This document shows positions 1 through 64,000 of a DNA stretch of 64,000 bases, piece by piece (the first letter of the stretch is position 1; each line of letters begins with the position of its first letter). Source of the DNA: Solibacteraceae bacterium (GTDB taxonomy: Bacteria > Acidobacteriota > Terriglobia > Bryobacterales > Bryobacteraceae); contig JAJPJX010000186.1 in the NCBI GenBank assembly GCA_021324015.1, forward strand, positions 1-64,000. Reading direction: 5' to 3'. Position numbers and translations under genes: made by a program. The notes beneath the pieces were generated by a model that worked only from the letters and a program-made list of their open reading frames with translations, did not search any database and was not told the DNA's origin.

Positions 1-242
1 AGCAGATCGCCGGCAGTGACGCCGCCCGTACCGACGACGAGCTTGCTGACGCCGAGGATGCCGACTTCGCCGGCGACACCGGCCCCGTTGGGTTTGTCCT
101 GGAGAATGCCTTCGGCTTCGCCGCCCGCCGACGGCAACGCGAGCTGCCCGCTCGAATTCACCGCGACGAAGCAGAACTGCGAAGCGCTCAGGTCCGCGCT
201 CGCCGGCGCGCTGATGGTGTGAAGAGTTTGTTCGTAAGCCAT
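1..242 (-). CDS. Capsid cement (DUF2190-like) protein, partial
   Basis: The first 80 or so residues of a protein that runs off the left edge. It begins MAYEQTLHTISAPASADLSA and continues with a glycine- and valine-rich stretch ending in the QDKPNGAG and GILGVSKLVVG segments typical of small capsid cement proteins of the DUF2190 type, which decorate phage heads. The start ATG at 242 follows a clear GAAGGAG ribosome-binding site. It lies 27 bases after the protease/scaffold gene, where lambda-type phages carry their decoration protein, with the major capsid gene expected next. Family assignment is from sequence pattern and position. Confidence 0.7.
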   Translation of the reverse strand, partial: MAYEQTLHTISAPASADLSASQFCFVAVNSSGQLALPSAGGEAEGILQDKPNGAGVAGEVGILGVSKLVVGTGGVTAGDL

Positions 243-269
243 GGTGGTGTGCTCCTTCGGTTGGGTTGG

Positions 270-911
270 TTACCGCGCCAGGCGGACGCCCGCCGCCTCC
301 AGCGTGGCGATCAGGCCCTTGGCGTTGTGCTGCGCGCGGAACGCCGCATACGCCTCGGGGTGTTCTTCGAGCATCTGCGCGTAGGCGCGCTCCTTGGTCA
401 CCCGCGTGGCAGTACCGGAGACGTACAGGCCGTTGGTCACCTGGCCACGGTTCTGCCGCGCCAAAGAGACTGCCTGAGCCTCTAATTCCTGCACGCCGCC
501 GGAACCGGCGTTCGGATTCACGTGCGAACTGATCATGCGTTTCTCGCTTTCCGCGACGCGGGAACTGGTCAGAGCCTCGCTGACCTCCGCGACGCTCATG
601 TATTCGCCGCGCGGGTTCTTCAGCATCAGGAACTCGGCGGCCTTTTCCGGGCAACCGGCCATCTTGCAGAGCGCCGCGATGGCCTGAATGTCGGTTTCGG
701 CCCGCATACCCTTCAACGGTTCGCCGGAGATGGGCAGGACGGTGGCGGCGGCCTTTTTGGATTTCGCTTCTTCCTTGTCATCGTCCTCGTCGTCATCCGC
801 GGGAGGCTTCTTGCCCTCGCGCTCCTTCGCGTCGTCTTTCTTCGACTTTTTGTCGTCAGCCTTTTCGTCGCATTCCCTTTTCGCGGCGAGGGCCTGGGGA
901 TCTTCTGTCAT
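270..911 (-). CDS. Nested in-frame scaffold protein (internal start in protease gene)
   Basis: An internal ATG at 911 (residue 301 of the protease) is preceded by GAGGAG five bases upstream, a better ribosome-binding site than the full-length gene has. The 213-residue product would start MTEDPQALAAKRE, include the acidic/basic linker and the C-terminal domain, and lack the protease. Lambda makes its scaffold Nu3 in the same way from the 3' part of gene C. The site and the charge pattern are seen; the separate product is inferred. Confidence 0.62.
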   Translation of the reverse strand: MTEDPQALAAKRECDEKADDKKSKKDDAKEREGKKPPADDDEDDDKEEAKSKKAAATVLPISGEPLKGMRAETDIQAIAALCKMAGCPEKAAEFLMLKNPRGEYMSVAEVSEALTSSRVAESEKRMISSHVNPNAGSGGVQELEAQAVSLARQNRGQVTNGLYVSGTATRVTKERAYAQMLEEHPEAYAAFRAQHNAKGLIATLEAAGVRLAR

Positions 912-1811
912 GTGTTCTCCTCGGGTTGAGATTGCGGCCCGCGTTCGCGAACCGGTTTGCGTTTGTAGTTGGGTCAGCGCGTCCTCGAGCGTGCCGACCT
1001 GGTCAGCCAGTAGCGGCAACGCGTTTTCGGCCCACAGCAAACCCGCCTGCGTCCCTACAATCGCCTTGGTGCTCGCCTTGCGATTCCGCGCTACCGTTTC
1101 GACAAAGATCGCGTACTCGCGATCCACCTCCGCCTGGATGTCGCCCCTGGCGCTCTCGCCCAGCGGTTCGTGCGGGTTGCCGTCGACCTTCTTGTCGCCG
1201 GCGAAAATGAACGTGTACTTTGCGCCGATTTCCTTGTCGAACTCCGACTGATCCACGTGCAGCGCGTATACGCCGATCGATCCGACGGCGCCGGTCCGCG
1301 TCACGAACACCTTGCTGGCCGAACTCGCGATCGCATAGGCGGCCGACAGGGCGATGTCATTCGCGGCGGCATACACCGGCTTCACACCGCGGATCGAGTA
1401 GATGTAGTCGGCAAGTTCGAAACAGCCGGTCGTCTCGCCGCCCGGTGAATCGATATCCAGCAGAATGGCGCGCACGCTGGCATCGTCCACCGCCCGCGCC
1501 ACCTGGCGTTGAATCTGTTCGTAGGAACTGGCGCCGCTCCACGCGGACAGGAACGATTCCTTCTTGAGCAGAGTCCCTTGCACGGGGACCACGGCCACGC
1601 CATCCAGCACGGCGTAGTCCCGTTCGTCACCGGCGTCCGAGTAGCGCGCCATCAGAGTGGCAGTTGCATCCATCGGCACGCGTCGTGCGAGCACGGCGTC
1701 GGGGTCTATCCCCAGACGCGGCCCGAGTGCCTTGATGATCACTTCCAACTTGGGCGGGTGAATCATCAGCGGGCAGTTCACGAACCGTGATGCGACGTGA
1801 GTCAGCGTCAC
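270..1811 (-). CDS. S49-family head maturation protease fused to scaffold domain
   Basis: A 513-residue protein like lambda gpC. Residues about 70-290 form a ClpP/SppA-type S49 peptidase: the IDSPGG motif lies at about 120-125, the likely nucleophile Ser156 in LSAAYAIAS, and the likely general-base lysine in AGDKKVDGNP near 207. Residues 301-370 are an extremely charged Lys/Asp/Glu linker, and the C-terminal part resembles a scaffold. In this family the protease cuts the scaffold during head assembly. The GTG start overlaps the portal stop (GTGA). An internal start with a strong ribosome-binding site at residue 301 suggests the scaffold is also made alone. Confidence 0.88.
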   Translation of the reverse strand: MTLTHVASRFVNCPLMIHPPKLEVIIKALGPRLGIDPDAVLARRVPMDATATLMARYSDAGDERDYAVLDGVAVVPVQGTLLKKESFLSAWSGASSYEQIQRQVARAVDDASVRAILLDIDSPGGETTGCFELADYIYSIRGVKPVYAAANDIALSAAYAIASSASKVFVTRTGAVGSIGVYALHVDQSEFDKEIGAKYTFIFAGDKKVDGNPHEPLGESARGDIQAEVDREYAIFVETVARNRKASTKAIVGTQAGLLWAENALPLLADQVGTLEDALTQLQTQTGSRTRAAISTRGEHMTEDPQALAAKRECDEKADDKKSKKDDAKEREGKKPPADDDEDDDKEEAKSKKAAATVLPISGEPLKGMRAETDIQAIAALCKMAGCPEKAAEFLMLKNPRGEYMSVAEVSEALTSSRVAESEKRMISSHVNPNAGSGGVQELEAQAVSLARQNRGQVTNGLYVSGTATRVTKERAYAQMLEEHPEAYAAFRAQHNAKGLIATLEAAGVRLAR

Positions 1812-3409
1812 TGAACTTCCACCTTTCCGCTTGCGGCGTCTTTCTCCACTTCTTCCTCCGTCATCCCGGCGTTCCGTCCCGTGAGGATCTTCCGGCCGTC
1901 GGAGTCATACGAGAGGCCAAGCCGATCCGCCCGGTCGTTGTCAGCCTTCTGCTCGGCATCGATCACCGTCGCGTCGTACCCTTGCGCCGCACACTCGATT
2001 GAGCGAGTCGACAGGCCATCCCGGATGGCACGCTCGGCAGCCTTCATGTCCTTCTCCGGATCGACCCACGGCCAGCCCGGCGTTACCCACTGCGCCTCTT
2101 CAAACGGCGCGGGATCGTTGTCGTAGGCGTTCAGCAACTCGACCCCGAACACCATCGCGAGCATTGCCTCCCGCAGCCAGCGGCGATAGATCGGATGGCA
2201 GACCTGATAGATGAAGACCGAATACTGGAACTGCTCGCACTTGCGGCGAAACTCCAGCAGGCCCGCGCGGATCGACGAGTAGTTGATCCCGGAGAGGTCC
2301 CCACTGATCTGGTATTCCGCCAGACCGGCGCCGCTCGCGAACGCCTGCAGACACGCCCGCACGAACGCCTTGTAATCTCCGCTGTCCTTGACCTCCGCGA
2401 ACTGCACCTCTTCGCCGAAGCCCAGCACCGGGAAGGTGCCCGGCTCCAGCTTGGAGATTTGTGTGCCCGGGTCGGCCTGGCTCTGCCCGGTCGAAGTCTG
2501 ATCCGGGGCCATCACCGGGTTGTCCGGACTCACCTGCTTGATGAAGCCGGTGATCATCGCCGAGATCTTCTTGCGGACGATCTCGGCATCCGTGTACTGC
2601 TCCAACTCGTAGAGCTTGGCCAGCACCGTGGTGAGCCAGGGCTGGCCGCGGAACTGACCGGCGCGGATCGGTTTGTACACGTGCAGGACGTCGCTCGCCG
2701 GCACGCGCTCCACCTGCAACGACTCGAGCGGGTAGAACATCGTCTCGCCCGGGTGCGCGCGCCAGAAGTGGTACGCGGCGCGGCGGCCGTCCGGCCGGAA
2801 CTCGACTCCGCACCGCACGCGATTCGCCTCCGGCACATCCTGCGTCGGCTGGTTGCGCCACAGTGGTAGCTGTTCGGCCTCGATCAACTGCAACTGAATC
2901 GGGACGGAAAGCCCTTCCTTCGGCGATCGCGGCCGGAAGCGTACGAAGCATTCGCCGGCCTCCATCACCTCGCGGGCGATGATCATCTGCTGGCCATAGA
3001 AGTCCGTCTGCCCTGACGCCGGATTCCGCGGGTCGTATTCGACATCCGATTCCCGAATCCATCGCGCCCACTTTTGCCGGATCAATTCGCGAACCTGTTC
3101 GTCCAGGTGCTGCGGGATCAACCGAATGCCGCGTCCGATCGCGTTGGCCACATACGAATCCACAGCTCCGGCCGCCCACGCGCTGTTTCGGATCGCGTCG
3201 CGGTTCCGTGTCAGCAGCTCCAGCCCGTGCGAGAACAGGAGCGTGTTGAGACCGAGATAGCTCGGGTTCCAGCCGTACCCACGCCTTCCTTTGCCGGCGG
3301 CGTCGAACGGCGTGGTTCCCATGCTCCGCGTGCCACGCGGCACGCGCGGCACGGACGGTGGCTCGTGGCCAGCGGCGCGGGCCAGCGACATCAGCGTCTC
3401 GATAGGCAC
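1808..3409 (-). CDS. Lambda-family portal protein
   Basis: A 533-residue protein of the lambda gpB portal family, close to the family's usual length. Portals form a dodecameric ring at one head vertex, through which DNA is packaged and released. Recognisable segments include the N-terminal RNRDAIRNSAWAAGAVDSYV region, FVRFRPRSP, YNPxxD-like context before VLHVYKP near residue 250, and the RRKCEQFQYSVFIYQVC segment typical of this family. It lies between gpW and the S49 protease, with the stop overlapping the protease start by 4 bases and a 6-base gap to gpW. The family call is firm from sequence and order. Confidence 0.9.
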   Translation of the reverse strand: MPIETLMSLARAAGHEPPSVPRVPRGTRSMGTTPFDAAGKGRRGYGWNPSYLGLNTLLFSHGLELLTRNRDAIRNSAWAAGAVDSYVANAIGRGIRLIPQHLDEQVRELIRQKWARWIRESDVEYDPRNPASGQTDFYGQQMIIAREVMEAGECFVRFRPRSPKEGLSVPIQLQLIEAEQLPLWRNQPTQDVPEANRVRCGVEFRPDGRRAAYHFWRAHPGETMFYPLESLQVERVPASDVLHVYKPIRAGQFRGQPWLTTVLAKLYELEQYTDAEIVRKKISAMITGFIKQVSPDNPVMAPDQTSTGQSQADPGTQISKLEPGTFPVLGFGEEVQFAEVKDSGDYKAFVRACLQAFASGAGLAEYQISGDLSGINYSSIRAGLLEFRRKCEQFQYSVFIYQVCHPIYRRWLREAMLAMVFGVELLNAYDNDPAPFEEAQWVTPGWPWVDPEKDMKAAERAIRDGLSTRSIECAAQGYDATVIDAEQKADNDRADRLGLSYDSDGRKILTGRNAGMTEEEVEKDAASGKVEVQ

Positions 3410-3415
3410 TTTGCT

Positions 3416-3628
3416 TTACTGACCCCATCCCGAATTCGTGTAGATGCGCACCTGGCGGATCTGCTGTGGCCCGTTCTGCTGGGCAATGTCGTTGAGGATC
3501 AAGTTCCGCAGCTTGATGTAGTCGTCGACCGTGTCGAACTCGAAATCGCGGTCCTGGAAGCGGATTCGCTTCGCGCCCTGTTTCCGCGCGGCATCGAGGG
3601 CGTCGAGGTCAGCCTGGCTGAACGGCAT
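3416..3628 (-). CDS. gpW-like head-tail joining protein
   Basis: A 70-residue protein directly between large terminase and portal, exactly where lambda gpW sits. It starts with FSQADLDALDAARKQGAKRI, followed by a short segment (FQDRDFEFDTVDDYIKLRN) fitting the gpW fold of two helices and a hairpin. gpW closes the filled head and prepares it for the tail. The ATG is immediately next to the terminase stop, so the two are probably translationally coupled. Confidence 0.78.
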   Translation of the reverse strand: MPFSQADLDALDAARKQGAKRIRFQDRDFEFDTVDDYIKLRNLILNDIAQQNGPQQIRQVRIYTNSGWGQ

Positions 3629-5530
3629 TTAGATCTCCACCTTGAACCGAACCTGGTTGCGCGGCTGCGTCACCGGCGTCCGCTGCGCCTGTGGCCTTGG
3701 TTCTTTCACGGGCGACGCCGCCACGCGCCGCTCCAACTCCGCCCAGTGCTTCTCCTGAAAACGATCAATTCCGATCCGACCCGCCGCGGCGCGGGCGTAG
3801 ACGCGGCAATCGAGGGCTTCATTGCGCTCGCGCATCTTCTGCCACTCGTGCCGTCGGTAGCCCTTCACCAGCTTCGTGACGAGCTGCTCAGCAGTGATCT
3901 GCTTGAAGTACTCGTCGCTGTACTTCGGAAAGTGGCAGTAGCCAGCCGGGAAGGGGACGCCTTCTTCGAGATCCTCGTCGGTGGGGCGCTCCAGGCGCAG
4001 CCAGCGGTACAGTTCCTCCTTCGCCATGCCGGAGTTCACTGGCCACACGCGAATCCCGCGTTTGATCCTGGCGCCCAGCGGGCCCACATCCACGGGCGAC
4101 GCCGCACCCAGTAGGGCCGGTGCGCGCGAGTCGCCTTTGATTACCAGCACGCGGCCGCCCTGTCGCCGGGCCCACTGGTAGACCTCCGTGGTGGCGAATC
4201 CCGAATCGACGGCGAGCTGCAAGATGGGCAACTCCAAACCAGATGCAGTCGTGAATGTTTCGTTCAGCAGGCCCGTGAGCTTCTCCCACACCGCCGGGCG
4301 TGAAGTGTCGCCTTCGAACACGCGGTAATCGACTGACCAGGATTCCTTCACACGGCCCCACGCGGCAATCTCCACCTCGATGCGGTCCTTTTGAATGTCC
4401 GCACCCGCCGTCAGGAACAAGCCACCAGTTGGCACAACGCCGATTCGATAACCCTCCCGCCGGTCATACAGCTTCTGCCACTCGGGAGCTTCGCCGAGCA
4501 GCGTCCACGTCTCGCCCTGGACCGTGTTGACGAAGACCTGAAGCAGTGCCGGATTCTTCTGTGCCTGCTCGAACTGCTTGGCCGCATCACCCCAGGAAAA
4601 CCAGCCTACCGGCGAGTAGAGGCTCGACAGGTGGAAGCCCGCCGTGCGCCCGTCACCGGCGGCTGCGGCACGCCATTGCCCACGCGGAAGCATCCATTGC
4701 TTCTGGTGATTCTGAATCTCCTCCCGACAGTGCTCGCAAACGTAGACGGCCTTCTCTGGTTCGCCCTTCGGCCACCGGAGCTGCGCGAACTTCAGAACCT
4801 GAAACTCGCGGCAGTGCGGGCACGGAACCCAGTAGCGTCGCTGGTCGCTCTCCTCGAAGGCCGCCTCGACCCGGCTCATGCCGGTGATCTTCGGCGTGGA
4901 GCATAGAAACACCTTGCGGCGCGCAAACGTGCGCGTGCGGGCCATGGCCAGGTTGACCGGATCGCCTTCGCCCTCGACGTCGCCCGGGTAGGCGTCCACC
5001 TCGTCGAGAAAGAGGAAGCGCGCCGCCATCGAGCGCAGGCCGACCGCCGAGTTCGCGCCTGTCATCACCAGCACACCGCCAGGGAACTCCTTCGAGAGAA
5101 TCGTGTTCCCGGAGTCTCGCGAACGCGGACTCTGCACCAGGTCGCGCAGCACGTCCGATTCCTCGATCAGCGGATCGACGCGCTGCTTCGAGTTGCGCTT
5201 GGCCATCTCGACTGTGGGCTGCACGGCCATCATCGGTCCCGGCGCTTGGTGCACGACGTAGCCGATCCAGTTGTTGCCGCACTCTGTGCCGCCGATCTGC
5301 GCGCCCTTCATGAACACTACGCGTTCGATGGGCGATGACGGCGAGAGGCAATCCATGATTTCGCGCAGGTATGGCGTGCGATCCGTGCGCCAAGGGCCCG
5401 GCTCTGCCGACGCCCGTTGCGACAACTTCCGGTACTTGTCCGCCCACTGCGAGATGGTGAGCAGAGGATCCGGCCGGACGCCCGCGGCGGCGGCGCCGAA
5501 GTAGATCTGTTCAGCGCTGGCCGAGCTCAT
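3629..5530 (-). CDS. Terminase large subunit, GpA family
   Basis: A 633-residue packaging motor and nuclease of the lambda gpA type. The ATPase half carries MKGAQIGGTECG (residues 74-84), matching the variant Walker A of GpA proteins, and FLFLDEVDAYPGD (172-184) as Walker B. A zinc-binding pair of Cys motifs (CPHC and CEHC, about residues 236-270) and a nuclease-like C-terminal half follow. It works with the small subunit encoded just upstream, whose gene overlaps it by 20 bases. Length and order agree with the family. Confidence 0.93.
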   Translation of the reverse strand: MSSASAEQIYFGAAAAGVRPDPLLTISQWADKYRKLSQRASAEPGPWRTDRTPYLREIMDCLSPSSPIERVVFMKGAQIGGTECGNNWIGYVVHQAPGPMMAVQPTVEMAKRNSKQRVDPLIEESDVLRDLVQSPRSRDSGNTILSKEFPGGVLVMTGANSAVGLRSMAARFLFLDEVDAYPGDVEGEGDPVNLAMARTRTFARRKVFLCSTPKITGMSRVEAAFEESDQRRYWVPCPHCREFQVLKFAQLRWPKGEPEKAVYVCEHCREEIQNHQKQWMLPRGQWRAAAAGDGRTAGFHLSSLYSPVGWFSWGDAAKQFEQAQKNPALLQVFVNTVQGETWTLLGEAPEWQKLYDRREGYRIGVVPTGGLFLTAGADIQKDRIEVEIAAWGRVKESWSVDYRVFEGDTSRPAVWEKLTGLLNETFTTASGLELPILQLAVDSGFATTEVYQWARRQGGRVLVIKGDSRAPALLGAASPVDVGPLGARIKRGIRVWPVNSGMAKEELYRWLRLERPTDEDLEEGVPFPAGYCHFPKYSDEYFKQITAEQLVTKLVKGYRRHEWQKMRERNEALDCRVYARAAAGRIGIDRFQEKHWAELERRVAASPVKEPRPQAQRTPVTQPRNQVRFKVEI

Positions 5531-6053
5531 CGGCGAACTCCTCCAGGATGTTTCGCATCTCCGCGAGCATGATGCCGTGAACCTTCGCCATGTTCAGGCC
5601 ATCGATCAATGCGAGGTCCACTCCACCGGCTGCCAACGCCGCACGAATCTCGGCGAGCACCGCGCCCACCACGCGATCCGGAACGCCGAGCACGCGGTCG
5701 CGGATCATGCGCGAGAAGTTGTAAGCCGCCACGCGCATCTCGTCGGCGTTGATCAGCTTCTTGATGCGCTCTTCGTAGGTCAGCTTCGCCAGGCGCGCCT
5801 CGTAGGCCTCCCGTACGGCGCGTGACTGCGCAAAGCTGGGCCCGGCAACCAGCGGTTCGACAGAGGCGGCGGCGCGCGGCGCGGTTTCCGGCTTGTTCAC
5901 CGGACTGCTGTTGCGATTCCAATCGCGGTCCGCCTGTTCGACGTCGATCTTGCCGTCCACGATCCGAATCCGGCCCTGTTTGACGGCTTTCTCCACAGCC
6001 GTGTGGCTCACGCCCCGATGCTTGGCGTAACCGCGGATGCTCACCAAGGGCAC
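5511..6053 (-). CDS. Terminase small subunit (Nu1-like)
   Basis: A 180-residue protein with an N-terminal winged-helix segment (SIRGYAKHRGVSHTAVEKAVKQ) like lambda Nu1, which recognises the packaging site, followed by a Pro/Ala-rich linker and a helical region that would contact GpA. I chose the GTG at 6053 because GAGGAA lies just before it. The reading frame is open to a GTG at 6092, but that start has no ribosome-binding site and would run into the divergent plus-strand cassette. The 3' end overlaps the large terminase by 20 bases. Confidence 0.8.
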   Translation of the reverse strand: MPLVSIRGYAKHRGVSHTAVEKAVKQGRIRIVDGKIDVEQADRDWNRNSSPVNKPETAPRAAASVEPLVAGPSFAQSRAVREAYEARLAKLTYEERIKKLINADEMRVAAYNFSRMIRDRVLGVPDRVVGAVLAEIRAALAAGGVDLALIDGLNMAKVHGIMLAEMRNILEEFADELGQR

Positions 6054-6070
6054 GGTCTTTTCCTCGAACT

Positions 6071-6106
6071 TTCCGCTTGCTTCTTCGCGCACCCGAAGTG
6101 ATGAAT
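6071..6106 (+). promoter_or_regulatory. Promoter-like element, copy 1
   Basis: TTCCGCTTG (6071-6079) is followed, 27 bases start to start, by GTGATGAAT (6098-6106). The same two blocks recur with identical spacing at 6984-7019 before another plus-strand gene. The layout suits a promoter with a -35 around CTTGCT and a -10 around TGATGA, and points to ATG 6116 as the start of the gene that follows. Confidence 0.5.
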
Positions 6107-6115
6107 GGGTTCGCG

Positions 6116-6346
6116 ATGATCACCAAGGACGAACTGATCAAGTGGGCCACCAGCGAGGCTTGGAAGCTCGATCGCTTCGGCCATCTGAAGAAGGAGTTTG
6201 AGAACGGCACCAACCGAATCAAGCTCAGTCGGATTGCCGCCCGCCACGAAATCTCGACGCCGTTCGGATGGGCTCGCCTCCGGAGCGGCTATTACAAGGA
6301 CCTAAGCATTACCGCCGACGGGAAACTCGCCGGCATGACTCGTTAA
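6116..6346 (+). CDS. Hypothetical phage protein, 76 aa
   Basis: A small protein beginning MITKDELIKWATSEAWKLDR, rich in charged residues and mostly helical in appearance, with no family I recognise. The frame also contains an ATG at 6101, but that codon lies inside a promoter-like element, so I prefer 6116. It is the first gene of a plus-strand cassette running against the surrounding minus-strand phage genes. The next gene starts 17 bases after its stop with an AAGGAG site between them, so the two form an operon. Confidence 0.6.
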   Translation: MITKDELIKWATSEAWKLDRFGHLKKEFENGTNRIKLSRIAARHEISTPFGWARLRSGYYKDLSITADGKLAGMTR

Positions 6347-6363
6347 CAAGGAGAAATCGAACC

Positions 6364-6912
6364 ATGAGACTGTTTGCCATCGATACAGACAACAACATCA
6401 CGGCCTTCCCTGCCGCCGAGCAGATCCCCGAAGGCCAAGAGCACTTTGCCAGCGAGAAGGAACTCGCCAAGCTCGCCACGACCTGGCCCGGCGACCGTCT
6501 GATCCAGGTATGGAATGGCTTCGCCGGCGTCACGCCCTTCGACGAACTCAAACCGGTCAAGAAATTCACGGACCGCAAGAGCGCCGTGGCCCGGATCTGG
6601 AAGGCCATCCAACGCCTGGACGCCGCCCCCGCGCCCCAGGCCGCCAACGTTGCGACGAAGACCAAGAAGTCGAGGAAGGCTACCAAGGTCGCGGACGGCG
6701 CGCCCACGGCGCGCGAGGGCAGCAAGAAGGCCACGGTCCTCGAACTGGTCCGCCGGCCCGGTGGCGCGACTCTCAAAGAGATCATGGCCGCCACTTCGTG
6801 GCAGGCTCACAGCGTACGCGGCTTCATCTCCGGCAGCCTCACCAAGAAGATGGGCCTCAAAATCGAGAGCATTAAACGCGAAGATGGCGAGCGCGCTTAC
6901 GTCGCGCATTAG
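6364..6912 (+). CDS. DUF3489 domain protein
   Basis: A 182-residue protein whose C-terminal 70 residues match the DUF3489 pattern (TVLELVRRPGGATLKEIMAA, then TSWQAHSVRGFISG and EDGERAY), a winged-helix-like domain that may bind DNA. The N-terminal half is a separate domain, joined by a Lys/Ala-rich linker (about residues 97-125). DUF3489 genes are often found next to serine recombinases in mobile elements, which fits this context, but their role is unknown. AAGGAG precedes the start. A hairpin terminator follows the gene at 6940-6969. Confidence 0.8.
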   Translation: MRLFAIDTDNNITAFPAAEQIPEGQEHFASEKELAKLATTWPGDRLIQVWNGFAGVTPFDELKPVKKFTDRKSAVARIWKAIQRLDAAPAPQAANVATKTKKSRKATKVADGAPTAREGSKKATVLELVRRPGGATLKEIMAATSWQAHSVRGFISGSLTKKMGLKIESIKREDGERAYVAH

Positions 6913-6939
6913 CAAACCAACCTCCAAACCCGCCTTCCG

Positions 6940-6969
6940 CCGCCGGCCAACACGGTCGGCGGTTTCTTC
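6940..6969 (+). terminator. Intrinsic terminator after DUF3489 gene
   Basis: A 9-bp stem (CCGCCGGCC with GGTCGGCGG, one G-T pair) and a 5-base loop are followed by TTTCTTCGTT, ending plus-strand transcription 28 bases after the stop codon. Confidence 0.72.
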
Positions 6970-6983
6970 GTTCATCACGCAGA

Positions 6984-7019
6984 TTCCGCTTGATCGTTTC
7001 CGGCTTCCGAGTGATGAAT
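6984..7019 (+). promoter_or_regulatory. Promoter-like element, copy 2
   Basis: TTCCGCTTG at 6984-6992 and GTGATGAAT at 7011-7019 repeat the pair seen at 6071-6106 with the same 27-base offset. It lies between the terminator and the next plus-strand gene, as a promoter should. Confidence 0.5.
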
Positions 7020-7042
7020 CGTCATGCAAGGAGATGAACACG

Positions 7043-7336
7043 ATGGCACGCACCAAACAGAGCAGAACGAACGCAACACCAGGATTCGCAATCGAGATCA
7101 AGGACGACACCGAGCTTGGGCTCGCGATGCTGATCGCCGACCTGGGCGACGGCCACTACCAACCGATCGGCGTGGTGGTCAGCATCAACGAGGCCCGCGA
7201 GATCGCTGCCAGCGACATGCGCGGCCGCATGCGCGACTTGGAAGCCGGAGGGACACCAGCTTGCCCGGAAAGCTACGTGGTCTGGGCGCAGGGACTCGAA
7301 GGCGACTACCGCGAAGTGAAGCGCCTGATGCCGTAA
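7043..7336 (+). CDS. Hypothetical phage protein, 97 aa
   Basis: A 97-residue protein beginning MARTKQSRTNATPGFAIEIK with no family I can name. It has a short basic N-terminus, then an alpha/beta-looking body (GLAMLIADLGDGHYQPIGVV) and an acidic C-terminal part. ATG 7043 is preferred over ATG 7034 because AAGGAG lies 9 bases before it. It is the last gene of the plus-strand cassette, with its own promoter-like element upstream and a terminator shared with the convergent minus-strand genes downstream. Confidence 0.68.
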   Translation: MARTKQSRTNATPGFAIEIKDDTELGLAMLIADLGDGHYQPIGVVVSINEAREIAASDMRGRMRDLEAGGTPACPESYVVWAQGLEGDYREVKRLMP

Positions 7337-7361
7337 CCAATCCAGCAACGAACCCCTCCTG

Positions 7362-7390
7362 CCGCCGCCTAGCTCAATCGCCGGCGGCGG
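7362..7390. terminator. Convergent terminator hairpin
   Basis: CCGCCGCC (7362-7369) pairs with GGCGGCGG (7383-7390) around a 13-base loop, followed on the plus strand by TTCTGTTCTT. It lies between the plus-strand cassette and the 3' end of the convergent minus-strand gene, and overlaps that gene's last codons. Confidence 0.55.
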
Positions 7391-7634
7391 TTCTGTTCTT
7401 CATCTCCTCGGTAATGGCGGCAAGCCGCTCATGGACCAGTTCCTCCCGCAGTTTGCACTCACCAGCGCGGACGTACGTCCCGTTGATCCTGGCGATGATC
7501 CGATTCTCGAGTTCCGCCAGTTCCTTCCGGACTTCCGCCAGCAGTGCCCGGTTCTGCAAGCTGACATATGTGGCGATCAGACCGGAGACCAGTCCAGTTA
7601 CCGGAATCAGAAACTGAAATAGATGATCGTTCAC
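7374..7634 (-). CDS. Small membrane protein with coiled coil (holin/lysis candidate)
   Basis: An 86-residue protein beginning MNDHLFQFLIPVTGLVSGLI. Residues about 7-28 form one membrane segment, and the rest is a charged heptad-like helix (RALLAEVRKELAELENRIIA). I chose GTG 7634 because GAGGGAAA precedes it; the longer frame to 7712 would start before this site without a good one of its own. Small proteins of this shape in phage are often holins or spanin-like lysis factors, but nothing in the sequence proves it. Confidence 0.62.
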   Translation of the reverse strand: MNDHLFQFLIPVTGLVSGLIATYVSLQNRALLAEVRKELAELENRIIARINGTYVRAGECKLREELVHERLAAITEEMKNRTAAGD

Positions 7635-7773
7635 TTTCCCTCTGCAGAATGCGGAGTTCCGCTGACCAATCCGATAGCGCGAGACAAAGCCCCTGAACAT
7701 CTGGGTGACCACCCCGGAGCAACGCTTCGATATCGGCGATCTCAGTGCGGCACCGCGCCATCTCGCGTTCCAT
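7459..7773 (-). CDS. Possible phage protein overlapping the coiled-coil membrane gene
   Basis: An open frame of 104 residues. Its first part (MEREMARCRTEIADIEALL) looks like a real helical protein. The remainder lies over the 86-residue gene in another frame and looks like a shadow, with Gly/Arg/Thr-rich sequence. ATG 7773 starts 9 bases after the stop of the upstream 56-residue gene. No strong ribosome-binding site is visible. It may be a short helical protein or an artefact of overlapping frames. Confidence 0.33.
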   Translation of the reverse strand: MEREMARCRTEIADIEALLRGGHPDVQGLCLALSDWSAELRILQRESERSSISVSDSGNWTGLRSDRHICQLAEPGTAGGSPEGTGGTRESDHRQDQRDVRPRW

Positions 7774-7781
7774 GTCCGCTG

Positions 7782-7952
7782 TTACTTCGGCGTCACGACC
7801 GCAGGCGGCGGCTTCGGCGCACATTTGTGACCTGTCTTTGCGAGGCATCCGATCTGATGGCCCACTTTCTTCACACCGTGGACGGTCTTCTGTACTCCGA
7901 TGACCACGAGCGCGACCGCCATCGAGGCCACTAGGATTCCTGGAGTTGGCAT
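7782..7952 (-). CDS. Small single-span membrane protein, 56 aa
   Basis: Begins MPTPGILVASMAVALVVIG: a hydrophobic segment at residues 6-19, then a basic tail with two Cys and a Pro-rich end (KPPPAVVTPK). An excellent AGGAGG ribosome-binding site lies 4 bases before the ATG, within the 3' end of the methyltransferase gene, with which it overlaps by 22 bases. This is a real small gene. Its size, single membrane span and neighbour of similar type suggest a lysis or membrane-modulating role, which is inference. Confidence 0.65.
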   Translation of the reverse strand: MPTPGILVASMAVALVVIGVQKTVHGVKKVGHQIGCLAKTGHKCAPKPPPAVVTPK

Positions 7953-9202
7953 TGAGCCTCCTGTTCCGGCCGGCACGCGTCCGCGAAAGGGCGCCCGCTT
8001 TCGGCGTGCTGAGCCTGCTTGCCCGAGTATTCCTGCCACCGCCGGATGATCACATCGCAGTACTTCGGCTCCATCTCGATCAGCCGCGCCTGGCGGCCCG
8101 ACCGCTCGCACGCGATCAGCGTCGAACCCGATCCGCCGAACGGATCGAACACTGTGTCCCGGCTCTTGCTGGAGTTGCGCAACGCGCGGTCCACCAACTC
8201 CACAGGCTTCATCGTGGGGTGCAGATCGTTGGCCACCGGCTTCTTGATGAACCAAACGTCGCCCTGGTCCCGCGCGCCGCACCAGAAGTGGTCCGTGCCT
8301 TCCTTCCACCCGTAGAGCATCGGTTCGTACTGCCGCTGGTAATCCGACCGCCCCATGGTGAACGTGTTCTTGGCCCAGATGACGAACGTGGACCAGTGGC
8401 CGCCCGCCTCGGTGAACGCCCGGTACAGCGTGTGCAACTCCGACGACGACATGCAGATGTAGATGGCGCCCTTGGTCACGGCGAGCATGTTGACGCAGGC
8501 GTCGCGCAGGAACTGATCGAAGCCTGCGCCGAGATCGTCATTGGCGATCTTCCGCTTCTTCCCGCGGAGCTTGTCCTTCATGGTCGCGCCGTAGTTCACG
8601 TTGTACGGAGGGTCGGTGAAGGTCACGTCGGCGAGGCCGCCGGCCAGGACCTTCTCGACAGCTTCCATATGGGTCGAGTCGCCGCAGAGCAACCGGTGCT
8701 CGCCCAGCACCCACACATCGCCGGGCATGGTGACGGCCGTCTCCGGCAACTCCGGCGCGGCATCCTCGTCGGTGTTCCCTTCAACGACCTGATCGGGATC
8801 GCGCAGCAGGTCTTCGATTTCCTCGTCCGTGAAGCCGACGATGTCGAGGTCGAAGCCGTCCTCTCGCAACGACTCCAACTCCACCTTCAACATCTCCTCG
8901 TCCCACCCGGCGTCGAGCGCCAGGCGGTTATCGGCCAGCACCAGCGCCCGGCGTTGCGTTTCGGTGAGGTGCCCGAGGACGACCACGGGCACCTCGGTCA
9001 TTCGGAGCTTCCGCGCTGCAAGCAGGCGGGCGTGGCCGGCGATGATGACGCCGTCTGATCCGATCAGGATCGGGTTGACGAACCCAAACTCGGCGATCGA
9101 CGCTGCAACCTGCGCAACCTGCTCGTCCGAGTGGGTGCGCGCATTGCGGGCGTAAGGGATCAGCCGCTCGACCGGCCACGTAACTACCTGCAGGTTCGTC
9201 AT
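7931..9202 (-). CDS. ParB-domain DNA methyltransferase (DPPY type)
   Basis: A 423-residue fusion. Residues 10-110 are a ParB/Srx-like N-terminal domain (NARTHSDEQVAQVAASI, then GVIIAGHARLLAARKL). The remainder is a DNA methyltransferase with TDPPYNV at 196-202 and FDPFGGSGSTL at about 351-361, which contains the SAM-binding motif. DPPY before the FxGxG motif fits the beta group of N6-adenine or N4-cytosine enzymes. Such fusions are common in phages and mobile elements, where they may protect phage DNA from host restriction. A paralogue lies at 10089-11612 with a closely similar N-terminal domain but a different catalytic motif. Confidence 0.88.
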   Translation of the reverse strand: MTNLQVVTWPVERLIPYARNARTHSDEQVAQVAASIAEFGFVNPILIGSDGVIIAGHARLLAARKLRMTEVPVVVLGHLTETQRRALVLADNRLALDAGWDEEMLKVELESLREDGFDLDIVGFTDEEIEDLLRDPDQVVEGNTDEDAAPELPETAVTMPGDVWVLGEHRLLCGDSTHMEAVEKVLAGGLADVTFTDPPYNVNYGATMKDKLRGKKRKIANDDLGAGFDQFLRDACVNMLAVTKGAIYICMSSSELHTLYRAFTEAGGHWSTFVIWAKNTFTMGRSDYQRQYEPMLYGWKEGTDHFWCGARDQGDVWFIKKPVANDLHPTMKPVELVDRALRNSSKSRDTVFDPFGGSGSTLIACERSGRQARLIEMEPKYCDVIIRRWQEYSGKQAQHAESGRPFADACRPEQEAQCQLQES

Positions 9203-9211
9203 CGGGTTGGG

Positions 9212-9391
9212 CTACTGCTTGGCGAGATGAGCACCCAGAGCCGATGCCACGGCTTCCTGGTGCGGAACCGGAGTCTGGCCGGCGCTGAATGCGGTCTCGA
9301 TGGCCTGCACGAGCGCCACGACCTCCTGCGTCAACTGAATGCCTGCAGGAGCGACCTTGAGAATGGTTTGGATGATTTGTAGGAAGTTCAT
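9212..9391 (-). CDS. Hypothetical phage protein, 59 aa
   Basis: Begins MNFLQIIQTILKVAPAGIQL and is almost entirely helical and moderately hydrophobic. The ATG at 9391 has AAAGGA nine bases upstream. It ends 9 bases before the ParB-methyltransferase start. I know of no named family. It could be a small structural or membrane-associated phage protein. Confidence 0.62.
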   Translation of the reverse strand: MNFLQIIQTILKVAPAGIQLTQEVVALVQAIETAFSAGQTPVPHQEAVASALGAHLAKQ

Positions 9392-9430
9392 CGTGATTGT
9401 CCTTTCTGATCCGCCGTGGAGAAGCCCCTT

Positions 9431-9471
9431 GGGGCGACACCGGAATCGGAGGATGTTCCGGACGCCGCCCC
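9431..9471. other. Structured intergenic hairpin
   Basis: GGGGCG (9431-9436) pairs with CGCCCC (9466-9471), and CCGGAA (9440-9445) with TTCCGG (9456-9461), giving a two-part stem around a 10-base loop. A second hairpin, CTCCC-GTAT-GGGAG (9482-9495), sits just after the stop of the 171-residue gene. Neither has a U run, so they may act as processing or attenuation structures rather than intrinsic terminators. Confidence 0.42.
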
Positions 9472-9497
9472 AGGCGAGGGCCTCCCGTATGGGAGCT

Positions 9498-10013
9498 TCA
9501 GGCGGCCTTGGCCTCCGTCTGGGAAGGGGTCGAGGCGCCCCCCGAGGAGGTGACCACAACCGGCACGAGCGCCGCGATGGTCTGCGAGATGGCGGTCGCC
9601 AGGGAACTGGCGATCACCGGCGTCAGCGAGGTGAACAGGTTCACGACATTCGCCGTGACACCCTCGGCGCTGACGGCCTCGCCCGCGCCCGCCGCCGCGA
9701 CGGCGCCCTTGGTGGTTTCGCTGGCGGCAATGCCAGCGGGCGAAACGGTCTGCTGGCTCTCGGTGGTGCCGACCTGGCCGGCGAGCACGATGCCTGCGTT
9801 GACGGCGTGATCGATCGTGGCCGCGTTCTGCGCGCGGCGGCTGGCGGTCTGCGCCATGTCGAGCGAGATGGCTTCCCAGGCGCGAGCGCGCGCCAGGGTT
9901 TCACGCCGGTTGTCCAGCTCTTCGTCGAAGAGCAGCTTGATGTTCTCCGCGCCACCCATCAGGCTGGGCTGGTGGGTGACGCCCGGAGAGAGATTGGGAT
10001 TGGTTTCTGCCAT
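9498..10013 (-). CDS. Hypothetical phage protein, 171 aa, Ala-rich C-terminus
   Basis: Begins MAETNPNLSPGVTHQPSLMG. The first 80 residues are helical and charged (LLFDEELDNRRETLARARAW). The second half is Ala/Thr/Val-rich with a hydrophobic stretch (NVVNLFTSLTPVIASSL) and ends in a disordered Ser/Thr/Ala tail. The start at 10013 has AAAGGA nine bases upstream. The leader resembles that of the capsid cement gene (both carry AACCGAA(A)GGA). It may be a virion component; no family recognised. Confidence 0.62.
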   Translation of the reverse strand: MAETNPNLSPGVTHQPSLMGGAENIKLLFDEELDNRRETLARARAWEAISLDMAQTASRRAQNAATIDHAVNAGIVLAGQVGTTESQQTVSPAGIAASETTKGAVAAAGAGEAVSAEGVTANVVNLFTSLTPVIASSLATAISQTIAALVPVVVTSSGGASTPSQTEAKAA

Positions 10014-10088
10014 ACGGGAAAGTCCTTTCGGTTGGTTTGAGGAAGTGAGGGTCATGCAGCCTGGACCGCCAGGCCGCTTTCGAACTGC

Positions 10089-11612
10089 TTACGAAGCTTT
10101 GCGGCTCCCGTAGAACGGCGCGGGACCGTGATGCTGAATCCGGCGCGCGTCGCGGAGGCGAGGGTTGTCGACCTGCTCGATGGGCACGCCGCGCGAGGCA
10201 GCGACCGCGCCCATCTGCTCGCCGCTCTCGGCGAGCACCGGTTCTTCGCCGGCGAGGTTGGCCATACGCCGGAGGATCACGTCGCAATACGCCGGGCTGA
10301 TCTCAATGCCGTACCCGACGCGGCCCAGCACGTGGGCGGCGGCCATCGTGGTTCCACTGCCGAGAAACGGGTCAAAGACAATGTCGCCGGCATCGGAAAA
10401 CGCCTTCACAAAGAACTCGACCAGAGTACGCGGGAAGGGAGCGGAGTGCGAGCCCTGGCTGCTCTCGGACTTCACTTCGACAACGTTGCTCGGCCGCGCG
10501 ATGCCGGTGAATCTGCCATCCTCGTCCGCCGCGCCCGGCTGGCCCGCCGCTGATCCGCGCGCCCCGGTTCCCAGGAGGCCGCTTCCGGAGGTCGATTTCG
10601 GGTTGTTCGGCGAGTAGTCAAAGCAGTCTTCCGAGACATGGCCGACGGCCTGCGGCCGGAACTTGATCTCTGGCTGCCTGCAAAAGTGGAACACCGGCTC
10701 CCAGGCGTTCTTGAAGCGATTGCCCCATCCACCCGGCACGCCGTTATCGGTCTTGCGCCAGCAGAACTCATCGACGAATCGCCAGCCCCACTGCCGCCGG
10801 TTCGCGATGACCAGGTCCTTCACGTACAGATCACGCTCGCCATCGGCCGCATGTTCCTTGATGTTGAGGAAGTACGAGCCATCAGCGGCAAGAATCGCGG
10901 CAATATTGGCGGCGACGTCCCGAAACCAGTCGCTGTACTCCTCCGGTGGTACCGGTTTGAAGCCACTGGCGGGATCGTACTCGCGCTGTGTGGCGTAGGG
11001 TGGCGAGGTGATAACAACGTTCGCCTTCACGCCCTCGAACTTCCGCTCAATTGCGCGGAAGTCGCGGCAGTCACCGCACACCAGGCGATGCTTTCCAATC
11101 AGCCAGACGTCTCCGGTGCGCGTGACCGGCTCGACCGGCGCCTCGGGGATCTCTTCCTCCACTTCTGGCGTACCGGTGGGTGCCGGTTCCGTCTCTGCCA
11201 GCAGCGTTCGAAGCTCATCCTCGCTGAACCCGAGCGCCTCAAGGTCGAGATCGGCGTCCTTCAAGTCGGCCAACTCGCCCCGCAGCATCTCGTCGTCCCA
11301 GCCGGCCTGCTCGGCCAGCTTGTTATCGGCCAAAACGTAGGCCCGCCTCTGCGTTTCCGTGAGGTGATCCAACACGACCACCGGCACATGTTCCATCCGC
11401 AGCTTGCGCGCGGCGAGCAGGCGGCCGTGGCCGGCGATGATTCCAGCGTTGGTATCCACCAGGATCGGGTTGTTGAAACCAAAGGCCATGATGCTCGCCG
11501 CGATTTGCGCCACCTGTGCGTCCGAATGCGTACGCGCGTTGCGGGCATACGGGATCAGTTTCTCCACTGGCCAGAGTTCGATCCGGCTGGCCATCTGCGG
11601 CGCAAGATTCAC
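10089..11612 (-). CDS. ParB-domain DNA methyltransferase (SPPY type)
   Basis: A 507-residue paralogue of the enzyme at 7931-9202. The N-terminal ParB-like domain (about residues 12-120) shares long near-identical stretches such as IPYARNARTHSD and LLAARKLRM. The catalytic domain carries TSPPYATQREYD at about 201-212 and FDPFLGSGTTM at about 411-421. SPPY is typical of N4-cytosine and some N6-adenine enzymes, so base specificity probably differs from its neighbour. It starts with ATG overlapping the stop of the preceding 87-residue gene by 4 bases. Confidence 0.88.
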   Translation of the reverse strand: MNLAPQMASRIELWPVEKLIPYARNARTHSDAQVAQIAASIMAFGFNNPILVDTNAGIIAGHGRLLAARKLRMEHVPVVVLDHLTETQRRAYVLADNKLAEQAGWDDEMLRGELADLKDADLDLEALGFSEDELRTLLAETEPAPTGTPEVEEEIPEAPVEPVTRTGDVWLIGKHRLVCGDCRDFRAIERKFEGVKANVVITSPPYATQREYDPASGFKPVPPEEYSDWFRDVAANIAAILAADGSYFLNIKEHAADGERDLYVKDLVIANRRQWGWRFVDEFCWRKTDNGVPGGWGNRFKNAWEPVFHFCRQPEIKFRPQAVGHVSEDCFDYSPNNPKSTSGSGLLGTGARGSAAGQPGAADEDGRFTGIARPSNVVEVKSESSQGSHSAPFPRTLVEFFVKAFSDAGDIVFDPFLGSGTTMAAAHVLGRVGYGIEISPAYCDVILRRMANLAGEEPVLAESGEQMGAVAASRGVPIEQVDNPRLRDARRIQHHGPAPFYGSRKAS

Positions 11613-11872
11613 TGGAACAGTGCTCCCTGCAACGGGTCCGGAGGCGCGGGCGGTCGACCCTGCAACTTTCGAGTGACCAAATGAATTCGACGCTTGCCGG
11701 TCTGTATCCGGATCTCGTCGCGCCAGATTCTGTACGGGTGGTGCTTGCGAGGCCCAAACGGGTAAGCCGCCAATAGGCCGGCGCGCACCTCACTTTCGGG
11801 CCGGCCAGCCGTCTGTTCAAGCACTCGCGCGATGATCGGTGCGGCGATCCGCCGCCAGTACGAAACGATCAT
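11609..11872 (-). CDS. Conserved small phage protein, 87 aa
   Basis: Begins MIVSYWRRIAAPIIARVLEQ and contains YPFGPRKHHPYRIWRDEI, a motif I have seen in small phage and plasmid proteins of unknown function next to methyltransferases. It ends in QGALFQ, which loosely resembles the QxxLF sliding-clamp-binding motif. Starting at 11872, after AGGGTG, avoids overlap with the upstream zinc-ribbon gene. The frame is open to 11956. Its stop overlaps the methyltransferase start. Confidence 0.62.
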   Translation of the reverse strand: MIVSYWRRIAAPIIARVLEQTAGRPESEVRAGLLAAYPFGPRKHHPYRIWRDEIRIQTGKRRIHLVTRKLQGRPPAPPDPLQGALFQ

Positions 11873-11895
11873 AAACCGCACCCTGTCGAAGCGCC

Positions 11896-12141
11896 CTAGA
11901 CTGGCAACCTCTGGCAACCACTTTTCCGGCCTGACGCTAGCGAAATCGCGCCACACTGCAACGCGCCGCCGCCGGCGCGCAGGAAGGACCCATCGGTCTC
12001 ACAGCAGTCCGAGGCGTCCCCGGTCGCACCGCACTCGCGGCATCGAAACCGCTCTCCGGCATCGTGGTAGCCCGTCTGCGAACAGATGCCGAAGTCGAAC
12101 GCCTCAATCGTTACTTGACTGCTGCCGCACTCCGGACACAT
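11896..12141 (-). CDS. Zinc-ribbon protein, 81 aa
   Basis: Begins MCPECGSSQVTIEAFDFG. Two CxxC pairs (residues 2-5 and 34-37) would hold one zinc ion, and further Cys residues follow near 46. GGAG lies about 8 bases before the ATG. Small zinc-ribbon proteins are common in phage early regions, usually with unknown partners, and may modulate transcription or replication. The C-terminal 30 residues look less conserved. Confidence 0.6.
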   Translation of the reverse strand: MCPECGSSQVTIEAFDFGICSQTGYHDAGERFRCRECGATGDASDCCETDGSFLRAGGGALQCGAISLASGRKSGCQRLPV

Positions 12142-12239
12142 TGGAGAGCTCCGTCTCGCTGCAAGACTTTCAATTTGCCGAATGCGCCGCGGACTCGGGC
12201 GAGATAGCGGCCGCCGATCTGTTTCTTTCTCTGCTTCAC
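12111..12239 (-). CDS. Possible basic micro-protein, 42 aa
   Basis: A GTG start overlaps the stop of the 112-residue gene (GTGA), and the frame gives a strongly basic peptide beginning MKQRKKQIGGRYLARVRGAF. It overlaps the zinc-ribbon gene start by 31 bases. The coupled start and basic composition favour a real gene, perhaps nucleic-acid binding, but its short length leaves doubt. Confidence 0.38.
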   Translation of the reverse strand: MKQRKKQIGGRYLARVRGAFGKLKVLQRDGALQCVRSAAAVK

Positions 12240-12574
12240 GTGACCAGGCAATCCATCACGACCTGAGCGAAGATGCCACGTGTCGTAAACGGCACGCCGT
12301 CCTCGTCGCGGCGATCCACGCGCCGCAGTTTCCAGCATCGACCATGCTCCAGATTCTCGATGAAGCTGTAACGGGTGCCGGGTCGCACGGACGATTGAAT
12401 CGGGTTGGCCCCGTCCTCGCTCCGCAGCCAAATGGCTTTCAAGTGCCCCTTGCGGCCGTACGCCGGCTTCACGAAGCCGCCTTCAACGAGGCGTTTGGCC
12501 GCTTCGAGAGTCCTGAACCCAAGCGACGTACCGTCCGGCGCGTACAGGGGGATTTGTTGGTTCTTTGAAGACAC
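12236..12574 (-). CDS. Hypothetical phage protein, 112 aa
   Basis: Begins with a GTG codon and MSSKNQQIPLYAPDGTSLGF. The N-terminal half (TLEAAKRLVEGGFVKPAYG, then HLKAIWLR) is compact and looks like a small alpha/beta domain; the C-terminal half is basic (WKLRRVDRRDEDG). I recognise no named domain. It is the first gene of a coupled run of small genes leading into the methyltransferases, with direct repeats that may be operators just upstream. Confidence 0.62.
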   Translation of the reverse strand: MSSKNQQIPLYAPDGTSLGFRTLEAAKRLVEGGFVKPAYGRKGHLKAIWLRSEDGANPIQSSVRPGTRYSFIENLEHGRCWKLRRVDRRDEDGVPFTTRGIFAQVVMDCLVT

Positions 12575-12643
12575 GTGGAGTGTTGATGCAGGAGGGAAGG
12601 AGTTTTACGAGAGTCCCGTCTCTCTTGGTTCGATCTTATTCTG

Positions 12644-12665
12644 ACCGAACAGCGATAACCGAACA
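12644..12665. repeat. Direct repeat ACCGAACA x2, possible operator
   Basis: ACCGAACA occurs at 12644-12651 and 12658-12665, 14 bases apart start to start. On the minus strand it reads TGTTCGGT and lies upstream of the 112-residue gene, right after the end of the MerR-like regulator gene, so it may be that regulator's binding site. Confidence 0.4.
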
Positions 12666-12680
12666 AGGTCCTTGACGCAA

Positions 12681-13106
12681 TTACGCAACCACAGCGTTAT
12701 GAATCCTTTGCACGCAATTTGAGACATTCACACAGAGAACTGGCCTGAAAAAGTTTGAAACAAGTTCGCAGATTATGTTTGGAGAATCGGCAAGGTAGAT
12801 CTGTCGGCCGTCCGTCAGAAGGAAAACCTGGCGTTGGCCGGCGATGTCTGCGACGGCATGATCCGCGAGGATCTGCCGCATCTCTGGTGCTAACCGGTGG
12901 AGTCGCTGAAAGGAGAGGCCGCGACGGCGCAATTCCGCGCACACCACGACGAAGACCGCTTGGTTGGCATCGTAGACTCTCACACGCCCGCACCGGGACG
13001 CGACTGCCACTTTCTTCTCCTCCCAGATCTGGAGCTGGCGCAGACTGACCTCAGCGAAACGGGCGACCTCAGCGGTTCTAAACGTGATGTTCCGAATCGG
13101 TATCAC
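12681..13106 (-). CDS. MerR-like helix-turn-helix regulator
   Basis: A 141-residue protein with an N-terminal winged-helix of MerR type (TFRTAEVARFAEVSLRQLQI, then WEEKKVA and RVYDANQAV at about 35-55), followed by a helical linker (RRRGLSFQRL) and a small C-terminal domain that could sense a ligand. GTG 13106 is chosen because GAAGGAGG lies just before it; the frame is open farther upstream but without a site. It overlaps the VRR-NUC gene by 4 bases. It probably regulates the late or middle genes that follow, a guess from position. Confidence 0.68.
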   Translation of the reverse strand: MIPIRNITFRTAEVARFAEVSLRQLQIWEEKKVAVASRCGRVRVYDANQAVFVVVCAELRRRGLSFQRLHRLAPEMRQILADHAVADIAGQRQVFLLTDGRQIYLADSPNIICELVSNFFRPVLCVNVSNCVQRIHNAVVA

Positions 13107-13390
13107 CACCCCTCCTTCGCCAACAGCGACTTGGCATCGTCCACGCTCACGACCACTCCCACCAGTGCGCCGGCCTGCCGCCACTCTTCGAGCCGCTTCA
13201 GTTGGAGCAGCGTTGGCTTCTCGCCTGGGCGCTTCACCTCGAGCTGAACGCTGCGCCCGCGAAGGCATGCATCGATATCCGGATCACCGGCAACACCCAT
13301 CCCGCCGCCCCAGCGTTTCCGGGCGAGGCAACAAGGCAGCGAGTTCAGATAGGCCAGGATCGCCTTCACGATTGCGCGTTCGCTCGTCAT
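13103..13390 (-). CDS. VRR-NUC domain nuclease
   Basis: A 95-residue stand-alone VRR-NUC domain. The active-site pattern of the PD-(D/E)xK fold is visible: GDPDID (Asp38) and LEVKRPG (Glu51 and Lys53), followed by Gln63 in the next helix. Phages often encode such small nucleases in their replication module as Holliday-junction or branched-DNA nucleases. It lies between the primase and the late genes and overlaps its neighbours on both sides by 4 bases. Confidence 0.85.
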   Translation of the reverse strand: MTSERAIVKAILAYLNSLPCCLARKRWGGGMGVAGDPDIDACLRGRSVQLEVKRPGEKPTLLQLKRLEEWRQAGALVGVVVSVDDAKSLLAKEGW

Positions 13391-13845
13391 GCCCGTCGCC
13401 TCTTCAGGGGTTGCCGATCCACTACCTCAGCCCCTTGCTTCAATCGCTCCTGCCGCTGTTCCGCGAAGATCCTGGCCACCTGACGGCGGCGCCACTCCTC
13501 GGGGCTGATCCACTCCAACCCTTCGTCATTGATCACTAACGGCATCGAATCCATGCGAAGCACTTTCATCGCCCAGCGAATCTCATCCAGATCCGCGCCG
13601 AGCGGATAGGCGACGGCAGGGTGACCCAATGGCAAGCGGATGCTGCGCATGCCCGGACGGTTCATCACGGCCTGCGCTTTCCGCACGTCCGTCAATTCCT
13701 GCTTGTGCTGCCGGACGAGATCCTTCAGGTCCGCGGGCGCGTCCTTGTCGATGCGCAATTTGCCCTCGGCGTCCAGCCAAACTGAGACGCTCGCTTCCAT
13801 GAGCCGGTCGAGCACAGCTTCAATATCCACAGCCAACCTCTCCAT
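13387..13845 (-). CDS. Hypothetical phage protein with TubC-like N-terminus
   Basis: A 152-residue protein. Residues 1-50 (VDIEAVLDRLMEASVSVWLD, then LRIDKDAPADLKDLVRQHK) resemble the small TubC-type docking domain found in many phage replication proteins. The rest is unrecognised, with a basic tail ending KRRRA. The ATG lies inside the first copy of the ATGACGGRT repeats, so expression may be tied to whatever binds them. Its 3' end overlaps the nuclease by 4 bases. A role as a replication accessory is inference. Confidence 0.6.
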   Translation of the reverse strand: MERLAVDIEAVLDRLMEASVSVWLDAEGKLRIDKDAPADLKDLVRQHKQELTDVRKAQAVMNRPGMRSIRLPLGHPAVAYPLGADLDEIRWAMKVLRMDSMPLVINDEGLEWISPEEWRRRQVARIFAEQRQERLKQGAEVVDRQPLKRRRA

Positions 13846-14014
13846 GACGGATCAATGCCGGATGACGGGTTATGACGGGTTTTCGCATTTAGCTCTCAGG
13901 TGTGTGCGCGCGTGCGCGCGCCATGTGTGCAAAATGGGAGAATCCGTCATAATCCGTCATCCGTCATATGCAGTCACTGAATCTAAAGGGCTTAAGTGAT
14001 AGGGCATGACGGGT
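13844..14014. repeat. ATGACGGRT iterons, candidate phage replication origin
   Basis: Seven exact copies of the 9-mer ATGACGG(A/G)T: forward at 13844, 13862 and 13872; reverse at 13942-13950, 13952-13960 and 13959-13967; forward again at 14006-14014. The forward and reverse groups face each other across an alternating purine-pyrimidine tract. The block fills the spacer right after the SF3 primase-helicase gene, where an iteron origin would be expected. It could instead be an operator cluster or a partition site. Confidence 0.62.
13900..13921. other. Alternating purine-pyrimidine (Z-DNA-prone) tract
   Basis: Twenty-two bases of strictly alternating GT/GC dinucleotides lie at the centre of the iteron block, between the forward and reverse repeats. 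Such tracts can adopt Z-form under supercoiling. A structural role at the candidate origin is inference. Confidence 0.5.
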
Positions 14015-14019
14015 TGTTC

Positions 14020-16587
14020 TCAAACCTCCTCACCGTCATCGTCACGATCAAAGCGTGTTTGCCTCGGCGTCGTTTGCGCCGCCTTCGGCGTATCGTAGTG
14101 GTCTTCGGTCCGAAGACCGACGCCGGAATAAAGGGCGCCCTTCATGGTTTTCGACTTTGCAAATCCCCGTTCGCTCATCAGAGACGCGAAGGTTTTGTGG
14201 CTGGCCGGTGTCTCCCCATGCTCCTCGGCCCAGGTTTTGTATTCGCGGTAAAGTGCCAGCGAAAGCACCCGCGCATTCGGCGCGCGCACACACTTCTCTT
14301 CCAGGAACATCGAGAACGTATCCTGTTCCGACTCGTACTCCCGCGTCGCGTTAATGACTTCCTCCGGCACGCCCAGCCCGTCACGCTGCCACTCCAAGCA
14401 CCCTTCGATGGCCCAGTTCAAAATGCCCGGCAGTTCTGACTGGAACATCGCCATGACCTCGTGACGTTTCTTCTGCTGATCCTTGGGGATGGTGTAGTCG
14501 AAGGGCACGAGCTTCAGCCGCCGCCAGATGGCTGCGTCGCCGCGAATCGTGGGCTTATGATTCGTCGCGAACCAGATCTTGAACGTGGGCATGAACTCGA
14601 AGAACTCGCCGTGCAGGAAGCGCGCGGCCATCCGGTCGCCGCCCGTCATTTCCTTGATCAGGGATTCGGCGAGCCGCACGCCCCGATCGTTTTCGGCGGC
14701 CCAAACGAACCGCGCGCCGCGGAGACGGGCGATGTCATTCGGAATGCTGCCCTCCCGCTTCTTGAGGAACGTCTCTACCGGCGTTCGCCGGGCGTAGTTC
14801 CCCAGAAGCATTTCCATGACTTCGACCATGGTGGATTTGCCGTTGTCGCCACCGGGCCCGTAGAGAATGAACATCGCCTTGTCGCTGGTGATTCCAGTCA
14901 GGCTCGACCCCAGGGCGCGCTTCAGAAAATCGACCAGACTTTTCCGGCCGAGCATGATCATGTTCAGGAATTCCAGCCAGTTCGGGCATCGCGCCGAAGG
15001 GTCGTACACGACGGGGGCGAGCTTGGTGATCATGTCCTTCGGGTCATGGGATCGCAGCTGCCCGGTCCGCAGATCGAGCGTGCCGTTCTTGACCGCGCAC
15101 AGCCACTGGTTGTTGTCGAAATCATCGGGATGGCGCGCCACGGTGCGATCCGATTTCGCCAGCGTGACCATCGCGTGAATCGAGCGGTGCGATTCCGACT
15201 TGATCAGGTGGCTGAGGAACGCTTTCCGCTCGTCTTCGTCCTTGATCTTCTTGGCGACCGCATACAAGCTGCGAATCAGATCGGTGGCGCGGGCAAAGAC
15301 CTCGAGCCGCTCATCTTCGGCCCATCGCGCGGTGTCCCAGTGAAACCATCGGCCCCATGCCTCGCAATACAAAACAGTGCCGCGATAGCGGGCGACGAAC
15401 CTTCGCGCATTTCCCAGGTCCGTGTACTTTTCAATCTTCGTTGCCGCGGCCTCGGTGGGCTGCGGTTGTTCCGGTGGCGGAGGATCATCGCCGGACGCGG
15501 GCGGGGGTTCGGGTGCGGGTGCGGCTTCAAACCCCTCGATCCTGCCAATCGCGATGGGCGAATTCACGTTGCCGCGAAACAGGCACTCCGCGCAAAAGCG
15601 GCCGCCATTGAGGTTCGACTGCACGTAGGCGCACGTCACCGGCGCCACCTTGTCGCTGGACGCCTGCTTCAGTTTTCGCTGCGTTTCTCGCCGGGAGTAT
15701 TTCGGATAGGCCTGGCTCAGTTCATGCGCCCACCGCTCTGCATCCTCGCACCTGGCGACCACCGTCAACATCCGGTACCACTCGGGCTCGGCAAGGGCGG
15801 CAGCGTCGGTGCGGCAATGACGCATCCAGACGCAGCCGTCGAGGATCGGAGGCAGTTTGGCCGCGGGCAGATCCAACGGGGGCTGCGTCACACGCTCGCC
15901 ATCCCCCGGATCCTCAATGCCACCGAGAAGGTCTTCGAAGTCAGCGAGGTTGTAGGCATGATCGGCGTACTCGGCGGTGACCATCCGGATGTCGCCATCG
16001 ACTTTGTGGTTGAACGTGCCGGGCACCCGGAGCACACGGCACAGGTCCGCGGTCGAGTCCATCGTCCAGCCCCGCACATTGGCGCGCAGCCTAAGGTTCA
16101 ACTGGAATCGCGTTGAGAGCGACTTCAACTGCTTCCGTTCGTCTTCGCTCTCAATCTGGTAGGGCTCACGGAAAAGCCAGTAGGGCTGGAGTCCGAACCC
16201 GCTGTGCACAACTAGGCTCGGCTCCAGGACTGCGGTATCGATGAGACTCCGAGCATCCTGCTCGGTTGGCGGCAATGCTTCGGCCTTGTGCGCGGCACCC
16301 GCGATATCGACGTCGGCCCAAAGGCCCGGAAGCACGGAAACGCCCGCCTCCGCTCCGCGACTGCTGTTGGCGGGCCTTTCGTGCTGGAGGCCGACGGCGG
16401 CGTACACGTCGAAGGTGGAGGCCCTCGCGGCGCAGTATTCGACCGCCTGATCGAGCGCGCCCTCCTCGCCCAAGTTGAACGCCCGGGTCGCTTTATCCTG
16501 GCGCGTCCACAGGATGAGCCAGCCCGTAGGCTCGGGACCGTGGACGCGCTCGAGGAACTGCCGGATTGCATGCCGGTCAGCCTCCAT
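14020..16587 (-). CDS. Phage primase-helicase (D5/P4 type, SF3 helicase)
   Basis: An 855-residue replication initiator. The N-terminal third resembles RepB-type archaeo-eukaryotic primases (LWADVDIAGAAHK, and HSGFGLQPYWLF). A middle zinc-like Cys pair follows (GGRFCAECLFRG). The C-terminal helicase has Walker A in GPGGDNGKSTMVE at about 576, the acidic Walker B in FVWAAENDRG, and the sensor region WFATNHKPTIRGDAAIWRRL. I start at ATG 16587, directly after the upstream stop and a GAGG site. P4/D5 proteins combine origin recognition, priming and unwinding, and the iterons sit just beyond its 3' end. Confidence 0.92.
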   Translation of the reverse strand: MEADRHAIRQFLERVHGPEPTGWLILWTRQDKATRAFNLGEEGALDQAVEYCAARASTFDVYAAVGLQHERPANSSRGAEAGVSVLPGLWADVDIAGAAHKAEALPPTEQDARSLIDTAVLEPSLVVHSGFGLQPYWLFREPYQIESEDERKQLKSLSTRFQLNLRLRANVRGWTMDSTADLCRVLRVPGTFNHKVDGDIRMVTAEYADHAYNLADFEDLLGGIEDPGDGERVTQPPLDLPAAKLPPILDGCVWMRHCRTDAAALAEPEWYRMLTVVARCEDAERWAHELSQAYPKYSRRETQRKLKQASSDKVAPVTCAYVQSNLNGGRFCAECLFRGNVNSPIAIGRIEGFEAAPAPEPPPASGDDPPPPEQPQPTEAAATKIEKYTDLGNARRFVARYRGTVLYCEAWGRWFHWDTARWAEDERLEVFARATDLIRSLYAVAKKIKDEDERKAFLSHLIKSESHRSIHAMVTLAKSDRTVARHPDDFDNNQWLCAVKNGTLDLRTGQLRSHDPKDMITKLAPVVYDPSARCPNWLEFLNMIMLGRKSLVDFLKRALGSSLTGITSDKAMFILYGPGGDNGKSTMVEVMEMLLGNYARRTPVETFLKKREGSIPNDIARLRGARFVWAAENDRGVRLAESLIKEMTGGDRMAARFLHGEFFEFMPTFKIWFATNHKPTIRGDAAIWRRLKLVPFDYTIPKDQQKKRHEVMAMFQSELPGILNWAIEGCLEWQRDGLGVPEEVINATREYESEQDTFSMFLEEKCVRAPNARVLSLALYREYKTWAEEHGETPASHKTFASLMSERGFAKSKTMKGALYSGVGLRTEDHYDTPKAAQTTPRQTRFDRDDDGEEV

Positions 16588-16591
16588 CCCG

Positions 16592-17344
16592 CTACACCAC
16601 CTCACCCTCAACCGTCTCGACGACGTCTTTGGCCACCTTCACCGGCGGCGCGGCCTTCAGAAACGGGTCGATCATGGCAGCGTAGTCCTTCGCCCGCTGC
16701 GTTTGCTCGGGGGTAAGGCGGCCGCCGGAGGTGAGCGCGGCCTTCGCGTAGACGATGCCCTGACCGTTCTTGGTTTTCTCCAGACCGATCTTGGTGATGA
16801 CGCTGTAGCACGGCACTCCCTTTGATGCGAGGCGCAGGAAATACTGCCGCGCGGGCTTGAGCGAACTGGGCGGCAGGTTCACGATCTCCGGAAGGAGGTT
16901 GTCCTCGCGGATGAGGAACAACTGCCGGATCAGCTTGCATGCCTGGCCTTCGCCCTTCGGATCGCTACCGAACTCCGCGAATGCGCACTTGTGGCAGTTC
17001 CCGCCAGGCTCACCAATTCCGGTGCGCGCGTCGAGCGAGTAGCAGTCCGGGGGCATGTTGCCGTCGGACTCTTCCATCGGCACGCTCCAATAGGCCCGGG
17101 TATCGCGCCAGGCGATGATGATCCCGGACAGTTCCTTCACCATCTCCTCGCCGTCGAGCCCCTGGATGGTCCAGGCGGTGCCGCCGCCCGCGGGGATCTT
17201 GATGCGTTCGAGGTCACCGGCGGTGAGGCCGTTGTCCCCGACGTTGGCGTTCATAGCTTCGCGGATTTCAGCAATCTCCGTTTTGAAAATCACGAAAGGG
17301 CTGATCGCGGTTTCCTTTTCCTTTTTCACGACTTCTTTTGCCAT
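16592..17344 (-). CDS. Phage Cys-rich replication-region protein, 250 aa
   Basis: Begins MAKEVVKKEKETAISPF. Four Cys (101, 117, 120, 136) in the pattern DCY...NCHKCAFAEFGSDPKG...ACK look like a zinc or iron-sulfur site. This Cys block followed by a LIREDNLLPEIVNLPPSSLK segment recurs in phage proteins next to primases that I cannot name with certainty; an ssDNA-binding role would fit. AGGAGA precedes ATG 17344. The gene lies 4 bases before the primase-helicase. Confidence 0.62.
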   Translation of the reverse strand: MAKEVVKKEKETAISPFVIFKTEIAEIREAMNANVGDNGLTAGDLERIKIPAGGGTAWTIQGLDGEEMVKELSGIIIAWRDTRAYWSVPMEESDGNMPPDCYSLDARTGIGEPGGNCHKCAFAEFGSDPKGEGQACKLIRQLFLIREDNLLPEIVNLPPSSLKPARQYFLRLASKGVPCYSVITKIGLEKTKNGQGIVYAKAALTSGGRLTPEQTQRAKDYAAMIDPFLKAAPPVKVAKDVVETVEGEVV

Positions 17345-17346
17345 CG

Positions 17347-17742
17347 TTAGCTTCTCCTGGTTCTGAGTTTGAAAACTTCGCTGACTTCGAGTACCGAAGC
17401 CAGTGCCGGCGACAACTGCCGGCTCTCCCGGTCGAGTTCCCGCACGTATGCGCTGAGGGAATTGGTGTTGAACGTTTCCTCGACGTAGTCGCCGAGGCGG
17501 CACCGCTTCAGGGCTTTGCAGACGGCGTTCTTATCGCCATCCTTTGCTTTCGCCCAGAGCTTACGTTCCACGTAGACGGTGCGCCCATCGATGGCGACCC
17601 TTTCCATGCCGCTCTGCTCAAACTGCGGCAGCAGCCGGCCTTCGAGTTCCGCGGCCTCGGCCTTGATGGTGTCGACCTCGGCTTCGAGTTGGTGCCGCCG
17701 CTCTTCGAGGGCGACAAAGCGTTTTAGTTCATCTGTGTTCAA
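17347..17742 (-). CDS. Hypothetical coiled-coil phage protein, 131 aa
   Basis: A TTG start (17742) follows a good AGGAGA site. Residues 1-45 form a coiled coil (VALEERRHQLEAEVDTIKAE), then a small beta-like segment (MERVAIDGRTVYVERKLWAK) and a helical C-terminus. Similar proteins occur in phage replication modules beside Cys-rich proteins. No function known. Its start overlaps the 340-residue gene by 14 bases. Confidence 0.6.
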   Translation of the reverse strand: MNTDELKRFVALEERRHQLEAEVDTIKAEAAELEGRLLPQFEQSGMERVAIDGRTVYVERKLWAKAKDGDKNAVCKALKRCRLGDYVEETFNTNSLSAYVRELDRESRQLSPALASVLEVSEVFKLRTRRS

Positions 17743-18751
17743 GTGAGTCTCCTGATTCGGGTAGTTTGATTGCGTAATCCTTCACGACCGCGCCTTGATC
17801 GAGCGCGCCTCTCGCGTGCATGTCCCACCAGAAAAGCCCCTTGTGCTTCCCGAACAGCCCAGAGGAATTCCGGTAATCCTTGAAATGGCCGCGGCAAAGG
17901 TGGAGTGCCTGGCTGAGGCCGTGGTTTTCGATTCGCCCCAGCTTGCGCAGAACCTGTTTCATCGGTTCGATGCTGAGCGTCTTGAACCGGACGAGGGGCT
18001 GTCCGTGCCGCCGGCGGTGGGCCTTGCTGAGCTTGGCGGGAGGAAGGTTTTCTTCGGTAGTGACGTTCCGGCAGTGCAGGAACGACGTTGCCAGGAATGC
18101 GGGGAATGCGAGGCTTCCCATCGATCCGATTGCAACGAGGCGTTCTTCGGGGATTAGATCGTACTGCTCATCCTCGATTCCCCAAATGCGGCAGCGCAGC
18201 CTACTGGTCGCCTGACCGTCTTCTCCCACAACAAGAAGCAGGAGCGTGCATGGACCACGAACTTCACGGTCGTCCTTGTGCCCTGCGAAGACCGTGATGA
18301 ACAAGACCCACTTCGCGGGAACGTCGCTACGATGCTCCTGGAGGACTTCGCCCCAATTCGCGAACAAATCGCCGAAGCGCCCGGTGTCCACGCTCTGCAC
18401 GAGAATGCCGACCTGATTGATGGCGCGCGGCAGTGCCCGCTCGGCCTCGGTGAACATGACGTCGTACATCGAGGGTTCGAGCGTGTATTCATAAAACGCC
18501 GAGGGGAACGGCGGCGCCAGTTGCGGGAACTGTTCCGGACCGTCCATGCGCCCATCTCTGCAGGTGTGGTGCTGGAAGTAGTACTGGGCAACGTTGTCGA
18601 TGGCGAGCACGGTCACCGAGTGGAGGTCCTGGCGGATCAAAGCATCGCGGGCCTGCAATCGAGCGGCGCTTTCGAACAAGGTGGCCGGCAGATCAAACGA
18701 TTCGGTCTTCCACCTCTTGGCGGCCAACAGCCGATCGATGAACCGAGGCAT
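17729..18751 (-). CDS. Unrecognised phage protein, 340 aa
   Basis: A 340-residue protein with no domain I can name. It has a His/Cys-rich C-terminal region with CRGHFKDY, GLFGKHKGLFWWDMHARG and LQALHLC-like segments, suggesting a metal site near residues 275-320, and a middle beta-rich part (WVLFITVFAG, CTLLLLVVGEDG). It starts next to the SNF2 helicase stop, so it belongs to the replication operon. The C-terminal motif is the best lead for a remote-homology search. Function unknown. Confidence 0.65.
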   Translation of the reverse strand: MPRFIDRLLAAKRWKTESFDLPATLFESAARLQARDALIRQDLHSVTVLAIDNVAQYYFQHHTCRDGRMDGPEQFPQLAPPFPSAFYEYTLEPSMYDVMFTEAERALPRAINQVGILVQSVDTGRFGDLFANWGEVLQEHRSDVPAKWVLFITVFAGHKDDREVRGPCTLLLLVVGEDGQATSRLRCRIWGIEDEQYDLIPEERLVAIGSMGSLAFPAFLATSFLHCRNVTTEENLPPAKLSKAHRRRHGQPLVRFKTLSIEPMKQVLRKLGRIENHGLSQALHLCRGHFKDYRNSSGLFGKHKGLFWWDMHARGALDQGAVVKDYAIKLPESGDSLEHR

Positions 18752-20152
18752 TTACTGGCCGCCTTTCATCTGCTGGAGAACGCTGTTGACGACATCGGAG
18801 CGCTGCGCCAGCGCGGCCATGACCTTCTCGTCGACGGTGCCCGCGGCGAGCAGGTGAATGTATTCCACGGGCCGTGTCTGGCCAGGGCGGTGAATGCGCG
18901 CCAGGCTCTGTTCGTAGGAGCCCAGCGAAAAGCCGAGCGAATAGTAAATCGAGTAGCGCGCCCGGGTGAGATCGACGCCGACGCCGCCGGAATCAATCTG
19001 GACAGCCAGCACCGGCGCCTCTCCGGCTTGCCAGCGTTTCAGATCGTCGATCCGGCCGGACAACTCGAGCGATCGCCGGCCCGCTTCATCCGCAACGCGG
19101 TTCACTGCGTCGAGGTCCCGGTGGAACCGGCAGAAGACCACCACCGGCTCGTCGGGCGCGATGTCTTCGAGCACGTCGCGCAGGAGGTTCATCTTGGCGG
19201 AATCGATCTGGATCTCTTGCCCGTCGTCCGTGCGAACGTAACCGCCCGTGATCTGTTGGAGCCGGAGCAGCTTTACCAGGGCGTTCGCGGCGGTGACCTC
19301 ACCGGACTGAACTTCGGCAATGAGATCCCGCTCGAGCGACCGATAGACCTTGCGCGCCTCGCTGCCGAGGTGGCAGTTGTAGGTGATGTGCACTTCCGGC
19401 GGCAGATCGAGGACGTCCTTGCCGCAGGCGAACGTGACGGAGTAGAACTTCCGGTTCAGCTCGTCGAGGTTGTTGTAGCCCACGACCTGGTGATTCTGGT
19501 AGCCGCCCATCACGGCGAAGTGCTGCCGGAAGCGGTTGAACGACCAGCCGAAAACCGTGGCATCGATGAAGCGGAAGTAGCCGTACACGTCGAGCGGCGA
19601 ATGGGGCATCGGCGTGCCGCTGAGGCCCAACCGGAACCGTGCGAACTTCCCCAGGCGCGCAAGGTATCGGCTGGCCTTACCACCGGGAGCCTTGCAGCGG
19701 TGGATCTCGTCGGCCACCACCAAGTCCCATTTCTGTTTGATGGCCCATTCCGCGAACGGTGTGCGCCAGGCGGAATCGTAGTTGATAACGACCACCACCG
19801 GCACGCCCCGCGCCTTGGCCAGTTTGATCTGGCGTTCCGCCTCATCCCGCTTCGCGCGGACATTCGAGTTGGAATCATCGAGCGGCACGACCATGAACGG
19901 GGCGTTCGAGTGCATCTCGAACTGCGGACGCCACACCTGCACCACGCGGAGGGGGCAGACGATTAGGATCAGTTGAAAGCCTTCCTCAGTGCAGAGGTAC
20001 ACCGTCATGGCCGATTTGCCGGTGCCCATGATGGCCGCGATCATGGCGCCGCGTTTGCCGCGCCGGTACAGTTGCCGGACGAAAGCGACGGCCTCCGCCT
20101 GATGCCGCCAGGGGAGAGTCCGCAGCACCGAGACTGTCGGAGGCGGGTTCAT
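18752..20152 (-). CDS. SNF2-family DNA helicase/translocase
   Basis: A 466-residue two-domain ATPase. Walker A is IMGTGKSAMTVY (about 37-48), the DExH motif VADEIHRCKAPGG (about 144-156), followed by the SNF2-type FRLGLSGTPMPHSP and the C-terminal motif VI, SLARIHRPGQTRPVEY. Short SNF2 proteins of this kind are common in phage replication modules and probably remodel or unwind DNA. It overlaps the upstream 172-residue gene by 4 bases and directly precedes the 340-residue gene. Confidence 0.9.
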   Translation of the reverse strand: MNPPPTVSVLRTLPWRHQAEAVAFVRQLYRRGKRGAMIAAIMGTGKSAMTVYLCTEEGFQLILIVCPLRVVQVWRPQFEMHSNAPFMVVPLDDSNSNVRAKRDEAERQIKLAKARGVPVVVVINYDSAWRTPFAEWAIKQKWDLVVADEIHRCKAPGGKASRYLARLGKFARFRLGLSGTPMPHSPLDVYGYFRFIDATVFGWSFNRFRQHFAVMGGYQNHQVVGYNNLDELNRKFYSVTFACGKDVLDLPPEVHITYNCHLGSEARKVYRSLERDLIAEVQSGEVTAANALVKLLRLQQITGGYVRTDDGQEIQIDSAKMNLLRDVLEDIAPDEPVVVFCRFHRDLDAVNRVADEAGRRSLELSGRIDDLKRWQAGEAPVLAVQIDSGGVGVDLTRARYSIYYSLGFSLGSYEQSLARIHRPGQTRPVEYIHLLAAGTVDEKVMAALAQRSDVVNSVLQQMKGGQ

Positions 20153-20667
20153 GCCGATTGCATCTCCCGCGCCAGGGCCGCCGCTTCCGCAACCGTTAGC
20201 TCCGTCTTCTCTCCGACGACCGCCACCACGCGCTGCCGCAGCATGGCAATGTGGCGGCGCCTACGCTGATCTGCGGCGATCTGGACATCCAGCATGCGCA
20301 GGTTGGAATCCAGGTCCGCGACCGTCGCGTGCATCACGGGCACCCACTCGCAGTCGCCATTCAGAGGATTCAAGATGTCGACGGGCACGGCGATCAAGTT
20401 GGGCATCTCGAATTCCGGGAGGTCCAGGCCGAGTTGCAGGCGCGCCTCAGCCTCGGTGACTTCGGCCGCAGTTTTCATCACGCGACGGGTAAGGTCGAAG
20501 AGCTTCTCCCGCGCCAGCTGCCGGCCGAGGTCGGCGAACAAGTCGCCGTTCTGTTCGATCACGGTATCGACGATGTCGCGGTTCCAGAAACGCCGCCCCG
20601 CGGCGCAAAACGCCGCCACGGTCTCCCGAATCGCCTCGGTCAGTTCGGAACGTCTACTTGTTCTCAT
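20149..20667 (-). CDS. Hypothetical phage protein, 172 aa
   Basis: Begins MRTSRRSELTEAIRETVAAF. It is mostly helical: RDIVDTVIEQNGDLFADLGR near the N-terminus and a long basic helical region near the C-terminus (DQRRRRHIAMLRQRVV). The middle contains GLDLPEFEMPNLIAVP. I recognise no family. It is coupled to both neighbours, overlapping the ParB-like gene by 14 bases and the helicase by 4, so a role in replication or partition with them is plausible. Confidence 0.62.
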   Translation of the reverse strand: MRTSRRSELTEAIRETVAAFCAAGRRFWNRDIVDTVIEQNGDLFADLGRQLAREKLFDLTRRVMKTAAEVTEAEARLQLGLDLPEFEMPNLIAVPVDILNPLNGDCEWVPVMHATVADLDSNLRMLDVQIAADQRRRRHIAMLRQRVVAVVGEKTELTVAEAAALAREMQSA

Positions 20668-21583
20668 TGCGTTCGATCTCCTGGTTGATTGCTTCGAGGA
20701 AGGCCGCCGCCTTTCGACAGTGCCCTGCAAAATCCATGTCGGGGGTGTCCAAACTCCGAATGCCGGCAGCGATTTCCAACGCGGAGTGCTGGCAGCCGGA
20801 TATGGCTCGCGCCGCATCCGCAATGGCCATGGCTGCGTAGTTGCGCTCCACGACGGGCCGCTGCGACTCAGGCGTGGGCAGTTGGTAATTCAGGTTGCGG
20901 TCCAAAATGGCCATGCCGCTTTCCAATGCCTGTTTTCGGGCGGTGGTTGGGGTGGGAAGATCCTGGCGGCGCAACTTGCGGACGGCGGCCTTCTTCTCGC
21001 CCTCCGGCATCTGCGCGATTTCGCGTTGCCGCTCTGATGGCTGCTCGGCGATCACCGCGGCGGCGTTGACTGACAGGTCGCCGGTGTCCATCTGGGCGAC
21101 CACCTCAGCCACAGCCCGCTCGACGACCTTCTTGGCCTGCTCGTAGGTGGTCCGGTTGCCGAAGCCGGCCTTCTGTGCGGCGAGATCGTCTGATCGTCGG
21201 CCCTTTAATTCGGCAACATTTTGCCGATTATCCCTTCCGCGCCGCTCGCCGAGCTGCGCCTCGAGGGCCTTGCCGATCTCGACGCGTTCGGACGGGGTGA
21301 AGTCCTTCCTGATCTCGTTCTCCGCGTACTCGCCATCGAGGATGGTGGAAACCTGGAGAACGGTGACCGGGATCATGGTCCAGCGCAGGATGTCGCGCAT
21401 CGCCCGCAGTCGCCGTTCACCGCAGATGAGGCGACCATCTTCCGTGATCACTGGCGGGTGCAGCAGCCCGACGGTGGCGATGCTGGCGGCGAGTACCTCG
21501 AGCTCGCCCATGTCACGCCGGTGGCGGCCAACTACCCGGATGCTGTCGCCAGGGACTTCTCGAAGATCGAGATTGGAAGTCAT
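20654..21583 (-). CDS. ParB-like DNA-binding protein
   Basis: A 309-residue protein with an N-terminal ParB/RepB nuclease-like domain: VGRHRRDMGELEVLAASI, then HPPVITEDGRLICGERRLRA, where GERR is the conserved CTP-binding box of ParB proteins. It continues into a helix-turn-helix region (TTYEQAKKVVERAV). Phage ParB-like proteins may segregate the genome or regulate transcription. ATG 21583 is taken after GGGTGAG; the frame extends to 21640. No ParA gene is visible, which argues for a regulatory role. Confidence 0.82.
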   Translation of the reverse strand: MTSNLDLREVPGDSIRVVGRHRRDMGELEVLAASIATVGLLHPPVITEDGRLICGERRLRAMRDILRWTMIPVTVLQVSTILDGEYAENEIRKDFTPSERVEIGKALEAQLGERRGRDNRQNVAELKGRRSDDLAAQKAGFGNRTTYEQAKKVVERAVAEVVAQMDTGDLSVNAAAVIAEQPSERQREIAQMPEGEKKAAVRKLRRQDLPTPTTARKQALESGMAILDRNLNYQLPTPESQRPVVERNYAAMAIADAARAISGCQHSALEIAAGIRSLDTPDMDFAGHCRKAAAFLEAINQEIERNENK

Positions 21584-21774
21584 CGACTCACCCGCTCCTT
21601 GGTCTCGTTCGGGTGAGGACGAACCTCGGCGGCGGCCCACTCTGCCAGGACGTGGAAGAGGCCTGTCACATTGGCCGCGATCTGACGGGCGTCTTCGACC
21701 GACAGCGGTCGATCCGTCTGCTCTTGCCAGAAGCGCCGGGTTTGTTCGAGGAACTGTTCTTTGGGCTCGCTCAT
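21580..21774 (-). CDS. Hypothetical phage protein, 64 aa
   Basis: Begins MSEPKEQFLEQTRRFWQEQT and is helical, with SVEDARQIAANVTGLFHVLA and a C-terminal basic tail. It resembles the small proteins placed before ParB-like genes in many prophages, without a known function. Its stop overlaps the ParB-like start by 4 bases, so the pair is coupled. An ATG at 21810 would add 12 residues. Confidence 0.58.
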   Translation of the reverse strand: MSEPKEQFLEQTRRFWQEQTDRPLSVEDARQIAANVTGLFHVLAEWAAAEVRPHPNETKERVSR

Positions 21775-21880
21775 CCGAAAAGTGGAGATCCTGTCGGAGG
21801 GCGCATTCACGCCATCCGGCTTCGACCCTCCACCTCGGCGTCGCGCCGATGGTGAGCGATCTATGGTGTTGACAGATCGA

Positions 21881-21900
21881 GGCCCCCGTTGGCGGGGGTC
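21881..21900. other. Stem-loop between early genes
   Basis: GGCCCCCG (21881-21888) pairs with CGGGGGTC (21893-21900) around a TTGG loop, 12 bases after the stop of the 69-residue minus-strand gene. No U run follows on that strand, so it may be a weak terminator or an mRNA processing site that separates regulator and replication transcripts. Confidence 0.45.
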
Positions 21901-21911
21901 CTCACGCTACT

Positions 21912-22121
21912 TTACGCGGACCGTTTCAGTTCATCCTCGGGGATGAGGTACTTGTGGTTTTTGCCCGCTCTTACGAGGAGCTCGCGTTTCCCGCTGTTGC
22001 CGATCTTGCAACTGATCGCCAGATCAAAATGCCCGTGAGATACGCCCTCGCGAACTTCGGTTTCAATCTTCGCGATGGCCTTCGCCAGCACGTTGGTCTC
22101 AGAGGTCGGCGGCTTTTGCAT
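21912..22121 (-). CDS. Hypothetical phage protein, 69 aa
   Basis: Begins MQKPPTSETNVLAKAIAKIE. The middle (HFDLAISCKIGNSGKRELLV) looks like a small beta sheet and the tail is basic. ATG 22121 is preferred because AGGAG lies 6 bases before it, rather than the earlier ATG at 22127. Part of the run of small genes downstream of the XRE/ImmA pair. No family recognised. Confidence 0.55.
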   Translation of the reverse strand: MQKPPTSETNVLAKAIAKIETEVREGVSHGHFDLAISCKIGNSGKRELLVRAGKNHKYLIPEDELKRSA

Positions 22122-22130
22122 CAGCATCTC

Positions 22131-22400
22131 CTATGAATTGTGAATCAGTGCCTTTAAATCCTTAATGGCCGAAACGAACTGCAAGGGTTTCACTTCGGCC
22201 TTGTTGCCGAAGAATTCCATCAGATCGGTCTGTCGGCTCGGCCGATCCTCAAACACAAAGAAAGCCCGCCGTCCTTCACGACGCAGACCCTGCAGGTCAT
22301 ATCCAATGCAGCGCAGGAAGCACGCGAGGTAGAAGTCGCCAGTTTCGTACCGGGAAGGGTACGAATGTTTGGTAGCGCGACTGTCCAGAGTCATGTCCAT
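22131..22400 (-). CDS. DUF5659-like protein, 89 aa
   Basis: Begins MDMTLDSRATKHSYPSRY, then FYLACFLRCIGYDLQGLRRE and RRAFFVFEDRPSRQ, the pattern of DUF5659-type proteins found in phages and mobile elements, of unknown function. AAGGCG lies upstream of the ATG. It begins 22 bases after the stop of the ImmA-like gene, so it is read from the same early promoter. Confidence 0.6.
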   Translation of the reverse strand: MDMTLDSRATKHSYPSRYETGDFYLACFLRCIGYDLQGLRREGRRAFFVFEDRPSRQTDLMEFFGNKAEVKPLQFVSAIKDLKALIHNS

Positions 22401-22422
22401 ACTAAACGCCTTTGCCGAACAA

Positions 22423-23151
22423 CTACGCCACGCCCTCCATGGAGAACAGCGATGCATCATCCCGCTGCACCAGCTTCAGTTCCTCGAGGCGAATCTGCAT
22501 CGCCTTCGCAGACACCCGGAAGATCGGCGCAATCTCGCCGGCGACGAATTCGATGGCCATCGAGGCGAGAAGTTCATCGGGCTCCACGAAACCCATCGCA
22601 CGCAGATTCTCGCGCGCGTTCCTGTTGAAGATGTACGGAGTCAGGCTGCCGCGATGCTTTTCCCATGCCGCGTACACCATGTTCTTGGGCATCAAAAGGT
22701 ATGCCGAGAAGTAGTCCGCCTGCCGTTCCATCGGGTCTTTGGACTGACTAGTCCGGCAGATCACTGTTGCCTTCGACGTAGTATCCGGGAACAACGATCC
22801 CTGATCCGGGTTATCCAGGAAGTAGTGGCGGTGTTGAACCCAGTGGCCAATCTCGTGCCCGACGGTGTAACGGAATCGTCCTTCCTTGTTGGGATGTTCG
22901 GTCGGCTCGATGCTTTCGTCGATGGCCACCAGTTTCTCGGGCGCCCACAGCGCACCCAGGATATCGGGATGCCCCAGGCGGGCTTCCAGGTTGTCGATCT
23001 CCAGCGTCAACTTGAGGTGTTTTTCCAGGATCTCCTCGACAGGGATCGGAGGAACGACAACATCACCATAGCGGCCGCCGTACTCAGCGAGCAGCTTTTG
23101 AGCGTTCCATTCAATGTGCTGCTTGGGTAAGTACTTGACTTTGATTGGCAT
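22423..23151 (-). CDS. ImmA/IrrE-family metallopeptidase
   Basis: A 242-residue zinc peptidase. The HExxH site is GHEIGHWVQH at about 98-107, with the glutamate zinc ligand expected farther on. The C-terminal part has QADYFSAYLLMPKNMV, typical of ImmA/IrrE proteins. In ICEBs1 and many prophages ImmA cleaves the XRE repressor to switch the element on after stress. Here the XRE partner is the separate gene immediately upstream (23228-23599), an ICEBs1-like split pair. Its function here is inferred from that family. Confidence 0.85.
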   Translation of the reverse strand: MPIKVKYLPKQHIEWNAQKLLAEYGGRYGDVVVPPIPVEEILEKHLKLTLEIDNLEARLGHPDILGALWAPEKLVAIDESIEPTEHPNKEGRFRYTVGHEIGHWVQHRHYFLDNPDQGSLFPDTTSKATVICRTSQSKDPMERQADYFSAYLLMPKNMVYAAWEKHRGSLTPYIFNRNARENLRAMGFVEPDELLASMAIEFVAGEIAPIFRVSAKAMQIRLEELKLVQRDDASLFSMEGVA

Positions 23152-23227
23152 CCAAATCTCTCATCTGCATCATCGTTATTCGCATTCTCCGGACACCGGG
23201 CGGGGAGCCGATCGCCGGATTACCCGT

Positions 23228-23599
23228 TTACTTCTCCGGCCCCTTCTTCCTCAGGCCCACTGCGCGCCGAGCCAGCTTCTCAATCTCGGCAGCCGGCAAT
23301 CCGCTCGCCGCGCGCAGAAACGTAGCCATCGCCCGCGGGTGCTGCTGGATGATTCCTGGAAGATCAGAAGCGACCTTGCCGGCAAGTGCCAGCAACTCAT
23401 CAGGATCCTCGCCGAGAATGTCGGCAATCCGGCGGACAGCTTCCTCGCCGGGGGGTGGAAACTCATCCCGCTCGACCTTCGACAGGTACGTCGGGCTAAT
23501 CTGGGCGCGCTCGGCAAACTTCCGGAGGCTGATTTCCTGTGCCTCCCGGAGGGCTCGAATGTGGGCGCCGAATCTCTTCTGCTTGGGCTCGTTTGCCAC
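23228..23599 (-). CDS. XRE-family repressor
   Basis: A 123-residue protein with an N-terminal helix-turn-helix of XRE type (RFGAHIRALREAQEISLRKF, then SPTYLSKVERDEFPPPGEEA) and a short helical C-terminus. Probable prophage repressor, paired with the ImmA-like peptidase 76 bases downstream. GTG 23599 is chosen because GGAAAGG lies at the right distance; an upstream GTG at 23605 would be too close to it. A TTGACA-16-TATACT promoter lies just upstream. Confidence 0.82.
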   Translation of the reverse strand: MANEPKQKRFGAHIRALREAQEISLRKFAERAQISPTYLSKVERDEFPPPGEEAVRRIADILGEDPDELLALAGKVASDLPGIIQQHPRAMATFLRAASGLPAAEIEKLARRAVGLRKKGPEK

Positions 23600-23628
23600 T
23601 GTCACCTTTCCAAGACTGTTTAGTAGTT

Positions 23629-23656
23629 AGTATACACCTCCCGTTTTCCGTGTCAA
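23629..23656 (-). promoter_or_regulatory. Sigma70-type promoter of the XRE repressor operon
   Basis: On the minus strand TTGACA (23651-23656) and TATACT (23629-23634) are separated by 16 bases, giving a start site near 23622, about 23 bases before GTG 23599. ACTA repeats around the -10 could be an operator for the repressor itself. Confidence 0.72.
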
Positions 23657-23666
23657 TCCCCGATTC

Positions 23667-24734
23667 TCAACCGCGAAGGAGTCGCAGAGAGCGCTCCGTG
23701 TAAAGGTCGCGGAACTCATCCTCTTCCAGGTTCAGGATCCTGCCAAGATCCGCGGCCGAGTATCCAAGCTCATTCGCATGGGCATCGATCATCATCTTCA
23801 GGAGCGTCGGCTTTTCCACAGGGATATCCAGTTCCTCGGGCTCCCTCATCCGGTACCCGGCCTGGCTGAACTGAATAAAGAGGTACCTCATCTGCGCCTC
23901 GGTGATCGTCTTGAGACGGTACGCCCGCATTACCAACGCCTGCATGGAGACCTTCCAGTACTGCTTCAGCGAAGCGAGCTTCGGAATGTTCAACCGGTGA
24001 AGAGACGTCTTAATTTCGGCGCCAGGCATCAAAAACTCGCTGGCGAAGCGGTCAGCTTCCTCTTCGATGTTCGGGCCACCGCCGCCCTGGTGCAATATGA
24101 TGTGTCCCAACTCGTGGGCGAGGTTGAAACGAAGCCTGTCTCCGGTTATCGCAGTGTTGGCATTGATGAAGAAGATCGGCGGGCAGGTGGACACCCATTC
24201 GCTGATGGCGTCAATTTTGCGTGTGCCGAAGTCGCACCGGACGACCACGCCTCCCGCGGATTCAATGGCTTCCGTCACGTTCCTCACCGGGCCGGGCGGC
24301 AGCTTCCAGTCCGCACGTACCAACTGGGCCACGTCCTCGACACTGCCACCGAAGTCAGCCACGTCATATGCGTGGAAAGAAAAACTCGCCTCTATAGCTG
24401 CAGATCGCAGCAGTCGCTCAATATGGAAGCGCCGAATGTTCATGTCCGCATGGAGCTTGCGAAGAACGCTCTGCGGGAGGCTCTGCCTCTTGCGGTGATA
24501 AAACACGCTGGAGCCAAAGCCGTGAACCCGGTCATCCTGATAGAAAAATGCACGGGGATACCGCAACGTGCGAGCCAGTTTTTCGATCATCTCCTCCGAC
24601 GGATTCTGGAGCCCTGCCTCAATTTTCGAAACGGTGCCCTGCTGCACGTTCATCGCACGCGCGAGTGCGGCTTGGGTCATCCCCCGCGACTCGCGGGCGA
24701 GAATCACCATCTCGGCGTTGATTTCCTCCCTCAT
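23667..24734 (-). CDS. XRE helix-turn-helix fused to ImmA/IrrE peptidase
   Basis: A 355-residue fusion. Residues 1-60 are an XRE domain (ARESRGMTQAALARAMNVQ, then GTVSKIEAGLQNPSEEMI), and residues about 170-260 an ImmA/IrrE metallopeptidase with LAHELGHIILHQG at about 205-217. Such proteins act as DNA-binding regulator and protease in one, often in antitoxin roles. It starts overlapping the stop of the upstream 195-residue gene, a pairing typical of toxin-antitoxin-like modules. It is a second XRE/ImmA unit beside the split one. Confidence 0.88.
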   Translation of the reverse strand: MREEINAEMVILARESRGMTQAALARAMNVQQGTVSKIEAGLQNPSEEMIEKLARTLRYPRAFFYQDDRVHGFGSSVFYHRKRQSLPQSVLRKLHADMNIRRFHIERLLRSAAIEASFSFHAYDVADFGGSVEDVAQLVRADWKLPPGPVRNVTEAIESAGGVVVRCDFGTRKIDAISEWVSTCPPIFFINANTAITGDRLRFNLAHELGHIILHQGGGGPNIEEEADRFASEFLMPGAEIKTSLHRLNIPKLASLKQYWKVSMQALVMRAYRLKTITEAQMRYLFIQFSQAGYRMREPEELDIPVEKPTLLKMMIDAHANELGYSAADLGRILNLEEDEFRDLYTERSLRLLRG

Positions 24735-25318
24735 AGCGCCAGATCACTTTGAGTTTCGGTGCGGCGAATCCGAACGCGAGGCCGCCGCGCCTCGCCATCG
24801 CTGCCAGAAGCAGTTTGTGGAAGCCGGATCACGGACTGCTCCGCCGGTTCGATCTCGATGTTCCACTCCACCCGCCTCCCGCTCATGCACGAAATCGACA
24901 CGTCTCTGATGTCTGTCTGAAAGCGATTAAGCCGGTAGCCACAGTAAACGCGTGTTGCTGTTGGGATCTCCGGCAACGACATCTGCTGGTTGTACATCCT
25001 GGCGTGGGCGGTTTGGTAGTTCCGCGGCCGACGGGCATCGTCGAACTTCTTGAATCGGACCAGGATCTGCTCATCGAGGCGCATGAGAACCAGCCCCTTG
25101 CTCTCCACCTCAACGAACTCCACACCCGGAACGGCGGCAAACTCGCGGCGGGCCGTATCGAGCATCCAGTCGTAAATCAGGTTGGCCCGGGTTCTTCGCG
25201 ACAGCCGTGGGTCCGGGCGCTGTTTCCAGCGTTCCCACGGCTCTTCGCAAACGCGCCAAAACCGTTCCTTGTGTGCTTCAATGAGGGAGAGGGCCGCCTC
25301 ACGCGAAAGTTTGCGCAT
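24731..25318 (-). CDS. Partner of XRE-ImmA protein, unknown function
   Basis: A 195-residue protein beginning MRKLSREAALSLIEAHKERF. It contains TRANLIYDWMLDTARREFAA and LDEQILVRFKKFDDARRPRN, with a basic, Thr/Arg-rich tail. The gene is fused by a 4-base overlap to the XRE-ImmA gene, as in two-gene modules where the first product may be the toxin or a sensor, which is inference. ATG 25318 has GAGGTG just upstream; the frame begins at GTG 25333. A promoter and a palindromic operator lie directly before it. Confidence 0.65.
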   Translation of the reverse strand: MRKLSREAALSLIEAHKERFWRVCEEPWERWKQRPDPRLSRRTRANLIYDWMLDTARREFAAVPGVEFVEVESKGLVLMRLDEQILVRFKKFDDARRPRNYQTAHARMYNQQMSLPEIPTATRVYCGYRLNRFQTDIRDVSISCMSGRRVEWNIEIEPAEQSVIRLPQTASGSDGEARRPRVRIRRTETQSDLAL

Positions 25319-25327
25319 ATTCACCTC

Positions 25328-25344
25328 GATCACAAGCAGTGATC
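25328..25344. promoter_or_regulatory. Palindromic operator GATCAC-N5-GTGATC
   Basis: A perfect 6-bp inverted repeat with a 5-base spacer, located between the predicted transcription start (about 25345) and ATG 25318. It is well placed for a repressor to block its own operon; the downstream XRE-ImmA protein is the obvious candidate. Confidence 0.6.
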
Positions 25345-25351
25345 TACCTTG

Positions 25352-25380
25352 AGGATAGCGCCCTTTTTAGCGAATTACAA
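25352..25380 (-). promoter_or_regulatory. Promoter of the 195-aa/XRE-ImmA operon
   Basis: On the minus strand TTGTAA (25375-25380) and TATCCT (25352-25357) lie 17 bases apart, with the palindromic operator immediately downstream. Confidence 0.6.
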
Positions 25381-25477
25381 CACAAAATATTCCTAGATCT
25401 ATTCCTGACTAGGTTCCGCGAGGGCCGTGGCGAGTTTAACTTCAATACAGCCAATTAGTTCCGAGGAATCGCCAGAT

Positions 25478-28400
25478 TCACGCGATCATTGACACCGTCA
25501 CGCCCGGCCAGTCCGCGTATGGAAACTCGCTCGGCTCCCCGACAACATCCAGCGCCGCCAGCAGTTCCTCGAAACTTCCCACCGTGCGCGGCCCGAATCG
25601 CGTCGCCACGACGAACTCCGCGGCCGCCCCAGGACGCTGGACCATCCACGCGATTCCCCGGCCATCGGTGCCTCCGCCGGTGCTCTCCAAGTTGAAGGCT
25701 CCGAACGCTGCACCGCCAGGCGAGAACAACTGGAAGTTGTCGGAGGAGAACTCGAAGACGCCGGGATCGGTCGTGACTCGCACCGGCGTGCTGCCCGGCA
25801 GCCCAATCCCGTAGGAGCCCGGATCGAGTGGCCGGAAGTCCACCTCGGGCGGCCGCGCACGCGCAATCTGAATAGCGCGATCCAGGTCCCGCATGGTCAA
25901 CGCCGGCTCAGGAAGCGTAGGCAGATCCAGCGATCCCTCAACCGTCGCGTCGATGTCGAAGCCACGCTCGTCCGCGTCTCTGACCTGCTGCTCCAGTTCC
26001 GCAAGGAATCTGTGCCGAGCGGCCTCTCGCGCGTCCCGATCCAGCAGCGCCAGTTCTTCGAAACCGCGCGGCAGCCGCGACAGTATTGGTTGCAGTCGCC
26101 CCACGATTCCCTGGAAGAGATTGATGCGGCTTCCAACCGTGAAGAACACGTCCTGCTCGACCGTGTCCTTATATGCGAAGCTCAGCACCCGTATCACTGG
26201 ACGCTGCTGGCCGAGCCGGTCAATGCGCCCGATCCGCTGCTCCACTTTCATCGGATTCCAGGGCAGGTCGTAGTTCACCAGCACACCCGCGAATTGCAGG
26301 TTCAAACCCTCGCCGGCGGCATCGGTGCACACTAGCAGGCGCACCTGGCCATCGCGCAGACGCCGCTTGATCTCTTCCTTGGAACACGGCACCCAGTGGC
26401 CACTGGCGTCGCGCCACGCACCGCCAGCCCCGGAGTAGCAAGCCACAGGCATTCCCGCCATCTGGTCTGCCAGGTAATCGCGGAGGTACTCCATCGTGTC
26501 CGTGTATTGCGTAAACACGATCATCGAATCGAAGCCGTCCGCGAGGCACGCCTCCAACTCCACCTTGAGGCGACGAGCCTTGCTGTCGGTGCCCAATTGG
26601 GCAATCCGCCGAAGCAGGTCGTGGATTCGCTCCCGCTCGTTGATCGCTTCATTCTCTGGTGCTTCGGCCACCAGTTTCGCCACTTCGTCACCGGACATCA
26701 CTTCGTCCGAAGTTTCATCCTGCGACGCGTCTTCGTCCGTAATTCCACCCGTGCGCATCAGCCGCCCATTCAGCGTCCGCTTCAAGGCCTCGAAGCTCGA
26801 TGCCAGCCGACGGCGGTAGACGGTCATCACAAAGCCCACCGCGGAACGCTTTTCCGGAGAGGCGGCCCGGTAAGCATCGCCGATGAAATCCTCCACTGCG
26901 GTGTACAGCGCGCTCTCTGCCGGCGTCATCTCGACGACGACTTCGCGCGGATCGCGCTTCGGGACCGGAAGCTGATACCGGCGAAGCAGTTCGCGCGTAT
27001 TCCTGACCATGCGGTGCCGCAACGGGCTTGCCGCCTGCAGCAATCGAGTGGCGGCGCGACGGGTATCTGCGTCCAGGGTCTTGCGCGGAATGTTACTTTC
27101 ATCCCGCAGCGCCCGGAGCACCTTTTTGCGTTTCAAGGCAGACACATCCGGCAGAATCTGGGCCGCTTCCGAGTCGCCCATCTGACCGAAACTCGCTTCG
27201 GTGGAGCGGAAGAGCGATGCGAGGTACTCCAAATCGTCCGGACCGGGATTACCAGCCGCGCGCTGGAAATATCGGAGAAACACGCCGTCGTCCCGGCGCC
27301 AATCATCCGGCAGCCCCAACAGGTCCATCAGGTCCCACAACTCCACCGGATGCACCTGCATCGGCGTTGCCGTCAGCAAGAGCAGCGAGCCGCATTTCGG
27401 CGCCACCTTCCGCATCACCCCGAGCAGCGCGTTGGGACCCTTTTCCTGCGTACTGCCTGCACCGCGCCGGCGTGCATGGTGTGCTTCGTCCAGCACGACG
27501 AGATCCCAATCAGGCGCATCGATCAGTTCTCGCTGCCGGTCTGCCCGCCGTATCAAGAAACTGGATACCAGAACAACCGGCTCGGCCTGCCAATCATCGC
27601 GTCCAACTGGCCTCTCGATATCGCCGTGCGCACCATGAACCTGCTTCCACACCAGCGCCGATCCATCGTAGATGGGGACGTTCAGATTAAACTTCTCGTA
27701 CAGCTCGTTCTGCCACTGAATCTGGACGCTCTTGGGAGTCAGGATCAGGACCCGCTTCGCCAGACCGCAGAGAATCGCCTGCCGGAGGATCAGGCCCGCC
27801 GAGATCGTCTTGCCAAGTCCTACTTCGTCCGCGATCAATACCCGGCTCGGCCACTCGTTCAAGAACCGAGTATAGGTGCGGACCTGGTGCTGCCAGGGCG
27901 TAACGGCGCTCGTCATCTCACCCACGCGAAGTCCGTGCGCAAGCCGCGGCGCTTCATGGATGAAAGTCCAAACGACTCGGCGGAACTCATCGGCCAGCAG
28001 TTTGCGCGCTTCCGGTTCCTGGACAGCCCGGCGCGCGGGCGGCGTTACGAAACGGTCGTCGCTAGGCAGAAACTCTAGGAGCTTCCTTTTCGCCGCCTCC
28101 GGAAAGTCGAACACCTTCACCGACCGCGCGCGTCCCTCCCAAAGCCGGGCGAACGCATCTACCTCATCTTCCAGGTGAGCCGACTCGCGGCCGCCGAACC
28201 AACCGCAATGAACGTGGAAGCTCTCGCGGTTGTTGATCCAGCCGCCAGCCGTCTCGTTGATCGATCCGGAAAAACTCAGCCGGTTGCCTTCGGCATCGGT
28301 CAGAATGCCGACCTTCTCGTGGTATAGCCCGGGTGCGTGGGCAGGCCGCCCGTCAGGATCGACGGGCACAGCCACCTTCACATCCAGATGCCCCTGCGCC

Positions 28401-28750
28401 ACCATCCAAGCGAGCATTTCCAGACCCCGGCCTGCTTCCTCGTCCGGCGGCGTCAAGTCGGCGGCAAGAAGATGCGTCTCGAGGCGGGCGCGCCAGTCGT
28501 ATCCCTCGCCGATCGCATCCTGTTCGGGTTGTTGGAGAGTGCAGCCGACGATCAGCCGCATGCGGCCGTCGTTGGTGATGAGCGCCGCGATCCCCCGCGC
28601 GGCGAGCGCCAACGCATCGGCGGAAAAGTAGCCCGTCATGCGGTCGTACTGAACGGCGCAAGCGAGGGCCGGGTTGTAGAACAACTCGATCAGATCGCCA
28701 TCTTCGTGGCGATAGCTGGTGCACCACTCGCGCTCAGTCAGCAGACTCAT
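25478..28750 (-). CDS. PLD-domain SNF2 helicase (Hma-like defence cassette)
   Basis: A 1090-residue protein. Residues 1-230 resemble a phospholipase-D-like nuclease domain (DRMTGYFSADALALAARGIA; HEKVGILTD and FSGSINET near 175-190). A SNF2 helicase follows: IADEVGLGKTISAGL at about 305-319, VVLDEAHHAR at about 418-427, LLLLTATPMQ, and the C-terminal motif VI, EQRIGRIDRLGQQRP. PLD-SNF2 helicases are core parts of anti-phage systems related to DISARM and of the helicase-methylase-ATPase type. It overlaps the DUF1156 methyltransferase by 17 bases and is the last gene of the cassette. Confidence 0.88.
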   Translation of the reverse strand: MSLLTEREWCTSYRHEDGDLIELFYNPALACAVQYDRMTGYFSADALALAARGIAALITNDGRMRLIVGCTLQQPEQDAIGEGYDWRARLETHLLAADLTPPDEEAGRGLEMLAWMVAQGHLDVKVAVPVDPDGRPAHAPGLYHEKVGILTDAEGNRLSFSGSINETAGGWINNRESFHVHCGWFGGRESAHLEDEVDAFARLWEGRARSVKVFDFPEAAKRKLLEFLPSDDRFVTPPARRAVQEPEARKLLADEFRRVVWTFIHEAPRLAHGLRVGEMTSAVTPWQHQVRTYTRFLNEWPSRVLIADEVGLGKTISAGLILRQAILCGLAKRVLILTPKSVQIQWQNELYEKFNLNVPIYDGSALVWKQVHGAHGDIERPVGRDDWQAEPVVLVSSFLIRRADRQRELIDAPDWDLVVLDEAHHARRRGAGSTQEKGPNALLGVMRKVAPKCGSLLLLTATPMQVHPVELWDLMDLLGLPDDWRRDDGVFLRYFQRAAGNPGPDDLEYLASLFRSTEASFGQMGDSEAAQILPDVSALKRKKVLRALRDESNIPRKTLDADTRRAATRLLQAASPLRHRMVRNTRELLRRYQLPVPKRDPREVVVEMTPAESALYTAVEDFIGDAYRAASPEKRSAVGFVMTVYRRRLASSFEALKRTLNGRLMRTGGITDEDASQDETSDEVMSGDEVAKLVAEAPENEAINERERIHDLLRRIAQLGTDSKARRLKVELEACLADGFDSMIVFTQYTDTMEYLRDYLADQMAGMPVACYSGAGGAWRDASGHWVPCSKEEIKRRLRDGQVRLLVCTDAAGEGLNLQFAGVLVNYDLPWNPMKVEQRIGRIDRLGQQRPVIRVLSFAYKDTVEQDVFFTVGSRINLFQGIVGRLQPILSRLPRGFEELALLDRDAREAARHRFLAELEQQVRDADERGFDIDATVEGSLDLPTLPEPALTMRDLDRAIQIARARPPEVDFRPLDPGSYGIGLPGSTPVRVTTDPGVFEFSSDNFQLFSPGGAAFGAFNLESTGGGTDGRGIAWMVQRPGAAAEFVVATRFGPRTVGSFEELLAALDVVGEPSEFPYADWPGVTVSMIA

Positions 28751-31613
28751 CTTCGTCCTCGGCCGTTGCCGGTAACTCGAGCGGGATCTGCTCCGGAATC
28801 CTCGGCGCCGGCACAGTCTCGGCGAATGCCAGTTTGCGGAGGCGTTCTAGCGCTTCGAAGTCACTCGCCGCGCCAGCAAGGTTCGCGTCAGGTTTCTTCT
28901 TTCCTGAAGGAATTCCCGGAGGCAACACATTTAGAAGTGCCTCGATCGCCGTCAACAATGTCGGGTCACCGATCAAGTGAGCATTTTCGATAAGGCTCCG
29001 CGCAGCACCGGTATTCTGTTCGCGGCCTGTCTTTGCCGCCGCGTGTAGTGTGTCGAGCATGCACTCCTCGCTGGCGTGCCCGAGGGTGCCGTTGCGGTGG
29101 CGAGTGATGCTGTCCCATAGGATCACGTCATCGCCTTTCACTTCGCAGACCCGCTTCTTCACGTCCTGGTCGAAATCCAAGCCAACAACGCGGGCCAACT
29201 TGAGCGCTTCGTCCGCGGGAAATCTCGGCGCGCGGAACGCGTCCCAGGCGAGAACGTACCATTCGGTCAAGGCATCTAGGTGATGCTGGCGTTTGACGGT
29301 CGCTAGCTGCTCCATGCGCCATTGCTTCACTTCTCGCCGAGCTGCTTCGAGCGCATCCTCCGGGCGGACCGCATAAGGATCAAATTCGTCGAACAGATCC
29401 TTCTGCTTTGTTTTCGGCTGTGGGCGCGCTGTGCCGCGATTGAGGGGCCAAGCCTCGGTGAACACTTGAAGTGCCGGCCCGAAGCAGGCGAGATACAAAT
29501 CGATTCCGCCGATCCCGGCTTCTTGGAACTCCTTCACTTTCCGTCGGACAGCCAGCCGGACTGTCGGTTCCACCTCCTCCCAGTAATGCGGTTCAGCATC
29601 TGTAGGAGTTGGCTTACGAACACGACACACAAGAAAGATGGTGGATCGTGCCGCCGATTTCTCGCGGATGTGCAGGCTGCCTTCCGCTTCCGTATTCACC
29701 GGCCAGGAAGCGGTGATCACAAAGCCACCGTCGATTAAGCCCTTCGCCAGTGCATCCCACGCATCTGATTCCTTGTGCGTGAACATGACGGTCATGATTC
29801 CGTCTGGCTTCAAGACTCGACGCTGTTCCAAGAAGATCGCGGCCATCCGTGTTTGATAGTCCCGCTTGGCAAGGTTTTTCGCGCCACCCTTCTTTCCCTT
29901 GAATCTCGCCAGATTGGCAACGGCCTCCCGGTCCTTGTCGGTCAGCGGGTCGGCGAACAGACTCGGGAAAACGAGACCAGCCGTCCGCTTGAGCCACACA
30001 TAAAAGAAGTCCGCCAACTCGGCGTACATGACGTTCTGATAGTACGGAGGGTCCATGACGACGCAATCGACGGAGGCTGACGGGAGATCGAGCGCGTCAC
30101 CTGACTGGCAGGTGAAACGAACTACAGGTTTCGGGCGGGGGGCGGCAAACTCCAGCTTGCCATCGTTTGAATGGCCTAGAAGCTCGACCAGTTCATCGAG
30201 AGCATTGCCGGTCTCTTCGATCGCCCAGTCATAACCAAGGCCGGCAACCGTGGGAGCCATCTCGGCATAGCTCCACTTGAAAGAAAAGTCATGACGATCG
30301 AAGACACCTGCAACCACTTCGCGATTCGCGTGCCAACGAACCTGAATCGCATTGTAGTTGAGCATCTTGCCCAGGGCGACCGCGATATATGTGATCGCAG
30401 CGCGATCAAGATCAGTCGTAACAAGCTCTTCGAAGATTTCGTGAAAAACCTCGACGCTCACGCAGTGCCCGAAAAGTTGACGCGGATTGAATAGATCTCG
30501 CCAGAGCGGGGCGCCGTATTGACGTGGTCGATCATCGTTGGTATCGGGCGGAAATTCTTCATCGGGCACTATGTTACGCGCCTGCCAGAGCGGCATTCTC
30601 TCTCGGAGTTTTCTCTCTACGTCCTTCGCCACATCGTCGTCTGGTCCCGGAGCCCGAAAGTAGCGCGGCCTTTCGATCTTCGGCTTACCGTTTTTTGTGT
30701 AACCTTTAATTCGCTCCTCTTTGTAAACGACGCAATAGAGCTGATGGCCCATCTGTCCGTCCTGAGCCTGGGGTTTGATTTCGTCTTCGCCATCTATGGT
30801 GCGACGACAGTCCGGAAAAGGGCAGATTCCGTCGCCGTCCTTCACAGTGCCGGGTGAATGATCGGATTCGCGCTCAACGATCTCGAAGCGAATGCGCCCC
30901 GCTTCCGGCACCAGTCTCACTCCGTGTCCTCGTGCAGAAAGCTTCCAGTTCGGTGACAGAGGGACGATTCCTCCGCAATAGGGGCAGGTGACAGTTCTCG
31001 CCCAGAGGTAGCCATCGCAGATCCGCTTGTCCGACTCAGGAGGATAGAGATCGGCTATCCTGCTGCGCACGCGGTTAATGAACTCCGCCCCGAGTGTGCG
31101 AAACCTCTCCACGAGCGGAGGCCCGAACTGAAGCGGTAGTTCAACCGTCGCCTTCAAGATAAGAGCTGCAACCGCGTTCGAGTCATTGCCGATCGCCGCG
31201 CAACCAAGCCGAACTGCCTCGAAAGGTATGCTTCCACCGCCTGCAGTTGGGTCCAACACTGTCGCGGACATGGGAAGCTCCGAGACCTCGGGCAGATGCT
31301 GAAATGCGCGAGAGTATCCGTATGCGTCGGCTCCGAGGCGGACACCTTGGGCAGTTGCTTTCGCGATTCGCGTCTTGGCCGCAACCGGATCGCCATGAAT
31401 ACCCAGGTCGCGCAGGAACTTCCCCCGATCGGCATCAGCGCCAAGTAAGCTTCCGAGAATCGCAGCACGGCTCGCTACCAGAGGTCTGCGAGCAAACCAG
31501 ACGTGCAGACGGTTAGGCGCTGGAAAAGGCGTCATCGGGGTCCGCTCGCGGAGACTCTCAATGCCGATTTGCGCGATCGGCAGCCAGTCCTCTATAAGTC
31601 GGCGTTTGCTCAT
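28734..31613 (-). CDS. DUF1156-family DNA methyltransferase (defence cassette)
   Basis: A 959-residue protein beginning MSKRRLIEDWLPIAQIGIES, the pattern of DUF1156 proteins, with HVWFARRPLVASRAAILGSL near residue 40. DPTAGGGSIPFEAVRLG (about 115-131) is the SAM-binding motif, CPYCGGIVPLS and CPFPDCRRTI form a zinc ribbon near 210-270, and DPPYYQNVMYAELADFFYVW (about 521-540) is the catalytic loop. It should methylate DNA, probably adenine. Start and stop overlap the neighbours by 4 and 17 bases, so the cassette is translated as a unit. Confidence 0.9.
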   Translation of the reverse strand: MSKRRLIEDWLPIAQIGIESLRERTPMTPFPAPNRLHVWFARRPLVASRAAILGSLLGADADRGKFLRDLGIHGDPVAAKTRIAKATAQGVRLGADAYGYSRAFQHLPEVSELPMSATVLDPTAGGGSIPFEAVRLGCAAIGNDSNAVAALILKATVELPLQFGPPLVERFRTLGAEFINRVRSRIADLYPPESDKRICDGYLWARTVTCPYCGGIVPLSPNWKLSARGHGVRLVPEAGRIRFEIVERESDHSPGTVKDGDGICPFPDCRRTIDGEDEIKPQAQDGQMGHQLYCVVYKEERIKGYTKNGKPKIERPRYFRAPGPDDDVAKDVERKLRERMPLWQARNIVPDEEFPPDTNDDRPRQYGAPLWRDLFNPRQLFGHCVSVEVFHEIFEELVTTDLDRAAITYIAVALGKMLNYNAIQVRWHANREVVAGVFDRHDFSFKWSYAEMAPTVAGLGYDWAIEETGNALDELVELLGHSNDGKLEFAAPRPKPVVRFTCQSGDALDLPSASVDCVVMDPPYYQNVMYAELADFFYVWLKRTAGLVFPSLFADPLTDKDREAVANLARFKGKKGGAKNLAKRDYQTRMAAIFLEQRRVLKPDGIMTVMFTHKESDAWDALAKGLIDGGFVITASWPVNTEAEGSLHIREKSAARSTIFLVCRVRKPTPTDAEPHYWEEVEPTVRLAVRRKVKEFQEAGIGGIDLYLACFGPALQVFTEAWPLNRGTARPQPKTKQKDLFDEFDPYAVRPEDALEAARREVKQWRMEQLATVKRQHHLDALTEWYVLAWDAFRAPRFPADEALKLARVVGLDFDQDVKKRVCEVKGDDVILWDSITRHRNGTLGHASEECMLDTLHAAAKTGREQNTGAARSLIENAHLIGDPTLLTAIEALLNVLPPGIPSGKKKPDANLAGAASDFEALERLRKLAFAETVPAPRIPEQIPLELPATAEDEDESAD

Positions 31614-32041
31614 GGCGTAGTCAGCAATATCCTCAAAGACGCGAGCACCCGACGCGGGTACTCCCGGTGCATCACCATGCCGAGCCAGTAACCGGCTTCC
31701 TCGCGCGACATTTTCTCCACTCCCTCGGCCACCTGGCGGATGCGGTCCAGGTTCTTCATCGGCGCCAGCACGCGGAACAGCAGTCCCAACGTGAGAGCCA
31801 CTTCTTCATCGAGCGGCCACCGCTTCGTCTTCCCCGGCTTCAGCGAGCCGAGCACGATCTTCTCTCGCGCCAATCGCTTCAACAGTCGGTTCTCAGCAAC
31901 CCGCAGACCAGGTCCTTGGATGGTGGCAACGTGTTCCGGCGCTTTCAGTCGCGGAGTGGCGGGCGAGGGTGCTTGCCAAATCTCCAAGCGCCACACGCTC
32001 GTCGATTCGACGATCATGCGCAGTTCATACTGGGGCGTCAT
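31610..32041 (-). CDS. Small protein of the defence cassette, 143 aa
   Basis: Begins MTPQYELRMIVESTSVWRLE, a beta-rich N-terminus, followed by a basic helical part (NRLLKRLAREKIVLGSLKPG, EEVALTLGLLFRVLAPMKNL). It sits between the ATPase and methyltransferase genes, separated from the ATPase gene by one base and overlapping the methyltransferase by 4. Similar short proteins occur in that place in DUF499-DUF1156 loci; some are listed as DUF7680 or DUF3780, which I cannot decide here. Probably an adaptor for the ATPase or methylase. Confidence 0.62.
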   Translation of the reverse strand: MTPQYELRMIVESTSVWRLEIWQAPSPATPRLKAPEHVATIQGPGLRVAENRLLKRLAREKIVLGSLKPGKTKRWPLDEEVALTLGLLFRVLAPMKNLDRIRQVAEGVEKMSREEAGYWLGMVMHREYPRRVLASLRILLTTP

Positions 32042-32042
32042 G

Positions 32043-35000
32043 TTAGACCTTTCCGGCGACCGCCTCCACGAAGGCTTCGCCGCCCCCATACTGCGTCAAC
32101 TTCTTCGTAAACGCGTCGGCGGCCCCGTCCTTGAGAGAGAGGGGCTGCTTGAACGCCAGGCGGTAGCTGGCCTCGAATTGGGTCTCGCCGGCGGCCCGGA
32201 TCTGCGGATCGAGAAACGATTTCACGGCATTCGCCTTGTCGACGCGCCCAGTGAAATTCACCTCAAACTGCTCGATTCCGTCGGCTTCAATCCCCACCTC
32301 GAAGTGGCACGTGACATCCGCGTCCTGCAGCGTTGCCATGGCCTGATGCACTTTCCACGTGGCGCCGGCCTCGAACAGACGAACGGTAAGACTCGCGATG
32401 CTGCCCACCTTGGCTTTGCGCGCCTTGTCCCACAGGTCGGCAAGCGCCTGGGCAAGCGGCCCCTGCGCGGAGAGTTCCGGCGGCGGTGGCTCGGCGGGCT
32501 TGAATCCCGGCAAGATCGGCGGCTGGATCTCACCGGATTTCTCGCGGATCGTTACCACGGAAATGGTCTGCTGTTTCTGACCGCGGGAATCCGTAACTTC
32601 GATCGTATAGGTGATCGACTGTTCCGGCCGCACACGAAGTTGCTGGGTCGTCTGATCCGTTGACGCGGCCGAAAGCCGGGGCTCATTGGACGTGTACGTG
32701 TACGGCGGAACACCGCCTTTGACACTCACCAATAACTCGGACGAGCCACCCCGCTCAATTGTGGTCGGATTGGCCTGGAAGCGAACTTCGAGCGGTTCTG
32801 CGCGCGGCCACAGGTTCTTCGCCTTCGCGTCATCAATGGTGTGGACAAAGTGGTTATCGCTGATGTGGATTACCGGTCGCGGGTCACCCGGGCCCCACAC
32901 CTGGGCTCCCTCGCGATAGATAAACAGCCCCTGGTCGATTCCGTTCCGGATGCATTCCAGCAGCGGGGTGTCGTGCAGCAGGATGGAAAGTTTTGGCGCG
33001 CGCCGGTACTCGGTCCGCATCTGCGCCGTGGTCATCTCACCCTTCACACGCAATCCGGTCTGGTCGCGTACGAAAGGTGGTGAGTCGGGAATGTCGCGAG
33101 CCTCGAGTAGCTTCTTTTGCTCATGCAGCACCCGTTCAACCTGGTGTTGTCCGTTGCCGGGGGAATCACCGGCGCCGGAGAGTTCGATGATCGTGTGCCC
33201 GAGGTCGAGTTGGGCCCCGGTCATCCTGGAACTGGACGGATAAAACAGATGGCGGTAGCACTGGAGGATCGCCATGGCCACGTCGAGCTTCAGCTTCTCG
33301 TACTCTGCTTTGACCTTGCCCTGCTGATAGTCGGCGAGTTCACGTTGATGTTCGGGTTTCTGAAGCTGGCCGAGTGCGAGGCGACGCCGCACCAGGTCGC
33401 GCATATTCGGAATAGTGCGCTCATCGGCCGCCACGAAGACCAGATTATTCTTCAATTCGCGGATCTTGCGGTCAGTGCCCTTGTACTCGAAGATTTCGGC
33501 GATATCGGGCGGCGGCTGGCGCAGGTCGGACGGCACGGCTGTGGATTCGTAGCTCATGACCACCAGCAGCGGCCGCCCGTCGCCTATCTCGTCGGGCACT
33601 TCGTACGGACCCGCCGGCGACAGGATCGCGTTGAATTCTCCTCGGGGCAAACTGAACAGACCGCGGATGCGCTCGCCGAGCTCGGCGCGCACGTCGGCGA
33701 CATCGATGTCCTTCATCATCCGCCGGATGATCATGGTGAGGTTCGGTTCCACCATGAAGCGCAGCGGCGCGCCGGGACGGTCGTCCAGGTAGATCGAATC
33801 AGTCACAAACTGCATGCGCGCCTGCTCGACGAAGGACGGCTCCAGCGCGGGCGAACAGGCGGACAGCTTCAACTGCTCTGCCGTGATGCCTTTGGCTGAG
33901 TCTCCGTAAGCGAGGGTGTGCCAGAAGATGGTGCGGGCCACGTATGCCGTTACCGGCGGCAGACCCGGGTATTTCTGCGCGTCGATGCGCTGCGCCAATG
34001 CGGGCTCGTCGCCGGCTACCGCCGCGACATCGGACTTCACGGCAGGCGCGTACTGGCCTTGCCCGAGTTTGACGTTGATCTCGGTGCGGATCGCCTCAAA
34101 CGCCGGGTCCAGGTGGTGGGCGTGGATGGACGATGCATCCGCCGGCTGAATCCTCCAGAGGTGGTGAACCGCGCGGGCCAATAGCCGCAACATGCCGCGC
34201 GTGCGCTGGAATGTGCTGAGCGAGGCAGTCTTCTCGGTCAGCATCTCAAGCAGCTTTGGATGGAGAGGGTAGCTGCGCGCGAACTGGTCCCTGAGTTCCG
34301 GGTCGGCGGCATCGGCGGGCAACGCGTCGCGATTGGAATTCCAGACCTGGGTGTAAGCCGCAATGACCGTCTGCGCTGCGTCAAGATCAACCTTCTCGAA
34401 GAGGCGCGCCCGCAACACATTCGGTGTCTCGTCCTCCTCGGTGGGATTCAGCGGTGTCGTGCTTCGGACTGCTACGCTCTCCGCTTCTGACATCGCCGCG
34501 GCCGCGCGTTCGTTCTCCTCTTTGTACGCATCGCCCGCCTTGTCATCCTTCCCCACCGCGAGGGTATAGACCAGCGCGACTTGGGGTGTGGCCGCCACCG
34601 CTTTGAACAGATCGTGTATGAAAGCCGCAAACTGCTTCGATGCATCCGGAAACGCGCGCTCCACTTTCCGCAGGTAGACTGAGATTTCGTCGAGCAGGAT
34701 CAGCGTGGGCTGGCCACCGAATAGCTCGCGAATGGTGTCCGCTCCCGGCGCGATGTGCCTTTCGTCGCTGACGCGAATGCGTTCGTAACCGTCGCGGCCA
34801 GCCAGGCGGTAGGCCATTTCGCCCCAGAGCGAACGTGCGAGGAGTCCTGGCTCCAGAGTGAGTCCATTGGCGGGGTCGGCATTTTCGCCGTCCAGCGCAG
34901 CGATGCGGACCGGGCCGCTTGGCAGGATGGCGGGATCGACGAATTTCTCGGGATCAGGAACGCCCTTCATCCCACGGATCGTGTGGACCAGAGCAATCAG

Positions 35001-35279
35001 CGAGTGGGTCTTACCACCGCCGTATTGCGTCCCTAGGCGGATGATGGAAGAGACCTCGCCGCCGCGGCCGGAAAGGCGCAGGGAGATCGCTTTCAGCAAT
35101 TCCTTCATGCCGCGGGTCGGGTAGCTCTTGGCGAAGAACGCGGCGGGATCGAGGTAGTCGGCGGGGGCCGTCCCGTTCACCACACGCGAGAGGTCCGCCA
35201 TGAATTCGTCGTCGCGGATGGTGCCCGCGAGCACATCGGCGCGCGGACGGCAGGTATCGAAGATCGTCGGCAGACTCAT
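32043..35279 (-). CDS. DUF499 ATPase (defence cassette)
   Basis: A 1078-residue protein beginning MSLPTIFDTCRPRADVLAGT. The P-loop is GTQYGGGKTHSLIALVH (about 80-96) and Walker B LILLDEISVYLRK (about 193-205), matching DUF499, an AAA-type ATPase family that is nearly always next to DUF1156 methyltransferases. The C-terminal half contains an Ig-like or beta-rich segment (PPYTYTSNEPRLSAAS). ATG 35279 is chosen because a well-spaced promoter lies just upstream; the longer frame reads into it. First gene of the four-gene cassette. Confidence 0.9.
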   Translation of the reverse strand: MSLPTIFDTCRPRADVLAGTIRDDEFMADLSRVVNGTAPADYLDPAAFFAKSYPTRGMKELLKAISLRLSGRGGEVSSIIRLGTQYGGGKTHSLIALVHTIRGMKGVPDPEKFVDPAILPSGPVRIAALDGENADPANGLTLEPGLLARSLWGEMAYRLAGRDGYERIRVSDERHIAPGADTIRELFGGQPTLILLDEISVYLRKVERAFPDASKQFAAFIHDLFKAVAATPQVALVYTLAVGKDDKAGDAYKEENERAAAAMSEAESVAVRSTTPLNPTEEDETPNVLRARLFEKVDLDAAQTVIAAYTQVWNSNRDALPADAADPELRDQFARSYPLHPKLLEMLTEKTASLSTFQRTRGMLRLLARAVHHLWRIQPADASSIHAHHLDPAFEAIRTEINVKLGQGQYAPAVKSDVAAVAGDEPALAQRIDAQKYPGLPPVTAYVARTIFWHTLAYGDSAKGITAEQLKLSACSPALEPSFVEQARMQFVTDSIYLDDRPGAPLRFMVEPNLTMIIRRMMKDIDVADVRAELGERIRGLFSLPRGEFNAILSPAGPYEVPDEIGDGRPLLVVMSYESTAVPSDLRQPPPDIAEIFEYKGTDRKIRELKNNLVFVAADERTIPNMRDLVRRRLALGQLQKPEHQRELADYQQGKVKAEYEKLKLDVAMAILQCYRHLFYPSSSRMTGAQLDLGHTIIELSGAGDSPGNGQHQVERVLHEQKKLLEARDIPDSPPFVRDQTGLRVKGEMTTAQMRTEYRRAPKLSILLHDTPLLECIRNGIDQGLFIYREGAQVWGPGDPRPVIHISDNHFVHTIDDAKAKNLWPRAEPLEVRFQANPTTIERGGSSELLVSVKGGVPPYTYTSNEPRLSAASTDQTTQQLRVRPEQSITYTIEVTDSRGQKQQTISVVTIREKSGEIQPPILPGFKPAEPPPPELSAQGPLAQALADLWDKARKAKVGSIASLTVRLFEAGATWKVHQAMATLQDADVTCHFEVGIEADGIEQFEVNFTGRVDKANAVKSFLDPQIRAAGETQFEASYRLAFKQPLSLKDGAADAFTKKLTQYGGGEAFVEAVAGKV

Positions 35280-35298
35280 AAGTGACCTGGAATACTCA

Positions 35299-35327
35299 AG
35301 TGTATGCTGCTGAAGGGTTTCGCACAA
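35299..35327 (-). promoter_or_regulatory. Promoter of the DUF499 defence operon
   Basis: On the minus strand TTGTGC (35322-35327), a 17-base spacer and TACACT (35299-35304) give a start near 35292, leaving a leader of about 13 bases before ATG 35279. Confidence 0.62.
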
Positions 35328-35363
35328 CACAGGCGAGCCAGATCGCTCCCGACTAAAAGTCTT

Positions 35364-35381
35364 GCTGCCGCATGCGGCAGC
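35364..35381. promoter_or_regulatory. Perfect 18-bp palindrome between divergent genes
   Basis: GCTGCCGCATGCGGCAGC is an uninterrupted 18-bp dyad in the 184-base spacer between the DUF499 operon and the divergent recombinase, about 37 bases upstream of the operon's -35. It could be a shared operator or a recombination-related site. It is too compact to be a terminator for either gene. Confidence 0.6.
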
Positions 35382-35463
35382 CGCCACGAACCTTGCCTGG
35401 ATTCAATTCCGTTCAGAGTGTATAGTAAGTACTGGACAGTCACCATAGACGGATTCTACGACC

Positions 35464-37053
35464 ATGCCGACACGACCATCAAGCCAGGTTGCCCAGAGTT
35501 CCGCGGTGCTTTACGCCCGCGTCTCCTCGAAGGACCAGGAGCGAGAAGGATTCTCGATTCCGGCCCAGATCCAACTGCTGCGTGGGTACGCCACGAACCG
35601 AGACCTGACCGTCCTGAAGGAGTTCGTCGACGTGGAAACCGCCAAGCAGGCTGGCCGCACTGGCTTCGGCGAGATGCTCACGTTCCTCCGGAAGGAGAAG
35701 ACCTGCCGCATCCTGCTCGTCGAGAAGACGGACCGCCTCTACCGCAACCTCAAGGACTGGGTGACGCTCGATGAACTGGATCTCGAAATCCATCTCGTGA
35801 AGGAGAACATCGTTATTTCCCGGGACTCGCGCTCCTCGGAGAAGTTCATGCACGGCATCAAGGTGCTGATGGCCAAGAACTTCATCGACAACCTGTCTGA
35901 GGAAACGAAGAAGGGGATGTTGGAGAAGGCCCGCCAGGGGATCTGGCCGTCGTTCGCGCCGCTCGGCTACCTCAACGTGATGGGCCAGGACGGCAAGCGG
36001 ACGATTGCTCCCAACCCCGCACTGGCGCCGATCATCCGGTGCATATTTGAGCGGTACGCGACAGGCCAGCACTCTTTGAAGGAGATCGCCAAGCTCGCGC
36101 GCCAGGACGGCATGCAATACCCCAAGAGCAAGCTGCCCGTCCCAACCTCCACCATCCACAAGATTCTCCGCAATCGGATCTACTGCGGCGATTTTGACTT
36201 CGACGGGACGACGTACGCCGGCAAGTACGAGCCAATCATCTCTCGTGAACTCTGGGCGCAGGCACAGGATGTTATCGATGGGCGCAACCGGACGAAGCCC
36301 AGCCCCGTTCGCCGCGACTTTGCCTTCAGCAACCTGATCAAGTGTGGGCACTGCGGCTGCGCCATGGTGGGCGAGTTGAAGAAGCGGCAATACGTCTACT
36401 ATCACTGCACTGGCTACAAGGGAAAGTGCCCGGAGCCCTACACGCGGGAGGAGATTCTGGAGGCACGTTTCGGCGAGCTGCTGCGAGGCCTCACCTTCCC
36501 CAAGGAGGTCCTGGACTGGATCGTAACGGCGCTGCGTGAGAGCCACGTCGACGAGAAGGCGTTCCACGATGAGGCTATCGCGCGCCTCCAGGCCGAATAC
36601 CGCCGACTCCAGAACCGCATCGACGCGATGTACCTGGACAAGCTTGATGGCCGGATCGACACTGCCTTCTTTGACAGCAAGTCGGCCGAGTGGCGCGCCG
36701 AGCAAGACCGCCTCCTGCGCGACGTCGCGACGCACCAGGCCGCCAACCAGACCTACATTGAGGAAGGCGTCCAGTTGTTGCAGTTGGCCCACCGTGCGCA
36801 CGACCTGTTCGAAAGGCAGGAACCGGCGCAAAAACGGCGACTCCTTAATTTCTTACTCTCGAACTGCGTTTGGAAGGCCGGTGTGCTCACCGCAGAATAC
36901 CGCCAACCGTTTGACATGTTGGCACTTGCGCGCGAGGCCGCAGGAGAGGATGAAGTGGTGAGTGGGACGAAAAACAGCCAATTTGTGAAATGGCTCCCCG
37001 GCATGGATTCGAACCACGATTCACGGCTCCAAAGGCCGCTGTCCTACCATTAG
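35464..37053 (+). CDS. Large serine recombinase (prophage integrase)
   Basis: A 529-residue serine recombinase. The catalytic domain has YARVSSKDQEREGFSI with Ser21 the nucleophile. The recombinase DNA-binding domain follows (PNPALAPIIRCIFERYATG, then ILRNRIYCGDF), and then the zinc ribbon CGHCGCAM...YYHCTGYKGKC (about 293-320) and a coiled coil near 360-430. It should catalyse integration and excision at attB/attP. The frame enters the tRNA-Gln gene antisense: residues 510-529 (ending MDSNHDSRLQRPLSYH) are encoded by tRNA sequence, so the attachment site supplies its last residues. A weak TATAGT at 35421-35426 may be its -10. Confidence 0.93.
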   Translation: MPTRPSSQVAQSSAVLYARVSSKDQEREGFSIPAQIQLLRGYATNRDLTVLKEFVDVETAKQAGRTGFGEMLTFLRKEKTCRILLVEKTDRLYRNLKDWVTLDELDLEIHLVKENIVISRDSRSSEKFMHGIKVLMAKNFIDNLSEETKKGMLEKARQGIWPSFAPLGYLNVMGQDGKRTIAPNPALAPIIRCIFERYATGQHSLKEIAKLARQDGMQYPKSKLPVPTSTIHKILRNRIYCGDFDFDGTTYAGKYEPIISRELWAQAQDVIDGRNRTKPSPVRRDFAFSNLIKCGHCGCAMVGELKKRQYVYYHCTGYKGKCPEPYTREEILEARFGELLRGLTFPKEVLDWIVTALRESHVDEKAFHDEAIARLQAEYRRLQNRIDAMYLDKLDGRIDTAFFDSKSAEWRAEQDRLLRDVATHQAANQTYIEEGVQLLQLAHRAHDLFERQEPAQKRRLLNFLLSNCVWKAGVLTAEYRQPFDMLALAREAAGEDEVVSGTKNSQFVKWLPGMDSNHDSRLQRPLSYH

Positions 37054-37064
37054 ACGACCGGGGA
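36991..37064 (-). tRNA. tRNA-Gln (anticodon UUG), prophage attachment site
   Basis: Read on the minus strand from 37064, the sequence folds into a full cloverleaf: acceptor TCCCCGG with CCGGGGA, anticodon stem GCGGC/GCCGT around a CTTTGGA loop (anticodon TTG), T arm with TTCGAAT, and an encoded CCA at 36991-36993. The 3' half, which lies under the recombinase 3' end, is the likely attachment site. The gene is intact, so integration restored it. Confidence 0.93.
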
Positions 37065-37092
37065 ACAGGCGGGCGACTGCGAGTCAGCTTTC

Positions 37093-37121
37093 AGTTTACC
37101 TTTGGCGCCGGGGGCCTGCAA
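37093..37121 (-). promoter_or_regulatory. Promoter of tRNA-Gln
   Basis: TTGCAG (37116-37121) and TAAACT (37093-37098), with a 17-base spacer on the minus strand, predict a start near 37086 and a short leader before the tRNA. Confidence 0.65.
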
Positions 37122-37170
37122 CGGCCGGCAGCCTTTTTGCCTTCTCTGCCCACTGTGCCCCGTGATCGCA

Positions 37171-37176
37171 TACAAT
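37171..37176 (+). promoter_or_regulatory. -10 element of the tRNA-Sec gene
   Basis: TACAAT lies 7 bases before the first base of the tRNA, the expected place for a -10 box. No convincing -35 is visible. Confidence 0.45.
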
Positions 37177-37183
37177 AGCTCCT

Positions 37184-37277
37184 GGAAGGCTACCGGGGCG
37201 GGTGTCCCGCACGGTCTTCAAAGCCGCTGGGCGGCTGTACAGTCGCTGGTCAGTTCGACTCTGACAGCCTTCCGCCA
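37184..37277 (+). tRNA. selC: tRNA-Sec (selenocysteine, anticodon UCA)
   Basis: A 94-base tRNA with all bacterial selC features: an 8-bp acceptor stem (GGAAGGCT with AGCCTTCC), discriminator G and encoded CCA, a 6-bp D stem (CGGGGC/GTCCCG) with a 4-base loop, CTTCAAA anticodon loop (TCA), long variable arm (GCGGCTG with CAGTCGC), and the T arm GTCAG-TTCGACT-CTGAC. It decodes UGA as selenocysteine with SelA, SelB and SelD, none of which is in the window. No UGA-containing selenoprotein gene was found nearby. Confidence 0.95.
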
Positions 37278-37296
37278 CTCTCCGGATCCGCCGGTG

Positions 37297-38403
37297 TCAT
37301 TCTTTCCCGAACTTTTTGCGGAACAGCGAGACGGTCGGATCTCCCGGATGGGTGGGCAACTCCACGGGGGATTCCCACTCCTCCGGCACCTCTTCGAGAC
37401 GAACCGGACGGCCACCCTGGTCGAGGATCGATCTCCAGCCAGCCAGAAACACGTTCGTCTTATGCAGGATCTGTTCGAAGCTCTGGGGCATCTCGCCGTA
37501 CAGCGCCATGTACTGATAGACCCACACCGGGGGCGCCCAGATCTCCGTGCGGTTGAAGGGATAGCCCGTGCCCGTCTGGATCAGGAAGTCCTTGCCGCCA
37601 TATTCTTCCGGCGTGTGGATCTGGATCGTCCCCCAGGATCCCGCAAGCTGGTGCAGGGTGCCGAAGAACGGCCGCCCTTGCGGGTCGCGGTGCTCGAAGG
37701 TGAGCACTCCCGGCGGGCTATACCAGTTGCGGGCCTGGTAGGCAACGGAAACAACCGGACTGCCCGATTCGGCGACCGCGCGGCAGACCAGGTAGACGCC
37801 GTGCACGCCATGGGAGGGGTAGTCGTCGAAGGAATTGGTGGCGTTGTAGCACAGAATTTTCTTGCCGCCCGCCCAGGCTTTCGCATGCGTGATCGGATCG
37901 TTGAATTCGTGGCTGGAAGGCACCAGGATCTTCGCCCCGTGCTTCTGCGCCATCTCCACCATGCGGCGCGCCTTGGCCATGGAATTGGCAAAGGGTCGGT
38001 TGATCAGGTTCGGCAACCCCGCTTCCAGGTAGGGTTGATGCAGGATGTGATTCCAGGGGTGGTTGTAATAGCCGCCGGAGATGATCCCGTCCACTTTGCC
38101 CAGCATGTCATCGAAGTTGCGCACGGCCGTGCATCCGAAAGTCCTGGCAAACTGCGCGGACTTGTCCGGATCGATCTCCCAGCAGTGCGTGATGCGCATG
38201 CCCGTAAGCGGCGCATCCTTCTGGTTGTCTCGCGGGTTCATCAGCGGCGCCCACAACTCGTTCAGGTGAGAGTAGGTAACCACGTTCAGGCAGCCTACCC
38301 GGAAAACATCCGAGGGACTGCGGCGCTTCCCACCTTGCGCGGCCAGCGCCGATGCTTCGGAAGCCAGCGCGGCTCCCAGGAATTTTCGACGGTCGAGTTT
38401 CAT
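37297..38403 (-). CDS. Tat-exported Gfo/Idh/MocA-family protein
   Basis: A 368-residue protein starting MKLDRRKFLGAALASEASAL, a twin-arginine signal, so it should be exported folded. The body follows the Gfo/Idh/MocA plan: RVGCLNVV near the N-terminus, then THCWEIDPDKSAQFARTFG, VDGIISGGYYNHPW and PYLEAGLPNLINRPFA, where Asn replaces the usual Lys-Pro of the active EKP motif. The enzyme may therefore be an atypical member of this NAD(P)-dependent sugar oxidoreductase family. GGAGAC precedes the ATG. It follows the flavin split-barrel gene by 11 bases. Confidence 0.78.
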   Translation of the reverse strand: MKLDRRKFLGAALASEASALAAQGGKRRSPSDVFRVGCLNVVTYSHLNELWAPLMNPRDNQKDAPLTGMRITHCWEIDPDKSAQFARTFGCTAVRNFDDMLGKVDGIISGGYYNHPWNHILHQPYLEAGLPNLINRPFANSMAKARRMVEMAQKHGAKILVPSSHEFNDPITHAKAWAGGKKILCYNATNSFDDYPSHGVHGVYLVCRAVAESGSPVVSVAYQARNWYSPPGVLTFEHRDPQGRPFFGTLHQLAGSWGTIQIHTPEEYGGKDFLIQTGTGYPFNRTEIWAPPVWVYQYMALYGEMPQSFEQILHKTNVFLAGWRSILDQGGRPVRLEEVPEEWESPVELPTHPGDPTVSLFRKKFGKE

Positions 38404-38414
38404 CGGAGTCTCCG

Positions 38415-38900
38415 CTACCAATTGGCGTGCTTGTATCGCTGCGGCCAGTCCACGCCTTGCCAGGTCATCATTTTGATCGGGCGCACAAACAGCAGCCAGC
38501 GCGGCTCCACCATCGTCGGTTCCAGGTAGTCCGGACCGTGTTCGCCCAGGTAGCGCAGCGACATGCGCCGCGCAACCTCCACCCAGCGGCCGCCCACGTT
38601 AGGCTCCTCGAGCACCGCCGCCTCTCCCTTCACCAACACCCGCTTATTGTGCACGGTGGAGTCGTCAATGCACAGAAACACCTTGGGATTGCGCTGAATA
38701 TTCCGCGCCCAGACCGAACGCTCCCGGGGCACGATATAGAAGCCGCCGTCGCTGTATTCAAACCAGCACGGCACCACGTAGGGCCAGCCGTCTTCATCAA
38801 TGCAGCCGATACGGCAAAACGGATTCCCTGATAAGAATTCAGCCGTCTCCGCCTCGTCCATGCGGCCAATCTTGCCGCGCCACTCTCTGCTCTCCGTCAC
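38415..38900 (-). CDS. Pyridoxamine 5'-phosphate oxidase-like flavoprotein
   Basis: A 161-residue split-barrel protein of the PNPOx-like superfamily: MDEAETAEFLSGNPFCRIGC, then DGWPYVVPCWFEYSDGGFYI, and SVWARNIQRNPKVFLCIDD. Such proteins bind FMN or F420 and reduce diverse substrates. Substrate unknown. The frame begins with GTG 38900; an ATG at 38861 is the alternative start. Adjacent to the Tat-exported Gfo/Idh protein, probably in one operon. Confidence 0.8.
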   Translation of the reverse strand: MTESREWRGKIGRMDEAETAEFLSGNPFCRIGCIDEDGWPYVVPCWFEYSDGGFYIVPRERSVWARNIQRNPKVFLCIDDSTVHNKRVLVKGEAAVLEEPNVGGRWVEVARRMSLRYLGEHGPDYLEPTMVEPRWLLFVRPIKMMTWQGVDWPQRYKHANW

Positions 38901-38969
38901 GAATCTGGTATATCACAAGTTCCGCGATGATTCCCGCCGCTCCTGTATGATGCATAAATACCTTTCGCT

Positions 38970-41276
38970 ATGCGAACCGCAATTCTGTTGTTGTCTTTCG
39001 CGACGCTGGCCGGCGCGGCTCCGCAGGGGCCGCACCCGTCCGCCGCCGAGACCGGGAAAAGGCTATTTCAGAGGTCCTGTTCGGGATGCCACGGCGAAAA
39101 CGCCAAAGGCGGGCGCGGCCCGGATCTGACCACCGGCCGCTGGCACTGGGGCTCTTCCGATGAAGACATCGTGCGCAACATCCGCAGCGGAATCCCCGGC
39201 ACGCAGATGGCCGCCTTTCCCATGCCCCAGGGAGATGCCCACGCCATCGTAACCTGGCTGCGAACGTTGAGCGGCCCGCCCGACGAACCCATCACCGGCG
39301 ATGCGCAATCCGGCCGCAACCTGTTTTTTGGCGCCGCCGGCTGCAGCCGTTGCCACATGTTCGGCGGCCGCGGCGGACGCCTCGGCCCGGACCTCACCGC
39401 TGTACGCGATGAGAAAAAAGTCAGCCAGATTAAGGAAGCCATCCAGCAGCCGGACAAAACCATCCACGAGAACTTTGACACCGTGGAGGTCACCTTCCCC
39501 GGCGGCCGCACCCTCCGCGGCGTGCTCAAAAACGAAGACACGTTTTCGGTACAGATGATGGACCAGCAGGAAAAGCTCCACTTCCTGCTGAAGAAGGACC
39601 TCGAGTCCGTCCGGCTGACGCACCAATCACTGATGCCCGCCGCCAGGCTGACTCCCAGCGAGTTGAACGACCTCGTGGCTTTCCTCAAGACCGCGCCCGC
39701 CACCAGTGCCGGGCCTGCGGCGTGGCATCCCAGCTCCGACCTGAACGTGACCTACGCCCGCCTGCGCGACGCCGCGAGCGAACCGCAGAACTGGCTTACC
39801 TACTGGGGCGACCTGCGCGGCACGCATTACAGCCGGCTGCGCTCCATCACGCCCGCCAACGCGCCCTCCTTGCGCGGCTCCTGGGCCTACCAGTTTGGCG
39901 GCACTGGCGTGGAGGTGACGCCCCTGGTGGTGGACGGCCTGATGTTCGTCACCGGCCCGCTGGATAACGCTGCCGCGCTCGACGCCCGCACGGGCCGCCC
40001 GGTGTGGCGCTACACCCGCCGGTTGCCCTCCGGAGTACACAACCAGTGCACCGTGATGACCAATCGCGGATTCGCCATCCTGGGCGATCGCCTCTATCTG
40101 GGCACGCTGGACGCGCACCTGGTGGCGCTCGACGCCAAGACCGGCAACGTGATCTGGGATGTCCCGGTCGAAGACTACCAGCGCGGCTTTTCCATCACGC
40201 ACGCCCCGCTGGCCATTGACGGCAAGATCGTCGTGGGCATCACCTCCGGCGAGTGCGCTCTCACCGGCTTCGTGGACGCCTACGATGCTGCCGACGGCAA
40301 GCGCCTGTGGCGGACTTACTCGATCGCCCAGCCCGGCGATCCCAACCGCCAGTCCTGGTCCGGCAACTCCGCCGACGTCGGCGGCGCGCCCACCTGGATG
40401 ACCGGCACGTACGATCCCGATACCAACACGATCTTCTGGCCCACGGGCAATCCCGGTCCGGACTACGACGGCTCCACGCGGCAAGGTGACAACCTCTATT
40501 CGTGCAGCGTGCTGGCCCTTGATCCCGAGACCGGCCGCATGAAGTGGTACTTCCAGTTCACGCCGCACGACACCCACGATTGGGATGCCACCGAAACGCC
40601 CGTGCTGGTAGATGCCGCCTTCCGCGGCAAGCAGCGCAAGCTGCTCATTCAGGCCAACCGTAATTCCTTCTTCTACGTGCTCGACCGGGAGAATGGCGAG
40701 TTCCTGCTTGGCAAGCCGTTCGCCAAGCAAACCTGGGCCAAGGGCCTGGACGACAAGGGCCGGCCCATGGTGATCCCGAACACCGACCCGACCCCCGCGG
40801 GCAACTACGTCTGCCCCGACGCCAGCGGCGGCACTAACTGGGCCTCGCCTTCCTACGATCCCTCTACGGGTCTGTTTTTCGTGGCCGTGCGCGAAGCCTG
40901 CGCGGTGTACACCAGCGAGACCTTGCCGGCGCGCCCCGGCCAGCCCTATGTGGGCGGTGGCCAGCAGGAGGACCCCAACGTCGGCGCACCTGGCTCGATT
41001 CGCGCGCTCGATCCCATCACCGGAAGCGTGCGATGGAATTTCCCGCTGCAAACGGGTTCTCACGCGGCCGGCGTCCTCGCTACCGCAGGCGGCGTGGTCT
41101 TCGGCGCCTCGCGCGACGGATACCTGGTGGCGCTCGACGCCCGCACCGGCAAACTACTCTGGCGTTACCAGACCGGGGCCGAGATCCACGCCTCGCCCAT
41201 GTCCTACGCGTTGGATGGCAAGCAATACGTCGCTATCGCGACCGACTCGGCCCTGTTTACTTTTACGCTGCCGTAG
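38970..41276 (+). CDS. PQQ-dependent dehydrogenase with two N-terminal heme c domains
   Basis: A 768-residue periplasmic protein. A signal peptide (residues 1-17) is followed by two c-type heme sites, CSGCH (37-41) and CSRCH (125-129), and an eight-blade quinoprotein domain from about residue 260. PQQ-family segments include YWGDLRGTHYSRLRSI, GGTGVEVTPLVVDGLMFV, WMTGTYDPDTNTIFWPTGNP and FQFTPHDTHDWDATE. It should oxidise an alcohol or sugar in the periplasm and pass electrons through its own hemes. Quinohemoprotein alcohol dehydrogenases usually carry one heme at the C-terminus; two at the N-terminus is a less common order. Confidence 0.9.
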   Translation: MRTAILLLSFATLAGAAPQGPHPSAAETGKRLFQRSCSGCHGENAKGGRGPDLTTGRWHWGSSDEDIVRNIRSGIPGTQMAAFPMPQGDAHAIVTWLRTLSGPPDEPITGDAQSGRNLFFGAAGCSRCHMFGGRGGRLGPDLTAVRDEKKVSQIKEAIQQPDKTIHENFDTVEVTFPGGRTLRGVLKNEDTFSVQMMDQQEKLHFLLKKDLESVRLTHQSLMPAARLTPSELNDLVAFLKTAPATSAGPAAWHPSSDLNVTYARLRDAASEPQNWLTYWGDLRGTHYSRLRSITPANAPSLRGSWAYQFGGTGVEVTPLVVDGLMFVTGPLDNAAALDARTGRPVWRYTRRLPSGVHNQCTVMTNRGFAILGDRLYLGTLDAHLVALDAKTGNVIWDVPVEDYQRGFSITHAPLAIDGKIVVGITSGECALTGFVDAYDAADGKRLWRTYSIAQPGDPNRQSWSGNSADVGGAPTWMTGTYDPDTNTIFWPTGNPGPDYDGSTRQGDNLYSCSVLALDPETGRMKWYFQFTPHDTHDWDATETPVLVDAAFRGKQRKLLIQANRNSFFYVLDRENGEFLLGKPFAKQTWAKGLDDKGRPMVIPNTDPTPAGNYVCPDASGGTNWASPSYDPSTGLFFVAVREACAVYTSETLPARPGQPYVGGGQQEDPNVGAPGSIRALDPITGSVRWNFPLQTGSHAAGVLATAGGVVFGASRDGYLVALDARTGKLLWRYQTGAEIHASPMSYALDGKQYVAIATDSALFTFTLP

Positions 41277-42459
41277 CCTCGCGGATGCGCTCCACGATCT
41301 CTGCGCCGATGGCCAGGGACGCGGTCGCGGCCGGGCTGGGCGCATTCAGCACGTGCAGCGCCCGCCGTCCGTCCACGAACTGAAAGTCCTGCACCAGGTC
41401 ACCCGCCGGCGCGATGGCCTGCGCCCGCACACCCGCGCCGCCGGTATCCAGGTCCTCCTCGCGGATCTCGGGTACCAGCTTCCGCAATGATTCGCAAAAC
41501 AGCCGGCGGCTGAACGAACGCCGCAGTTCACCCCAGCACATGCCGGGATACCGTCCCAAAAAGCGCCAGAAGCCCGGATAGCTGAAGGTGTCCACCAGAT
41601 CCGCCAGGCTGATATCCCGCTTGCGATAGCCTTCCCGGGCAAACGCCAGCACCGCGTTCGGACCGGCCTCCACGCCGCCGTGAATCAGCCGCGTGAAGTG
41701 CACGCCCAGGAACGGGAACTTCGGGTCGGGCACCGGGTAAATCAGGTTGCGCACCAGGAACTGCCGCTCCGCCCGGATCTTGTAATACTCCCCGCGAAAG
41801 GGAATGATGCGCAGGGCGCGCTTTTCACCCGCCATCCGGCTGACGCGGTCGCAGTGCAGGCCGGCGCAATTCACCAGAAACCCGGTCTGGAAATCCCCCG
41901 CCGTGGTCTCCACCACCCAGCCGTCCACCGTGGACCGCAAGGCCCGCACGCGCGCGCCCGTCATCACCCGCCCTCCGCCCCGCTCAATCTCCCGGACCAG
42001 CGCCGCGCACACCTGCGGGTAATCCACGATGCCTTCCTGTGGCACTCGCAGAGCGGCGATTCCACCCACGTGCGGCTCGATCTCCCGCATTTCCTCGCGG
42101 CCGAGCCATTTCAGCCCTTCCAGGCCGTTCTGCTGCCCGCGCTCGTGGAGAGCCCGCAGCCGCGGGACCTCCCCCTCGTTCGCCGCCACCACCAGCTTGC
42201 CGCAAATTTCGTGCGCGATGCCGCGCTCCTGACAGAACGCCACCATCTGCCGGATGCCCGTCACCGCCAGCCGCGCCCTCACGGACCCTGGCTTGTAGTA
42301 CAGGCCGCAATGCAATACGCCGCTGTTGTTCCCGGTCTGATGCCGGCCCACCGCAGCCTCTTTTTCGAAGATAGTCACCCGGCTACCCGGCAGCTTTTCT
42401 CCCAGGCGGTAGGCCGTGGCCAGCCCCACGATTCCTCCGCCGATGATCCCGATGTTCAT
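41263..42459 (-). CDS. lhgO: L-2-hydroxyglutarate oxidase
   Basis: A 398-residue FAD enzyme. The N-terminus IGIIGGGIVGLATAYRLGE (4-22) is the dinucleotide-binding motif, followed by KEAAVGRHQTGNNSGVLHCG, a segment diagnostic for LhgO. LhgO oxidises L-2-hydroxyglutarate to 2-oxoglutarate and feeds electrons to the quinone pool. The start overlaps the upstream FG-GAP gene stop by 4 bases, and the 3' end overlaps the convergent PQQ gene by 14 bases. Confidence 0.9.
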   Translation of the reverse strand: MNIGIIGGGIVGLATAYRLGEKLPGSRVTIFEKEAAVGRHQTGNNSGVLHCGLYYKPGSVRARLAVTGIRQMVAFCQERGIAHEICGKLVVAANEGEVPRLRALHERGQQNGLEGLKWLGREEMREIEPHVGGIAALRVPQEGIVDYPQVCAALVREIERGGGRVMTGARVRALRSTVDGWVVETTAGDFQTGFLVNCAGLHCDRVSRMAGEKRALRIIPFRGEYYKIRAERQFLVRNLIYPVPDPKFPFLGVHFTRLIHGGVEAGPNAVLAFAREGYRKRDISLADLVDTFSYPGFWRFLGRYPGMCWGELRRSFSRRLFCESLRKLVPEIREEDLDTGGAGVRAQAIAPAGDLVQDFQFVDGRRALHVLNAPSPAATASLAIGAEIVERIREATAA

Positions 42460-44489
42460 TTGATCGTCACGTCCTGCCAGCCCGGCAGCGAAACATTCGT
42501 GCGGTAATTTGATTCGTTATAATCCGGGTTGCGCACCGGCGCGTAAATCCGCGCTCCACGAAACGGCCGGTCCTGCGTGTAGATCCACACACGCTCCTGA
42601 TCCCAGAGTACAATTTCGTCGCGCGCATCTCCGGTCAGGTTGAGCACGTTCGCCGCAAGGTCCGGATGCCCATCGTGCGGGAACATCACCACGCGCCGCA
42701 AGTGCCCGTCGATCATACCGCCTTCCTCCGTGTTTCCGGAGAGCAGTACGAACTCCTGTCCGTCGCCGCGCCAGTTCACCGGCAGCATGACGCTCCCCGT
42801 GTGGATAGGCTCCTCCTGAGCCAGGATGTTCCCGTCCCAATCGAACAGCGTGACAATGCCCGGGTTCTTCCAGAAGTTGACGGACATGTATTGCAGCCCT
42901 GCCACGTCGGTCCGGAACTTACCCACGCAGGGGCTCTGGTTGTGCCCCACGCGCACGTGTTTCAGCAGGTGGCCGCCGCGGTCGAACATGAGAAAGCCTT
43001 CGTCGCTGCCGCTCGCGTAGACACGCGGCTCAGCCTTGGGATCCCCGCTCAGATTACCCATCATCACGCCGTCGGCGTGGTCGCGGACTTCGCGGTCGTG
43101 GCTCCAAAGCTGGCGCCCGGTGTGGTCCCAGAGCGCGTAGCCCATGGCCAGCAGATCGTAGCCACCGCTCTCGAACGGATAGGGATAGTGCCCCGTCTGT
43201 CCGCTCCCTTCCCAAAGCTGTTCCAGCTTGTTGTTGAAGATCCAGAAGTGCGTGTAGCGGTCCTTGACCAGGATCTCGTGCCGCCGTCGATCTCCGCTCA
43301 GATTGAGGAACGCGATGGAATCGCCGCTCACCAGTTCGTAAGGATGCTCCGCGACTGGCGGCGCCTTCGGCATCCAGGTCCATTGTTTGAGGCGTCCCGT
43401 CCGGCCGTCCAAAACCTCGAGCTTGAAATCGCGGACGAGCACCACTTCGTTGCGCCCGTCGCCGTCGATATCGTGAATCTGGAAGGGCGTGTCGTTGGTC
43501 AGCAGGCCGTTGCGCGAGTCCGGCCGCCCGGATTGCCACAACACGGCGCCGTCCAACCGCACCGCGGTCAGGCAACTGATTTGGTCGAATCCGTCCCCGT
43601 TCACCCGTGGGATGTTCTGCGCGATCAGCATATCAGCAATGCCGTCGCCGTCCAGGTCGCCGAAGCGCACGTTGCGTCCTGCACCGAAACCAGGCGTGCG
43701 AAACCGCCTCCACATCACCGGCCTGGGATTGTCCGCGCGCAGGCGCGCGAGTTCCTCTTCACGCCGCCGGATGCGGCCGGCGATGAGTTGCCGAGTCCGC
43801 TCGAAAGTCTCCACGCGGAAGTCCTGGAAGCGCGCCGGCGCCACCGCCGTCACACCCGCCTTCCCCTGGGGCAACTCGGAGTCCGAGGCCTCGATCACCA
43901 GCTTGCCATCCACATACGCCCGTATTCGCGGGCCTTCGTTTTCCACCTTAAGCGCGTAGTAGCGCCGGGTGTCGTACGAAAACGGCGCCTCGGCCAGATT
44001 CTTCCAAGCCGGAACGCGCAACCCAGTTTCGATCGGCAGATGCAAACGCAACGCCGCCGTGTTCCCGCCCGTCAAAGCGAACAAGTAATAATGCCGGTTC
44101 GTGTGATAACGGAAGACCACGCCCGCCAGGTCGTCCAGGGCCAGGGGCCTGACCCTCACCTGCACGGAGTAGTCGCCCCATTCCGGATCCCCCGTGATCA
44201 AAATCGGATTGGCGAACTGCCGTGCGCTCCTGGTGAGTTGCTGCTCCAGGTAGGGCTTGCCGTCCTCGTCCGACACCACCCATGCATCCAGGTGCGCGAT
44301 GGCGTTGGCCCATGGCCCCAGCGGCACACCGCGATGCGCCAGATAGTGATATTCCTGAATGGCGGGATTCAGCGTTCCCACCGGCGTGGAGAGCCAGCCC
44401 GGAGGATAATACGAAAAGTCGTCATGAAACAGCTCGGCCGCGTTCGTCGCCCCGCACAACAGAATCAGGCTGGGGAGAATCCGCCACAT
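42456..44489 (-). CDS. Secreted FG-GAP/beta-propeller protein with lectin-like N-terminus
   Basis: A 677-residue exported protein with a signal peptide (MWRILPSLILLCGATNA). The N-terminal 200 residues (DDFSYYPPGWLSTPVGTLNP, then WGDYSVQVRVRPLALDDLAG) look like a concanavalin-like domain of the 3-keto-disaccharide hydrolase or LamG type. The remainder has FG-GAP-like repeats with Asp-rich calcium loops (FGDLDGDGIADMLIAQNIPR, IHDIDGDGRNEVVLVRDF). It may bind or cleave polysaccharide; no catalytic residues are certain. It is coupled to lhgO by a 4-base overlap. Confidence 0.75.
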   Translation of the reverse strand: MWRILPSLILLCGATNAAELFHDDFSYYPPGWLSTPVGTLNPAIQEYHYLAHRGVPLGPWANAIAHLDAWVVSDEDGKPYLEQQLTRSARQFANPILITGDPEWGDYSVQVRVRPLALDDLAGVVFRYHTNRHYYLFALTGGNTAALRLHLPIETGLRVPAWKNLAEAPFSYDTRRYYALKVENEGPRIRAYVDGKLVIEASDSELPQGKAGVTAVAPARFQDFRVETFERTRQLIAGRIRRREEELARLRADNPRPVMWRRFRTPGFGAGRNVRFGDLDGDGIADMLIAQNIPRVNGDGFDQISCLTAVRLDGAVLWQSGRPDSRNGLLTNDTPFQIHDIDGDGRNEVVLVRDFKLEVLDGRTGRLKQWTWMPKAPPVAEHPYELVSGDSIAFLNLSGDRRRHEILVKDRYTHFWIFNNKLEQLWEGSGQTGHYPYPFESGGYDLLAMGYALWDHTGRQLWSHDREVRDHADGVMMGNLSGDPKAEPRVYASGSDEGFLMFDRGGHLLKHVRVGHNQSPCVGKFRTDVAGLQYMSVNFWKNPGIVTLFDWDGNILAQEEPIHTGSVMLPVNWRGDGQEFVLLSGNTEEGGMIDGHLRRVVMFPHDGHPDLAANVLNLTGDARDEIVLWDQERVWIYTQDRPFRGARIYAPVRNPDYNESNYRTNVSLPGWQDVTIK

Positions 44490-44508
44490 GATACCGGATC
44501 ATAGCAGA

Positions 44509-46545
44509 ATGCTCCGGCGCGTCATTCTCCTCGCGGCCGTCTGCACAGCGCTCCGCGGCGCCGACGACTGGGAGCGGCAGGCCCGCGTGCTGCGGCCGGC
44601 CGATTGCCGCGGCCAGGAAGGCGCCATGCTCGACGAGATCCAGGAGCGCGCCCGGCGAACTCTCGACGCGATCCGCCATGCCCGCACCGCCGCCGAAGCC
44701 GGCCAGTCGCGGCCTATCTTGCGGCAGAAGCTGGAGGCCTCGCTGGGCATCCGCCGCTTGCAGTGGCCGCCGGACTTGCAGGCGCAAGTAGTGGACGTGA
44801 TCCATCGCCGCGGCTATCGCATCGAGAAGATCGTCTGGCAGGCCCTTCCCGGAGTCCTCGTGCCGGCGCATCTCTATTTGCCGGAGATTCTCACCGAGCC
44901 CGCCCCTGCGGTGCTGTTCTATGTCGGCCACTGGTGGCCGGATGCCAAGTCCCGTCCGGATTTCCAGGCCTTCTGCATCAACATGGCGCGCTTCGGCTTC
45001 GTGGTGCTGATCTGGGATCCGTTCGGCCAGGGCGAGCGCGGCATCTCTGCGCGCGACCACCGCCGCATCGAGTCGCTGCCGGTAGGCGTGTCCCAGCAGG
45101 GCATCGCCGAATACGAAACACGCTGCGCCCTCGAATACCTGCTCTCGCGCAAGGAAGTGGATCCCCAGCGCATCGGCATGACGGGCGCCTCCGGCGGCGG
45201 CTATAACACGTGGATCACAGCCGCCCTCGACGACCGCATCAAGGTGGCCGTTCCCGTGGTGGGCACCAGCGACTTCTACGAACAGATCAGCGTCACACGC
45301 CCGCTCGACTGGTACCACGCGGCCGAGCACTGCCACTTCGTTGCCGGTCTCATCCGCTACGCCAATAACCACGAATTCGTCTCCATGGTGGCGCCTCGTC
45401 CTCTGCTGATCATTGCTGCCTCCGAAGACCAGAGCTTCCCCATCGGCGGCGTGCGCCGGGTGGCCGAATACGCCCGTAGTCTATACGGCGCCTTTGGGGC
45501 CGCCGGCAACACCGGCTTTTTCGAGGACGCAACCGCGGGGCACGGCTACCAACAGAAGAAGCGCGAAGCGGCTTACGGGTGGTTTCTGAAGTGGCTCATG
45601 CATCGCTTTGATGGTGGCCCCTATCTGGAGCCGCCCACCGAACCCGCTCCCTTCGACGATCCGGAACTGCGTTGCTTTCCGCCCAATCAGAACCCACCCG
45701 CGGGCCCGGGCATTGTCTCCGCCATGCGGCGCTTGGCGGACCACACCGCGACGCCCGCGGCCGTCCCCGTTCCAGGCGTCACGCATCGGCCCGTCCGGCT
45801 CAAAGATGAGCGCCTTCAGCGCATCGAGATCCCCGCGGATAAGTTCGCCATTCCGGCCTTCCTGCTCCGGCCGGCCGGGAGACAGCGCGGCGTCGTGCTC
45901 GCCGTGGATGACCGGGGCAAGGAGGCCACGCTTTCCGATCCCGCCATCCGCGAAGCGCTGGCGCGCGGCTGGGCGGTGCTCGGCATCGATCCGCGTGGCA
46001 TCGGAGAACTTGCTACCAGTAAGGCGTCCTGGGTCGCCGCGGTCAGCCTGCTGTTGGACGATTACTTCGTCCAGCGCCAGGCCGCCGACCTCCTCAGCGC
46101 CGCCGGCGCCCTACGTGCGCAGCCGCTGGCCCTAGTCGCGCGCGGCGACAATGCCGCCCTCGCGGCATCCTGGGCCCTCCCCGGCCTGCCTAATCTGAAA
46201 TGGTATGTGTTGCGCGACGGCTTCCTCAGCTACCGCCAGTTCATCGACCGGCCGGAATCGTTGGAAGCTTCGTTCCGCCTGCGGCCCGACACGGAAAACC
46301 GTTTGACCGCTTTCGACCGCGAGATTCCTTTTTTCTACGTCCCCTTCGATGGTTTGCGGCGCGCAGACCTGCCCGCGCTGTTGGCGCGGGCCAGGAGCAA
46401 GGGCCTGATCGTCAATCCCATCGATGGAGACTGGAAGATCACGCCGGAGGCCGCGGCTCGCAAGCTACTGCCGGCGGCGGTCCGAATTGTCTCGGCGCCG
46501 GATCCAGCCTCGGCCGAGCAGGCGTTTGTGCGCTCTCTGAACTGA
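44509..46545 (+). CDS. Secreted alpha/beta hydrolase (acetyl-xylan-esterase-like)
   Basis: A 678-residue protein. The start at 44509 gives a signal peptide (MLRRVILLAAVCTALRGAD); the frame begins at 44488, but that codon would overlap the divergent gene. An alpha/beta-hydrolase domain (VLVPAHLYLPEILTEPAPAV, YVGHWWPDAKSRPDFQAFC) carries the nucleophile elbow GMTGASGGGYNTW at about 223-235. A second hydrolase-like half without an obvious nucleophile follows (VVLAVDDRGKEATLSDPAIR). Probably a sugar-ester hydrolase in the envelope or outside. Two hydrolase-like halves in one chain is unusual. Confidence 0.75.
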   Translation: MLRRVILLAAVCTALRGADDWERQARVLRPADCRGQEGAMLDEIQERARRTLDAIRHARTAAEAGQSRPILRQKLEASLGIRRLQWPPDLQAQVVDVIHRRGYRIEKIVWQALPGVLVPAHLYLPEILTEPAPAVLFYVGHWWPDAKSRPDFQAFCINMARFGFVVLIWDPFGQGERGISARDHRRIESLPVGVSQQGIAEYETRCALEYLLSRKEVDPQRIGMTGASGGGYNTWITAALDDRIKVAVPVVGTSDFYEQISVTRPLDWYHAAEHCHFVAGLIRYANNHEFVSMVAPRPLLIIAASEDQSFPIGGVRRVAEYARSLYGAFGAAGNTGFFEDATAGHGYQQKKREAAYGWFLKWLMHRFDGGPYLEPPTEPAPFDDPELRCFPPNQNPPAGPGIVSAMRRLADHTATPAAVPVPGVTHRPVRLKDERLQRIEIPADKFAIPAFLLRPAGRQRGVVLAVDDRGKEATLSDPAIREALARGWAVLGIDPRGIGELATSKASWVAAVSLLLDDYFVQRQAADLLSAAGALRAQPLALVARGDNAALAASWALPGLPNLKWYVLRDGFLSYRQFIDRPESLEASFRLRPDTENRLTAFDREIPFFYVPFDGLRRADLPALLARARSKGLIVNPIDGDWKITPEAAARKLLPAAVRIVSAPDPASAEQAFVRSLN

Positions 46546-46561
46546 AAGAGGACCCCGCCGT

Positions 46562-49021
46562 CTACTGCACCACCGGCTCTTCAACGCGCATCTGCGCCAG
46601 CGTGCCGCTCATGCGCATCTCCCGGGCGCCGTTGGAGAGTTGGATCAGCAGCCGGCCGTCATCCCCGGTCTCGCCCCGTCCCGTGTAGAGCCCGCCGGCG
46701 GTCGTCACCTGCAATTCGGGAAACGCCAGGTTCGCCGCGCCCTTGGCCCACGCCAGGGTGAAGGACCCGGAGACCGAGGCCATCGGCGGGAGCTCCCGCA
46801 GATCCAGCGCGCGCGCCTCAAAGCTCCCCTTGGCTTGCAGATTCGTCAGCAGGCCCTCGCCCAGGCCGCGTGTAGCGGCCGTCAATTCGGCGTCCACTTT
46901 TCCGGACTTCCAGGACAGACCCTTCAGTCGCAGGTCCAATTGGTACGCCGGCTGCATGCCGCGCAGATTGACAGCCAGTTTGCCGGCCACCGCGCCGCCC
47001 TCTACGCTCGCCTGGAGGCCGTTCAGTTCTACCTTGGCCAGATCCCATATCAGGCGCGCGCGCAGGTTTTCGATAGTCGTGCCGGCCAGCGCCAGCGACC
47101 CGATCTGCACCGTGCCTTCCATGCGCCGGTCCGTGAGCCACTCCGGCAAGGGCCCCCGCCCGATGCCCACCCGGCCGAGGGCGCGCGCCAGCAGACTGCG
47201 GCTACGGTACAGCGTGGGATTCAGCAGCCGCTCGAGTTGGATCGCGTCCGCCGTGGGAATAACCAGGTGCAGGCGATGTGGCCGCGCCGCCCGCGGTTCG
47301 TAATGATAATCGCCGCGTACGGTCACGCCGCCGACCTCCGCCTGCAGGTGATCCAGGGTCACGCGCGCCCGGTCGATCTGCGCGCTGACCGATTTCACTT
47401 CGAGCGGCGAGGCCACGCCCGCTAGCGGGATCTGCGCCCCGCCCAACTGAATGCGTCCGGACCAGCCCGCCTGCGCCGCCGCCTCCACCGGTTCCAGGCA
47501 GCCCACGATGCCCGGCTCGCACCGGGCCTCCGGCTTATATACGTAGCGCAACTGCCCACTCCATACGCCCGATCCGATCTGCTCGAGCCAGGGCACGCGT
47601 GCCAGAGCCGCCTGAGCGCGCAACGCGCCCACGTGCATCGCCCCGCTGGAGATTCCCAGCGAAAATTCATTCGTCGCGAAGGTGAAATCGGCCTCCACCT
47701 GTACCTGATCGCTGCAATCTCCCTGCGGGCACGGGAGGGCGTCCGCGCCGCCCGGCGCCGGTACGCGCGCGATCGTCGGTGATAGACGCACGTGCCCGCC
47801 GGCAAACAACATGGCCGCTTCCTCAAAGCGAATGCCTGGTGAATCCGGCATGGCCACGATGGTGTTGTGGAAAGACAGGGCCCCCTGCACGCCGCCCTGC
47901 CCCTCATAACCGATGGCTCCGTCTACTATGCCGGACATCTTCAGACCCACCGGCACCGGCACGCCCATATGGCGCGCCAGTTCCAGTACCGCGCCGGTCG
48001 GGAACTGATTCCAGTTCACTGCCACGCCCCAGTGCGGTTGAAACAGGTAGTCGGAAAGCCGGAAGCGGACCGACAGCGGCAGCGCCCCACGCCCAGCGGC
48101 GCTCGAAACCAGCTCCATTTTCTGCCGCGTGAGATCCAACTGGCCCTGCAGGTTCAGCGGCAGCCGGTCGCCGCCGGCCGGCATCAGGTCCCACCGGTGC
48201 ACATCTTCGATCGATACCCGGCCGGCGATGCGGATGTGGTCCCAGGGACCAGCCAGGTGCATGCGGGAAGAAATAGCTCCGTGAATTCCGGCGTGCTGCC
48301 CGTGCACCAGGGCGATGATCTCGCTGATATTGCCTTTCGCCAGCTCCAGGTCCAGATCCAGCCGGTCCGGCTGCCCTTCCCTTCCCTGGTACCAATGCCC
48401 TTCAGCCGCGATGCGCCCGAAACCTCCCGCCGGGCGGTCCGTGCGTGCCGGCGCCCCCGAAAACCGCAGCGTCCAGCCCCTGTCCCAGCGCCAGGGCGGT
48501 GCCACGTCCAGGTCCGTATCGGTCAAATAGAAGATCGACTTGGTGAGCCCGAACTTGAAGTTGATCCGGCTGGAGCGCACGTGAATCTCCGGGAACGTGG
48601 CCATCAGCGAGCGGTTCAGCAGCGGCTCGAAGTTCCAATGTCCCGGATCGGAGGCAGCGCCGCTCTTCACCAGGTTGATGCTGGCGTCGTCCAGGCGGAT
48701 GGAGGCGAACTCCAGGCGCCCGCGCAGCAGGGGCAGCAGCCGTGGCACGGCTTCGAGCGAGGAGACATAGGCGAACGGCTCGGGGCCCACCGACGCATCC
48801 TCGTAGATCACCACCTCGTCGATGCTAAACCCCGGCCCGGTGAACAGGTCGAAGTGCGCCGCGCCGATGTCCACTCGCCGCCCCAGCCCGCGCTCGAGCC
48901 CGCGCTGGATGGCCCCGCCAAAGCGGTTGGCGCTCAGATAGGGCGCGATCACGCCGGCCGCCAGCACGCTCAGCAGCGCTACTCCGCCCCATTGCAGGAT
49001 CTTTCGGGTGCGTCCCGTCAC
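46562..49021 (-). CDS. AsmA-family/DUF3971-like envelope protein
   Basis: An 819-residue protein with a single N-terminal membrane anchor (ILQWGGVALLSVLAAGVIAP, residues 8-27) and a long beta-rich periplasmic part of the AsmA type: FTGPGFSIDEVVIYED and VYVSSLEAVPRLLPLLRGRL near the N-terminus, and ELNGLQASVEGGAVAGKLAV near the C-terminus. AsmA-like proteins form lipid-conducting bridges between inner and outer membrane in other bacteria. It is the last gene of an operon with MocA and XdhC, overlapping MocA by 4 bases, an odd functional pairing. Confidence 0.78.
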   Translation of the reverse strand: MTGRTRKILQWGGVALLSVLAAGVIAPYLSANRFGGAIQRGLERGLGRRVDIGAAHFDLFTGPGFSIDEVVIYEDASVGPEPFAYVSSLEAVPRLLPLLRGRLEFASIRLDDASINLVKSGAASDPGHWNFEPLLNRSLMATFPEIHVRSSRINFKFGLTKSIFYLTDTDLDVAPPWRWDRGWTLRFSGAPARTDRPAGGFGRIAAEGHWYQGREGQPDRLDLDLELAKGNISEIIALVHGQHAGIHGAISSRMHLAGPWDHIRIAGRVSIEDVHRWDLMPAGGDRLPLNLQGQLDLTRQKMELVSSAAGRGALPLSVRFRLSDYLFQPHWGVAVNWNQFPTGAVLELARHMGVPVPVGLKMSGIVDGAIGYEGQGGVQGALSFHNTIVAMPDSPGIRFEEAAMLFAGGHVRLSPTIARVPAPGGADALPCPQGDCSDQVQVEADFTFATNEFSLGISSGAMHVGALRAQAALARVPWLEQIGSGVWSGQLRYVYKPEARCEPGIVGCLEPVEAAAQAGWSGRIQLGGAQIPLAGVASPLEVKSVSAQIDRARVTLDHLQAEVGGVTVRGDYHYEPRAARPHRLHLVIPTADAIQLERLLNPTLYRSRSLLARALGRVGIGRGPLPEWLTDRRMEGTVQIGSLALAGTTIENLRARLIWDLAKVELNGLQASVEGGAVAGKLAVNLRGMQPAYQLDLRLKGLSWKSGKVDAELTAATRGLGEGLLTNLQAKGSFEARALDLRELPPMASVSGSFTLAWAKGAANLAFPELQVTTAGGLYTGRGETGDDGRLLIQLSNGAREMRMSGTLAQMRVEEPVVQ

Positions 49022-49605
49022 GGCTCTGCTGTCCCCTTCAGCCTCAGGTAGGCGGCGGGATCATCCACGTCATCCAGGATACCGGCATCGCCCACCTCGA
49101 CGTACTCGATTTCGGAGGCGTGCGCCCGCACCACGTCGCGCGCCGCCTCCTCGGCCGAAAGAGCTAGAAACTCCGGAATCAACTGGCGTGAAAAGAAGAC
49201 CGGGTGCCCCCGCCGGCCCTGAAATCGTGGCACGCGGAGCAGGGGCATCGCCCCACGGGACGGACGCAGCAACGCCGCCAAAGTTTCCGGCTGCACATTG
49301 GGGTGGTCCACTAGCGTGAACAGCACCCCCGCCGCCTCACTGGGCACAGCGCGCAAGCCGCACTGCATGGACGTAATCTGCCCCAACCGGTAGTCCGGGT
49401 TCACCACGAACGTTGCCGGGCGCCGGACGCCGGCGCGGATCTCCTCCCCCCGTGCTCCGAGCACCGCGATCACGGGGGAACATTGCGCGTCGAACAATCC
49501 GATCAGGTGATCCAGAAACGTCTCCCCCCGCCACTCCAGCAGCGCCTTCGGATATCCCATGCGGCGCGATTCTCCGGCCGCGAGGATCAACCCCGCTACG
49601 CTCAC
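49018..49605 (-). CDS. MobA/MocA-like molybdopterin nucleotidyltransferase
   Basis: A 195-residue nucleotidyltransferase beginning SVAGLILAAGESRRMGYPKA, the pattern of MobA/MocA enzymes that attach CMP or GMP to molybdopterin. The segment VLFTLVDHPNVQPETLAALL carries the metal-binding Asp. With XdhC next to it, MocA (cytidylyl) activity, serving xanthine-dehydrogenase-type enzymes, is the better guess. It has a GTG start overlapping the XdhC stop by 4 bases and its stop overlaps AsmA. Confidence 0.82.
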   Translation of the reverse strand: MSVAGLILAAGESRRMGYPKALLEWRGETFLDHLIGLFDAQCSPVIAVLGARGEEIRAGVRRPATFVVNPDYRLGQITSMQCGLRAVPSEAAGVLFTLVDHPNVQPETLAALLRPSRGAMPLLRVPRFQGRRGHPVFFSRQLIPEFLALSAEEAARDVVRAHASEIEYVEVGDAGILDDVDDPAAYLRLKGTAEP

Positions 49606-50441
49606 TGGAGCAGTTTTGCCCGCAGCGATTCGTCGGCGAAGATCGACTTGGACAGTGCCCGCCAGTTCGATTCCGCGTTCCGGCGCACCGCGATCATCTC
49701 CGCCACCACGGAAATCGCGATCTCTTCCGGTGAGATGGCCCCAATCTCCAGGCCCATGGGCGAGAACACGCGCTCGAACGCCTCCCGCGGAATCCCTTCC
49801 TTCTCCAGTTCTTTGATGACGTTGATTACTTTGCGCTTGCTGCCGATCATGGCCACGTACCGGGCCGGCGTGGTGACCGCCCAGCGCAGCACCCGCATAT
49901 CGTCCCGGTGCCCCCGCGTCACGATCACCAGGTAGCTGGTTTCGTTGACATTCAGCTTGCCGAAGACGTCTTCGTACTCCCCCGCAAAGATCTCCCCCGC
50001 CTCCGGGAACCGCTCCCGGTTGGCGAAGGTGTCCCGGTTATCGATGATGGTAGTGGAAAAGCCGGCCAGCGTGGCTACCTTGGAAAGGCTTTTCGAGATG
50101 TGCCCCGCGCCGAAAATGAACGCCGTCGGGACCGGCAGGATGGGTTCCACAAAAACATCCAGTTGACCGCCGCAGATCAGACCGTTGTCGTATGCGGCAT
50201 CCTGGCCCAGGTTGAAGCTCAAGTGTTTGGGCTGCTCGGTCTCGAGGACCTCCCGGGCGGCGTTCCAAACCTCGGCTTCCACACAGCCGCCGCCGATCGT
50301 CCCAACCATGGACCCGTCCTCGCGCACCAGCAACTTGGCGCTCTCGTAACTCGGAATCGACCCCCGCACTTGCACGATGGTCGCGATGACGCACTTCTGG
50401 CCTAACCTCCGAAGGCGCACCAATTCCTCGTAAACGTCCAT
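49602..50441 (-). CDS. XdhC-family protein
   Basis: A 279-residue protein with an N-terminal XdhC domain (RGSIPSYESAKLLVREDGSM, GTIGGGCVEAEVWNAAREV) and a C-terminal Rossmann domain (FIFGAGHISKSLSKVATLAG, then FSPMGLEIGAISPEEIAISV). XdhC proteins bind and protect the molybdenum cofactor and help insert it into xanthine-dehydrogenase-type enzymes. ATG 50441 is chosen after GGAGCG and a TAAAAT box; the frame reaches 50510. No molybdenum hydroxylase gene is in the window; the bis-MGD enzyme at 54640 is another class. Confidence 0.85.
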   Translation of the reverse strand: MDVYEELVRLRRLGQKCVIATIVQVRGSIPSYESAKLLVREDGSMVGTIGGGCVEAEVWNAAREVLETEQPKHLSFNLGQDAAYDNGLICGGQLDVFVEPILPVPTAFIFGAGHISKSLSKVATLAGFSTTIIDNRDTFANRERFPEAGEIFAGEYEDVFGKLNVNETSYLVIVTRGHRDDMRVLRWAVTTPARYVAMIGSKRKVINVIKELEKEGIPREAFERVFSPMGLEIGAISPEEIAISVVAEMIAVRRNAESNWRALSKSIFADESLRAKLLQ

Positions 50442-50469
50442 CGCTCCGTATTTTACCAGAAGGTGCGGC

Positions 50470-50997
50470 TTACTTCTTCGATTCTGCCGCCTGCTCCCGG
50501 CCGGTGACAATCTCCAGCTTGGGAATCGCCGCCTTTAACCTCTTCACGCCGGCATCGGTCGCCTTCGTCTGCCAGACGTAGAGGTGCTTGAGATTTGTCA
50601 GACCCTTTAGTTCCTCCAACCCGGCATCGGTCACCGCGGTCCCATACAGGTTCAAATACTCCAGGCTCTTCAGATCCTTGAGATTTGCGAGGCCTTTGTC
50701 GGTGATCTTGGTCCCCTCCAGGTGCAGTTCGGTGAGCTTGGTCAGGCCCTTGAGATAGACCAGTCCGGCGTCCGTCACGGCCGTCCTGCCCAGGTCCAGG
50801 TGTGCCAGGTTGCTCAACTCCGCAAGCGGTGCCAGGTCCTGATCTTTGATCGCGGCGCCTTGCAATCCGAAGTTGACTTCTTCCCGGTCGTCGTTCTGTG
50901 CAATCTTCATCACCAGGCCGCCAGCCTTTTCAATGCTGGCGATGGCTTTGGCATCGGAGTTGGCGGCGCTCTGCTGCAAATTGGCAAAGCTGAACAT
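50470..50997 (-). CDS. Leucine-rich-repeat protein, 175 aa
   Basis: Six leucine-rich repeats of the cysteine-free short type fill residues 45-155, for example LAHLDLGRTAVTDAGLVYLK and LTELHLEGTKITDKGLANLK. No signal peptide or membrane segment is visible, so it may be cytosolic; the repeats form a solenoid for binding another protein. It starts 9 bases after the stop of the TonB-receptor gene and reads on the same strand, so it may share that transcript. Similar repeat proteins are common in Planctomycetes and Acidobacteria, without known roles. Confidence 0.8.
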   Translation of the reverse strand: MFSFANLQQSAANSDAKAIASIEKAGGLVMKIAQNDDREEVNFGLQGAAIKDQDLAPLAELSNLAHLDLGRTAVTDAGLVYLKGLTKLTELHLEGTKITDKGLANLKDLKSLEYLNLYGTAVTDAGLEELKGLTNLKHLYVWQTKATDAGVKRLKAAIPKLEIVTGREQAAESKK

Positions 50998-51006
50998 AGT
51001 TCGCGC

Positions 51007-54000
51007 TCAGAAGATGATCTTGGCCGCCAGTTGCAGGTTCCGGCGGTCGTAGCTCGAACCCGTGCAACCCCGGCATGCAGTCACGTAGTTTTGCGCACCC
51101 ACGTCGGCACTCGCTCCCACCACGTAAAGGTTAGCGTGGTTGAACAGGTTGAACGTTTCCGCGCGTAACTGCAGGCTCATGCGCTCTGTGATTTTCGTGG
51201 TCTTGTACAAACCGACATCCACGTTCCAGAATCCGGGAGCGCGAAAGGCGTCCCGCCCGCTCACGTCGCTGGGGAACGGCGGAACGTCCGAGATGCCGTA
51301 CACGGGATTGATGTAGTGATCAATCTGTGCATCCGTGAACGTGATGTATTGGTACGTGTTGGGCGCGCCTACCGCCACCATGTTGGATTCGCTGCGCGGC
51401 ACTTTTCCGATGAATGCCGCGCGCGGCGCAAAGTTCAGCCCGTTGGTGCTGTCGAAGATGCTGAACGGTTCGCCTGTGCGCGCCGTCAGAATTGGCGCCA
51501 TGCTCCATCCCCCCAGCAGCCAGTGCGCCAGCCCCGAGCCTTTTCCCGCCGGCACCGACCAGATGGCGCTCACCGTGAGCCGCTGCCGCACGTCGAATTC
51601 GGCGTCCCCCCGGTCCAAGTTGGGATTGAAGGGATCCATCAGTCCTAGAATAAAATCTCCGTTGTTCACCGTAATGTTGGAGTTCCCGTAGATGTTCTGC
51701 ACGCCGGTTTCGAAGAAAGTCGAGCTCAGATTGTCGATGGCGTGTGACCAGGTATAGTTCCCCACCAGGTCCAGGCCGGTGTTGGCCACGTTGCGCACTT
51801 GCAGTTTCATGTTCAGGCCGTTGTAATCTGAGAATCCCTGGTTGCCTCGATACCCGATGCGCCCGTACTGCGTGGTGCGGATCTTGTTGGTGCAGTCGTC
51901 CGGCCCAGTGCATGGATCGCCCAGGACGGCGTTGCCCCAGCCCACGTTGTTCGGATACGAGATGCTGTACAAATTCACACCCTTCGATCCTGCGTATTCC
52001 AGCGCCGCCACCACGGACTTGCCAAACTCGTGTTCCAGAGACACGTTCCACATGTGTGCATACGCCGTGCGGATGTCCGGATTTACAATGCGGAGAGACA
52101 CGGGCGGCAGCGCCTTGCTCCCGCTGTTGCCCGCCAGCGGTCCTAAATTATCCGGAGAAATGGAACCTGCCACGTTCAGCACCGCGTAGCCCGGCGGGTT
52201 CTGGATCACGTTGAAGGTCACGTTCCCGAAGTTGCGCTCGTAGCCGATGCCCCAGCCCCCCCGCAGGCTCGTCTTGCCGTCCCCGAACACGTCCCAGGCC
52301 AGTCCCAGCCGCGGGCCGAAGTTGCGGTAATCCGGCTCCCATAGGCCCCCCACCGGACTCTGCGGCGCCGACTGAATCTGCCCGGTGCGGATGTACTGCG
52401 CCAGGTTCGTGTTGGCCAGATCTACCTGCGGTGTGTAGTAGTTGGCGTCCAGGCTTGCGTTTTTGTTGTGCTGCACGCCGAAGTATTCCCAGCGCAAGCC
52501 CATGTTCAGGGTGAGCCGGGGAGTGATCTTCCAGGCGTCCTGCACGTAAAACGCAAACTCGTTGTACCGGTTGCTGCGGCTGAAATTGGGCGACTGCAGC
52601 GGCAGATTCAGCGTGCAGTCGGGTGTGGGATGCGCGCTGTCGGCGCAGGGAAACTTTCCCTGCGGATCGACGGCCACCTGGATCAGGGAATACTGTCCCG
52701 CCAGGAACTGGTCCAGCGCCCCGCCCAGAGAACTGCCCGTCGTCAGGCTGTCCACTGCCGTCTGGTAGGCGCCGTAGGTCCGGTTGTCTCGTTGATAGTC
52801 GTACGTTCCCCCGAAGCGCAGGTTATGCTTGCCGAAGTTGTAACTCAGGTCTTCGTAGATTTGCACGTAGTTCTGCGGCCCGCCGAAGGCTCCGCCGTTG
52901 CCCGGTGTGAACGGATAGTAGCCAGGGAATCCGACGTCGTTGCCAAACAGCGTCACGGCGCCGTTGGGGTTGGCGTACATGGTGGGCGCGATGCCCCGCG
53001 AGCCCAGCGGCTGTACATTGTACAGGCGGTTGAACACTACCTTCGACTGGGAAATGAACCGCGGTGAGAAGGTGTGGATCACCGAAAATAGGCCGTTGTT
53101 GTTGAACTGTGTTTGTCCTGTATCGAAGCCTGTGTACGGGCTGAATCCCAGCGTGCCTACGAAGTCTTTCTCGCTGTATAGCGCGTATCGGCCGTACATC
53201 TGGGTTTTGTCGGAAAGGTTGTAGTCGAAGCGTGACACGTTCATGTACGTGTCCTGCGGCAGTCCCCCGCCGGCCTCGTTGGGCACGTTGTAGACCACTT
53301 CCTGGAACAGCGGCATGTTCGGGTTAAGCCCCAGGCACCCGCCGGCCGAACCGGCGCACGGGTCCCCTCCCCCTTGCGCCATGATCTGATTCCGGCTCAA
53401 GGTCTGGGCTACGGTCGCGCCCGCACGAACCCGGCCGTATGCGTTGAAGAACGCCTGAGTTCCCGGCGCCGCCGCGGCGATCAGGTTGGGCGTCGGAATC
53501 CACGTGAAGTTGGTGGCGTTGCTGCGCACCCGGACCCACTCTGTGCTGTTAAAGAAAAACAACTTGTTCTTCACAATCGGCCCGCCCACCGAATAGCCGA
53601 ACTGGTTCCGGTCAAACACCGACTTGGGCTGCCCCCTGGCGTCATTGTCGAAACTGTTCGACGAAAAGCGAGACACCCGGTTGAATTCATAGGCCGTGCC
53701 GTGGAACTCGTTGCTTCCGGACTTGGTCACCACGTTGACGATGCCGCCCGAGGCCCGGCCGAACTCCGCCGTGAAGTTCGCCGTGAGCACGGAGAACTCC
53801 TGCACCGAATCCAGCGGCACCTGTTGCCCGACGTTGCCATCAAACTCGTCATTGTTGCTGGCGCCGTCCAGCAACACATTCGTCGAAGCTTCCCGCAGGC
53901 CGTTGATGGCCACGCCCACGCCGCGCGTGCCGATGCCCGCATCCGAGACGTTCCCCGCCAGAGCGGCGAACTGGTAGGGATTGCGTGTCAGGTTCGGCAG

Positions 54001-54429
54001 TTCGCGCAGTTGTTCCTGGTTAATCACGGCGCCCAAGGTCTGCGTGGTGGTCTCCACCTGCACCCCGCCTTCGGTGACTTCCACCGTCGTTTCCGCCTTG
54101 CCGACCTCCAGGTGAAAGTCCAAGCCCACCCGGCCACCCACCGTGACCGTCACACGCTGCTGTAGCGTAGTGAAGCCAGGAGCGCTCGCGCTCACATCGT
54201 AGTCCCCCGGGAGCAGGTTGGTGAAGGTGTAAGCGCCGGAGTCGCCCGTCGTGACACTGCGCACGACTCCCGTGCCGACGCCTTTGGCCGTCACGGCGGC
54301 GTTCGGAATCACCGCGCCGGTCGGATCCAGCGCGGTTCCGGTGATTTGTCCCGTCTCCGTCTGCGCATAAGCCGCAGCCAGAAACAGAAATACGGCTCCA
54401 ACTAAGTAAATCGCGCGTTTGTTATTCAC
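51007..54429 (-). CDS. Oar-type TonB-dependent receptor with carboxypeptidase-like N-terminus
   Basis: A 1140-residue outer-membrane protein. A signal peptide (YLVGAVFLFLAAAYA) precedes a carboxypeptidase-regulatory-like domain (TGQITGTALDPTGAVIPNAA, then YTFTNLLPGDYDVSASAPGF), a plug domain (about 110-235) and a large barrel ending FNLFNHANLYVVGA...LAAKIIF. This is the OmpA-related Oar/TonB-carboxypeptidase family, present in dozens of copies in Solibacter-like genomes and thought to import polysaccharide breakdown products. GTG start after GGGGGTC. Substrate cannot be told. Confidence 0.88.
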   Translation of the reverse strand: MNNKRAIYLVGAVFLFLAAAYAQTETGQITGTALDPTGAVIPNAAVTAKGVGTGVVRSVTTGDSGAYTFTNLLPGDYDVSASAPGFTTLQQRVTVTVGGRVGLDFHLEVGKAETTVEVTEGGVQVETTTQTLGAVINQEQLRELPNLTRNPYQFAALAGNVSDAGIGTRGVGVAINGLREASTNVLLDGASNNDEFDGNVGQQVPLDSVQEFSVLTANFTAEFGRASGGIVNVVTKSGSNEFHGTAYEFNRVSRFSSNSFDNDARGQPKSVFDRNQFGYSVGGPIVKNKLFFFNSTEWVRVRSNATNFTWIPTPNLIAAAAPGTQAFFNAYGRVRAGATVAQTLSRNQIMAQGGGDPCAGSAGGCLGLNPNMPLFQEVVYNVPNEAGGGLPQDTYMNVSRFDYNLSDKTQMYGRYALYSEKDFVGTLGFSPYTGFDTGQTQFNNNGLFSVIHTFSPRFISQSKVVFNRLYNVQPLGSRGIAPTMYANPNGAVTLFGNDVGFPGYYPFTPGNGGAFGGPQNYVQIYEDLSYNFGKHNLRFGGTYDYQRDNRTYGAYQTAVDSLTTGSSLGGALDQFLAGQYSLIQVAVDPQGKFPCADSAHPTPDCTLNLPLQSPNFSRSNRYNEFAFYVQDAWKITPRLTLNMGLRWEYFGVQHNKNASLDANYYTPQVDLANTNLAQYIRTGQIQSAPQSPVGGLWEPDYRNFGPRLGLAWDVFGDGKTSLRGGWGIGYERNFGNVTFNVIQNPPGYAVLNVAGSISPDNLGPLAGNSGSKALPPVSLRIVNPDIRTAYAHMWNVSLEHEFGKSVVAALEYAGSKGVNLYSISYPNNVGWGNAVLGDPCTGPDDCTNKIRTTQYGRIGYRGNQGFSDYNGLNMKLQVRNVANTGLDLVGNYTWSHAIDNLSSTFFETGVQNIYGNSNITVNNGDFILGLMDPFNPNLDRGDAEFDVRQRLTVSAIWSVPAGKGSGLAHWLLGGWSMAPILTARTGEPFSIFDSTNGLNFAPRAAFIGKVPRSESNMVAVGAPNTYQYITFTDAQIDHYINPVYGISDVPPFPSDVSGRDAFRAPGFWNVDVGLYKTTKITERMSLQLRAETFNLFNHANLYVVGASADVGAQNYVTACRGCTGSSYDRRNLQLAAKIIF

Positions 54430-54624
54430 GGCAGACCCCCTGCATGAGCGAGATATGTTAAATCTTGAGCGTCACTTATGCGGCGTGCAAGCCTGGTTTT
54501 CCTCGTAATGGTGCCGTTCCACACAGAATTTCGGCCAGCGCGTTCGCAATAGCACAGTCCCGTCGCGCGCAAGTGTGATACGCGGTACAGCATCGCCGCC
54601 GCACGCCCGTTTCCCCACCACTGT

Positions 54625-54630
54625 TATAAT
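54625..54630 (+). promoter_or_regulatory. -10 box before the molybdopterin oxidoreductase
   Basis: A consensus TATAAT lies only 9 bases before ATG 54640, so transcription would begin about 3 bases before the start codon, suggesting a nearly leaderless mRNA. No -35 match is seen at the usual distance. Confidence 0.42.
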
Positions 54631-54639
54631 TTTGCGAAG

Positions 54640-56691
54640 ATGCCTGACCTGCGACATTCCGTCTGCGCGCTGGACTGCCCGGATGCCTGCTCGCTGCTGG
54701 TCACTGTGGAAAACGGAAGGGCCGTGCGCTTGCGCGGCAATCCGGACCATCCCATCACCCGCGGGTTTCTTTGCGGGAAAGTGGCCCGTTACCTGGAACG
54801 TGAATATTCCCCGAGCCGTCTGCTCTACCCGCAGCGGCGCGCCGGCGAGAAAGGCGCCGGCCGGTTCGTGCGCATCTCGTGGGAGGAAGCGCTGGAAGAA
54901 GTGGCCGGCCGCCTCGCAGCCATCGCCGCCGAGTTCGGTTCCGAAGCCATCCTGCCCTATAGCTACGCCGGCACCATGGGACTGCTGAATGGCTCAGGCA
55001 TGGACCGCCGCTTCTTCTACCGTCTGGGCGCCTCGCGCCTGGACCGCACCATTTGCTCGGCTGCCGGCGGCGCCGCCCTCACCGAGACACTGGGGTTCCG
55101 CTACGCCACCGAGCCTGAGCAGTTCCGTCACTCCAGGCTCATCCTTGCCTGGGGCGCGAACATTCTCGCCACGAATGTGCACCTGTGGCCCTTTATCGTG
55201 GAGGCCCGCCGCCACGGAGCGCGCTTCTACACGATAGACCCCCACCGCAATCGCACCGGCTTGGCCGCCGACAAACACTACTTTATCCACCCCGGCAGCG
55301 ACGCGGCCCTCGCCTTCGGCCTGATGCACGTAATCGTGGCCGAGAACCTTTATGACGCGGACTACGTGGAGCGCTACACCAACGGATTCGCGCAGCTTCG
55401 CGACAGGGTTCGCGAGTACCCGCCAGAGCGCGTCGAAGCCCTCACCGGCATCCCCCGGGAGGAGATCGTGCAACTGGCCCGCGAGTACGCCACCGTGCGG
55501 CCCGCGGTCATCCGCCTGAACTACGGCCTACAGCGGAGCGAGCGTGGCGGCATGGCGGTGCGCGCCATCGCCCTGCTTCCGGCTCTCACAGGTTCCTGGA
55601 AGGAAGTCGGCGGCGGCTTGCAGCTTTCCACGACTCAGGCCTTCCAGTTCAACCGCGCCGGATTGGAGCGGGCCGACTTGCAGTTGCGCTCGCCGCTGGG
55701 CCGGGCCGCCCGCCTCGTCAATATGACGCGCCTGGGCCATGCCCTGACGGACTTGGACCAACCCCCGGTAAAGGCCCTGGTCGTTTACAATTCCAACCCC
55801 GCGGCGATCGCTCCCAACCAGAACGCCGTGCGGCGCGGCCTCGCGCGCCCGGACTTGTTTACCGTCGTGCTGGAGCAGTTCCAGACCGATACCGCCGACT
55901 ACGCCGATATCCTGCTTCCCGTCACCACCTTCCTGGAGCATACCGACCTCTACCTGGGCTACGGGCATCACTACGTCCAAATGGCGCGTCCGGCGCTGCC
56001 TCCTCCGGGCGAAGCCAGGTCCAACGTGGAGATCTTCCGCCTGCTGGCCGCCCGCATGGGGTTCGACGATCCATGCTTTGCTGACACCGAAGATGATATG
56101 ATGCGGACCCTGCTCGGCTCCGGCCATCCGTTCCTGGAGGGCATCACGGTGGAGCGTCTGGACCGCGAACACAGCGTGCGGCTGAACGTGGGCCACAACG
56201 GCGGCCCCTTCCTGCCATTCGCTCAGGGTGGCTTCGGCACGCCTTCCGGCAAATGCGAGTTCGACGCCGACACGCTCGACTACACGCCGCCCGCTGAGTC
56301 CCGGCTGGGCGACGCCTCCCTGTGCTCCCGCTATCCTTTGGAACTCATCTCGCCCAAAAACGACGACAGCATGAATTCGACCTTCGGCAACCGCGCTTCC
56401 ACTGACCTGCAAACTTCGGAATTACACCTGTGCGCCGAAGATGCCGCCCCGCGGTCGATCGCCTCGGGCGACCACGTGCGTGTCTTCAATGATCGCGGCT
56501 CCTGCCTGCTCGTCGCCCGGGTGGGTCAGAGCGTGCCGCCTGGAGTCGTTTGCGCACCCGCGGTGCGATGGGCCAAGCAATCCCCGGATCGCCAGAATGT
56601 GAACTTCCTGACTTCCGAGCGGCTCACCGACGTGGGTGGCGGCCCAACCTTCTACAGTTGTCTGGTGCAGGTGGAAAAGTGCGGAGACTGA
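54640..56691 (+). CDS. Molybdopterin (bis-MGD) oxidoreductase
   Basis: A 683-residue enzyme of the DMSO-reductase superfamily. Cys9, Cys13, Cys17 and Cys45 form the [4Fe-4S] site (CALDCPDACSL...GFLCGK). Later family segments include LILAWGANILATNVHLWPFI, RRHGARFYTIDPHRNRTGLA, IRLNYGLQRSERGGMAVRAI and TFLEHTDLYLGYGHHYVQMA. No twin-arginine signal is visible, so it is likely cytoplasmic. It resembles FdhA-like enzymes, but substrate is unknown, and the metal-ligand residue was not identified with certainty. First of a three-gene operon; its TGA overlaps the next ATG (TGATG). Confidence 0.88.
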   Translation: MPDLRHSVCALDCPDACSLLVTVENGRAVRLRGNPDHPITRGFLCGKVARYLEREYSPSRLLYPQRRAGEKGAGRFVRISWEEALEEVAGRLAAIAAEFGSEAILPYSYAGTMGLLNGSGMDRRFFYRLGASRLDRTICSAAGGAALTETLGFRYATEPEQFRHSRLILAWGANILATNVHLWPFIVEARRHGARFYTIDPHRNRTGLAADKHYFIHPGSDAALAFGLMHVIVAENLYDADYVERYTNGFAQLRDRVREYPPERVEALTGIPREEIVQLAREYATVRPAVIRLNYGLQRSERGGMAVRAIALLPALTGSWKEVGGGLQLSTTQAFQFNRAGLERADLQLRSPLGRAARLVNMTRLGHALTDLDQPPVKALVVYNSNPAAIAPNQNAVRRGLARPDLFTVVLEQFQTDTADYADILLPVTTFLEHTDLYLGYGHHYVQMARPALPPPGEARSNVEIFRLLAARMGFDDPCFADTEDDMMRTLLGSGHPFLEGITVERLDREHSVRLNVGHNGGPFLPFAQGGFGTPSGKCEFDADTLDYTPPAESRLGDASLCSRYPLELISPKNDDSMNSTFGNRASTDLQTSELHLCAEDAAPRSIASGDHVRVFNDRGSCLLVARVGQSVPPGVVCAPAVRWAKQSPDRQNVNFLTSERLTDVGGGPTFYSCLVQVEKCGD

Positions 56692-57221
56692 TGCGATTCC
56701 CCGTTTTGGCGGCCTCTGTGGCCGTGCTTGTGCTCTGCGGTGCGGCTTGCAAGCGCCGTGACCGCGTTCGCCTCGAGCAGACCGACGAACAGGCTCCACA
56801 ACTAGCCAGCGTCGTGCATGTGGCGGATCCTCGCAATGCATCGCAGCTCGTCAGCGGCTTCTACGATATCGAGCAGAACTCCTGGCGCTGGACCGCTGGC
56901 AAGTTTGCCGTTCTGCTGCGCCCGCCCCGCACCGCTGCCCGCAAAGGCGCCGTTCTGGAACTCAAGTTTTCGGTCCCGGAGGCGGTCCTCTCGACGCTGA
57001 AAACCATTTCCCTATCGGCCACGGTCAACGGCGCGCCTCTGACCCCCGAAACGTACACACAGCCCGGGCAGTTTACCTACTCTCGCGATCTTTCCCCCAG
57101 CCTGCTCGCAGGGGATTCCGTGAAAGTGGATTTTGCCCTGGATAAAACCTTGCCGCCCCGCGGCGCCGACCAGAGGGAACTGGGCGTCATCGTTTCCTCG
57201 GTCGGACTTACCCCCAAATGA
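56691..57221 (+). CDS. Lipoprotein, unknown function
   Basis: A 176-residue protein beginning MRFPVLAASVAVLVLCGAAC; the LCGAAC lipobox marks Cys20 for lipid attachment. The mature part is beta-rich (VVHVADPRNASQLVSGFYDI, KFAVLLRPPRTAARKGAVLE) and may be an envelope protein that binds sugars. I recognise no family. It is translationally coupled to the oxidoreductase (TGATG) and to the next gene (4-base overlap). Confidence 0.7.
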   Translation: MRFPVLAASVAVLVLCGAACKRRDRVRLEQTDEQAPQLASVVHVADPRNASQLVSGFYDIEQNSWRWTAGKFAVLLRPPRTAARKGAVLELKFSVPEAVLSTLKTISLSATVNGAPLTPETYTQPGQFTYSRDLSPSLLAGDSVKVDFALDKTLPPRGADQRELGVIVSSVGLTPK

Positions 57222-59080
57222 ACCGCGCCAAAAGCGCTGCCTGGTGGATCACCCCTTCCCTGCTCTGCCTGGTGGTCTACTGGCCCGGCATGAAAGCCTG
57301 GTTCCGGGCTGACGACTTCGCCTGGCTGGGCCTCGGCCTGGACGTCCATACGCTCCACGACCTGCTCCGCGCTCTGTTCGCGCCTCTGGCCCAGGGCACC
57401 ATCCGGCCCTGGAGCGAACGCGTCTTCTTCATGGGCCTCTACGCCCTGTTCGGCCTGGATTCGCTTCCTTTCCGCATCTGCGTTTTCGCCACCCAATTCG
57501 CGAATCTGGCGTTGGTCGCGTCCATAGCGCGGCGTCTCACCGGTTCCTCCGCCGCCGGGTGGTGGGCGGCCGTCTTCTGGCTCGTAAACAGCTCCCAGGG
57601 CCAGGTGATGAGCTGGAACTCGGCCTACAACCAGGTGCTCTGTGGTCTATTCATGCTTTCGGCCTTCCACTGCCTCCTGCGCTACTGTGAGACCGGCAGG
57701 CGCGGCTACTGGATAGCCCAGTGGGTCTTCTTCTTGCTGGGCTTCGGCGCTTTGGAATTGAACATCGTGTACCCGGTGCTGGCAGCCCTCTACGCGGTCT
57801 TGTTCGCACGCCGCCACTTCCGCCGCGTTCTGCCTCTGTTCATCCCGTCCCTGCTGTTCGCCGGACTGCATAGGATCGTCGCGCCGGTGCCCGCCGCCGG
57901 TGTCTATGCGCCGCATCTGGATTTCTCCATCCTGCGCACTCTGGGGACCTATTGGGCGTGGACCGTGGGTCCCACCTGGGGGGAAACGCCGCTGGAGGTG
58001 CCCGCCTGGTTCATTCCTGCGTCGATAGTTCTTCTCACGGCCGCCATCCTGACCGTGGTCATCGCGAGCATCTTGCGCCGCCAATGGCTGCCGCTCTTTT
58101 TCCTCGCCTGGTTTGTGATCGTGATTTCGCCGCTTCTGCCTTTCCGCGATCACATCACCGAATACTATCCGTTCCTGCCAGCCATCGGGCTCGCCATGCT
58201 GGGAGGCTGGGCCTTCGCCGCCGCCTGGCGCCGGCCGGTCGCCTGGGAGGCTGTCGCGGTGCTGGTCGGTGCCGTCTATGTCGCCGCTAACCTGCCTTCC
58301 GCCCGCACGGCCTGCGAATGGACCTGGGAGCGCAGCCTGCTCGCCCGCAAAGTCGTCCTCGGGGTCCTGCGCGCCCACGAGTTGCACCCGGATAAGATCA
58401 TCCTGCTCGATGACGTGGATGGCGAGGTCTTCTGGAATGCCATCCTCGACCACCCCTTTCGCTTGATCGGCCTCCGCGGCGTCTATCTCACCCCAGGCAC
58501 CGAGCAGCGGGTCGGCAACCACCCCGAGTGGGGCGATCCCATGGAATTTGTCCTGCCGCCGGAGGCCACGGAGCACGCCCTGGAGCAGGATCGAGTGGTG
58601 GTGTACTCCGTGGCCGGCCCGCGCCTGCGGAATATCACCGCGCGCTACCCGGGCATCTTCCGCGCCCATTACACGCCCTCCGTGCCCCGTCGCGTGGATG
58701 CCGCCAACCCGTTGCTGGCTTACCTCCTGGGGCCCACCTGGTATGAAATCGATCAAAACCACCGGTGGATGCCCCGCCAAGCCACCGTGCGTCTCGGCGC
58801 CCCCTCCGCTCCCGGCCAGGAGCTCTACCTCACGGGCGTTTGCCCGGATGACCAGTTACGCAATGGACCCCTGCCGCTACAGATCAGGGTCGATGGAATC
58901 CCCCTCCCTCCTGTCCGCATCAACCCGGGCAGCAACTACTTCGAGTTTTCCCTCCAGCTGCCAGCGTCTTTGGTAGGCAGACCCAGTGTGGAGGTTTCGA
59001 TCGAAGTCGGCCGCACCTTTCGCCCGCCCGCCGACGGACGAGAACTGGGCCTGACCTTTGGCACTTTCGAGGTCCGCTAG
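57218..59080 (+). CDS. Polytopic membrane protein, glycosyltransferase-like
   Basis: A 620-residue protein with about ten membrane segments in residues 10-370, for example PSLLCLVVYWPGMKAW, WWAAVFWLVNSSQG and VAVLVGAVYVAANLPSA, and a large periplasmic C-terminal domain (about 380-620). The plan resembles GT-C mannosyltransferases of the PMT/ArnT or DUF2029 type, which use polyprenol-phosphate sugars, although the Asp-Glu motif in the first loop (RADDFAWLG, about 31-39) only partly matches. Third gene of the oxidoreductase operon. Its stop and the convergent gene's stop share the palindrome CTAG at 59077-59080. Confidence 0.72.
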   Translation: MNRAKSAAWWITPSLLCLVVYWPGMKAWFRADDFAWLGLGLDVHTLHDLLRALFAPLAQGTIRPWSERVFFMGLYALFGLDSLPFRICVFATQFANLALVASIARRLTGSSAAGWWAAVFWLVNSSQGQVMSWNSAYNQVLCGLFMLSAFHCLLRYCETGRRGYWIAQWVFFLLGFGALELNIVYPVLAALYAVLFARRHFRRVLPLFIPSLLFAGLHRIVAPVPAAGVYAPHLDFSILRTLGTYWAWTVGPTWGETPLEVPAWFIPASIVLLTAAILTVVIASILRRQWLPLFFLAWFVIVISPLLPFRDHITEYYPFLPAIGLAMLGGWAFAAAWRRPVAWEAVAVLVGAVYVAANLPSARTACEWTWERSLLARKVVLGVLRAHELHPDKIILLDDVDGEVFWNAILDHPFRLIGLRGVYLTPGTEQRVGNHPEWGDPMEFVLPPEATEHALEQDRVVVYSVAGPRLRNITARYPGIFRAHYTPSVPRRVDAANPLLAYLLGPTWYEIDQNHRWMPRQATVRLGAPSAPGQELYLTGVCPDDQLRNGPLPLQIRVDGIPLPPVRINPGSNYFEFSLQLPASLVGRPSVEVSIEVGRTFRPPADGRELGLTFGTFEVR

Positions 59081-60747
59081 CGCACGAACCGGTAGACTTC
59101 GAAGGTCGGCCGGCCGTTCCGGTCTGAGATCACTGCCAGAACCTCGGGCCGGAAGCCGAACCCTGCGGCCATGGAGCGAAGTTTGGCACGCGAACCGGTG
59201 AAAAACTCCATCCCTTCCGTGTGGCCTACGAAAATGCTCTCCGGGTCGGAAACCCGCCGCCGTACCTCCGCGGCATTGTCGAAATCGTTGCCCACGCGCA
59301 GGGCCAGCCGGCCCCGGCTTAGCAGCCGCAAGTCGTCCAGAATCCCCCAGTCCACCGAATACACCTCCCGCGCAGGGGGGTGCTTCTTCAGGTAGTCCGA
59401 AAGCGGGTAGATGGCATCCGTCCAATTGAGGGCACCGCCGTAGCGGAAAGCGTCGACGTAATACTGGTTGAGTGTCAGGATGTTGGCACTCGTCAGAATC
59501 GCAAGCAGGCCCGCCAAAAGTGCTTTCCCCGACCGCAGCCACCGAGAGGCTGCGGAGAAGACAATGGCAATGAAGCAGATCGGAAACGGCCACAAAAGGA
59601 TGGCATGGTGCACTCCGCCACCGGCACCCTTGGTCAAGGCCATTTGCAGCCATACGACCGCCAGGAAGATCAGGGCGAACGCCAGCACTCGCACCGGGCT
59701 GCGTGCTTTCCCCCTCTCCCGCCAGACAACCACAGGAAACAGGCCGAGAGCCAGCCAAGCCGCTGCCGGCATCAGCGTCTCCTGCTGGCGGCCAGCGGCT
59801 TCGCTAATACGTAAGGACATTTCTTGCAATAAGTTACCCGGCGGATTCGGATTCGGGCCCACTCCCGGGCTGAGCCAGCCGAACAGCGCCGATCCATCGA
59901 GCGTCGAGTGCAGTAGCGTAGCCTTCCCCTTCAAGTCCGAAGCGTCGTACGCGGTATTGGATCGGAAGGTGGCCAGCGGTTGGTCCACGTTGTAAACAAT
60001 CAGCGGCAGCGCGCCGAGACAGAATGCTGGCACCGCGACGGCTATTCGGCGCCAAGTCACCAGCCGAAAGAGTTCCCTGGGAAAAACCAGCAGGGCGGAA
60101 ATCCCCAAGCCGCCCAGGGACCAGATGAATATGGCCTTATCCCACAGCCCCAACCCCCACAGAACAAAGCCCCCGGCCAGAGAGCCTAACCCGCCTATTT
60201 CGTGGTGCCTGAGCAGGAAGGCCAGACTCCCCAAAAGGCACAGGTGCTGGAGCGCCACCGGCCCCCAATCCAGACAGTTCGTGAGCAGATAGGTGACATC
60301 GGTGGCCAATAGGGCGCATCCCAATACCGCCGCCCGTAGTCCTGCCACCCGCCGCAGAATGGCGAAAAAGAGGTACAGGGTGGCGGCACCTGCCAGGACC
60401 ATCGGCATCCGGATCGAGGCCGCCGACGGCCGCCAGACGCGGAAGATCAGCACGTAGATCCAGGCCTTCAGAGCCCCAACATAGCTCATAATCATCAACG
60501 AGATACGGCGGTTGCGGAAGGCCATCTCATAGACTGCTCCGGTGGGGTCGTACACACCGTTGCCGAAGAGCGCCTCGTCGTTCTGGATCCCTAGCAGGGG
60601 AATAAAAAGCGCGCTGGCCGCCGTATAAAAGAGGCAGGCCGCAAAAGCGAAAATCCGCTCTGGTCTGGTTTTCCCCGCCAAGTGAAGATCGTAACATCTT
60701 TGGCAGCTGGATTGCTCAGGTTTGGTCTCGTGCAAGTCGGGAGGCAA
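59077..60747 (-). CDS. GT39/ArnT-like membrane glycosyltransferase
   Basis: A 556-residue protein with about eleven membrane segments and the first-loop motif QNDEALFGNGVYD near residue 52, where PMT/ArnT-type enzymes carry the catalytic acidic pair; the segment LLATDVTYLLTNCLDWGPVA also fits. It probably transfers a sugar from a lipid carrier to a glycan or protein. The start at 60747 is TTG and uncertain; no nearby ATG gives a better one. Convergent to the neighbour, with stops overlapping in CTAG. Confidence 0.75.
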   Translation of the reverse strand: MPPDLHETKPEQSSCQRCYDLHLAGKTRPERIFAFAACLFYTAASALFIPLLGIQNDEALFGNGVYDPTGAVYEMAFRNRRISLMIMSYVGALKAWIYVLIFRVWRPSAASIRMPMVLAGAATLYLFFAILRRVAGLRAAVLGCALLATDVTYLLTNCLDWGPVALQHLCLLGSLAFLLRHHEIGGLGSLAGGFVLWGLGLWDKAIFIWSLGGLGISALLVFPRELFRLVTWRRIAVAVPAFCLGALPLIVYNVDQPLATFRSNTAYDASDLKGKATLLHSTLDGSALFGWLSPGVGPNPNPPGNLLQEMSLRISEAAGRQQETLMPAAAWLALGLFPVVVWRERGKARSPVRVLAFALIFLAVVWLQMALTKGAGGGVHHAILLWPFPICFIAIVFSAASRWLRSGKALLAGLLAILTSANILTLNQYYVDAFRYGGALNWTDAIYPLSDYLKKHPPAREVYSVDWGILDDLRLLSRGRLALRVGNDFDNAAEVRRRVSDPESIFVGHTEGMEFFTGSRAKLRSMAAGFGFRPEVLAVISDRNGRPTFEVYRFVR

Positions 60748-60895
60748 AGACGCGGATGTATCTTAGCGAACGAGGCTAAGATTTATATGAAACTTTTGCC
60801 CTCATATCTCGTCTATAGTTTGTGCGGCCAACGAAACGCATCGCGAAGAAACCAAAGCCGTGAAAAAGGCGTTGATAGATAAGGAGAGCAGACCC

Positions 60896-61279
60896 ATGAA
60901 CAGGACCGAACTCAACAAGTACAAGGCCATGCTGGAAGCCCGGCGGGCAGAGCTGGCCGGTGGCTCGCGGAGCCGCGACGAAATCCGCATCGAGAAGACT
61001 CCGGACGCCTTGGACGAAGTGCAACTGGCCGGAGAACGGGAACTTGCCATTCGCAACCTGGACCGTGAAGCAAATCTCCTGCGCAATGTCCGGGCGGCCC
61101 TGGCACGGATTGAAGACGGGTCTTATGGCGTCTGTTTGCACTGCGAAGAGGAGATCAAACCCAAGCGCCTGGAAGCCGTGCCGTGGACTGCGTACTGCAT
61201 CCGTTGCCAGGAAGCCGCCGACCGGCACGAGTTCGAGTCTGCCGAGACCTTGGATGCAATTCTGGCCGACGCGGCGTAG
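60896..61279 (+). CDS. DksA/TraR-family zinc-finger protein
   Basis: A 127-residue protein with an N-terminal coiled coil (MNRTELNKYKAMLEARRAEL) and a C-terminal C4 zinc finger: DGSYGVCLHCEEEIKPKRLE followed by CIRCQEA. DksA/TraR proteins bind in the RNA polymerase secondary channel and adjust the stringent response. The tip residues of the DksA coiled coil (two Asp) are not obvious here, so it may be a TraR-like member with other targets. AAGGAG precedes the ATG by 10 bases. A strong terminator follows. Confidence 0.85.
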   Translation: MNRTELNKYKAMLEARRAELAGGSRSRDEIRIEKTPDALDEVQLAGERELAIRNLDREANLLRNVRAALARIEDGSYGVCLHCEEEIKPKRLEAVPWTAYCIRCQEAADRHEFESAETLDAILADAA

Positions 61280-61294
61280 ACACAGCTGGTCTCA

Positions 61295-61320
61295 AAGGGC
61301 GCGAGGTGACTCGCGCCCTT
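61295..61320 (+). terminator. Terminator after the DksA/TraR gene
   Basis: AAGGGCGCGAG and CTCGCGCCCTT form an 11-bp perfect stem around a GTGA loop, 16 bases after the stop. A short T-containing run (TCGTGTATTTATT) follows. Confidence 0.72.
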
Positions 61321-61395
61321 CGTGTATTTATTCAACAGTTGGGTGCGGCAAATCACCCAGAGTGCGTTATTCGGACCAATTCCTCTGAAACCTCC

Positions 61396-62010
61396 ATGGA
61401 ATTTTTGCAGCGTGCCCCGGGCACCCCGCTGGTGCTAGGGATTTTCCCAGGCGCCTTCAATCCTCCCACACGGGCTCACCTGACACTGGCACGAACAGTG
61501 CTCGCCAAGGCAGACGAGATTCTTTTCGTGCTGCCGCGTGTTTTCCCCCACAAGGCCTACGAAGGGGCTGATTTCACCCAGCGGGTCCGCATGCTGGAGG
61601 CCGCGTGCATTGGCGAGCCTCGCTTCTCGATCGGCGCCAGCGATCAGGGATTACTTATCGACATCGCCCGGGAATGCCGCCAGCACTACGGCCCGGCCAC
61701 GCGGCTGGCGTTTCTATGCGGGCGGGACGCCGCCGAGCGCATTGTGCACTGGGACTACGGCACGCCCGGCGCCTTCGCCGGGATGCTGCGGGAATTCGAA
61801 CTCTGGGTCGCCTCCCGGGGTGGCCCATACGAGCCCCCCGGGGATCTGCAGCACGGTATCCGGGCGCTGCCCGCCCCGGACGGCTGTGAAGAAATCTCCG
61901 CCAGCGAAGTGCGCCGCCGGATTTGCGACGGCCGGCCCTGGGAGCACCTGGTACCCGAAGCCGTCGTACCGCTGGCGAGGGAGATTTACGGCCGCTTGCC
62001 GGCCGCGTAA
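61396..62010 (+). CDS. Nicotinate-nucleotide adenylyltransferase-like protein
   Basis: A 204-residue cytidylyltransferase-fold protein. GIFPGAFNPPTRAHLTLART (15-34) contains the (H/T)xGH-type nucleotide-binding site in the form TRAH, and EISASEVRRRI near the C-terminus matches the ISxTxxR motif. This is the NadD/PanC-like layout of enzymes that transfer AMP to a nucleotide, so NAD synthesis is the likely role, though the variant motif leaves specificity open. The 3' end overlaps the convergent DUF6807 gene by 25 bases. Confidence 0.75.
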   Translation: MEFLQRAPGTPLVLGIFPGAFNPPTRAHLTLARTVLAKADEILFVLPRVFPHKAYEGADFTQRVRMLEAACIGEPRFSIGASDQGLLIDIARECRQHYGPATRLAFLCGRDAAERIVHWDYGTPGAFAGMLREFELWVASRGGPYEPPGDLQHGIRALPAPDGCEEISASEVRRRICDGRPWEHLVPEAVVPLAREIYGRLPAA

Positions 62011-62957
62011 TCCTCGTACATGCGGGCGATATCGGTGGACTGGTAGTCGCCCGGGTGGATGATGACCCGGTAGCGGAACCGCAGGGGCTGCCCGGGCTGG
62101 ATGGTCAGCTCTCCGTTTTTCGATTTGTCCCGCTCAAAATCGCTCACGCCGAACGGGTTGGCGGCAAACAGGCCATAGCCCCGGGAGTGCCAGTAGGTAG
62201 GGTGCCGGGGGTTCGCGGGGTTATCCAGAATGGCGATCCCCAGCTTTTCGCCCGCCACCGTGCCATAATAATCCACCCATTCCGAGCGGCTGCCCCAGAC
62301 CTGCTTTTCGGTCTGCTTTCCCTGCGCATTCACCATGCGGCCGGTGCGCTTGGGCTCCGGAATCTTCTTGGGCTGGTCCTCCTCCAGTTCCGGCGCCAGC
62401 CGGATGGCAAAGGTGCCTTCCTTAGTGTCGCCGAAGGTCACCGTGGTGTCCGGATGCAGGGTGATGTCCACGTCGAAGATCCGCATGTTCGGGACGTCAT
62501 AAAAAGTCATGCGCCGCTGTTCGCTGAGCAGGGTCTGGCCGCCGGCCACCCAGTCGAAAGTGGCTTCGACGTAACCGGATTTCTTGCCGCTGCTGATCTT
62601 GTCGATCGACTGCAGCACCACCTTGCCCTTGCCTTTTCCCGCCCCCTTCTGTTCCGGCTCGTTGCCCCAGAAATCATAGCCATTCACCGCCCCGTGGGTG
62701 AACCACAGGCCGCGGTGGTGGGGGTGGTCATGGCTTTCCCCCGGAATGTTCTGCATGGGATAGCCCCGGGTGACCACTTTGCCATCGGCCGAGCGCAGCG
62801 GGTGCAGATACGGTTTCTGGGTATCCGGACCGACGAAGAACTCGGTAAACGGCTTGCCGTCGATATCAATGGAGATACTTTCCTTATCGTGCGGTGTGAT
62901 TTTAACCTGAGCGCAAAGAGGCAGGCTCAAAGCGAGTGCGCAGAAAAGCGATTTCAT
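61986..62957 (-). CDS. Secreted DUF6807/PmoA-like protein
   Basis: A 323-residue exported protein with a signal peptide (MKSLFCALALSLPLCAQ). FFVGPDTQKPYLHPLRSADG and the His-rich GESHDHPHHRGLWFTHGAVN (about 85-105) match the DUF6807 (PmoA) family, a beta-rich fold that probably acts on sugars or binds copper or carbohydrate; the His cluster could bind metal. ATG 62957 gives the signal peptide; the frame continues upstream to 62993. Such genes are common in Bryobacterales. Confidence 0.78.
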   Translation of the reverse strand: MKSLFCALALSLPLCAQVKITPHDKESISIDIDGKPFTEFFVGPDTQKPYLHPLRSADGKVVTRGYPMQNIPGESHDHPHHRGLWFTHGAVNGYDFWGNEPEQKGAGKGKGKVVLQSIDKISSGKKSGYVEATFDWVAGGQTLLSEQRRMTFYDVPNMRIFDVDITLHPDTTVTFGDTKEGTFAIRLAPELEEDQPKKIPEPKRTGRMVNAQGKQTEKQVWGSRSEWVDYYGTVAGEKLGIAILDNPANPRHPTYWHSRGYGLFAANPFGVSDFERDKSKNGELTIQPGQPLRFRYRVIIHPGDYQSTDIARMYEDYAAGKRP

Positions 62958-63008
62958 ATGCAAGAGTAGATCATACCCGGCCACTTCCGGCAATTGCGGG
63001 CAACTGGG

Positions 63009-64000
63009 TCACTGGATCGATTGGATGAGTTTTCGGATCGGCGGCACCACGCTCAGCAGCACTTCTGCCTGGGGGGCCGCGGCGCGATCCAGCACGCCCA
63101 GCTTTTCCTGGCGCCAGGCGGTGGAAGGCGCGCGGCCGGACTGGCGGTATTCGAGAGCTTCTAGGCCTGCAACAGCCACCGCGGCCAGGTTCGCCGAAAC
63201 CGGGGCTGCCTCCGCCAGCAGGGCGGAGTTCCGCAGAAGGGGCTGCAAGCGTGCGTCATTGTCGCGCCAGAGCATCAGCCAGCGCCGCACATCGGCCTCG
63301 CTGGCCGGCAACCGCTCCACCAGTTCGGAGAACTCGCGGGCGCGGTCGCTCGCCGGCTGCGCGGTGTCCACCAGGCGGTTCAGCGGCGTCTGCTGCGTGT
63401 ACTTGCGGGCCTGTCCGCGGCCGTAATTCTTGATGGGCTCGACCACTTCCGCCAGCACCCGCACCGGCTCAACGGGACCTTCGCCGGCCAAACGCTCGAG
63501 GGCCTGCTCGTACTGCCACTGGTGGTCCACTCCCGCCCAATCCAGCTCGCGGCTCACGGCCGCCAGCCGCCGGTACATATCCGCCACGTCTCGAACCTCC
63601 TGCGGCGACCACAGGCGTTCGGCGATCGCGGCCATGCGCGGCCAGATGCGCGCGTCCACACTTCGCTCGGTGGCGTACTCCATCCACATGCAGGCTTCCC
63701 CGCCGAGGATCCGGCCTTTCTGCTCCGCAGTCAGTTCACTCGCCGCCCCACCCAAGGGGTCCACCAGGTAGTGATCGGCGGCGGAATGCATGAGGTCCAG
63801 GTAGTAGCCGTTGGAGAGAATCGCGCGAAAGCCCTGTCTGGCCGCCTGGGCGAGCCCCTGAGGGCCGCGCCAGGACTGCACCACGATGTCCTTTGGCAGA
63901 TCCGGGTGCAGGATCTCGTCCCAGCCGATCATCTTCTTGCCGTGCTTCCGGACCAGGGCTTGTACGCGCCGCGTGAAATAGGCCTGCAAGTCCTCGTTGC
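63009..64000 (-). CDS. Beta-N-acetylhexosaminidase (GH20), C-terminal part
   Basis: The window holds the last 330 or so residues of a gene truncated at the right edge. GKKMIGWDEILHPDLPKDIV, then VVQSWRGPQGLAQAARQGFR, YYLDLMHSAADHYLVDPLGG and LGGEACMWMEYATERSVDAR, WPRMAAIAERLWSP are GH20 signatures. GH20 enzymes remove terminal GlcNAc or GalNAc. The catalytic Asp-Glu pair lies upstream, beyond the edge. The C-terminal 130 residues are a helical extension. Confidence 0.85.
   Translation of the reverse strand, partial: NEDLQAYFTRRVQALVRKHGKKMIGWDEILHPDLPKDIVVQSWRGPQGLAQAARQGFRAILSNGYYLDLMHSAADHYLVDPLGGAASELTAEQKGRILGGEACMWMEYATERSVDARIWPRMAAIAERLWSPQEVRDVADMYRRLAAVSRELDWAGVDHQWQYEQALERLAGEGPVEPVRVLAEVVEPIKNYGRGQARKYTQQTPLNRLVDTAQPASDRAREFSELVERLPASEADVRRWLMLWRDNDARLQPLLRNSALLAEAAPVSANLAAVAVAGLEALEYRQSGRAPSTAWRQEKLGVLDRAAAPQAEVLLSVVPPIRKLIQSIQ

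Follow-up and report, generated by a model that had tools for sequence, protein, structure and literature searches.

Which kind of system do four genes encode that a prophage of a Solibacteraceae bacterium carries beside its integrase? We analysed the surrounding 64,000 nucleotides (contig JAJPJX010000186.1; hereafter the window) and conclude from sequence comparison, with a probability of roughly 60%, that the genes form a complete, compact, DUF499-centred (BREX-related) system resembling restriction-modification, a DUF7680 variant that would act by the mechanism proposed below. The nearest described system is the Type-2 BREX-related (BR) operon, and with DUF7680 instead of DUF3780 the present one is a variant of the known BR family, unnamed in the literature searched. 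The family was found in 3592 prokaryotic taxa in a 2026 survey (PMC12839542), and the four-gene operons considered here are widespread, little studied and probably phage-defence systems. What the small BR subunits do and where specificity resides are questions that the compact four-gene DUF7680 form makes addressable, and the natural divergence of half of the methylase gene makes both testable by simple chimeras.

An intact operon and its motifs

The four minus-strand genes between 25478 and 35279 are all open at the positions given in a preliminary description of the locus (Table 1), and its account of the junctions holds: a single base (32042) separates the DUF499 and DUF7680 genes, DUF7680 and the methyltransferase (MTase) gene overlap by four bases (ATGA), and the MTase and helicase genes by 17. 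The promoter assigned to the operon (TTGTGC-17-TACACT) is present in its letters at 35327–35299, but its status as a promoter is not supported; it agrees with the sigma-70 consensus at 3/6 and 4/6 positions, 521 places on both strands of the window match equally well or better, and a stricter scan of the window did not list it, so it was rejected as evidence.

Table 1. Features of the operon and of the surrounding prophage in the window
Feature	Position	Strand	Length	Matches and remarks
DUF499 AAA+/ORC-Cdc6-like ATPase	35279-32043	minus	1078 aa	PF04465 1.6e-35
DUF7680 small protein	32041-31610	minus	143 aa	PF24728 1.0e-39
DUF1156-type DNA methyltransferase	31613-28734	minus	959 aa	PF06634 1.9e-13
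HKD (PLD-like) nuclease-SNF2 helicase	28750-25478	minus	1090 aa	SNF2 2e-13, Helicase_C 2.2e-17
Large serine integrase	35464..37053	plus		phrog_95; Resolvase + Recombinase + zinc ribbon
tRNA-Gln (TTG)	36991..37064	minus		candidate att core (29-base) 36991-37019
Prophage head/packaging genes	270..6092	minus		S49 maturation protease, portal, TerL (gpA), TerS
Replication/regulation genes	14020..25318	minus		D5-type primase, SNF2/DEAD helicase, ParB-like, HTH repressor, HTH-ImmA/IrrE, phrog_15813

The P-loop, DPPY and HxK residues, which had been proposed for alignment, are conserved among full-length open reading frames (65 ATPase, 44 MTase and 35 helicase rows, the window row included in each). 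Walker A of the ATPase (GGGKTH, residues 87–92) is kept in 63–64 of 65 rows, with one gap, and the DE of Walker B (LLDE, 195–198) in 65/65. The MTase has DPTAGGGS (121–128), CPYC (210–213) and DPPY (521–524), the last present in 44/44 rows. All 35 helicase rows keep H144, K146 and D152, spaced HxKx5D, and GSxNE lies at 162–166; the helicase motifs span residues 308–848, with DEVGLGKT, DEAHH and TATP kept in 34–35 of 35 rows at each position and QRxGRxDR in 35/35. Sequence searches of the PDB matched the helicase to RapA and SNF2 remodellers and gave no match for the MTase and no usable match for the small protein. Residues 825–912 of the DUF499 protein weakly match phage decoration proteins (E 0.07), a match that would fit the beta-sandwich described in Type-2 BR ATPases.

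Prophage setting

The terminase, portal, S49 protease, primase, repressor and integrase genes bear out the assignment to a prophage, and phage genes on both flanks (repressor and ImmA genes to the left, integrase and tRNA-Gln to the right) support the view that the operon is intact cargo adjoining the integrase. The HTH-ImmA/IrrE region also gave PADLOC matches to RmrA. At its 3′ end the integrase frame runs into the tRNA-Gln gene, which is the probable integration site. The contig starts at window base 1, inside the prophage, whose far end lies beyond it; a search of the window's own genome for a second att copy found none, and the few hits were weak, covering 24 and 42 bases of the query.

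Recurrence of the gene order

The small protein, whose role had been left open, is DUF7680 (PF24728), a constant neighbour of the DUF499 clade to which the window belongs. In 76 of 80 DUF7680 loci from many phyla a DUF499 gene ends at most 700 bp upstream; three of the other four are truncated where the contig begins, and one has its DUF499 gene 2.8 kb away. Where 8 kb or more of downstream sequence was available (44 loci), a same-strand MTase follows in 38 and an HKD helicase in 33, leaving six and eleven, respectively, without; in two loci (L107, L118) the MTase/helicase lies on the other strand. The order DUF499-DUF7680-MTase-HKD/SNF2 recurs across phyla, and the DUF7680 lineage as a whole is spread over many of them. 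Two slots that are empty in the window operon are often occupied in related loci by genes for toxins or defence. These genes (DUF262/GmrSD, OLD-like, Schlafen/AlbA, DarT/macro, VapC and MazF) were rejected as a fifth core gene, since they vary between loci.

Neither a phage collection nor IMG/VR, scanned with single sequences, yielded a DUF7680 or DUF499 relative; an alignment scan found six virus contigs with DUF7680, of which three have the complete set of four genes. A stand-alone DUF7680 with no DUF499 or DUF1156 match occurs in two virus records (154,759 and 77,676 bases), and in one of these an ArdC-N anti-restriction gene lies about 2.4 kb away from it.

DUF7680 as the proposed counterpart of DUF3780

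We propose that DUF7680 is the counterpart of DUF3780 and occupies its place in the operon. The AlphaFold models of the two families have an identical order of strands and helices, the predicted DUF7680 fold being b-b-b-a-b-a-a-a-a (mean pLDDT 91.5) with an EEAxYW-LGM motif. At the level of profiles the similarity is only suggestive. In the wider set (57 DUF7680 rows, namely every second classical sequence plus 16 divergent or viral ones, and 31 DUF3780 rows) hhalign gave E 0.0017 over 91 collinear columns with a probability of 16% at best; the score was 28.1, whereas 100 column shuffles reached no more than 24.5 and reversed profiles 18.7 and 17.4. A 12-sequence set gave E 0.042, and 81 closely related sequences gave E 0.16 in local mode and nothing in global mode (E 0.7); figures for all alignment sets are reported here, as picking one set in hindsight makes the result look better than it is. 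When the members of each family were searched with the HMM of the other, the best E-values were 0.0037 and 0.061 on tiny sets. The window protein itself has no match to PF12635 (DUF3780), NF042961 or any NCBIfam anti-phage equivalog, DUF7680 being its sole Pfam domain. The two families never occurred together in 162 loci (109 and 36), a set that contains some duplicates and in which each locus was retrieved through one of the two families. Foldseek searches returned no match at E ≤0.001 for the DUF7680 model against the PDB and BFVD, nor for the DUF3780 model against BFVD. In the literature searched, the term DUF7680 does not appear and the variant has no name, and a search on the name Gao_RL gave nothing on the present operon.

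The position of the window ATPase was examined in two DUF499 trees. The first took every fourth of L048–L127 and left out L028, L030–L033 and L045; the second held 16 DUF7680, nine DUF3780 and 8 of 17 high-scoring HmaC rows, with L044 and the short L200–L202 dropped. Rows linked to DUF3780 form one side of a branch with a support of 100, from which the window is excluded. One DUF7680 locus (G329) was labelled "other" in the first tree (as L037) and "mid" in the second (as L211), and this double label gives the impression that the DUF7680 label changes twice. The DUF499s of the divergent DUF7680 rows L035 and L040 fall outside the main DUF7680 clade; DUF7680 may thus predate that clade or have been shared by exchange, although long branches make this unsure.

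A fast-changing half of the methyltransferase

Among closely related copies, residues ~1–500 of the MTase are its fast-changing half. For pairs with a DUF499 identity of at least 0.8 (16 of 903), stretches within residues 1–500 average 0.69–0.73 identity and those within 500–959 average 0.85–0.87, with 0.81 for the HKD protein. Fourfold-degenerate sites were also less alike in the first half than in the rest in seven of eight chosen pairs (the window occurs in two of the pairs, as does L074), the pair L078/L069 being without such a drop. An allele-like first half next to far more constant DUF499, DUF7680 and HKD proteins fits a sequence-specific self mark. In BREX, PglX determines the specificity of both activities (PMC11341690); from this analogy and the co-variation we infer that the MTase may likewise set the targets of modification as well as of restriction.

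Proposed mechanism and alternatives

The MTase would mark host and prophage DNA at the site read by its first half, a putative target-recognition insert, and, bound to the DUF499 ATPase, would by analogy with PglX also direct where the complex restricts. DUF7680 would sit on this complex in the place that DUF3780 takes in Type-2 BR, coupling the signal of an unmethylated site to the effector. The SNF2 motor would then translocate along incoming DNA that lacks the modification, and cutting would fall to the HKD nuclease, probably as a dimer, since each chain has one HKD motif. For the prophage, the outcome would be that other phages are excluded and the host is protected.

An unlikely alternative is a modification-dependent, Type IV-like system, in which DUF7680 reads modified phage bases, the MTase protects or licenses the host and there is no shared site specificity. 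Fusions of DUF3780 to ASCH/PUA or RAMA readers occur in some cases, and DUF3780 has been proposed to read methyl marks (PMC12839542); EVE proteins accompany related operons (PMC7641849), and in the divergent DUF7680 locus L140 an EVE gene lies immediately upstream. Against it, the contrast between the divergent first half of the MTase and its constant partners suits a sequence-specific self mark, and the window's small protein combines a lone DUF7680 domain with a model that has no structural neighbour.

The preliminary description had proposed an Hma-like system; we regard a plain Hma system with an accessory small gene as improbable. Hma (PADLOC 2021, PMC8565338) equals Type-1 BR of PMC12839542, and the operon shares with it an ATPase, a methylase and an SNF2 helicase from common superfamilies. 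The PADLOC search that had been suggested returned HmaB as the best match of the MTase (3.7e-60, 201.8 bits) and HmaC as that of the ATPase (6.1e-96; 321 bits over 8–712 of 941 positions), both of them distant matches; the top match of the helicase was BrxH, and this protein scored higher on NF042964 (373 bits) and PLD_Helicase (254) than on HmaA (213). In a phylum sample 17 HmaC matches exceeded 1000 bits, with others falling between these and the window, so that score alone is indecisive; in the second DUF499 tree, however, the window falls outside a clade (100% SH-aLRT) that is made up of the eight high-scoring HmaC rows. Type-1 HmaA helicases are without HKD and have a C-terminal REase in 79% of taxa (PMC12839542). 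Those of two HmaA-type loci (L219, L221) align only from window residue 276–279 on and thus lack the N-terminal HKD, and neither locus has a DUF7680 match. Helicase architecture and ATPase clade together led us to reject Hma membership.

A bolder extension, which we hold to be quite doubtful, would make DUF7680 systems a fourth, unnamed DUF499 subtype, with the first MTase half as sole specificity element, DUF7680 as a licence reader coupling to HKD-SNF2, and the stand-alone DUF7680 of large phages as a decoy jamming the complex. Stand-alone phage DUF7680 proteins may be counter-defence.

It is very unlikely that the operon is an addiction-like module guarding the prophage, one whose nuclease would attack previously protected sites once the MTase is lost and which would defend against phages only incidentally. 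Such a module would agree with the operon's place beside the integrase inside a prophage, and with related operons whose slots contain toxin-antitoxin genes and further defence genes; but among 16 related loci L172 alone has, in the flanks examined, genes related to others of this prophage, which indicates that the operon is independent of this phage. Least probable is a degenerate or silent remnant, for despite the lack of a convincing promoter the four frames are open, the catalytic motifs are intact, and the DUF499 and HKD proteins are 91% identical to those of L049 with a fourfold-site identity of only 0.49–0.53, indicating purifying selection.

Comparison with known systems

Type-2 BR, the nearest described system (Rakesh and Krishnan 2026, PMC12839542; NCBIfam NF042961-NF042964), has the order DUF499-DUF3780-MTase-HKD/SNF2. 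The gene order is alike (compare L131): a DUF499 ATPase, a DUF1156 MTase and an SNF2 helicase share one locus, a small alpha+beta protein directly follows DUF499 in both, and the helicase has an N-terminal HKD instead of Tudor, whose absence was judged by sequence position. Type-2 BR has a standalone DUF3780 gene in 98% of taxa (PMC12839542), whereas the window has PF24728 there, and its three large proteins fall far below the cut-offs of the NCBIfam anti-phage equivalogs (373/1100, 214.5/1000 and 184.5/1200). The window differs from the two HmaA-type loci in its N-terminal HKD and DUF7680, and from Hma in its separate DUF499 clade.

For BREX/Type-3 BREX it has been argued that the ATPase, the MTase and the helicase descend from ancestors shared with the BR systems (PMC12839542); BrxH is the top PADLOC match of the helicase, and the logic of shared specificity proposed here follows PglX. 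In contrast to BREX, the window has DUF499, not BrxC/DUF6079, and its nuclease is the HKD domain on the helicase; neither PglZ nor BrxC (DUF6079) was among the matches listed for the four proteins. With DISARM (DrmD) and Dpd (DpdE) the homology of the SNF2 helicase is common, but in the window, where DrmB is absent from the matches listed, its partners are the DUF499 and DUF1156 proteins.

Prophage setting and probable integration site

The four genes (DUF499 ATPase, DUF7680, DUF1156 methyltransferase, and helicase with N-terminal PLD-like nuclease, HKD-SNF2) are intact, and the coordinates and junctions in the preliminary description were confirmed, as was its placing of the operon in a prophage beside the integrase. 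To the left lie phage genes for head protease, portal, both terminase subunits, primase, helicase, ParB-like protein, repressor, and ImmA-like protein; to the right lies a large serine integrase (phrog_95, 5.1e-81) whose reading frame terminates within the tRNA-Gln gene that follows. The window covers bases 1-64,000 of a 102,836-base contig (assembly of 8.2 Mb, 214 contigs), and the prophage is known only in part because this contig begins inside it.

Two relatives (G003, G012; L237, L238) carry a further exact copy of the 29 bases that form the 3' end of tRNA-Gln, 5.1 and 5.3 kb away from the complete tRNA gene, a placement like that of repeats bounding an integrated island. Between the repeats G003 carries genes for AbiEii and for an AbiEi-like protein, and no integrase was identified in the repeat-bounded stretch of either genome. 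These repeats support tRNA-Gln as a shared integration site, once with defence cargo. A second copy was not found in the window's own genome, as would be expected if the far end of the prophage is unassembled.

Elsewhere in the prophage, two adjacent ParB-like/DNA methyltransferase proteins (phrog_498) perhaps serve self-protection of the phage, and an HTH-ImmA/IrrE protein with strong PADLOC RmrA matches (3.9e-68) may be an ordinary phage regulator or a defence regulator. A tRNA-SeC gene adjoins the integration site. The host genome has two further DUF499 loci; the one on contig C137, with a methyltransferase and an SNF2 helicase bearing an HTH at its N-terminus and a NOV_C domain at its C-terminus, looks Type-1-like (Hma).

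Coordinates of the operon and of features in the window, host genome, and related loci
Feature	Sequence	Coordinates	Strand
Four-gene operon	Window	25478-35279	minus
ParB-like/methyltransferase proteins	Window	7931-9202; 10089-11612	
HTH-ImmA/IrrE protein	Window	23667-24734	
29-base 3' end of tRNA-Gln	Window	36991-37019	
tRNA-SeC	Window	37184-37277	
Further DUF499 locus (L043)	G000:C137	91017-91724	
Further DUF499 locus (L044)	G000:C104	25-591	
DarT + macro-domain pair, methyltransferase-helicase slot	L049	13271-15019	
As above	L050	13357-15229	
As above	L051	7155-8913	
EVE-domain gene	L140	4759-5187	
Stand-alone DUF7680	L176	9776-10204	
Stand-alone DUF7680	L177	9794-10210	

Cargo slots and mobile carriers

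Gaps longer than 250 bp separate DUF7680 from the methyltransferase in 44 of the 59 loci with a measurable gap, and the methyltransferase from the helicase in 20 of 39, some perhaps reflecting frame errors or late start calls. Slot contents include Schlafen/AlbA, AAA/OLD-like, and GmrSD genes, VapC, and MazF. DarT and macro-domain pairs separate methyltransferase and helicase in three near relatives, recognized by Pfam in L049 and by clustering in L050 and L051; clustering also placed such a pair in the other slot of L061. None is shown in the near relatives L052 and L053. Both slots are empty in five of 39 loci (L053, L058, L082, L088, L126), in three complete virus-contig copies (L172-L174), and in the window, where the pair may have been lost or never gained.

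DUF7680 occurs in 23 plasmid records, with all four genes in three annotated plasmid regions (L128-L130), and in six virus contigs, three of them with all four genes, the IMG/VR virus records perhaps being fragments or misassigned. Two large virus records (L176, L177) carry stand-alone DUF7680 genes, and neither has a match to DUF499 or DUF1156; in L176 the DUF7680 gene is about 2.4 kb away from one that encodes an ArdC N-terminal domain. At L140, a divergent cyanobacterial DUF7680 plasmid locus, an EVE-domain gene stands directly upstream of DUF499, consistent with the association of EVE published for archaea (PMC7641849).

Divergence of the methyltransferase

Identity between the window and L049 is 91% for DUF499, 91% for HKD, and 94% for DUF7680; for the methyltransferase it is 67% in residues 1-500 and 87% from 560 on. 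Of 903 pairs, 16 reach a DUF499 identity of 0.8 or more, several of them sharing members and not being independent; in these 16, methyltransferase means are 0.73, 0.69, and 0.70 over residues 1-110, 130-300, and 300-500, and 0.87 and 0.85 over 500-700 and 700-959; one pair (L073/L067) has the reverse pattern, with 700-959 the low part. Distant pairs (DUF499 0.4-0.5) give 0.65, 0.53, 0.46, 0.70, and 0.51 over the same five segments, so that residues 1-300 exceed the ATPase in identity and are therefore not merely loose. At fourfold sites the first half is less identical than both the second half and DUF499 in seven of eight chosen pairs (exception L078/L069), and G+C is 0.58 in the window's methyltransferase gene against 0.616-0.632 in its three neighbours. 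This pattern fits replacement of methyltransferase alleles by recombination.

A change of self mark through the methyltransferase alone, with ATPase and nuclease nearly constant, would be lethal unless restriction read the same subunit, which argues that the methyltransferase is likely the specificity subunit common to modification and restriction. The model for this proposed role is BREX, where PglX is reported to be the shared specificity subunit (PMC11341690). DUF499 itself varies most among close pairs at residues about 850-950 (0.74, 0.70), which may have a sensing role.

DUF7680 and placement of the operon

A genome scan with 12 DUF7680 queries gave 167 relatives, and in 76 of the best 80 loci kept, some from one genome, DUF499 ends at most 700 bp upstream of DUF7680; three of the other four are cut by the contig start, and L116 has DUF499 2.8 kb off. 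Of 396 genomes sampled in the phylum, 9 contain DUF7680 (7 above the curated cut-off) and three contain DUF3780. Among 162 loci searched, duplicates included, DUF7680 is present in 109 and DUF3780 in 36, with no locus holding the two together; this absence is partly by design because loci were mostly fetched through one family or the other. The DUF3780 set is labelled 'anti-phage-associated' in NCBIfam. Its members reportedly come from a system that Gao et al. (2020) called 'restriction-like'.

In its AlphaFold model (pLDDT 91.5) DUF7680 runs b-b-b-a-b-a-a-a-a, and the model of DUF3780 (mean pLDDT 81.8, both ends poor, most of the middle above 90) has the same element order; according to PMC12839542, DUF3780 combines a sheet of four strands with five helices. 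Their profiles are collinear over 91 columns (E 0.0017, probability 16%), with a score that beats 100 of 100 shuffles and is weaker with other alignment sets. DUF7680 is a probable counterpart, and a possible relative, of DUF3780.

The Hma-like assignment made previously stood in part. PADLOC ranks HmaC first for the ATPase (6.1e-96) and HmaB for the methyltransferase (3.7e-60), but BrxH, PLD_Helicase, and PbeA rank above HmaA for the helicase. In the phylum (297 genomes), HmaC has 17 matches that exceed 1000 bits and span almost all of the profile, against 321 bits at positions 8-712 of 941 for the window ATPase, in a lower range that also contains other, non-DUF7680 loci. The DUF499 tree separates HmaC, DUF3780-linked, and main DUF7680-linked rows (100 each); the main DUF7680 clade is joined at 86 by two divergent DUF7680 rows from cyanobacteria, and two other divergent ones are placed elsewhere.

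In PMC12839542, the 2026 survey of BREX-related (BR) systems, Type-2 BR is characterized by an HKD-SNF2 helicase, DUF3780, and its own DUF499 clade; DUF7680 has 0 occurrences there, and the word appears in no paper of the literature searched. On these clades and this description, the operon is a DUF7680 variant whose gene plan, including the HKD-SNF2 helicase, is close to that of Type-2 BR, but it has DUF7680 instead of DUF3780 and an ATPase of a distinct DUF499 lineage.
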